From Salminus brasiliensis (lineage: Eukaryota; Chordata; Actinopteri; Characiformes; Bryconidae), in NCBI RefSeq assembly GCF_030463535.1, contig NC_132878.1, forward strand, positions 28,488,261 through 28,552,260: a stretch of DNA of 64,000 nucleotides, written 5' to 3'. The notes beneath the pieces are model-generated. The model was given only the letters and a program-made list of their open reading frames with translations, had not been told where the DNA came from and searched no databases. Shown here one piece after another: positions 1-64,000 of the stretch. The first letter of the stretch is position 1; the number at the start of each line of letters is the position of its first letter. The position numbers and the translations under genes are program-made.

Positions 1-960
1 CATAAAGAAACACATCCAGTTGTTAGAAATACATGCCATTACATCATTATAATGACTTTGCAGCCTTGTTATAATGCAATAACACAGATCAGTAAGACTG
101 TTCTGCTCATGCCTGAAGCAAAGTGTGTAATAACAGCAAACCTTATGGAAACCTCCTCCAGTATTCTCCTGTGCCCTGAGCTCTGCTGTGTGCTCCTCCT
201 GATGTTAATTAGGGAGAGGAATCCGGATTAGCTCAAGTGCTGAGAGGATTCAGATGCAAATGAACAGCTTGTTGATCCAGTTTCAGAAGAAAAGCTTTAA
301 AAGAGAGGAGTGGGGCTGATGGTTTCTGTTGGAAATGCGCATATGGGTTAGCGCTGTCCCTACAAGCCTCACACCCTGAAGAGCTTTAGCTCGGACGTAC
401 TGTAAAAAAAAAATCACTTTTACAAACACCTTTGACCAAAGCTGCAGCAAAGAAAAAAACCCAAACAAAAAAAAAACTGTCAGTGCACTTTATGTGTGAT
501 ATGTGTATGCTTGGCAGGAGGCATGCTAGGCTACAAATGAAGCGAGCTGTGCTAAAAATGCTAGCTAGCATCATCAGAATTATGGTTTCCCACAATCGAA
601 ACAAGAGAAACTCAAGTATGTGCGTTTTATGATTATTCTGAACAGATGATTTGAACCAAATCATCTTATTCTATCATTTTCTATTTGGGGGAGGTGGGGG
701 GGGGGAGGGGGGGCTGAGAATATGGTTTTGTGTCTTGGAAAATGAGATTTCTGATGGATTTTAAGCTCAGTCAGAAGCTGCAGCAGAGTAAGAGGTCAAG
801 GGGGCTATCAGGCATGCATGCATGCTCAGTTTTAAATACTGGAGAATATGAATTTGATGAGGTCTGGGCTGAAAACAGCCACAGCAACGTGTGGTTTTGT
901 AAGAGATGCAGTTGTGCAGAGGGTGTTTTGGCGACCCCTGCTGATCACACACAGCGTTAC
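1..960. other. wnt11f2 upstream DNA, no gene seen
   Basis: No coding exon or RNA gene is recognisable here. The short open frames have no family resemblance. The stretch holds a G-rich run at about 686-713 and a GCATGC-type alternating tract at about 812-824. Its position makes it the likely proximal regulatory region of the Wnt gene that follows. No specific factor site is claimed. Confidence 0.5.
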
Positions 961-971
961 TGTTAATGGAA

Positions 972-1053
972 GGGGCGTGGTCTCGCGCCTGTGCGGTATA
1001 TAAGTGTGTGATCGGCCAGGCGAAGCATCGTGAGCTCGAGCTGAAGTGCAGAG
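972..1053 (+). promoter_or_regulatory. wnt11f2: wnt11f2 core promoter with TATA box
   Basis: A TATATAA box lies at 997-1003. It is preceded by a GGGGCGTGG GC/KLF-type box at about 972-980. The first coding ATG is at 1054, so initiation about 25-30 bp after the TATA box would give a 5' leader of only about 25-30 nt. The spacing is standard for a TATA promoter. The exact start site is inferred, not seen. Confidence 0.6.
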
Positions 1054-4000
1054 ATGCGGGCTCGCGCAGATATGCAACAGCAGCGCCCCTTACTGCTACT
1101 CCTCATGCTACTACAACTTCTACTACAGCACGGAGAGGGAATATACTGGCTGTAAGGCTCACTATTTACTGCTGATCACGCTCAGAGTGTGTTTGTATAT
1201 GTAGTTTAGTTTAGATGGTGTTTTTATTTTGTATATTGTAAATGATTATTTTGATAATAATAATAATTATTATTATTATAACTGAAGTTTACTATGCTTA
1301 TACATTTTTAGTGTTTTTAATGTGTGTTTTTAGTTGATATTTGCAGTTTAGTTTATGTTTGTGTATATTTTTGCATCTTGTGGATGGTTTGCATGAGTGT
1401 TTGCTCTGGCCCGGTTCATCAATTTAGCTTGTTTTGCTGCTCTAATGCCTGATTTAATGCACAGTCCTTATGAGATTAGAAAAAGGGGTGTTAAAGCAGA
1501 AATTTGAGTATAGTGTGGAGGTCAGGCTGTGCTGCTGGCACTATGTCCATCAGCTATATCTGCTGGAGGGTCACTCAAAGGCCAACATAGACCACATGCC
1601 TAAGTAAAAAAAGGGGGGGGGGCTGAATATCATTATATTGTTCTGGGGACATTCCTGTGTTTATCTTGTTGTATCAGAAACACCTACTACTTCAGTGCAC
1701 TTTATAGGTGTACAGTTACAGAATGCAGCTCATCCGTTACTGCACAGTTTATCAGTGTCCTCTACTCCATTCACCAGTGGAAAGAGTGACCACCACAGGG
1801 CTGCCGCTGACCCTCGTCACCCACGTCATGTGGTAGCTGTGCTCTAGCCTTTCATTTGTGGGTGGTGGCAGTGACACTGATGTTTAAATACCAGCGACCC
1901 AGCAGTGCTAAGAACAGACCACCATCCTGATAATAAGCGGCCATTGGTGGTCCCTTTTTACTACAAATCGTGCAGACGTAACTGTAGTAGCAGTGTATGG
2001 TAGGTGTTTCTGGGCCAACTAATACACTGGCAGCTCAGTGTGTTGTGTACCGTGTTCGCAGAATGTACCATCTTCATGTTGTTTACAGTGTTTGTGTTTG
2101 CTGTGCAGTGGTCTGGCTTCCCGTGGCATCCCTGTGAGTTGGAATCATACTCAGCACTGCAAGCTGCTCCATGCCCTGGCTCCAGATCAGCAGCAGCTCT
2201 GCCGGAGGAACCTGGAGCTGATGGGCAGCGTGGTTCAGGCGGCCGAACTGACCAAAGCAGCCTGCCAGAGCTCCTTCAGAGACATGCGCTGGAACTGTTC
2301 ATCCATCCAGAGCGCACCAAACTTCAGCCCAGACCTGGCCAAGGGTGAGACCCTTTGCTACTAATAGCAAGTTTGCTTTAAGTATTTGATGCGTTTTCCT
2401 AACTGAATGCATCACCTCAGTAAAGTCTTTTGGGAGAAGCTTAATGGAGGGGGGCGTTGTTTTGGTTTGATTGCTGGTTATAGGGTTGGTTTTGGTGGGT
2501 ATTGTTGGGTTGAGTTAATTTATTGGTTGTAGTTGGTGTTCTTGTTTAGTTGACTGCTTAATTTAGTTGGCTAAGCTGGGTTGATAGTTGATGGTATTCG
2601 ATTCAGCGTAACTGGTTGGACATTGTTCAGTTGGCTGCGTAGCTTAGATGGTGGTGGTTTGACTGGGCTGTCACTGGTAGCCGCAGAAACTTTGTGAATG
2701 GCAATAATGAGAGATTCTAAATAATGTAATCTTATAGAACTAATATCTCTGTCTCCCTGTTTTAGGTACACGCGAGTCTGCATTTGTGTTTTCTCTCTCT
2801 GCGGCTGTCTTAAGTCACTCTATCGCTCGTTCTTGTGCATCCGGCGCTCTTCCCAGCTGTTCCTGTGCTCCGGCCCCAGCTGAGCAGGCCTCATCTGATT
2901 TCCGATGGGGAGGCTGTGGGGATAACGTTCATTACGGGCTGCAGATGGGCTCTGCCTTCTCCGACGCTACACTTAACAGCAGGCGCTCTGGATCTCCGGC
3001 CATCAGGCTCATGCACCTGCACAATAACGCAGTGGGCAGACAGGTAGGAGCTTTGAACCCGTACACTTGTACTCTATTGGCAATGTGCAGATCTCAGCCG
3101 ATAGACACATCAAAATTCATTATTTCTCTAGATAATTGCTGTGATTGCAGAAAATCTTAGCCATATTGCCCCCAGTGCTTCCTGTAGGGTATTACAGTCT
3201 GTCAGTACTTCCTCCGCTTTGATAACCATGGACTCCTACTCTGTATATAATCATCTCTTTTGATTGGTTAAACGTGTTTATAACTGTGTGTTGTGTTCTT
3301 TTTTCTCCAGGCGCTGCTGGACGCCTTAGAGACAAGGTGTAAGTGTCACGGTGTCTCTGGCTCTTGCTCAGTGAAGACGTGCTGGAAGTCCCTGCTGGAC
3401 GTGGATGAAATTTCAAGCCAGCTGAAGGCCCGCTACCTTTCGGCCACCAAGGTGGTCCCACGGCAGGTGGGATCCCGTAGGCAGCTGGTTCCCCGGGAGA
3501 TGGAGGTTAGGCCGGTCCTGGAGAACGAACTTGTCTACCTAAACAGCTCACCTGACTACTGCTCATACAATGCCAAGCATGGCTCATATGGAACCACCGA
3601 CAGGTACACACACACACATCTGTACTCAGAGCTCATGATATATGTTGTGAATGTCCATTTCAAGCCTAAAAAGAGACAGTAACACACCCCTCAGTTTATA
3701 TCACAATACCTACATTTAGAGTGTTATTAATATTCAACCCTAATGAGAGACTGTAACACACACCTCCGTTTATATCACATTACCTACATTTAGAGTGTTA
3801 TTAATATTCACCCCTAATGAGAGACTGTAACACACACCTCAATTTATATCACAATACCTACATTTAGAGCGTTATTAATATTCAACCCTAATGAGAGACT
3901 GTAACACACACCTCAGTTTATATCACAATACCTACATTTAGAGTGTTATTAATATTCAACCCTAATGAGAGACTGTAACACACACCTCAGTTTATATCAC

Positions 4001-5075
4001 AATACCTACATTTAGAGTGTTATTAATATTCAACCCTAATGAGAGACCGTAACACACACCTCAGTTTATATCACAATACCTACATTTAGAGTGTTATTAA
4101 TATTCAACCCTAATGAGAGACCAGCTTTTTGCTACTCACCGACAGTAAGTAGGTATTTATATCAAGAAGTATGATTTACCAATATAAAATATAAGGGTTA
4201 TAATTATACATATAAAACTGTTTAAACATAGTGTCTGCCCAGCTCTCATCCCTCCTATTGATTAGTCTCATATATTGCCTCAGTCACTACAGCTCACACA
4301 ATGCCAGGCATAGGGTGTCCTGTGGGATCCACAATCCTAATCAATCAGTCTTATTGATAAGCAAATAATCCATCAGGGCGCTGTAGGGTGAGTGGATTAG
4401 GGTTAGGCATTAGCGGATCATCGGTAACCTGAGAAAGGAGGGAGGGAGGGCTGGTTAAACATTACACAGCTCTCTCACACACACACCAACAGACACAGTG
4501 ATTTTAACACTAAGACATACAGCAAAGAAAACCCCCAGCCATCAAACCAATGGCCATTTACTATTGTGAACAAATCCTTGGATCAATTCCCTTTCTCAAA
4601 TGGAACAGTAAACAGAATCACTTTAGTGACCACAAACACTTCCTGTAGACTTTTAAAGGTGCAAAAATAAATGGACATCACAGAATGCAAATAGTTAAAC
4701 ATAAATAGTGTACAGGCACAAAGCGTATCACGAAATATACATATGCTATGGCTAACTTGTGCATCACTCTGAAAGATAAATGGATGCTGTTACACCCTCC
4801 ACAATACCAGTATGTGTGAAATGGGACCATGCAAAGTGTGAAGTTCCCACCAGTTATATTTATGCTCCCTTTTAACCCAGTATATGTGCTCCTTCCACAG
4901 GCAGTGCAATAAGACAGCCACCGGCAGCAGTAGCTGTGGTTTAATGTGTTGCGGCCGTGGATACAACACGTACACCGAGCAGGTGGAGGAACGCTGCAAC
5001 TGCCGCTATCACTGGTGCTGCTACGTCACCTGCAAGAAATGCCAACACACAGTGGAGCGATACGTCTGCAAGTGA
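1054..5075 (+). CDS. wnt11f2: Wnt11-class secreted ligand (wnt11f2 / Wnt11b, silberblick type)
   Basis: Secreted, lipid-modified Wnt ligand of the Wnt11 class, which in vertebrates mainly drives non-canonical Frizzled signalling in convergent extension and planar polarity. Exons: 1054-1151, 2109-2344, 2766-3043, 3311-3603, 4901-5075. All have GT-AG borders, phases 2-1-0-2, giving 359 aa, close to the usual length of about 354 aa. The start gives a poly-Leu signal peptide; a second Met lies 6 codons on. Visible Wnt hallmarks: WNHTQHC near the mature N-terminus, MRWNCSS, the [10 protein letters not shown] loop with the Ser that is acylated in the family, and the Cys-dense C-terminus ([20 protein letters not shown]) ending ERYVCK. 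Details such as [24 protein letters not shown] and [10 protein letters not shown] fit the fish wnt11f2 (slb) paralogue better than wnt11 (wnt11r). Intron 1 carries a MITE-like repeat and intron 4 a 74-bp tandem array. No AATAAA is obvious soon after the stop. Confidence 0.93.
1675..2013. mobile_element. Non-autonomous element with inverted CAGAAACACCTAC ends
   Basis: The stretch opens with CAGAAACACCTACTAC and closes with GTAGGTGTTTCTG, its inverted complement, about 340 bp apart, inside intron 1 of wnt11f2. There is no coding capacity, so this looks like a MITE. No clean target-site duplication is visible, so the superfamily is not assigned. Confidence 0.6.
3670..4122. repeat. 74-bp tandem repeat, about 6 copies
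   Basis: About six head-to-tail copies of a 74-bp unit containing GAGACTGTAACACACACCTC and TTAGAGTGTTATTAATATTC sit in intron 4 of wnt11f2. Copies differ by only a few bases, so the array is young. Confidence 0.93.
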
Positions 5076-7130
5076 GACTTGCAGTGAGACAAAGAGAAAA
5101 GAGGAGATTCCAGTCACTTATTCCATTTCTTTTTGTCATTGACTTTCCCTCCACACTCCTGACCTTTGTATCATGCAGTGTTAACCTGATAAAAAGAAGT
5201 GTGGGCTAAGTTTGGAAAAAGGAACGGACCAACCCTTTCACCGTTTGCAAACACAGCGTCGGGTCATACTTTTAAACTAGCAGTTAAGTTGTGCTAGTTT
5301 GCGAAGTTAAAAACTTGCTTAGCGAAACTAAAAGGCTACTCTGCCAGCAGGTTAAGGAAAGCTTACATTAGCTAATGTAACATGGCCAAATTTGGTAACA
5401 GCAAAGCAACAATTGGCAGATTGCTCTGCTACCAGGGTAAGATTGGTTAACATGGCTTAACCAAACTTGATAAAGACCAAGCTATACTAACTAGCAGGCT
5501 GCTTAGCTATCAGTGTAAGCTAGCCTTGGTTAGTATAACTTGGCCAACCGCCAAGCTACACTTAGCAGCTAGCAGACTGCTGTGCTAACAGATAGCTCAA
5601 ATTAGGCAACGCTAGCTGACCTTGTTGGCACTCAAACACACAGCGATCACACATAGGTAGCTAGCGTTAGCTAATAGTGTATATCTTGTGCGTTTGAGAG
5701 TGAATCGTAGGCCTGTGATGGAAATGCTGCTTGTAGACATTCTCCTTGACACTTTTGGGAGTCTTGATGTACATTTCTTTCCTGGAATCGAAGCGCACGG
5801 AAGCAGTAAGCACTGGATATATTTTGCTGGGACGTGGACTCTGCGTCTGAGGAGGGTGACGATGTGAAAGCCGCTGTGTGTTTGTCATTGGGTGGAATTT
5901 CCCACAGGGGTGAAGAGTGAAGCACTGAGAGGAGAAGGAGGGAGAGCGAGTGATGAAAGGAAAGATTCCTGGATGAATGGAGTGAACAATGGGATGAGCA
6001 TGAGACAATGGGCCAAGGTGTCAGACTGAAACTCCAGAGGTGGAAACAACAAGGACCCAAATACTGATTAACCTGCTTCAGAAACCTCAGGGAGAAAGAA
6101 AAAGAGAAAGAGATGGGGGAAGGAGGGGGAAGGGTAGCATTGTATGTTACTCCTTTTTTTAATTTATTTAACAGAGATGACCCTTGCTTAAAGCGATAGT
6201 TTGGTGAAATATTATCCCCCCTTATCCCAAATGTAGTCGACCAGTCATTACATGTCGCTACATTAGTTTCACACTGGAGCCTTAAAGCTAAGGTTTCTAA
6301 CAATTAATAGAATATTATTATTCTGTTATTCAATTAGCTCTGGAACAACATGGTCGATGTAGCTAACAAGTAATGGAAGCATATACCCCAAGGATTAGCA
6401 TGGCGCTATGCTACACATGCCTACACACATAAGATCTGCTTATGTGGTTTCTGACACTGTAGGACTCAACATAGGCTAAGGGATAAAGCAGTGCTAAATA
6501 TAGTAGTGGCCTAAACTGAGTCCTTACTTTTGTCCATGTTCTCGATAACCAGAAATTTCAGAAACCACATCGGCAAGTCTACAGGATATTACTGAACATC
6601 TCCACAAGGTTTGAGGTGATACAGTAGCCCGGCTTCTTACAGCTTCTTATTTTAATATTCAATTCCACCTTAAATGGTTGGTGCTATGCTGCAGGATTTA
6701 GGTGGATCAGAAAATTAGATCATAGATACTGCAGCTGCATTTAAGCAAGTCTGAGATTTTGGCATGTAGTTAGCACTATGCTAACTGGTGAGGTGTAAGG
6801 ATCCATGACTTTCATGTAAAGCAGAACCTGAACCAGCTAACCACATTCTAAATGGCTGGGTATAAGATTCTGTGACCTGTTAGCAACCTAAGTCTTGTAG
6901 CTCCAGTGTGAAGGTAAAGAAGCTCCAAAAATCTTGGCCGCTCGACTTCTTTTGGGTTAAGAGTTAACGGAGTCTTAGGGCTTTTTCCTGAAGTATTGCT
7001 TTAACAGTAGCTTATTGTAAATATAAGAATAATAGATTTATTGTACATTTTGCTGTAAAATATGTAAGTGTATTTATTTTATATATATAAAGTGTGTTTG
7101 TCTCAGCACTGCTGTCAGCCTGGTTAATGA
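5076..7130. other. wnt11f2 3' UTR / flank, no gene seen
   Basis: No coding exon is recognisable. The first part should be wnt11f2 3' UTR, but no canonical AATAAA was found before about 7.1 kb. From about 5280 to 5680 there is a degenerate GCTAG/TTAGC-rich repeat. At 6340-6420 and 6770-6840 there are single copies of a dispersed repeat related to the array at 61.3 kb. Confidence 0.5.
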
Positions 7131-7215
7131 TCATGTGACACATAATGACCAATCTTTAAAACCCTGCACACACACACACACTACTGAATCACAGGAGTGT
7201 GTGAATGTGGGATCT

Positions 7216-7292
7216 CTGGGTGGGGGTGGGGGGTGTTGGTTGGGGGTGTTTTGGGGGTTGGGGCTTTGGGGGGGTGTTTTGGGGATTAAAAT
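7216..7292 (+). other. G-run tract, possible G-quadruplex
   Basis: A dense series of G runs of 4-7 bases is separated by short T-rich spacers on the + strand. It is well beyond the minimum of four G3 runs for a quadruplex. It is intergenic and no function is assigned. Confidence 0.6.
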
Positions 7293-7459
7293 GTTTGGGG
7301 TTAAAAAACAGCAGTAGGTCACTTTTCAGTCCCTCCCCCAAACACTTCAAAGAATACTTCAGGATATCAGCAATACAGAGATCTAACACACACACACACA
7401 CAGGCAAATCAGAGTAATTCATAGATTATATGATAGTCGTCTCTTCTGCAGTAAGCAGA

Positions 7460-7980
7460 GGGAGTTGAGTTGAAGAAAGGATGGAGAAGAATGAAAAGTG
7501 AAGCAGACAAAAGAATGGATGGAAGAAAAAGTATTAAAGGACGATTGCAGAACAGAAAGACAGCAGGAGTAAGAGATAGAAAGGAAAAAAAGAAAAAGAT
7601 AGGGAAAGTGAAGGGGAAAAGAAAAGGAGAAGGAGAGAGGGTTACCATCTTAACACTCCAAGGCTTATCACACACTAAGGTGTATTACTCAGTAACGACA
7701 GGGGCTTCTGTACAAACCGGTGGAGCTATTCTCTGGCAAAAGGAGTTTGTAATAATACTTTCGGCCACGCCGGCGGTCCGTAGACCGTTTAAGGGGTTAA
7801 GAGAGAGGATAGAGAGACATATACACAAAGTAGTAAGAGAAGAAAGACCGGAATAAGAGAGTGAAAAGAAAAAAATAAATCAAAAAGACCACAAAACAGA
7901 AAGAGGTAGAGGAGGAAAGGGGGGAGAGAGAGAATGGAAAGAGAAAAGGAGAAGAGAGAGAGAGGGAGAGAGACAGTTCT
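7460..7980. repeat. Purine-rich low-complexity tract
   Basis: Long stretches of A and G on the + strand, ending in GAGA repeats near 7940-7975. The open frames here are rich in Lys, Arg and Glu only because of the base bias. Confidence 0.7.
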
Positions 7981-8039
7981 GTAGATTCTTTTGTTTCAGG
8001 ATTTGGCTGATTCTTATCTCAGTGTTACAGAACAAAGAC

Positions 8040-8340
8040 ACACACACAGGTTTTAGAGATTAGTGTAATCTAAAGTGGAGCTGATTCCTGTAGGGTTATT
8101 CACACCACTGAAAGAGATTAGCTCACTTCAAACACACACAGACACACACACACATGGACACACACACAAACACTGAGATTCGATCTGACTCAGAGCTGAT
8201 ATTATGCAAATGATCTGTTTAGATTTCTAATCAACCTGTTGCTAAAAATGTCTTTTTAAACTTTTTTAATGTCATTTATTTCTCTCTCTTCCTATCTCAG
8301 TCTCCACCTGGTGTGTGTGTGTGTGTGTGTGTGTGTGTGG
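8040..8340. repeat. CA/GT microsatellite stretch
   Basis: Several CA tracts (about 8037-8170) and a (GT)n run (about 8311-8338) in non-coding DNA. No gene is seen. Confidence 0.75.
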
Positions 8341-8468
8341 AATGTGGTTCTGTATTTAACTCACTCCAGAACACTGTTTACAGTACAGCACCAAACACAC
8401 AAACACATAACAAATCTGCCATTTGTGTCTGCATCTCTGTCAGCAAGTAGGTTGACTGTATTGCTTAC

Positions 8469-9990
8469 TTAACTCAAGGCTACATACTGTTTCCCCTCTG
8501 CTGCAATGTGGATGTATGTGATTGTAATGTGGGCATATATGACAGTAATGTGGGTGTATATGGCAGTAATGGGAATGAATGTGGCTGAAAAGTGAATATA
8601 TATGGCAGTAATGTGGATATTTGAGACTGTGATGTGGGTATACATGTCAATTAGGTGGATGGATATAGTAGTAATGTGACTGAATGTAGCAGTGGTTTGT
8701 GTATATGAGGCTCTAATGTGGGTGTGCAGTAATGAGGCTGTAATGTGCATGTATATAGGACTAATGTAGGCATTTGTGGCTTTATTATGGATGTATATAA
8801 CAGTAATGTGGGTATATACAGCAATAATGAGGCTAAATCTTGCAGTAATGTGAGCATATACAGCAGTAATATGGCTCAATCTGGCTTCTTTGTGAATATA
8901 ATATATATAGACATATATGGCAGTTCTGTGGGTATATATATTTCAGTAATGTGGGTGTATGTGGCTTAATTGTGAATATATATAGCAGTAATGCGGATGT
9001 ATGTGGCTTTATTATGGGTATATACAGCAGTAATATGGATGTATGTGGCTTAATTGTGAATATGTATAGCAGTAATATGTATGTATGTGGCTTTATTGTG
9101 GATACATACAGCAGTTATGTTGATGCATGAGGCTTTATTTTGGGTATATACAGCAGCAATGTGGATGTATGTGGCTTCATTGTGAGTATATATGGCAGTA
9201 ATATGGGTGTATATGGCTGCATTTAGGGTAAATATGGCTGCAATGAGGGTATATATGCGAGTAATGTGGGTGTATGTGGCTTTATTGTGAATACATATAG
9301 CAGTAATGTGGACGTGTGTGGCTTTATTATAAATTTGTAGCAGTAATATGAATGTATGAGGCTTTATTGTGGGTATATACAGCAGTAATGTTGATGTGTG
9401 TGGCTTTATTGTGACTATATATAGTGGTAATATTGATGTATGAGGCTTTATTGTGGGTATATACAGCAGTAATGTGGATGTATGTGGCTTCATTGTAAAA
9501 TATGTATGGCAGTAATGTGGGTGTATATGGCTGCAATATGGGTAAATAAGGCTGCAATGAGGATATATATGGCTACAATGAGAGTATATATGCAAGTTAT
9601 GTGGATGTGTGTGGCTTTATTGTGGGTATATAAAGCAGTAATGTGGATGTATGTGGCTTCATTGTGAACATGTATGGCAGTAATGTGGGTGTATGGGGCT
9701 GCAATATGGGTGCATATGGCTGCAATAAGGGTATATTTTAATAAGGGCTAATTATGGCTACAGTAAGGGTATATATGCGAGTAATGTGGCAGTATGTAGG
9801 ACACTTGTGGGTATATACAGAAGTAATGTGGGTGTATGTAGCTTTATTGTGAGTATATAAAGCAGTAATGTGGATGTACTGTATGTGGTTTTATTGTGAA
9901 TATATATAGCAGTAATGTGAATGTATGTGACTGCAATTTGGGGAAATATGGCTGCAATGAGGGCGACATGATGTGTATATATACTGCTGT
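8469..9990. repeat. 1.5-kb minisatellite, about 21-bp and 45-bp periods
   Basis: Diverged tandem units of the type GCAGTAATGTGGATGTATGT followed by a GGCTTTATTGTG and TATATA segment. The first 300 bp runs with a period of about 21 bp. From about 8.9 kb a higher-order period of about 45 bp takes over. The period is a multiple of three, so stop-free frames of up to about 180 codons appear on the - strand. These are repeat artefacts. Confidence 0.9.
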
Positions 9991-10104
9991 TAGTGCCAGG
10001 AGGTTATAACGTGTAATGCTGATTTTATTTGTTACGGCAATTATGTGTTTTATTCATATGAGTGTTCCACTCCTTTGGAAGCTAAAAGATCACTATGTGT
10101 GTGT

Positions 10105-10137
<33 letters not shown>

Positions 10138-13100
10138 AGAGTTGGGGGTTGGGGGGAGAGAGATTGATGACCAAGCTCTTGTGTTTGCTGCTTCATCACT
10201 GTAGGTTTTTCAACTTGGGGGGTAAGACACATACACACATACACTGCGAATACCTTGCATGCCTCTTTTAACTGTTGCATGCTAAATCTGGTGGAGGTGA
10301 CAATGGTCACTCTGTACTGAAACTGCCCAGTGCATTCTGGGAAAATCCATTCCCGCATTATGGAGCCGAGTAAGTTCTTTTGCATGGGCCAGTGTGAGTT
10401 TTGTAGCTGAATTTGTTTAATTGGGTCTTTGCACAAGACAGCGCAATTTACCTCCGACAGTGCCTCAGTTCATTCTGTTCTCACCATTCAAACGTCTTCA
10501 TGAGCACTGATGACTTTGGACTTTGGACTGATGAGTGGACTATGTGTGGGCTTTGAGTTCTTGCGAGTGAAAAAGATCGCAGTAAATATTTTGTTCATGA
10601 TTCTTTTTGTTTTTCATTTTATTCCCAGTTTAGTCGGCTGCTATTCATATGATGCTACGAGTGCTCTTAGAGTGAAGACTACCATGTGCTTCCTCCAAGA
10701 CAAGACCAACTGGAACATAACATGTTTGGAGAAGAATGCCAACCGCTAATGCTGACTGCCATCACATTGAGGGATAGGGGGTGAAAGGGCTTTCCTACCC
10801 ACCCAGAAGGAGAGCAGCCAGTCATGCTCTCTGGGATTGCTGGCAACAGCATGTGATCAGACCGCCAAGCTCTTGATGACAGAATCAACACTTAGGCATC
10901 TACACCAGTCAGCAGCCCTTGAGGTTTTAATAGAGAGAGAAGCAGCAAAATCCTCCTTCTTCTGTGAACTGCTAATGAACAAAAATCGCACAGAATGATC
11001 AAAGAGTTAAGTGGAGTTTCGGTTTTCATAGAGAATAATGTTGCGGGAGAGTATTTTACACACGATTCAGAAACAAAGGAGCTGTTAGATTTTAATGCGG
11101 CTCAAAAATGGGACTTACATGGCAGGTGGGTACATTTGCACAGTAGCAGGGACCATGATACTTCTCAGGAATGAACATTAAGCATCCACGAGATGCTGTA
11201 CCAACTTAAACAGTGGAGGTCAGTGGATGTAGTTTTCACCCATGAACTCCAGAAAATATCCAGAGAATCAGATCCAGACAATATCCGGAGTTACCTTTTC
11301 ACACACGTAGCGAACGTAGGAAATGTTCCTTGTGATTTAGTTGAGGAGCGGTACCCATGTAGCGCGTGCAGGACGCATGGACTACACTGTGGAAATAGCA
11401 GCATTTTACAGCACATTGGAGATGGCGAACGCGGCTCCCGACTAACATGTCATCATCACACCCACTGTAAATTCTCCAGAAAATGACCTGCTCTATTTGC
11501 ACATAGGCTCACTCTGACATTACCCGGACTTTGTACTTGGGGGCTGGCAGGATAACGTTTCGGGTAATGTCCTGTAAAACAGATACGAACATTTGCGTTC
11601 ACGCATACAGCTCCGCTGGGATACCATGCATGTCTGAAACGACTGCTCATATCCTAACCCTAGTTCCCCTCCAAACAACCCACAACAGCTGCCGCTGCGG
11701 TTTTCCCTGTTTAACAAGACTAAAACAGTGAAGAGACTAACAAGCTAGTCATTCAGTGCCTGTCTGTGTGGGACTTAGCTAGATCAGTAAGAATCGGTGT
11801 AAAGCCCAGTCTCATGTCCCTGTCCTGATTTCACTCCCCGAGACAGTGATTGCAGGAACTGTATACTTCATAGCACTATAGGTATTACCCTGTTAGCTAA
11901 ACCTAGTCTGAATTCCACCTGTTAGCTAGACATGGCCTGCAATAGTCTGAGGTAAACCTGTTAGCTAGACATGCCTGCCTAAGCGCTGTTACTCAAGGCA
12001 TTGTTGCCATTTTAGCCCTGTTGGTTTGAGCTGTTTTAGCTACTTAGCATGCTAGGCTAAAGTTGGCTTTTTGATTAAATCGACCAGTAAAAAGAACACA
12101 CCATGTTACAGCATGTGGTTGGTGGTTGGTTGGTGCTGAAGAAGTGGTACATCACAGTGTGCAGTCCACGTTCGACAGTTGTGTAATTGACCAGAAAATG
12201 CCATTGCACCGCCTATTCGTGAGATTTATTGAAAGTTTTAGTTAGCAGTTAGCGTGATGCTAACTGCATGCCCAAACCACCGACAGCATCCCATCAAATC
12301 GCAGGGAGTTGTTCAGTAATATCTCTAATAACTAAGGTGCTTTCTGACACTGCTAGCTCAGTGCTACCTAACATGATTGAAGGTGGATGTGTTTTAGCTA
12401 TGCTAACAGGCTCTCGGCCTGAAGGGAAAAGTTCACCAAACTAGTGCTTCCAATTCTAGCGGGGAGTGAGTGAGTGTGTGTGTGTGCTTTCTGTTAGGGT
12501 TGAAAGTGTGTGTTCTGCAGGTGGAAAGGTTAAAGGTCAGGGTAAAAGGTCATGAATGACTTATTGGATGCCAGTCAGGAGCACTGAAAAAAATACCACC
12601 CTGGAAACAAGGCTTTTAGCAATGTGTGAAAGTTTAAATGAATCTAATTACAACAACAATAATAAAATATTAATCATTAAAATAAGAATTATAAGATGAA
12701 TGTCTCTATATAGAAACTTTCATACATGAAAACGCTCACAGTACTTCAAATAAAACAACATAGATTTTTTAAATATATTTTTTTTATAATTTATGTGTGT
12801 ACTTTTATTAATTCGTACATAGCTTACATTCTTACACAATTTAATTAATTCAGTTAATTTGCTATAGTCATTTTATTGAAACTTTATGCACCCTGCATTT
12901 CATTTTTTTAATTAATTACTTCATTACGGTTATTCATTTTATTTTTGACATTCTCCAACTTTTTCCAAATAATAATAATAATTAAAGTTTTAAAATGTTC
13001 ATGGTAAAATATTATTTTACTATATTTTCTTTAATGAAAACAAAGCAAGCATGGTGACATTTAATTCATACTGGTTTCCTACATTTAACTAAATGTGTAA

Positions 13101-13200
13101 ATACATATTCCATTCAAAATGATACATTTTAAAAACTATTTCTTCTTTAAAATAATAATAATACATTTGTATTAATTGGTATAAATATTAGATTTCCTGT
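9991..13200. other. Intergenic, no gene recognised
   Basis: Holds a (GA)n run at about 10105-10138, repeats rich in TTAGC/GCTAA at 11.88-12.42 kb, and AT-rich sequence from 12.6 to 13.2 kb. Open frames at 10.5 and 11.2-11.7 kb have no recognisable protein family and no supporting splice structure. Confidence 0.5.
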
Positions 13201-13338
13201 TTTTAAACGAACCCGAGTTAAGCTTTTGTCGCCACTTGGCGTCCGCTATACGAAAGCACCACCAAGAAAGGACAGGGCCTGGTGAACGGAAGAGACGGGA
13301 GCCGAAGAGGCTCAGACCCCGCTGAGAGGAGCAGTAAG

Positions 13339-16300
13339 ATGGCGAGTGCTGAAGCAGAGGCTGAGGCTGAGGCTCCGCGTCTCTCTGAGCTGCTGGATGG
13401 AGGATGGAAGTCTTTAGAAGAGGTGGAAAACTGCGCAGAACCCACCGGCTCTAGCCCTGTCCAGGTGAAGGTGAAGCGGGGCATTAAGCAGCTGGAGGAG
13501 GCGCTTAGCATGGTGGAGCAGTTGGATCTGTTCAGGTAAACGCGCGACGCTCGAGTCGATCTGCCCGGTCCACCTTAACGGATGCAGCAGTGACGCTCAG
13601 TCCTTTCAGGCGACAGGCTCTAACTGCCGCATCGTTTAAGGTGGACTGGAGCAGTTAAAGAAGAAGAAGAAGAAGCTAGCTAACTTCAGCCGCGTATGAG
13701 CACAAACACGTCCAACCTGACTGTGTTTCCATTTTGTGTCGTAGTTTGTTGACTGTAAACACTGTCTACAGGCAGAAACAATGACCGTACAGTCCAAAGA
13801 CTAGCTGTAAAACACTGGCATTTTACATGTAGTTAGCACTAGCCACATAAGCTACTTCGAGCTTTTTCTGTTGCAGTACTGTTTACGATACTGCTAATAT
13901 GTGCTCTGTACCGTCAAAACAATAAACCCATTATTTAAAGATACCTTTTAATGATGTGTCTCGAAGACGGGAGGAGCTACAACTTTGAACATTTAATAAA
14001 TTGGGACAGAATTATTGATAAATATAGGTTATTATTGTTATTTTGTTATTAATCTGTTGATGATGTCCCGCCATTGTTATTGTTTAGATCTGAAATGCTT
14101 GGGTTTGAAGTAGTGTGTGTATGTATGTGTTATATTATTATAATGTACTATTTATGTAGATATTGCTAAGTGTGAAGATTGAGATTTCTTTAACTTATTT
14201 TAAGGTAGCTAGCTAGTTTTTAGTGACTTTGTTTTTTGGTCTAAAAGCGAATTGACCCAAGACCATGCAAAGTAAGAGAGAGAACATATGTTTACAATGA
14301 TTTACATAAAAAAATTATGTGATTACAGACAAAAATAAAATACACATGTATGTAGGATAATAAATCTGGGTTATACAATTCATTTTCACCATTTTGACCA
14401 GCAAGTGGTGCCAGCATGTGCCTCGAACCTGTGAACCAGGCAGGATGGAGCTGATATTTTTGATGGAAACATGGTGGATGACCTGGTATAAATTACTCAG
14501 TTAAGCTAGTGTATGAATCGACCAGTTGGATCATCTACCGGACCTCCTCTGGTAAACCGATTCAGCTCTACATACGACACAAATGCATTTTTCATGTCAC
14601 TGACTGTGTGTGTATTCTGTCCTGTTGTGCTGCAGCCGTAACGAGGAGCTGGATGAGGTTGCCACAGCTGATCTGAAGTGCCTGTTTTTGCCGGCGGTGC
14701 TGGCGGCGCTGACACTGAAGCAGGTGAACGTAGCCCAGCGGCTGGACCACGTGCAGAAAGCCCGCAGACACTTCATGGACTTCTTGCGTAGGTGTAAGGA
14801 CTACAACATCAGCAGCTTCCACATGCCTGCCGAGAATGAGAGTGTGGAGACCACGCCCACAGACCCGGAGTCAACCTCCTCAGTCCCCACCCCACGGCCC
14901 CAGCAGCCTGACTTAATCGCCATGGCGACACAGAGACAAGCCAAAATCGAAAGGTGAGTTGAATGGTGTCGGTAAAGATCCTGTTTTATTAGGGACTAGC
15001 AGTAGTTCAGAGTGATCTAAATATTCTGCTCAATAAATTCAATAAACGCACCATCACATAACCGCTTCAGATATCAACCAAATCTCAACACCTGTCTGAG
15101 GAAAGGTTTTAAGGAGTTAAAAATGGTCCATACTAAGAATTCTCATTTCTGTGCATCCCTTTCCCTTAAAGTCATTTGCATCTTCATTTAGTTTTTATCA
15201 GTATTTTTCATTCTTATTTTCCATTTATCATTGTTGTAAAATCAGTTCTGAATGATCATATGAATGATTTTTATATCAATCTTTAACTTTAGTTTGTCTT
15301 CTTATTGATTTAATGTTTTTATTTTCAGTGCAATGATCTCTGTGTACTCCAAAAAGAGTTTCTAACAGTGGTATGAACACTGGCCGTGACACTGCACATC
15401 GATGCGTAGTGGATTCGAGCACTGTTTAATTCCTCAACGTGTCACAGCGTGCCTCGCAAGATGCTGCCATTATTACATTAAATTAAAATTTCAAACTTGT
15501 CCCCTGGAGTGGGCTGGCTCTCTACAGCTTACTGACTCCCTTTTGGGTGACAGATGAGGAAAAGCTGGTCAACGAAGTGGTGAAATGCACCAAACTATAT
15601 TCCTCTAGTCACAGATTTATTATTTAGACAATCACAAACCATCTTGAACTTGAGCTTAAAGTCAGTTTGAACAGGCGCTCACGTATAGAATGATCGTTGT
15701 GCAATGGCCTTTATAATAACAAAGTTATTACTTTATAAGTAACGAAAGATTACATACAGAATGCCCTTAGTATTAGTTATTATACCATACTATACTACAA
15801 TACTATTGTAGTATAGCATTAGCATGGTGCAGTAATTAGACATTTTCAGAACACACTATGTATAATAGTACTTTGACTCTGATTAACTGTGAAATATTGT
15901 CATTAAAGGATGTTAAAGTGTGTTTGTTAAACGGCACTAATAAGCCCTTATGCTGCAGTCCAGTAATACCATATATCAATCTGACAGTTTAGGTAGAGCA
16001 AGAAAATATTGCAATGGCTTTTAGACATTTGTAGATATTGCTCAAGTTTAATGCTAACTGCATCACACACTTTCATCTCTGACGCTGAGTCATGTTTCTT
16101 TTGCATATCTAAACACGTCAAAAACAACCTCAGACCCCTTTAAACAAGCCCCCCAAACTATAGAGGTGAGGTCAGTTTGTACTTGATTGATTCAGGCAGT
16201 GTGAAGGGAAAACTGTCCACTTTGCTTTATAGTTAAGGAGTGTTGAGGCTTACTGTACAAACACACACATGTACATACAAACACATACACAGGGACAGAC

Positions 16301-16573
16301 CTATAGTGCTTAGTGGGAAAAAGTAAACTGCTCAGAAGAATGGCGGCCTGCAGGTTTGTGATCTGTCTTGAGAGGCAGCAGTACTGGTCTATTACAGCAA
16401 TACAGTAATAGTGCTATATATATGTGAATAATTAGAACACAGATTATTCTCACAGTGCCTCTAAGAGTAGGGGAATAATACAGTAAAATGTCAAATGAAA
16501 CAGTATGTGACAAAAAGAACTTTCAATAAAAATTAGATTCAATATATTTTGAAAATTTATAATGATAGTTTTG

Positions 16574-16614
<41 letters not shown>

Positions 16615-18112
16615 ATCAGGTTTAAGCAACGCAAGGAGGCAGAGGCTAAGCTAGCGGAGTTGCGCACTGCAGTAGACGGCGGCTCAGCAGATGATGAGGT
16701 GCTGAGGGAGTTTTACCTTCTGCAGGTGCGCAGGTGGATCACCATCGCCATTGAGGAGATCGACTCCATCAACCAGGAAATACAGATACTCCAGAGGATG
16801 GATGTTCTCAAACAGGTCTTGTAGCTTTGTGGCTAAAATTCAGCGTCATATTTTAAAAATACTGTACATGAGCTTATGTTTACGTTTTTGTTGATGAATT
16901 TATTACATTAGCATAGATAGTGTTTTTTTCTAAAAGCCTAGAAAAGTAACAGGTTAGTTTTAATATATATCACTGATCAGCCATAATGTTAACAGGGAGT
17001 AAATAATAAGTAAATAACACTGATCAAGAAGGACAACCAGTGGACAGGCAGCAGGGTCATGTATGCCCAAGATTGACAGAACTATAAACTCTCCTCTCTT
17101 TTTCAGACTCCAGCCCAGCCATCTCATCCAAGAAGACCCCCAATGAAGCCTTTCATTTTAACTAAAGATGCAGTACAGGCCAAGTATGTACATGCATGTT
17201 TTTGTGTGTGTACAGTCAGCAGTCTGTTAGTATGGTTTTCATCTAAAACCATCTAAAGTGCTCATTTTGACAGGCTGTGATGCAGTGCTTATATAAGAGT
17301 AGTTTATTTACATCATTTTCCCTGTAATATACGAGAGGGACAGTAGTGTTGCTTGCTTTTAGCACACAGTATTAATTCATTTTTTGCTAGATCGGCCTGT
17401 TACCATCACCTTAAACTAGCTGGCAGTTATTTTTTTTATGGCTTCGGATTTTTGCTAGGTTACAGCTGAATAGCATTGACTGATTCCTAGTAAACAGTTT
17501 TTACATTTGTGTGTGTTGTGTGTGTCTTTGTCTGTGCTTGTCAGGGTTTTTGGAGAAGGGTACCCAAGCCTCCCCACCATGACAGTGGATGACTGGTATG
17601 ATCAGCACAGAAAAAAAGGATGCTTACCTGACCAGGGAATACCACAGAGTACAGGTACACACACCTACATGACCAGGAAACGTTACACACCACCACACTC
17701 TTCTGTGCCTTTTAAAGTGAAATGTACGTTTTGAACTCTTCGCATGTCTAATGCTTATTGGTGGAGCAAAATATTACATTTCTTGTTGGCTACATTAAAG
17801 CTGTAGGGGGGGGGGCTTTTTCTTCAAACTGTCGCTTTCATACATGATTCCTTTTGCATTCTGCATTTCATGTTTGTGTTATGAGCTAGATGTGTACACA
17901 CTGTGTTTACTGCTTTGCACGCTGTCTTTGCCATAACGTGTGTGTGTATATGTGTTTGTTTAGCGGATGTGGATGCAGAGGAGCGAGAGAGGGAGGAGAA
18001 AGAGCGGAAAGAGGAAGAAGATGATGAAGAGGCATTACAGAAAGCCAGAGACTGGGACAATTGGAAGGACACACACCGAAGAGGATATGGCAACCGCAAG
18101 AACATGGGCTGA
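13339..18112 (+). CDS. igbp1: IGBP1 / alpha4 (TAP42-like) PP2A regulatory protein
   Basis: Cytoplasmic chaperone-like regulator that binds the catalytic subunits of PP2A, PP4 and PP6 and links them to TOR signalling. Exons: 13339-13535, 14636-14953, 16620-16815, 17107-17183, 17545-17654, 17964-18112. All are GT-AG, phases 2-2-0-2-1, total 348 aa against about 339 aa in human. The start has a good context (AAGATGG). An in-frame GTG lies 19 codons upstream but is unlikely to be used. Residues 4-11 are an Ala-Glu repeat. The N-terminal helical TAP42 region carries [15 protein letters not shown] and [11 protein letters not shown]. Then come the family signatures [16 protein letters not shown] and a [16 protein letters not shown] block. 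The C-terminus is an acidic/basic tail ending in [10 protein letters not shown]. Exon 3 follows a long (GT)n run that stands in for the usual polypyrimidine tract. Part of the last exon is repeated in the 3' UTR. Confidence 0.93.
13565..13649. repeat. Imperfect 27-bp inverted repeat in igbp1 intron 1
   Basis: The arms 13565-13591 (containing GGTCCACCTTAA) and 13623-13649 (containing TTAAGGTGGACTGG) are near-complementary over about 27 bp, with a spacer of about 31 bp. A related half, TTTAAGGTGGAACGG, occurs at about 60295-60310 near the taf1 promoter. It could be a MITE remnant or a hairpin. Confidence 0.65.
15790..15816. repeat. 27-bp palindrome
   Basis: CTATACTACAATA is followed directly by its inverted complement in igbp1 intron 2. 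This is an AT-rich perfect palindrome with no assigned role. Confidence 0.6.
16574..16614 (+). repeat. (GT)n next to the igbp1 exon 3 acceptor
   Basis: About 20 GT units end 5 bases before the acceptor CATCAG of exon 3 (starts 16620). Repeat length could affect splicing efficiency. That effect is inferred. Confidence 0.85.
16970..17080. repeat. Fragment of the GATCAGCCATAA repeat family
   Basis: CACTGATCAGCCATAATGTTAA matches the end of the MITE family seen at 26.4, 53.8 and 62.3 kb. Here it is a short, internally deleted copy in igbp1 intron 3. No second terminus is visible. Confidence 0.55.
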
Positions 18113-18500
18113 TAACACGCACTCAACAGCATAGACTTTGGGTGGCCTTACATACATGCACTCAGACATACCCACATTCTGGAAGGACACACAGTGGAGA
18201 GGATATGGCTACTGTAACAGCTGGACAACCCCCCCCCCCACACACACACACACACACCAATAGCAGAGATTTTGGATGTCCTTACAATATAGGCACACAC
18301 ACTCTGGAAAGACAAACTTCAGAGAGGATATGGCAACCATAACAGCATTGGTTGAGCACATGAACGAACACCCACAGATGCTGAACAGCCTTATACAAAC
18401 ACACACACACACACACACACACACCATTTTCCCCATTCACTCCAGAGATGCATACATACAGAGAGGACATGGCAACTGTAGGAACATGGACTGAATAAAC
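18062..18500 (+). repeat. Tandem decayed copies of the igbp1 C-terminal coding segment
   Basis: The last coding block of igbp1, GGAAGGACACACACCGAAGA then GGATATGGCAACCG (18063-18098), recurs in the 3' UTR at about 18181-18215, 18307-18340 and 18444-18490. Each copy keeps a recognisable GGAAGGACACA and/or GAGAGGATATGGCAAC core. The spacing is about 120-135 bp. Segments between copies also share CAGACTTTGGGTGGCCTTA-like text and CA tracts. The array therefore looks like a tandem duplication that includes coding exon end plus UTR, decayed after the stop at 18110-18112. Confidence 0.8.
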
Positions 18501-18542
18501 ACACACACTTCTTACACAAAAGTCTCTTTCTTCTGAAATAAA
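18494..18542 (+). terminator. igbp1: igbp1 poly(A) signals
   Basis: Two AATAAA hexamers lie at 18494-18499 and 18537-18542, about 380-430 nt after the stop. They are the first canonical signals downstream, and either could end the transcript. Confidence 0.6.
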
Positions 18543-18544
18543 TA

Positions 18545-20570
18545 GTGTCAAATGCTGACTGTGTGTGTATGTGTGTATGTATGTGTGTGTGTGTGTGTAA
18601 GAGACCATCATGTGTCCTGATATTTGTTATGGATGTCTGGTAGAGGGAAAGAACGAGAGTCTATCAAGCCATATTTAAAACATGCAGTTAAAACATATAG
18701 CAAACAAAGTATAAATAATTATAAATGACTGATATTGACTCTAATGGAACAAGCAGTCAGTCAGAGTTCTGACCATCTCCACAATTACAGACCTGCTGCC
18801 TGAACTGACCTGACAGAAAACGGCTTTTGGGAACGTTTATTCACATATGAAGTTGGGTGAAAGTGAGAATAAGAGCCAGAGGAAAGCCTAGGAAGAGGTC
18901 TCTAATTTAGCATCACAACACTAAGACTCATCATTACGTGCATACTGTGTAACCACACCCAGGTTCCTTTGGGCAGGTGTGCATACAGTATCCCAACCTG
19001 TGCCAAACGCGCCTCGTTTGGGGTGAAAACATGATCTCGCCTCAATTCTACGATACTCCCAAAGCCAGGTGTTAACTTACTATGTTGTCCACATAGCTAA
19101 CGTTACTACAGCTGTGAACAAATGCCATCTCTGCCGCTGCTCCATGTTAAACTGCACAGGGATATACGATAGCCCAGAACACAGGTCCTTCTTTCTGTAT
19201 TTACTTTCTTGCTCCAGGTCCAGACAGTCTGACCAATAAGCAGAGAGAATGTTCTCACATGGTTTGTTGCAACACATTTTGGTGAACATTCAAACAAGTA
19301 TTAGCTTACATTAAGCTCAGATTGTATGATGCATCTGAGAAAAACTGAATTATCATAGAAAACACCAGTAAACACTCTACAGCAGCAGCAGGAAAAACCT
19401 TTCGCTTCAGTTTTATGTCCTTTTAACAGAAAATGATGCTAATGACATAAATAATAATAAATTAATAAAAAAATTATAATCAAATCAAGCAATCAGTCAA
19501 TGGAATTACAGAAACAGAAAGGTTTGAGAAAGGAAGATTTATTTGCATTTGGTGACAAACCTGCTATACAGGAATCTGTGGACAAGGACATAAACATGAT
19601 TGAATCTAATGAAATTAGATGCAAATGAGATTTTGAGTCAACTGTTTTAAGGCAAATTCTAGTGTGAATAATGTATTTAGAAAAGAATATGATATTATAA
19701 ACAGGCAAATGCTTCAGTAATTTAATTCAATAAATGAAATGAAGGAAGATTTGATCTCTTTAACCCAAGGCCTGTTTAGGACATTTTTATAAATACCAAT
19801 TTCAGTTAGAATAAGGGCAGCCACACATGCCTCATGTGACTCTAAGATTTATTGGCCTTGTTTTGTCATAAACTTCTATAGTGCCTGTGGGTATCGGAAT
19901 GTCTTCCATGTAAAACAGTCCTCCTCTTTTGATAAATTGAAAAATGACTAGCATGTCTACGAGCTGACAATACAACAGCTGGGACTATGGTTCCTTCCAT
20001 ATCCTTCCATTTAGTATTAAAAATACATGATCAGCACAGACTACTTAGTGATTTTCTCAACACTTGGATTGATAAAGATGGCTAAATCTGTCCACACTTT
20101 GAGGGGCACAACCATTGTCTCAGAGCACTGGAAGATTCAAAGATTTACGCTTCATCAGTGGTGTAGGCTTTGATAATATAACCTTTCTAAAAAATCATTT
20201 AGGAAGATTAAAATTAAGCATTTTACCATTATGACCATTATTTTACCTTAAAAAAAAAAGTTCACCCGTATATAGCGCAAGAGAGTAAGGCTGTAGTTCA
20301 GGTCCAGCCAAGCTGTTAAGTTAAAGTTAAAGTTAAATGTGTGCTTTTTATATTTCTGAGAGATGGAGCTTCTTCAGGTCGAGAAAAGATGAAAAACAGC
20401 TTGATGACTTTAAATACAGCTTCACTTTAACCCTATCAGGTCAATAAAAAGAGAACCTGGTGCTGGTGAATGCTGGCATTACAAGTATGAAAGAAGATAA
20501 AGACATTTGTTGAAATTTATTTCACTGCAGAACATGAGATTTTAAATCTAGACACTGGTGTTGTAATACT
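18545..20570. other. Intergenic between convergent genes, no gene seen
   Basis: No exon is recognisable. A dispersed repeat at about 18985-19250 (containing CTGTATTTACTTTCTTGCTCCAG and GCTCCATGTTAAACTGCACAG-like text) has a second direct copy at 24.48-24.69 kb. The rest is AT-rich unique-looking DNA. Confidence 0.5.
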
Positions 20571-20617
20571 GAGATTTATTTCCATATGTTTTATGTCTTG
20601 GTACATTGGCAGACCAC

Positions 20618-20623
20618 TTTATT
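20618..20623 (-). terminator. Candidate poly(A) signal of the orphan membrane gene
   Basis: AATAAA on the - strand lies about 380 nt beyond the stop at 20999. A second hexamer is at about 20574. Usage is inferred. Confidence 0.4.
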
Positions 20624-20998
20624 GGTTTCAAGAAAGAAGAGGATTAGGTAAAATCACATATTAATTATTAAATTAAACAATAATAACATTTAATAAGTAA
20701 GAACAACCTCAAAATGAGAAATACTGTATATGCGAATTCATGTTAATAATGTTAGCAGAATGGTTGTGTGGTATTGTTTTCCTCAAAATAATCCAAAGCA
20801 CATTTCCCTGGCTTGTTTACCCAGTTCCCAACAGCTGGAAAGTGGTTGTGTAAAAATTAAGTATAAAGGGTTCTATAGGGGTTCTTTAAAGTGCAAATCA
20901 ATCAAATAGATATTAAAATGTTGAGTGTTCCAAAATGTTTGACAGTGTATATTTCAAAATTCATATTTACACTCAGAATTCCTCTGTTTCCAGTCTCT

Positions 20999-22006
20999 TT
21001 AGTACATGCGGTTGGTCTGCACTCGAGGGAAAGCGTTACGGTTGCTGTAGTCTGGGCCAGAGTAATGCGGTGCTGAAGACTGCCCCATTCTCTGCAGAAC
21101 CAAAGGAAGAAGGAACAACCATCCATAAACAAACTGGGTTATGTGCTTAATAGGCAATAGCAGATATTGCCTCTCCATCACAGAGGCCAATATTGCTCTA
21201 ACAAGTAACACAAGTCCAAAAGTATCCAGACAGACCCTCTAATGACTGAATTCAGCTTGTATAAACTCCATAGAAGAGCATTGACCAATAGAACAGGATG
21301 CTCTGGAAGGTCACTGTGCCCAATGCTGACCAGGGGCTGGGGGGGTATAAAGCCTCCCTGCATTGTGCTGTGGAGCAGTGGATTACAGGTGTGGTCTGAT
21401 TAGACACTGGGTCCTGCCACAAGAGGGCGTAAAAGTGCTTCCCCTGCTGCCCTATAAAAAGGCCCTCAGAGGCTACTTTTGGGTAGAAGTAACATTTGGC
21501 GAGAGATGGCACCTTCATTACACACCCCATCTCTGCCAGAACCACTTCCAGGTGCCTGGCAGAAGAAAATCTGGGGTCACTGTGTTTATTATGTGTCCTG
21601 CCATTGACAGCCAGCCTCCATCGGCTTTTGTTTGCAGGGGTGTTGTGAACGAGAAATCTTGGACTTATTGGAACCACATCACCTTTAGGGCCGAATCAAG
21701 GTTCTGTTTGGGATCCAACTGTTGGGTTCAAGTGGTGGCTCAGCGGTTAGAGCGCCGGGATATCGATAACAGGGTTGTGGGTTCGATTCCCGGGCTCGGC
21801 AAGCTGCCACTGTTGGGCCCTTGAGCAAGGCCCTTTACCCTCTCTGCTCCCCGGGCGCTGGAGTTGGCTGCCCACCGCTCTGGGTGTGTGTGTGTACTCA
21901 CTGCCCCTAACACGTGTGTGTGTGTGAGTGTGTTCACTACCAGATGGGTTAAATGCGGAGGACACATTTCGCTGTACAGTCCACACTGTACAGTGACGAA
22001 TACGTG

Positions 22007-22038
<32 letters not shown>

Positions 22039-22490
22039 TGGCCTAGTGATGATATGAGGGACTCTAACAGCTCAGTAATATTTGTAGGACATCCTGCAGC
22101 CAAGTGTACCTACAATTGTGTAGGATCTACACGATCTACAGCCCCAGCTGCAACGTCTGTGGGCAAATGTGCTGCAGGATGCCCTATGGAGCCTATGTGC
22201 CTCCATGCCCAGGCATATCTTATCTTGTATCCAGGGTAGAGGTGGCCCAACAGGATACTAGAACCTCCATTCAATTGCACAGTTTTCCCCAATAAACATT
22301 TCCCTTTGCTCTAATATTGTAATCACGTACATTTATCAATACATACATAAATACATGAAAGAAAAGTACAATTATCAAACTGACGCCTGTGATTTTTACT
22401 ATTTTGTGGCTCAGTGGTTAGAGCCCCGGGCGCTGGAGTTGGCTGCCCACCGCTCTGGGTGTGTGTGTGTGTACTCACTGCCCCTAGTTC

Positions 22491-22531
<41 letters not shown>

Positions 22532-23229
22532 CACGACCACAGATGGGTTAAATGCGGAGGACACATTTCGCTGTACAGTGTACACTGAACAGTGACAAAT
22601 ATGTGCACCTTTACCTTTACCTTTAATTGCACGTTTTTGGAAGCACTTCATAAGACAACCATCATTAGTAAGTAGTCCTTACATAAACAATAAGGGGAAC
22701 AGTGACCTCCAAATAGTGTTAAAGCTCTGATCTGTGTGATGCCCATCAGTCAGCTTCAGCAGAGATCTGTTCATAACTCACTATAATTTAACCCCAACAG
22801 CAGCTCCCCCGATCATTAGACTTACACTCACAAGTGATATAATACAGGTAACGATCCTGAATCTACTAATTGGGGTCACAAATAGGGTCCAACCAATTTC
22901 TTTGACCCATATATTAATCACCCACTTCATTGCAGATATGAAGTGACCAAACTAAAACGGTGTAATGTTAATTTCTGCCTAAAGGGTCTACATCCTGATT
23001 GGGGTAAAATTGTCATGTAATGACGGATCCCTGCTGAAGCTGAGAGGTTCAGAGGTGTGTATGTTGTGAGTGAGTGCTCACCATGTTGTCAAAAGCCTGC
23101 GGGGAGGCAGGCGGATTATAGTTCCTGTACGAATCAGGGGACGAGCTGCCCTCTTCATACGGATTCCTGCCCTTAGCATGAGGGTTACTGAGGACCTGAC
23201 CTGGTTGTGCAGTGTAGCTGCAGAACACA

Positions 23230-23274
<45 letters not shown>

Positions 23275-26200
23275 CACATATAACAAATTGTATAGATACA
23301 CTGGAGCTATGAGGCATAATGCTATCTATGAAAATGTTTGACAAAACAGCAGTAGCATCCTGAATGCTAACCAAGGTCCATGTTCTAGATAACTAGTGTG
23401 TTATACAGGGTCAAAAGAAAACACACAAGTAAGTCTATTAGAAATTACTAAACAACTCTACACACTATTTAAGGAAAGTGTGTGCTGATTCAGGTGGCCG
23501 GTTAGCACCATGCAACTGGTGGGGCATAAGCGTCCATTACTTGTTAGCCACATTAGCCATTAGCCTCCTTCCTATCTTCAGTGTTAACTGTTAGGGTATG
23601 AATCCATGGTTAGCTACATAGGCTCATAGCTCCAGTGCTAATTGATGGGGTATGGGCTTCCATTACTTGTTAACTGCATTAATGTCAGAATTCCAGTGTA
23701 AAACGGAAATAGTACATTTTAGACACATGTCTTAGCTACATGTGACAATAAGGGGGCGCTAAACTGTCATTTAAAATAGAAATTTAAAATAAATTAATAA
23801 ATAAATAAATAAACACCTTGCTAAAGTATTACCCATAATACCTGTAAGGCTGCTGGGGTCCTCCTAGAGCCGGCCTATCAAACGCACTGCACACACATAA
23901 AACATGCTAAATTCAGCCAACACACACTCACAAACATCCTCATTACAGTGTAAAATGTAAACTTTCTGATGATCTTGATTTCCAGTTTACCTGTTCGGTG
24001 GACGAGGACCTCCCATTGGTGGTCTGTCAGCGGATGGCCGCATGCTAGCAGATGGGCTTCAGACAGGAAAGCAAATAGAAGAAGAAAATCTTTAAGCATT
24101 CTGTCTAGATCAGTGTTGACAGTGCGATTCATTCCTGAATCATAATTGGACCTTTTTTATTTAATGCATCAATATGTATTAATATATAACACATTAATCA
24201 CTTCATATCATTTTAAATTGGTCTGCCACTTCCTAAACTTCAGAACCTGACTTGTTGCAATGGTGGCATCCTGTCACAGTACCACACTGGAATTCAGTGA
24301 GCTCTTTAGAAGCACCCATTTCTTCTTTCACTAATGTTTGTAAAGACAGGCTGCATGGCAAGGGGCTTGTTTGTATTCTCCTGTGGCAATGGGACTTTTC
24401 ACATTTGCACTTTTTAGTTAAATGGGACTAAACGAAGTCTGGAGCACTTTGTCTGTGGTAGGAATGTGATCTGACCTCGATCTGGCCTATCAGGTGTTCT
24501 CTGCAAGTTCGAGCTAAGCGGCTCCTGTAGCCAGGTGGTAACCTGCTATATTGGCCAGATAGTCACTACAGCTGCCGGCTCTGCTGCTGCTCTGTGTTAA
24601 ACTGCACAGAAATGTAAACTAGTCCAGAGAAGGTCTGCAGGGCCTTCCTACTGTATTTACTTTCTTGCTCCAGCCTCAGACAGGTGGTGCGTCTCTAAAC
24701 CGAACCAAGGAGAAAACGCTCCAAGTTTACACATCTATTAACTGTTTAGGACCAGAGAAAATAAACTATAGGTCAATGCTTTAAGAAATGCCTGACCAGC
24801 AAAACACATGCCATTCACACCTATTACCCAGTACTTCTCAGATTTTGTAGATGTATTTCGTAACCCATGTCTATAGATGGCAGTAGCCAGTGGTTAAATT
24901 GTAATCATGTGTTTAAATGAACTTTACTTTCCAGTATGGAAAAATATATTTAAATATTCTAGGTCTTCTTGCTACACATTCACCAGTGATTTCAGAATGG
25001 GTTTTAAGCATTGATAGTTATGATCCAATGCACTGATTGAATTCTATATGTAGTTGGCAATATCCAGCTGTAGCCCAAACAGAGACAAATACACTTTAAT
25101 TGTCACAATACTCCAAATCCAGCAGTTCAAACAGTATGGAGAAAAGCTGATCACAGAACCTGGATGTGTGCTATTAGGGAAATAAAAATGAATGAGACGG
25201 ATTTCTCTGGAAAATTTTCCTGTTTACCTGTAGGGTTGCCGAGGGTCTCCCATAGGTGGTCTTCCAGTTAAAAAAGCTGGGTTTTCTGGTATGCTGTATA
25301 CAAAAAGAGAAACACTGAAGAAATCTATAACATCTATAACAACAATCAGTGCTACACTATTTGGGGACTCTGGGAAATGAGGTGTGACTTAGGCATTCAG
25401 GTTGCAGGGACTCAGTGACTCAGGGCAGCACAGGGAACCAAGGTGCTCAGATAACGGGGAACTCTGGGAACCTTCGGGCCACGGAGACTGAAGGACTTTA
25501 GGATTTAGGTACTTGAGGATTTCAGGGAACGTGGGGATTCAGAGAAATCATGAAGACAATAACTCAAGGACTTAAGCATTTAGGGGGCATCAGGGGCTTT
25601 GAGGATTTCAGCACTTAAGAATATTAGGGAACTGGGGGAACTAAAAACATTCAGAAAACCTGGGGTCTCAAGGAACTCAGAGAGGTTAGGGAACTGAGGT
25701 GCTCATTGTACTCAGGAATTTAGAATTCAGAGACTTAAGGAACTCAGGGTACTTGCGGGACTTGGGAGATTCAGCCACCTGCTGTTCAGTGCTCACCTGT
25801 ATGGACGTTGGAATGTGGCTTGCATGGGAATCCCCCTTTGCAGTGGTCTTTGACCAGGATTAGAGCTGGCAGGACGGGCCTTAGAGAGACAGAGAAGGAG
25901 AAGCAAACAGAAAGAGAGAATCACAAATTTGCACAATGCAGTCAGGTCACAAACACACAAACTCTATTCCAACAACAAATGAACTTTTCAGTGAAAACGT
26001 ATTAATAGAATTACTGTATCATTGCAGATGTTTGACACATGAAGCAATTCTTCTTCTCACTTCATCTAGCTTTGCATCTATCTATTTTTAGACATATGAC
26101 TGATCTGTTTAATCATTACATGGGTTTACAATAGTGCAGTTTTCCTGTATGATACTTGTCTTATCACTACAGAACAACTGTCAGGAAACACTCGGGTGTG

Positions 26201-29200
26201 GCTGGATGAACAGGTGAATGCATGTGTCCATGAATGTGGGTGGACATACAAAAAAGTATGTCTGAGATGTTTCAGTGTTTTATAGAGAGCAATCCTGGAG
26301 AACTAAGGGCCTGTTCAGCATTGCACTTTGGAGTTTTGTTGCTCTAACAACCAGCTGGAGTTCCCCACCCATGTCTCTTATCAGATAAAGTTCATACACT
26401 GGTTATATCTGGAGTATACACTGATCAGCCATAACTTTAGTACTATCTGATTAATATTAAGTAGGTCCCCTTTGCACAAGACCAGTTTCCTGTGGTATCT
26501 GGCAGCAAGACGTTAACAGCAGATCTATCAAGTCCTTTAAGTTGTGAGGTGGGGTTTCCATGTAATCACATGAATGAGACCTAAGTGACTATGCCCCTGT
26601 CACCTTTCCACCATTTCTTGACCACTGCATACCAGAAAAACCCCACAAGACCTGCCTGATGTTTTGGAGATGTTCTGACTCGGTCTGAATCAGAGCCTTT
26701 GTCAGAGTGGCTCAGATTATTTTTCCTGCTTTAAACATTTGACCTTCAAGAAGTGACCGTTCACTTGACAGATGCCACTGTAGACAAGGATAATCAGTGG
26801 TTTTCTCTTCATCATGGTGCTAATGTTATGGCTGATCGGTGTAGTATAAATTAACAAATGGAACATATTTTGATGACTTGATGAGTGGAAATGAATGCAG
26901 AAATATATGTGAGCTCACATTGCCAATACTTATGTTAGGCTTAAGGCCTTTGTTTATTGGACTGCGTGAATGGCCACAGGAAATGGTCAAACAAAAGGAA
27001 ATGTGAAGACAATTTGCATATATTTTCTACAGATATTTGTTTCCATGCCATTATTGACCTTTCTTGGCTGCACTGAAATGATGTCTGACTATGTGAATGC
27101 AAATTTACAAATTCACTGGTTATTATTTGATTGATAAACAGTGACTCACTGCCATGTCCGATGCAAAAACCATTCCTGGGAACATGTCCTCCTCTGCAGG
27201 GGGACTGGACTGCGGTTTATTTCCATTGCTATGAAACAAAGAAACACACACTATAAGTGGCTTTAGAAGGAAGGCTGTATGTCTGGGGACACTTAACTTT
27301 TCAAAATGCTCATATTAATGTTTATAATTAATATGTTTCCAGTACATGTAAGAGAATGCATTTCATTATAGTTTGTTTTCATTCCAAAAAAGAAAAAACT
27401 CCCTCCAAAGGTTTTCTATGGGGTTGAGATCTGAAGACTGGCCAGGCCACTCCAGGACCTTGAAATGCTTCTTACGAAGCCACTCCTTTGTTGCCCTGGC
27501 AGTGTGCTTGGGATCATTGTCATGCTGAAAGACCCAGCCACGTTTCATCTTCAGTGCCCTTGCTGATGGAGAGAGGTTTGCACTGAAAATCTCACAATAC
27601 ATGGTCCCATTCATTCTTTCATGTACACGGACAAAGCATGATGTTGCCACCCCCATGCTTCACAGTTGGTATGGTGTTCTTTGGATGCAACTCAGCATTC
27701 ACTCTCCTCCTAACACAACGAGTTGTGTTTGTACCAAACAGTTCTACTTTGGTTTCATCTGACCATAAGACATTCTCCCAATACTCTTCCGGAACATCCA
27801 AATGCTCTCTAGCAAACTTCAGACGCGCCGGATATGTACTGGCTTAAGCAGGGGAACACGTCTGGCACTGCAAGATCTGAGTCCCTGGCGGCGTAGTGTG
27901 TTACTGACTGTAGCCTTTGTAACGTTGGTCCCAGCTTTCTGCAGGTCATTCACTAGGTCCCCCCGTGTGGTTCTGGGATTTTTGCTGACCGTTCTTGTGA
28001 TCATTTTGACCCCACGGGCTGAGATCTTGCGTGGAGCCCCTGAATGAGGGAGATTAGCAGTGGTCTTGTAGGTCTCCCATTTTCTGATTATTGTTCCCAC
28101 AGTAGATTTCTTCACACCAAGCTGTTTGCCTATTACAGATTCAGTCTTCCCAGCCTGGTGCAGGTCTACAATTTTGTTTCTGGTGTCCTTCAACAGCTCT
28201 TTGGTCTTCACCATAGTGGAGTTTGGAGTGTGACTGTTTGAGATTGTGGGCAGGTGTCTTTTATACTGTTAACGAGTTCAAACAGGTGCCATTAATACAG
28301 GTAATGAGTGAAGGACAGAGAAGCCTCTTAAAGAAGAAGTTACAGGTCTGTGACAGCCAGAAATCTTGCTTGTTTGTAGGTTCTTTAAAAATCAGATTTT
28401 CAGAATTTATTTTCTCATTTTGTCTTTCGTAGTTGAGGTCTACCTATGATGTCAATTACAGGCCTCTCTAATTTTTTTAAGTGGGAGAACTTGCACAATT
28501 GGTGACTGACTACATAATTTTTTCCCCACTGTAAATGTCTTGTATTATTTTTTTCTTTAATATAAAGATACTTAAGAGACTCAAGAGAAGAGTGAATATC
28601 CAAACTAAGCCCCACATTTCCATTCCAATAAAGCTTATTGATAACAGGCCTCTGAAGTTTGACTTTTTGCACCATTACAATACTTATAGGCAACTACTAA
28701 TCATATTTTCCTCTCCATGGAACACATGTTAATGCTCAGTAGTGCACATAGATGCTGCTTATATATATATTTGATATTTCTAAAATGCTTTAATTCTCAA
28801 TGGGCAGATCTGCAGCTGAAACAGGTAGACTAGTGCATCCCAACATTTTTCAATATTAACATTTTAATATAACATTATCATCATTATGGCTTTTATAAAA
28901 ATGTTTTTTGGGGAGGTGGGGTAGAGCACTATAGGCCCCTGTGGCTCAGCCTAAGCTTTTGGCCTTTGTTTTCTTTATATTACTTTTACTTTTATACTTT
29001 TATACTAAGTAGTTTTGAAACCAGTACTTTTACACTTTTACTTGAGTAAAAAGCTTAAGTTGATTCTTCAACCTCTATTGATGTCTTTTTAAACCCTAGT
29101 ATATACAATTCTACCTGAGTAAGGAATGTGAATACCTTTGACATCTTTGAAAACATTCAAGAATGTTGTCATAGTATATAAATCATTTTAACTGCTATCA

Positions 29201-31910
29201 TGTTCCTTATTTTAACCTAATGTACCATGTCCTTTTGTACCTCCCCAAGGACTACAGAGGGAAATGAGCCTTATTGCACTTATTGAGTGGTCATGTAAAC
29301 TGCATACTCCAATTTTTTAGATCAGAGTAAAGTCTAAAAATCTGATTAAGAAATCCAATAAAGATAGCTGGATATTAGCCCAGTAATCAGAATTCTCAGT
29401 GCACGTATACACTGTTTAGCGAGATCAAGCTTGTCATGCTGGTAACCCCGTTCTAATCAAGCTTGTCTACCAGGTCTTGCTGCTGAACCAGCTTAGTCCC
29501 AGAAGTTCATGCTCAAGGTTCTAGATACATCACAGTCTGTGAATGTGAGCAGCAGTGTGAGTAAGTTTCAGTCTGTTGTTAGAAATGGAGGATAGTGAAA
29601 AAGACGCTGTTTTGCTGCAGCAGACGAGGTCACATACATCTTAATGTCTGTTCTGAGCATTAGCTCAAGCTCTGCATGCTGTTTTTTTAATCTAGAACTG
29701 TCGTACAATTTCAAGTCAGATGGTTTTGTTTTTCTAATGTGGCCTGAACACAACATTTTTCAACATTAACAATATAATAAAAAATTATCGTCATTATGGC
29801 TTTTATAAAAATGTTTTTTGGGGAAGTGGGGTAAGGCACTATAGGCCCCTGTGGCTCAGCCTAAGCTTTGGCCTTTGTTTTATTTAAAGAACCTAGATCT
29901 AATAGCCACAGTTCACCACTGTTTATCTGCATGCTAAATCTCTGCTCCAGTTGGAAGGGCAGAAGCTCCCCAGAGGTATTTATGAGTTTGATGAGTCAGG
30001 ATTATAATCTGGTTGTCAGGCACATGACTTATTGGTAGCTTTCTGTTATGCAAGCTTAGTGCTTTTCTTATCAGGGTGTTTTATTAGATAATTTGATGCT
30101 AAGCCAATATCTCTCAGTATTGAAAAGTAATCGGTATTTAATAGTTATTTATAAAATATAATAAAATATCAGTAAAATGCAAGAATTTATGTGTTGATTC
30201 CTTAAAAATAATGTTCTGACAAGTTACGTGATATGAGGGAGAAAAAGTGATGTCATTTCAGCTTTAGAGGAGTTAAAAAGCTGGTAAAATGTCATTTTTT
30301 CAATATTGATTGAGTGAGTCCATCAAATATTGCACACGTTACATAAAGTAGACTGAAATATTGAACACGTCACGTTCCCCTCCATCACACACTATTGAGA
30401 TGGGAAAATCGGATGCTGCTGATTATTAACATCGTAGGAAATAAACAGACATGTGTGTGTGTGTCTAACCTGGTGCTCTTGCTGGATTTTGAGTATATGA
30501 TGTAGATGGTCAGACCCACCACCAAAGCCAGGGTGATTCCAGGAAGAGAGGCCACAAGGGCAAAAGTCAGTGTGGTCCATCGCTGATTACAGTTCTCGCC
30601 CAGATAAAACTCATCTATATAGTTATTACACCTGCAGACAGATAGCAGTCATACATAGTTAACAGGAAAAGACCACAATTGTCATTTACTGAAAATGGGT
30701 CAGTTTCTTAGACAAGAATGAGCCCTTCCAAATCTGTAAGTCCCTTTAGTTAAGTTCTTCACTCTCAAACCACAATAGTTACATAGAAGTTTTATAGCAG
30801 TTACTGAATAACAGCTCTTATTACTCTGATTTATGAATGTCACAATGTCACTTTGTTTAATTGAGTCCCAGCTGAGCTCAACAACAAGAAGCTAGGTATG
30901 ATTACTTTTTACCTGAATCACCTTTGAATGAAGCATTTGATACAAAAAAAGTGTCTTTCTGAAAAGTGTCAGAGAAATCACTTTAGACTTTGAAGGGCTC
31001 ACCTTTAAAAAGGTAGAAATTGACCACAATACATTTGTCTGTAGTAAAAGTAAGGATATATTTCTACTTGAGTTAAAGTAGAGTTCCTTTCCAATGTCCT
31101 TGAGTATTAAAGGTGAAAGTAAGGTAAAAACTCACTAAGTTGATATAGTGATATCCAGGAGAACATGCTTTAGGGCATCTTCTTGCTTTTCTATTGCAAC
31201 ATCGTCTACCTGTTTTCCCAGTAGTGGGTCAGATAGTACTTCTAAAGTACAGCCTCCACACATGGTGGAGGTAGTTTTATACACTGTAGCTGTAACTAAG
31301 ACCCCCAAAGTAAACAATGGGATTCCCACATATCCATTCATCCACAACAGCTCATTGTTTGAACACAGGTTGATCAGGCAGGTTGATCAGGCAGACATGA
31401 TGGAAATAAATCTAGTAGAGTTTGATGAGGCTGAGATTTGCTGTTCTACTGTTTCTACTACTGATTTGTTTGGACAGATATTTTGGTGTGTTTCGGTTAG
31501 AAAGCTTGTCTGCTTCAAACAACACAGCTCGCCTCTCAGTCTGCACAGTTAACCTCACTTATAAGGGAAGTTGTAGCATTTGCATTTCAGTTGAACTGTT
31601 TCTAAACAGTTGGAGCGTTGTGTTGTCTTGTGTAGCAGAGCTGTGCAGACTGCTTGTGTATAAATATTACTATTAAAAGACAGTGCTTTTTTATACTGTT
31701 ATTATTTATATTCTATTTATATTGTATTCAGACTTTTACTAACTGTGTAACATCCTTTGTTTTTAATATTTAGCAACACTGACCATTTTCTTATGTTCTT
31801 TTTTCATTACTGGTTAGCTGCTGGAAGAAAATTGATCATCTGGCAGTAGGACACTGATTACCAATCAAATTTGAAAACAAATTCAAAGGATACTGAAAAA
31901 TAAATAAATA

Positions 31911-31978
<68 letters not shown>

Positions 31979-33383
31979 TATATATTGTGAAAAATACATA
32001 ATTATCTTAATTTTATTCCAAAAAAACTGAATTGTAATATTTTATATGCATTACACATACAGCTTTTAATCAGTATGGTTTACAGAAATCTAACGTCTTG
32101 AATTTGAATATTTCATATCAAATTTGAATAAATTACTAATCAAACAGTCTCAATATAAAAACAAAAGACAACAAAAAGGACTGTAAAATGACACTGAATG
32201 CATAAAAATGAATACAAATGATTTTTAAATAATATTTTAATTTTGGAATGCACTAGTGTAGATCTGAATAAGTGATTGATTACTGCCCGACTACAGTTTA
32301 GGATTGAGGGGGCTGATTTTTGATTATTTGCAGTAGGGAACTAATTTGCGATCACCTACAGTAAGGAAGTGGTTGCCTAAGCAGTGATCTTGAGTATTTG
32401 CGGAAAGCAATTGGTTACTGATTACCTGCAGAAAGGAGTTTCATCCTTACAGAAACACCTGCTGACGGTTATATCACAGTCCCAGTCCTGGTCGCAGAAT
32501 TCAAAGTCCGCTTTACCAGCACAAAGCCTCACTGGAGAACACACAGAACATTTCTGCTTACAGTAATTTAGCTCCTTTACTGTCATTACACACACTTGCT
32601 CAGCGGACCAGGGTATTGAAGCCACAACCCTGTGGCCAATAATGCAGAACTTTTGCCAATGAGACACCACTGCTCCTTGGTCTTGCGCTATGTGTTTATA
32701 CTCATACATGATATTTGCAATTTCATATGCAATTTATAACATTATAAGACTTTACAATCCACACACACAGTAATGAATAGCTGACACCCACAAATATTAC
32801 AAAACCAGTAAAACAGCAACACTTACTCCATTAATGAGCTGAGAACACATGGCATACATGTTTTGTACATAGTTTGTCCTGATCTAGTTCATCTGTTGTC
32901 CATAAGTTTCTGTTCATTTAGATTTTTTTTTATGTATATTTAAGGGTGCGACTGATGTGTGAGACAATCCCTCTGAACAAGCACTCTTTTACAAATGTAT
33001 ATTCTATTCTATTTATATCCTGATAGTTATATATAAGATATGAATGAGAAAAAGGGTAATTTGTAAAACAATCAAAATAGGGGTTGTCTTCAAATCGCTC
33101 TCCTTCAGTATAAACTGCTTGTTTAATTGTGTAGGAGCTTGTCGCACATAACAGAACAGATGTAAGTTATTAAACAGGTCATGAGTTTCTCAAATATGGC
33201 CAAATACCCCCCCTCCCCCAATTGCTATCTACATATTTAAATATGTTATGAGCTAAGAATTGAAATATAAGTTGTAGTAAGTTCAAGGAATAAGATTTTA
33301 CCACACTTACCATCTGGCGTAGTCTGTCCATCTGCAGTAAAAACAACCACAGCGGCGAAACACACACACAGAAAGACCCTCAT
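20999..33383 (-). CDS. Unrecognised type I membrane protein, EGF-like ectodomain, Pro-rich tail
   Basis: I do not recognise this gene. Ten exons join in frame (- strand, 5' to 3'): 33383-33311, 32531-32426, 30631-30470, 27228-27150, 25879-25797, 25293-25228, 24056-23991, 23886-23842, 23217-23082, 21091-20999; 302 aa, all GT-AG. Residues 1-19 are a signal peptide ([19 protein letters not shown]). The ectodomain of about 60 aa has eight Cys, including CFC and CRC, spaced like an EGF module ([19 protein letters not shown]). Residues about 80-106 are a membrane helix ending TIYIIY. The tail of about 196 aa is rich in Pro, Gly, Ser and Tyr, with related blocks [22 protein letters not shown] and [11 protein letters not shown], and ends TNRMY. 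The EGF-TM layout recalls the membrane-proximal end of transmembrane mucins, but no mucin or SEA domain is present. The ATG sits just after CAGG, so a 5' non-coding exon is likely upstream. It lies between igbp1 (convergent) and taf1 (same strand). Confidence 0.72.
21195..21390. repeat. Dispersed teleost-type repeat fragment
   Basis: Contains CAAAAGTATCCAGACAGACC, TTGACCAATAGAACAGGATG and TATAAAGCCTCCCTGCATTG followed by a GCTGTGGAGCAGTGG block. From memory this resembles an abundant non-autonomous DNA repeat of teleosts. Class is unproven. It lies in the last intron of the orphan gene. Confidence 0.45.
21475..22330 (+). mobile_element. Decayed Tc1/IS630-type transposon, split by a SINE
   Basis: Before the SINE, the frame reads [14 protein letters not shown], matching the first catalytic Asp/Glu block of the Tc1/IS630 superfamily (FSDESRFCL type), but with Ala in place of the Asp. 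After the SINE, the frame ends in [20 protein letters not shown] followed by a stop, the typical C-terminus of these transposases. The middle catalytic region is absent and frames are broken. It is dead and sits in the last intron of the orphan gene. Confidence 0.7.
21732..22035 (+). mobile_element. tRNA-derived SINE, full length with poly(A)
   Basis: The head is tRNA-like, with an A-box TGGCTCAGCGG and a B-box GGTTCGATTCC (about 21780-21790). Then come a unique body (GCAAGCTGCCACTGTTGGG and onward), a GT-rich segment, and an (A)29 tail at 22007-22035. It is inserted in the Tc1-type relic. The conserved boxes suggest a fairly recent copy. Confidence 0.88.
22406..22626 (+). mobile_element. Second SINE copy, internally deleted
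   Basis: Same family as the SINE at 21732-22035. The head GTGGCTCAGTGGTTAGAGC jumps directly to CCCGGGCGCTGGAGTTGGCT, losing the B-box and about 100 bp. The GT tract is longer, and the end reads CACCTTTACCTTTACC instead of poly(A). Confidence 0.8.
23231..23273. repeat. (CA)n microsatellite
   Basis: About 21 CA units, lying about 13 bp upstream (on the - strand) of the acceptor of the orphan gene's ninth exon, which begins at 23217. Confidence 0.9.
24475..24695. repeat. Dispersed repeat, second copy of the 18.98-kb element
   Basis: Shares GTTAAACTGCACAG, TGTATTTACTTTCTTGCTCC and the preceding GCTGCTGCTC block with 18985-19250, in the same orientation. It lies in an intron of the orphan gene. 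Confidence 0.6.
25360..25785. repeat. Degenerate short tandem array
   Basis: Roughly 400 bp of imperfect units of the type AGGGAACTCAGG / GGACTTAGG, about 10-20 bp long, between the fifth and sixth exons of the orphan gene. It is heavily diverged and non-coding. Confidence 0.7.
26416..26845. mobile_element. MITE with TACACTGATCAGCCATAAC inverted ends
   Basis: Left end TACACTGATCAGCCATAAC and right end GTTATGGCTGATCGGTGTA are inverted complements about 430 bp apart, flanked by TA. This fits a non-autonomous Tc1/mariner-like element with TA target duplication. There is no open frame. Related copies lie at 53.8 and 62.3 kb. Confidence 0.8.
27385..28532 (-). mobile_element. Tc1-like transposon, inactive and truncated
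   Basis: The - strand encodes a Tc1 transposase in three shifted pieces. 28214-27819 holds the paired-like HTH ([30 protein letters not shown]). About 27830-27619 holds [12 protein letters not shown], with the first catalytic Asp. About 27656-27390 holds [11 protein letters not shown] and [11 protein letters not shown], with the second Asp and the final Glu. A frameshift lies near 27838, and an internal deletion near 27640 removes the usual block after GGGNIML. The frame stops just after LWRE. The upstream terminal repeat is intact, ending CAGTGGGGAAAAAATTATG at 28532 next to TA. The downstream end is missing. It lies in intron 3 of the orphan gene, upstream of its fourth exon (27228-27150). 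Confidence 0.88.
28846..28978. repeat. About 130-bp direct repeat, copy 1
   Basis: Shares ATTATGGCTTTTATAAAAAT, a GTTTTTTGGGG block and GGCCCCTGTGGCTCAGCCTA with copy 2 at 29755-29885, same orientation, about 910 bp apart. ACTTTTACTTGAGTA-type repeat text follows. This is intronic DNA of the orphan gene. Confidence 0.85.
29755..29885. repeat. About 130-bp direct repeat, copy 2
   Basis: About 90 percent similar by eye to 28846-28978. The pair could be a local duplication or two insertions of one element. Confidence 0.85.
31390..31515. repeat. Dispersed repeat shared with 40.83 kb
   Basis: Contains CTAGTAGAGTTTGATGAG, TTGCTGTTCTACT, CAGATATTTTG and AAAGCTTGTCTGCT. The same blocks occur in order at 40828-40985 inside taf1. 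Confidence 0.7.
31919..31975. repeat. (AT)n microsatellite
   Basis: About 28 AT units in an intron of the orphan gene. Confidence 0.95.
32285..32440 (-). repeat. Degenerate tandem units abutting an exon donor
   Basis: Units of about 35 bp read, on the - strand, CTTTCTGCAGGTAATCAG, CTTACTGTAGGTGATCG and CCTACTGCAAATAATC. The first is the real exon 2/intron 2 border of the orphan gene (donor after 32426). The second still looks like a usable 5' splice site. Confidence 0.6.
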
Positions 33384-34094
33384 CCTGAAATGCACACACT
33401 CACACACACACAGAATCAGCTTCTATAATAAGGACACAGTCAGGTCTGCGTTTGAGTGAGATTCAGGCATTTATGACCCTCTCTCATATACACACACACA
33501 CCCTGCTACTGCAATAAACACACGGACAGTAGAAGCACACAGGGCAGTCAAAGGTGTAGATAGGAAAAGGGTTCAGTGCCTCTTCACTGGCCTGGAATTG
33601 CATTTCCTTATATACAGCAATGATCCACTTGTTCCTGGTCAGGATTGTGCTGGGTCCGGAGCCAAGCATTAGGCACAAGGCTGCAGGACTCACAACCAGG
33701 GGCAACTTACAACAGACAATTCACCAGCCAGGTGTTTTTAGAAGGTAGGAGGAAACTGGAGCACGTAGAGGAAACCCACACGGACCCACCGGCAGAAAAA
33801 TAAAACAAACAAACAACGAACAAGAAAAGACAGACATGTATCTCCAGTTTTACAGAACCTTTAAATGAGTACTGGACTCTATGGCAGTGAGATTTTATTT
33901 GGAGTAATACTGGAGCAGTTCTATTGATTCCTTCATCCTGAAGAGTTCCCACAGTGTAGAGAGCAGCTGCTGTACTGTCCTGTTTATGTCAGGGCTTTTT
34001 TTTATAGAGCCGATTAAGTGAATTCCTAAAAGTATTCAGACCCCTCAACATATATCACACTTCATCGTACTGTAAAGAGATCTAATTATCATCT
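33384..34094. other. Upstream of the orphan gene, no exon assigned
   Basis: Short CA tracts and unique-looking DNA. A 5' non-coding exon and promoter of the orphan gene should lie here or further upstream, because its ATG directly follows an acceptor-like TTTCAGG. No exon can be fixed by eye. Confidence 0.4.
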
Positions 34095-34830
34095 TTATCA
34101 ACTTTCAGTCTACACATTCTGGATATTAATGTTATTAGAGCTCCATTCTGGATATTAATATTATGAGAGCTTCATTCTGGATATTAATGATATTAGAGCT
34201 TCATTCTGGATATTAATGTTATTAATTAACTTTATTCTGGATATTAATGATATTATAAGTTCATTCTGGATATTAAATGTTATTAATGAACTTTATTCTG
34301 GATATTAATGATATTAGAACTTCATTCTGGATATTAATGTTATTAGAGCTTTATTCTGGATATTAATATTATGAGAGCTTCATTCTGGATATTAATGATA
34401 TTAGAGCTTAATTCTGGATATTAATGATATTAGAGCTTCATTCTGGATATTAATGTTATTAATTAACTTTATTCTGGATATTAATGATATTAGAGCTTCA
34501 TTCTGGATATTAATGATATTAGAGCTTCATTCTGGATATTAATGTTATTAATTAACTTTATTCGGGATATTAATGATATTATAAGTTCATTCTGGATATT
34601 AAATGTTATTAATGAACTTTATTATGGATATGAATGATATTAGAACTTCATTCTGGATATTAATGATATTAGAGCTTCATTCTGGATATTAATGTTATTA
34701 ATGAACTTTATTCTGGATTTTAATGATATTAGAGCTTTATTCTGGATATTAATGATATTAGAACTTCATTCTGGATATTAATGTTATGAGAGCTTCATTC
34801 TGGATATTAATGTTATGAGAGCTTGTATAC
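34095..34830. repeat. 29-bp minisatellite, about 25 copies
   Basis: Tandem units CATTCTGGATATTAATG plus TTATTAGAGCTT, with recurring variants (TTATTAATTAACTTTA, GATATTAGAGCTT). The recurring variants form a partial higher-order pattern. The array begins about 100 bp past the taf1 poly(A) signal. Confidence 0.95.
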
Positions 34831-34932
34831 AGTTGTATTTACAAACCTTTAATTATTTTGATACTTGAGAAGGTTAGTATATGCAAACTTCTTTTGAAAA
34901 CACACACCTCATCATACTGTTCTTCACAAACT

Positions 34933-34938
34933 TTTATT
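34933..34938 (-). terminator. taf1: taf1 poly(A) signal
   Basis: AATAAA on the - strand, about 182 nt after the taf1 stop codon. It is the first canonical hexamer downstream, so the 3' UTR is probably short. Confidence 0.6.
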
Positions 34939-35119
34939 TCTGACTACTGTCCTCCATATGGCTCGTGTAAAAAAATAATAAAACATGTACTATAACACAA
35001 CGCATTGTCACATGATGTGCTGAACATTTACTAATATATACACAAGTCTAGTCAGCTTTAAACACAGGCTTACTTGTTTACAACAGAATAAAAAACAAGC
35101 ATCAGCACATGTGTGTGTG

Positions 35120-58306
<23,187 letters not shown>

Positions 58307-58649
58307 CCTGGATAAACAACTGACCAGTCAGAAAACAGTAAAACCGACTGGTCAGAATCCAACAGAACCAACTAATCACAAGCAAACAAAACAAATACTA
58401 CCAAAACAAAACAATTAAACAAAACAATACCCTGTTAACCAATCAAAAATACCAGAAAAATAATCAACCAATCACCAAACACCACAACCAATCAAAACAA
58501 TCAAAATGAACGTCTGTTTTAGATTAAAAACTAGTTACTGCCTACATTTCACTGTTAACTATTACAATGTAATTAATACTGCTATTGAAATCATTTTATC
58601 CTGCTTCAGAAATGCAAATATTCTGTTTTTTAATTCACATTTTATTTAT

Positions 58650-58735
58650 CTAATGTCCTTTACACAGTTGAATGTGGAAATATTTAACTCCCCTCATCTC
58701 AAAGGATATTATGGTAATGTGTATAGAATAGAAAT
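58650..58735. repeat. About 80-bp direct repeat flanking a Tc1 relic, copy 1
   Basis: TGTCCTTTACACAGTT, TATTTAACTCCCCTCAT and GATATTATGGTAATGTGTA recur in the same order and orientation at 59450-59535. Confidence 0.8.
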
Positions 58736-58869
58736 ACATATGTATAGAAATACAATTTCAATGTGCACTATTATTTAACCTCCAACCTCAGGAGTTGGTG
58801 TAGCATCCTTTTGACAGTTCCAGTTTTGTGTTCGTCACGCCAGGCCTATCCAAATTACTTTTGCCATAT

Positions 58870-59290
58870 TTCAGTCAACCTTTCTTACGCTTCTTGGCAT
58901 GTATCTTGAAGTCTGGCCAGCAAGTCCTTGGTTGTGAAATGATCTTCTGATGACTGACATTGATATATTTGTCTCAGGCTTTATCAGGTCACCCTCTAAG
59001 TCTTGTACAGTAACACTGGGGTTTTTCTTCATTGTCCTGATGAGATGCCTAAAGTCTCTTGGCGAAAATTTGGACTGTCCCACACCCAGGCATGTTTGCT
59101 GCTGTGCCATAAGTTTTGAACTTGCATTCAATTCTCCCAATGTTGTCTCTAGAAATGTTCAAGGGCTTTGATATCTTCTTATACCCCCTTGCCTTTCTGG
59201 TGCAATGAAAAGATCTTCTCTTTCAGCTTTTGTGTCGGCTTACCTGTGTGTGGTGTTAATATAAACACATCACAGCTGAAGTAAATTAAG
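58870..59290 (-). mobile_element. Tc1-like transposase N-terminal relic
   Basis: The - strand reads MKKNPSVTVQDLEGDLIKP then SVIRRSFHNQGLAGQTSR, the second HTH of Tc1 transposases. Upstream, in another frame, is KFKTYGTAANMPG, the linker after the first HTH. No catalytic domain is present. It lies in the first (5' UTR) intron of taf1. Confidence 0.72.
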
Positions 59291-59449
59291 GTTTGTTATT
59301 GAGTTCCCATTGGATTAGGCATGTTTTATCCAACACCAGGTGAAACAGACTAGCAGTAGATTTTACAATCAGCAATATTATATAGGGTAGAGCTGTGAAA
59401 TATGATATTTTATCGGCTTGTGTTCGTTATTTATGATTTATGAGCATTA

Positions 59450-59535
59450 AAATGTCCTTTATACAGTTTGCACATGGAAATATTCAACTCCCCTCATCCT
59501 AACAAGATATTATGGTAATGTGTACAGAATTGGAT
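59450..59535. repeat. About 80-bp direct repeat flanking a Tc1 relic, copy 2
   Basis: Direct match to 58650-58735. Because the copies are direct, not inverted, they are not the transposon's own terminal inverted repeats. Confidence 0.8.
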
Positions 59536-60469
59536 GAAAATATGCAACATGCAAGCAGGTTAGCATACATTTTGTTATGGTGATATAGAATATGCTTTCC
59601 TAAGAATATTGAAGATATTGTTAGTGTAGGTTTCCATACGAACAGTGAAATTAGACTGGTTTAATTAGATGAAGTGCAGCAGATGTTGAGTATAAATCAC
59701 TGTATTCAGTACAGGAGAGAATCTGAATAGTATTTTTTTTTTAAGAAACTGTCTTTCCTGATGTTTTTAGTCTGTGATCACATGTATAATGAAATATTGT
59801 GTATCGTGAAATGTCTTTAAATAGTGAGATAATAGTTTTACCATATAGCTCAGCTCTAAAATTGGGGTTACAAATAGTGACAACACTGTACTTAAGTTTT
59901 TTGTTTATTTGCTGTATCATGTACACGACAAAGGTGTAATTAAAAGCAAGATCTAGCTTTGCTGAAAAGTTCAATACTTCTAATTGCAAGGGTACACTAA
60001 TCTCGCTTTCATTATTTCACTGTGTCACAAAGCAATGATCTACACTAGCAGGCAATGCAATGACCTGATCAGCACCCTGGTTTTGTTTATCTACTATCTC
60101 TATGCTCTCATTCAGGGTGTTTGGAAACCAACGACAACTATTAGAACTAACATTACTTCTTCTACAACGACTGAAGGACACAGAATAAAGCTCTTTAGCG
60201 CATTATTTAGGTGTTACTGTAAATGTCGTGTGGTTTAAGTTGCCTTCTTATTTCAACTTTTCGCTCCATCCTAGCTGTTACTTCTGCTGCACCATTTAAG
60301 GTGGAACGGAAGGTTTCTACAGCACCGGCAAACTCAGCATGAAGAGACTAGCTAGCTAAATCATTGCAGGTCAACACACGATTTACTCTGCAGGACCAGA
60401 TCACAGTAATAACTGAAAACTAACTGCAACGAAACTTTTAATTCAGCTCTGTGTAAATCACACCCTCAC

Positions 60470-60600
60470 CTGTTCCCCGGGCTCCTCCGAACTAGGCCTT
60501 TAATCCCCGGGCTCCAGTTACCGCTTCGTCCGCTGAAGGCTGCCGCTCAGCCGTTAGCTATTCGGCACGTTTCAACCATCAAGCGTCACGTTTTATGAAA
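60470..60600 (-). promoter_or_regulatory. taf1: taf1 5' non-coding exon and promoter region
   Basis: On the - strand the sequence GCCCGGGGAACAG is followed by a strong donor GTGAGGGTG at 60469. It would splice to the CAGG acceptor before the ATG at 58306. The region to about 60.78 kb is the most CpG-rich stretch in this part of the window (CTGCGCGCAG, GGCGCCGC), fitting a TATA-less housekeeping promoter. The start site is inferred and the upstream limit is approximate. Confidence 0.55.
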
Positions 60601-60789
60601 CTGCGCGCAGGTGAACGGCAAATGATACGTTTAAGAGACGTTTCTGTAACTAATGGCTCTGGGAAATGATTTGCAGTGTAAATAAAGTCTTCTAAATATG
60701 TAGAAATCGTCCCATCGAAGCTCAGCTTCTGTTTTCAAGCACACCGCGCATACAGTAACTCAGCTCTGGCGCCGCTTGCTGGTGTCCCA

Positions 60790-61335
60790 AAGACACGGGG
60801 CGCGTCCCGATCCACACTGCTGGACTATTAAAGAGGCAGCATCATGGCAAAACACATGTTCCCTTAATGTTGAACTTTAAGTGTGTTCAAGTTTCACAGC
60901 ATTCACTCATCAATCCATGCAGATAATATTTGGAAACTAGATTGCAAATACAGCCTCTGTTTTGTATATCGGTTTGGTCATGTCCCAAATACTATTTACT
61001 CTTTGAGTGTTACGTTTATTTTGAATAAGGGAACAATACAAGGCAGCCAGTCAGAACAGAGGCTATTTACATATCAGTCTTCCAGACACAGTATAAAACA
61101 TACAAACAGGACAAAAGGTTGGGAAATGGTTATGTATAAATTGTATGATTTCAGTGTTTTTGGTTAATGACTCCACAAAAGCATTAAACATGGAGAGCAG
61201 CAGGGGATGAACACTGTAGGGTATGGACACTTTAATACATTACAGGCTGTGTCTCAATCCAATCTGTTTATTTGATTATTTGTTGGAATTACAATTGCTG
61301 TGTTTAACAATGCTGGCAGTACTATATGTATATAT
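60790..61335. other. Upstream of taf1, no gene seen
   Basis: AT-rich DNA without recognisable exons. The small open frame at 60883-61167 has no family resemblance. Confidence 0.45.
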
Positions 61336-61340
61336 AATAT

Positions 61341-61640
61341 ATCCCACCAACTGGCACAGTGCTATGAGGCTAATGCAGCTAACAAAGTGATAGACTCTTA
61401 TATCCCACCAATTAGCATAGCCCTTAGAGGCTAATGCAGCTAACAAAATGATATAATCTTATTTCCCACCGATTAGCACAGTGCTATGAGACTAATGCAG
61501 CTAACAAAGTGATAGACTCTTATATCCCACCAATTAGCATAGTCCTTAGAGGCTAATGCAGCTAACAAAGAACTAGAATCTAATATCCCACCAATTAGCA
61601 TTTTATATCCCACCAATTAGCATGATGCATAGTTCTGTAG
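61341..61640. repeat. 61-bp minisatellite, about 4-5 copies
   Basis: Units start near 61341, 61402, 61463 and 61524, then shorten. Each reads TATCCCACCAATTAGCATAG then GCTATGAGGCTAATGCAGCT and AACAAAGTGATAGACTCT. Further units appear at 62279-62335 and 62757-62785, beyond two insertions. Confidence 0.9.
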
Positions 61641-62280
61641 CCAGAATCTAGCTTCTGTGAGCTTTTTGGTAAAGCACTTCATTGAAAAGAAAAGGACACA
61701 GTTTTGGGGTCGTTTGCTGTTGTTGGAGTCCTCGACTGTGTGCAGGCATTATAAAATCTGAAGACTACCACAGAACTTTGTGGTGCAGTGTGGGCTTAGT
61801 GTCAGATAGCTGGGTTTCCATCAGAGGCCATGAGTCTTTCAGCTGGACAGTGATCCAAAGAATGCTTCAAACACAAAGAGATGGGGAGCTCTGAAGGATC
61901 TAGCAATGGGTCCAGATGTAATTCTTACAGAACATCTGTGGAGAGACAGCAGCTGGGAGAAGACACCCTTCAAATCTGAGAGACATGGAGCAGTAGAGAT
62001 AGTTGTCCAAAATTCCAGTAGAGAGGTGTGAGAAACTCAATCGTGGTTAAAGGAAGAGCCTGATTTCAGTTCGTTTCCAGGGGAAGTGCTACCAAAGCTT
62101 AAGTTGAGGGTGCCCATCGTTTTGTCCAGTCCAGATCTGGAGTTCTGTGTGGGATGAGGTCAGAGAAGATGTTGGGTTGTTCCAGTGCTTGAAACTAAAG
62201 AAATAAACATGAGAACACCAGAGCATTTGTAACTGCAACAATGTTCTGGGAGAGGTGCTACATTTTTGACCATGACTGTA
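61640..62280 (+). mobile_element. Tc1-like relic inserted in the 61-bp array
   Basis: The + strand shows, across shifted frames, FQLDSDPKNAS (the second catalytic Asp block, QxDxDPKH type), EHLWRD (the final Glu block) and RRHPSNLRDMEQ...KIPVERCEKL, the usual post-catalytic helix. The right end ACATTTTTGACCATGACTG at 62260-62278, followed by TA, is a Tc1 terminal repeat. The left end is missing. Confidence 0.75.
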
Positions 62281-62340
62281 TATCCCACCAATTAGCATGG
62301 TGCTCTGAGGCTAATGCAGCTAACACAGTAATGGAATACT

Positions 62341-62755
62341 ACACCAATCAGCCATAACATTAGTACCCTCAGGGCCCCCACAACAGATCTGACCATTCAA
62401 GGCATGGACTCCACAAGACCTCTGAAGGTGTCATGTGGTATCTGGCACCAAGACGTTAGTAGCAGATCCTTCGAGCCTCCTCGGATCACTGGTCGTCCTT
62501 CTTTGGGCCACATTTGATAGGTACTGACCACTGTATAAGGGGAATGTTTTGGAGATGCTCTGACCCACCACATTGTCAGCCATCACAATTCGGCCCCTTG
62601 ATTCTTATGCTTGACCCTTTTTTCCTTTTAACACATCACCTTCAAGAACTGACCGTTCCTCTGCTGCTTAATATATCCACCCATGACAGACGCCACTGTA
62701 GATGAAGGTAATCCTTTTTTTTTTACTTCACCTGTCAGTGGGGCTAATGTTATGG
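62341..62755. mobile_element. Third copy of the GATCAGCCATAAC MITE family, inside the array
   Basis: Left end TACACCAATCAGCCATAAC, right end CTAATGTTATGGTGTA, both flanked by units of the 61-bp array. Internal blocks (CCACAACAGATCTGACCATT, GGACTCCACAAGACCTC) match the copies at 26.4 and 53.8 kb. Confidence 0.8.
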
Positions 62756-62785
62756 TGTATCCCACCAATAAGAATAGTGCTAGCA

Positions 62786-64000
62786 TAGTGATTAATATTT
62801 GTTACTTAAAAAAACTAAAATATAAAAACAAAATAAACAATCTCTGACAGAAAAATGATATAATGTACCAAATTAATATTTTTTTTAATTTAATGATATA
62901 TGTCAGAAATATTGTTATAAGGTGACAAGAGAGAAAAGCAAACACTGAAAGGCTTTAAATGTGTGTTTATTGTTGTGTTGCACACATGATGGAGATCACA
63001 GTCAATACAACATTGCTTAGAACCACACACAAGAGATTATTTAGTGTTTGTGTTGAAATGGTAAAAGCAGCTTCTGCTTTACGCTGACATGAACAAGGAC
63101 ATCTGGACCTAAAAGAGTCATTTCGAGTACCTAGAGTGAGAAAAAGAGTATGTGTGTGTGTGTGTGTGTGTGTGTTTACTTACAAACAGCACACACACAC
63201 ACACTCTGCTTTGGGAGACAATAGTGCATACTTTATTTTTTGGCACCCTAGACAATAGTATTGGAACGCAGTCCAGTTCTGCTGAGGCTGTTTTGCTCTT
63301 CAGGCTGCTGATTGGACCTTGCGTACAAGTCTCAGCACACATGAAACACACACATACAGACACACACACACTCTAACGGAAAAACTACACCAAACCCAAC
63401 GTGGCACTTTAGAAGAGGGAACATTTGTGTTTCAGAAAACATTTATACTGGTTTGCAAAATTATTGGCAGTGTGTATTTAATAAAAAAAAGAAAAAGAAA
63501 AAAGAAAAAAGCCCAGCAGCCATGTTTTCATCCCAACATCTTGAAATGCTGTAAACATATCACCGCTATTTCAGCAGCAGTTTTTTTTATGAAACAATAC
63601 AACTAGCAACACAGATTTTAAGGCGGAGCAGCTCTCGTTGCTGTTTCAGAGCTGAAAACTGCAGTACGAGTGGGTGGGGCTTAATTAAAAAAAGAAGAGG
63701 GGAATTCGGTTTTATAGCTTTCCAAGATTATTAAAGATGTAACAAGAAAGTGCCCCTGCTCCTTCATTAGCATTGCTCTGTACTAAGTTTAATTTATTAA
63801 TTACAGCAATGAATAAGAAAATAAATCTCTCTCATCACTGATCTGCATCCGCCTTCAGCAATTCCACTGGAACTGCGTTTGACTGCTGTTGATGGTGCAC
63901 CCTTGGTCCATGTACAGTTGATGTAAGTGTAAACAAGTTACATCCTCCTCTACAAAGACACACTTCTGCACTTTAATACACAAATGCTGTTCATTCACTG
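62786..64000. other. Terminal stretch, no gene recognised
   Basis: Holds CA/GT tracts at about 63150-63205 and 63345-63372 and an A-rich run at 63480-63510. An AATAAA on the - strand (about 62966-62971) followed upstream by unique-looking DNA would fit the 3' UTR of a further - strand gene beyond the window, but no coding sequence supports this. Confidence 0.35.

What the first reader, a model, noticed from the sequence alone, without database searches (positions are those of the whole stretch)
20999..33383. A complete, unrecognised EGF-like/TM/Pro-rich-tail gene between igbp1 and taf1
Ten small exons spread over 12 kb join into one 302-aa frame with correct GT-AG borders and matching phases. 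The product has a clear signal peptide, about 60 aa of Cys-rich ectodomain, a strong membrane helix and a long tail rich in Pro, Gly and Tyr. I cannot match it to a named family. Its location between two mammalian Xq13 genes gives it a testable orthology. It could be a short receptor or adaptor, or a mucin that lost its repeat and SEA parts.
Basis: partly seen in the sequence, partly recalled or inferred. Interest (0 to 1): 0.8.

Follow-up and report, generated by a model that had tools for sequence, protein, structure and literature searches.

The report
Short EGF-type membrane protein gene
A ten-exon fish gene beside taf1 appears to code for a small single-pass membrane protein whose outer part resembles the last EGF module of membrane mucins and IMPG2, but without their mucin and SEA parts and with an inner tail partly built from repeated small exons.

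Summary
The gene model is right to the base: ten minus-strand exons (20999-33383) with GT-AG borders and closing phases encode 302 aa. A small gene finder recovered seven of the ten exons unaided, scoring 86.9 against at most 18.0 in 12 null sequences. In the 1.07-Gb own genome the exons match only this locus. Pfam and PDB name no family, but Pfam also finds no EGF in recalled human MUC17. Gene anatomy says more. A phase-2 intron splits the one codon between EGF cysteines 4 and 5, next to the membrane helix, a mark that Stein and Staros report for ErbB ligands, mucins 3/4/12/17, meprins and IMPG2. The C5-C6 loop has 12 residues, as in IMPG2-like and cspg5-like genes of this genome and recalled MUC17, not 8 as in tgfa. 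Best reading: a SEA-less, mucin-less relative of the MUC3/12/17-IMPG2 juxtamembrane EGF module, with a 10-tyrosine Pro-rich tail partly made by exon duplication. Sequence support is moderate: tgfa scores nearly as well as IMPG2 against shuffles. Expression, orthology and function are untested.

The parts
33311..33383 (-). E1: start codon, signal peptide ([19 protein letters not shown]), ends phase 1
   Evidence: donor at 99.6th percentile
32426..32531 (-). E2: EGF module up to its fourth core cysteine (C28, C37, C43, C50, C52, C59); ends AG| phase 2
30632..32425 (-). Intron 2: phase 2, splits the single Arg codon (AG|G) between C59 and C61, the C4/C5 position of ErbB-ligand and mucin EGF modules
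   Evidence: same position in other genes; literature:
30470..30631 (-). E3: third EGF loop (CRC-x12-C, ending YLGENC), membrane helix, first Lys-rich cytosolic residues
27150..27228 (-). E4: start of cytosolic tail
25797..25879 (-). E5: tail; ends ...QRPYS; similar to E6
25228..25293 (-). E6: tail repeat exon, 66 nt, phase 2-2 ([12 protein letters not shown])
23991..24056 (-). E7: tail repeat exon, 66 nt, phase 2-2 ([12 protein letters not shown])
23842..23886 (-). E8: tail repeat exon, 45 nt, phase 2-2 ([12 protein letters not shown]); weakest splice sites
23082..23217 (-). E9: tail with YRN (257)
20999..21091 (-). E10: tail with YSN (287), C-terminus NRMY, stop
20516..20623 (-). Three AATAAA-type sites downstream of the stop (20516, 20575, 20618); possible polyadenylation signals
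   Evidence: pattern only

Best explanation
A gene for a short type I membrane protein. Its ectodomain of about 60 residues is one EGF module of the juxtamembrane kind found in membrane mucins 3/12/17, IMPG2 and CSPG5, followed directly by the membrane helix and a Pro/Tyr-rich cytosolic tail of about 195 residues, part of which arose by duplication of a small phase 2-2 exon (shown at sequence level). It has no SEA domain and no mucin stretch, so it is not a mucin by definition and cannot be cut by SEA autoproteolysis (inferred). Most likely way of working (inferred; about 35% for this mechanism): the small EGF module engages a partner on the same or a neighbouring membrane, and the tail, with ten tyrosines including two YxN sites of the Grb2-SH2 type and repeated Pro motifs, docks SH2/SH3-type adaptors when phosphorylated: a non-shed co-receptor or adaptor rather than a released growth factor.
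For: Gene model and single locus. Phase-2 intron inside the one codon between C4 and C5 plus helix in the same exon, the mark reported for ErbB ligands, mucins 3/4/12/17, meprins and IMPG2 (PMC1618406). C5-C6 spacing of 12 with [FW]Y-x-GE-x-C shared with two IMPG2-like genes here and recalled MUC17; spacing 12 shared with two cspg5-like genes. BLASTP to recalled MUC17 33.9 bits, E 8e-7 for that single comparison. EGF+TM score to MUC17 68, reached by 4 of 3000 Cys-keeping shuffles; IMPG2-like 60 and 61, by 22 and 13 of 3000. Profile of IMPG2-like, cspg5-like and MUC17 modules: 20.7 bits, 0 of 2000 shuffles as high. No SEA match in the window. Tail motifs.
Against: No direct database hit to the class: the MUC17, CSPG5 and TGFA queries of the own genome did not list this gene. 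With the own-genome x12 profile alone the finding scores 13.5 bits, reached by 9 of 2000 shuffles and exceeded by one Delta-like control (14.2). tgfa (45; 20 of 3000) is as far above its shuffles as IMPG2 is. Pfam reports no EGF family at all for it, while the IMPG2-like EGF scores 20.0 bits, just under cut-off. Two extra cysteines (C50, C52) in the second loop. Tail motifs are short and common in Pro-rich chains; receptor/adaptor function is not shown.
Confidence: 0.55

Rival explanations
1. A divergent ErbB (EGF/TGF-alpha family) ligand: a membrane-anchored EGF module that is released or presented to activate an ErbB receptor.
For: Same C4/C5 phase-2 intron and third loop + helix in one exon as tgfa and a second ligand of this genome, with the similar approach to C4: ETPFC here, ETPAC in tgfa, NTPAC in the other. 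The published criterion would count it as a candidate ligand. tgfa alignment score reached by only 20 of 3000 shuffles.
Against: The residue before the sixth core cysteine is Asn, where verified ligands have Arg. Loop C5-C6 has 12, not 8, residues. Profile of three ligand sequences gives 9.3 bits, reached by 18 of 2000 shuffles. Long multi-exon Tyr/Pro tail, unlike the short tails of ligands (recalled).
Confidence: 0.2
2. A transmembrane mucin of the MUC3/12/17 kind that lost its repeat and SEA parts in this lineage (a degenerate mucin).
For: EGF-TM kinship with MUC17. Fish MUC3/12/17 with SEA are reported missing, yet MUC3-type EGF modules are listed for zebrafish and rainbow trout.
Against: No SEA or Pro/Thr/Ser-rich remnant in or before the gene. 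The frame is intact through ten exons, so it is not decaying. The tail shows no clear similarity to the recalled MUC17 tail. Absence of an outgroup prevents telling loss from primitive absence.
Confidence: 0.15
3. The model is partly wrong: true transcripts skip E6/E8 or use other last exons, or the exons belong to two genes.
For: The gene finder left out E6, E8 and E10; E5 and E6 have slightly negative codon scores; the E8 donor scores -0.3.
Against: Phases close through all ten exons. E6 resembles E5, E7 and E8 beyond 1000 codon shuffles each. Skipping E6, E7 or E8 keeps the frame, so alternative splicing would not abolish the protein.
Confidence: 0.1

Closest known systems
MUC17 (and by report MUC3, MUC12), juxtamembrane EGF and membrane helix
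   Same: C-x-C-x12-C loop ending WYSGETCNQ against FYLGENCNQ; best alignment score of the 12 segments compared; C4/C5 splice site by report
   Different: No SEA, no PTS mucin stretch; two more cysteines in loop 2; unrelated tail. MUC17 sequence recalled
IMPG2 (interphotoreceptor matrix proteoglycan 2), second EGF module and helix
   Same: AG|G intron at the same codon, 12-residue loop with WYRGEHC, FC..D..CDI in loop 2; 7 of 16 loop residues identical
   Different: IMPG2 has SEA domains, two EGF modules and a much longer ectodomain; the finding has one module and no SEA
CSPG5 / neuroglycan C, EGF and helix
   Same: 12-residue third loop, FCRCN, intron at the same codon as judged from translation
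   Different: Weaker alignment: 123 and 43 of 3000 shuffles as high; Arg before last cysteine, Asn in the finding
TGF-alpha and other ErbB ligands
   Same: C4/C5 phase-2 intron, third loop and helix in one exon, [EN]TPxC before the intron
   Different: 8-residue third loop and Arg before C6 in ligands; tail different

Membership tests
MUC3/12/17-IMPG2-CSPG5 type juxtamembrane EGF module | Splice site between EGF C4 and C5, module next to the membrane helix | tested here: met
   criterion
MUC3/12/17-IMPG2-CSPG5 type juxtamembrane EGF module | 12 residues between C5 and C6 | tested here: met
   that 12 defines the class is my own grouping, not a published rule
MUC3/12/17-IMPG2-CSPG5 type juxtamembrane EGF module | Profile similarity to the class above controls | tested here: inconclusive
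   13.5 bits without MUC17 (one Delta control 14.2), 20.7 with MUC17 (0 of 2000 shuffles, controls 6.1-10.4)
SEA-type membrane mucin | SEA domain | tested here: not met
   17 SEA places at E<=1 in the genome, none in the window
SEA-type membrane mucin | PTS (mucin) stretch | tested here: not met
   S+T+P 12% of the ectodomain; no PTS-like open stretch in introns 1-2 or upstream
ErbB ligand | C4/C5 splice site near the membrane helix | tested here: met
ErbB ligand | Arg before the sixth cysteine (all verified ligands but the tomoregulins, PMC1618406) | tested here: not met
   Asn (GENC); rule
ErbB ligand | Binds and activates an ErbB receptor | not testable with these tools
   needs an experiment
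EGF-like domain (Pfam) | Score over a Pfam EGF cut-off | tested here: not met
   no EGF model at all; none for MUC17 either, and IMPG2-like, cspg5-like and tgfa stay under cut-off, so the test does not discriminate; an invented standard EGF scores 39.5 bits

The most novel reading that the evidence does not exclude
A vertebrate gene kept in fish and absent from mammals that carries the SEA-less, mucin-less form of the MUC3/12/17-IMPG2 EGF-TM module. It would be the kind of gene behind the conflicting reports on a fish MUC3, and a signalling receptor whose docking tail grew by exon duplication.
Probability: 0.25. Interest if true: 0.65.

Novelty: new variant of a known kind. Interest (0 to 1): 0.45.

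Why it matters
Where the MUC3/12/17 mucins came from is open: one inventory reports them missing in fish, another lists fish MUC3 by its EGF module. A small gene with that module alone, at a defined place between igbp1 and taf1, is a concrete candidate to test. It would also be a receptor-like protein with a Tyr-rich docking tail.

Tried and rejected
Pfam and PDB sequence searches with the whole protein, the EGF part and the EGF-TM part: no family; one Pfam model at E 0.41 and one PDB chain at E 9.8, both read as chance. Relatives in IMG/VR and GTDB contigs with E3: none confirmed, as expected for a vertebrate gene. The only other place in the own genome, C1:5.83 Mb (L011, E 1.72), was looked at and dismissed as chance. 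The SEA place at C1:76.08 Mb was fetched in the hope of muc13; no EGF-TM exon was seen and it looks like a SEA-CUB protease (label recalled), so muc13 was not tested. Shisa, WBP1/VOPP1, LDLR-A, TNFR, sushi, WAP and agouti likenesses were weighed only from memory of cysteine spacing and dropped. Paper searches (interval between the neighbouring genes; such a protein) returned nothing; others returned other work. Seen of papers: PMC1618406 abstract, passages and parts 1-2 of 3 of its ligand section; PMC1552070, PMC2834686, PMC10558372 passages only; all others only as listings.
Full report
Observation. The minus strand from 33383 to 20999 holds ten exons whose borders are GT-AG and whose phases close into 302 codons and a stop. 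Codon log-odds, trained on 16 open pieces of the neighbouring wnt, igbp1 and taf1 genes picked by eye and set against this gene's introns, are +63 in frame and negative in both other frames; 8 of 10 exons are positive alone, E5 and E6 are about -1. Of 18 splice sites, 15 lie at or above the 95th percentile of GT or AG sites of the region; the E7 acceptor and both E8 sites lie at 88-91. A simple exon-chaining programme, not told the answer, gave 86.9 here, 26.8 on the other strand and 7.4-18.0 in 12 Markov sequences; it found seven of the ten exons (one with a 5' extension), missed E6, E8 and E10, and added four others.

Surroundings. Pieces on either side match Wnt (1.3e-31), TAP42/IGBP1 (8.8e-24), DUF3591 of TAF1 and a bromodomain; solved TAF1 matches at 8.5e-38. 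Calling the Wnt wnt11-like is recall. The own genome has 1,066,335,885 bases in 103 contigs, the window at C1:28488261-28552260. Exons of the model match only there; the one other place has E 1.72 and reads as chance. The tool scores only its best candidates, so this is strong but not complete evidence for a single copy.

Protein. Signal peptide; cysteines 28, 37, 43, 50, 52, 59, 61, 74; helix with best hydropathy window from residue 84; Pro-rich tail with ten tyrosines, among them YRN at 257 and YSN at 287. No PPxY, no N-glycosylation site, S+T+P 12% of the ectodomain. Tail exons E5-E6, E6-E7 and E6-E8 are alike at DNA level beyond all of 1000 codon shuffles each; E5-E7, E5-E8 and E7-E8 are not clearly so (41, 128, 234 of 1000). 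E6, E7 and E8 are phase 2-2 and begin by completing an AG|N codon. The tail thus seems to have grown by exon duplication.

Gene anatomy. E2 ends and E3 begins inside the one codon (AG|G, Arg) between C59 and C61, and E3 carries the third EGF loop with the helix. Stein and Staros use this, a splice site between C4 and C5 plus nearness to the membrane, as the mark of ErbB ligands, and report it also for mucins 3, 4, 12, 17, meprins and IMPG2 (PMC1618406: abstract, passages, two of three parts of the ligand section). In this genome I saw the intron on both sides in raw sequence for tgfa and a second ligand on C18 and for an IMPG2-like gene; on the acceptor side, by reverse-complementing by hand, for L038, L040 and L042 (an EGF-like and two TMEFF-like loci, names recalled); and, judged from translations at the border, for L046, L050-L052 and L059. 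Delta-like L037 and L041, and L043, read through without it. L039 was not read.

Third loop. The two ligands have eight residues between C5 and C6; the finding has twelve, ending FYLGENC. Two IMPG2-like genes (WYRGEHC; C8 and C29, each near a SEA place), two cspg5-like genes and recalled MUC17 (WYSGETCNQ) also have twelve. Identity of the 16-residue loop to the finding is 7 for IMPG2-like and 6 for cspg5-like and MUC17. The name IMPG2 is recalled, but two copies with SEA, two EGF modules and a helix fit the published zebrafish pair (PMC10558372, passages).

Strength of kinship. EGF+TM alignment scores, with the number of 3000 Cys-keeping shuffles that reach them: MUC17 68 (4); IMPG2-like 60 and 61; cspg5-like 47 and 45 (123, 43; the second is the third loop onward only); tgfa 45; second ligand 45; L038 38 (161) and L040 30 (692), third loop onward only; L043 36 (379); Delta-like 32 and 31 (444, 1108). 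For the EGF part alone: IMPG2-like 9 and 6, MUC17 7, tgfa 60, second ligand 30 of 3000. So MUC17 stands out, IMPG2 is next, and tgfa is not far behind. A profile of three own-genome x12 modules recognises MUC17 at 29.6 bits, which supports the class, but gives the finding 13.5 (9 of 2000 shuffles as high; one Delta control 14.2, the other 0.6). With MUC17 added it gives 20.7 (0 of 2000; tgfa, second ligand and Delta controls 6.1-10.4). The ligand profile gives 9.3 (18 of 2000). Direct BLASTP to MUC17: 33.9 bits, E 8e-7 for one comparison. The reverse genome searches with MUC17, CSPG5 and TGFA did not list the finding. Kinship therefore rests on the sum of intron, loop length, motif and moderate similarity, not on one strong hit.

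Reading. Most likely this is a small, non-shed receptor or adaptor of the cell surface. Gene, EGF-type module, helix and tail motifs are shown or read from sequence; partner, phosphorylation and tissue are inferred. It is no mucin by definition, because no SEA place lies in the window and no PTS stretch was seen. It has Asn where verified ErbB ligands have Arg, so it is not a standard ligand, though it shares their intron; the ligand reading stays open. One inventory says MUC3/12/17 are missing in fish (PMC1552070, passages), the other lists MUC3 in zebrafish and rainbow trout by EGF module and notes that teleost and amphibian modules group apart. A gene like this one would explain both; that is inference. 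Whether public annotation already names the gene could not be checked here.

Noticed in passing
window 27360-28480: Intron 3 holds a roughly 1.1-kb stretch that reads like a decayed Tc1/mariner-type transposon (recalled look; no family search was run). The gene finder placed two spurious exons in it.
   Followed up: no
window 21725-22040 and 22400-22620: Two related stretches with a tRNA-like head and a shared body, probably SINEs, lie between E10 and E9 (read, not tested).
   Followed up: no
window 34115-34824: A 29-bp A+T-rich tandem array of about 24 copies fills much of the space between this gene and taf1.
   Followed up: no
window 8801-9929: A diverged 42-bp minisatellite field between the Wnt gene and igbp1; it yields long chance open frames of up to 188 aa.
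   Followed up: no
window 1-5200: A Wnt gene (Pfam 1.3e-31; wnt11-like by recall) on the plus strand, with a 74-bp tandem array at 3659-4121 near its exons.
   Followed up: partly
L053 and L057 (G000 C1:36.51 Mb and C10:19.54 Mb): Two more SEA-neighbouring EGF exons ending ...AACR and ...ATCR, perhaps an IMPG1 pair (recalled), with what looks like the same split codon.
   Followed up: partly
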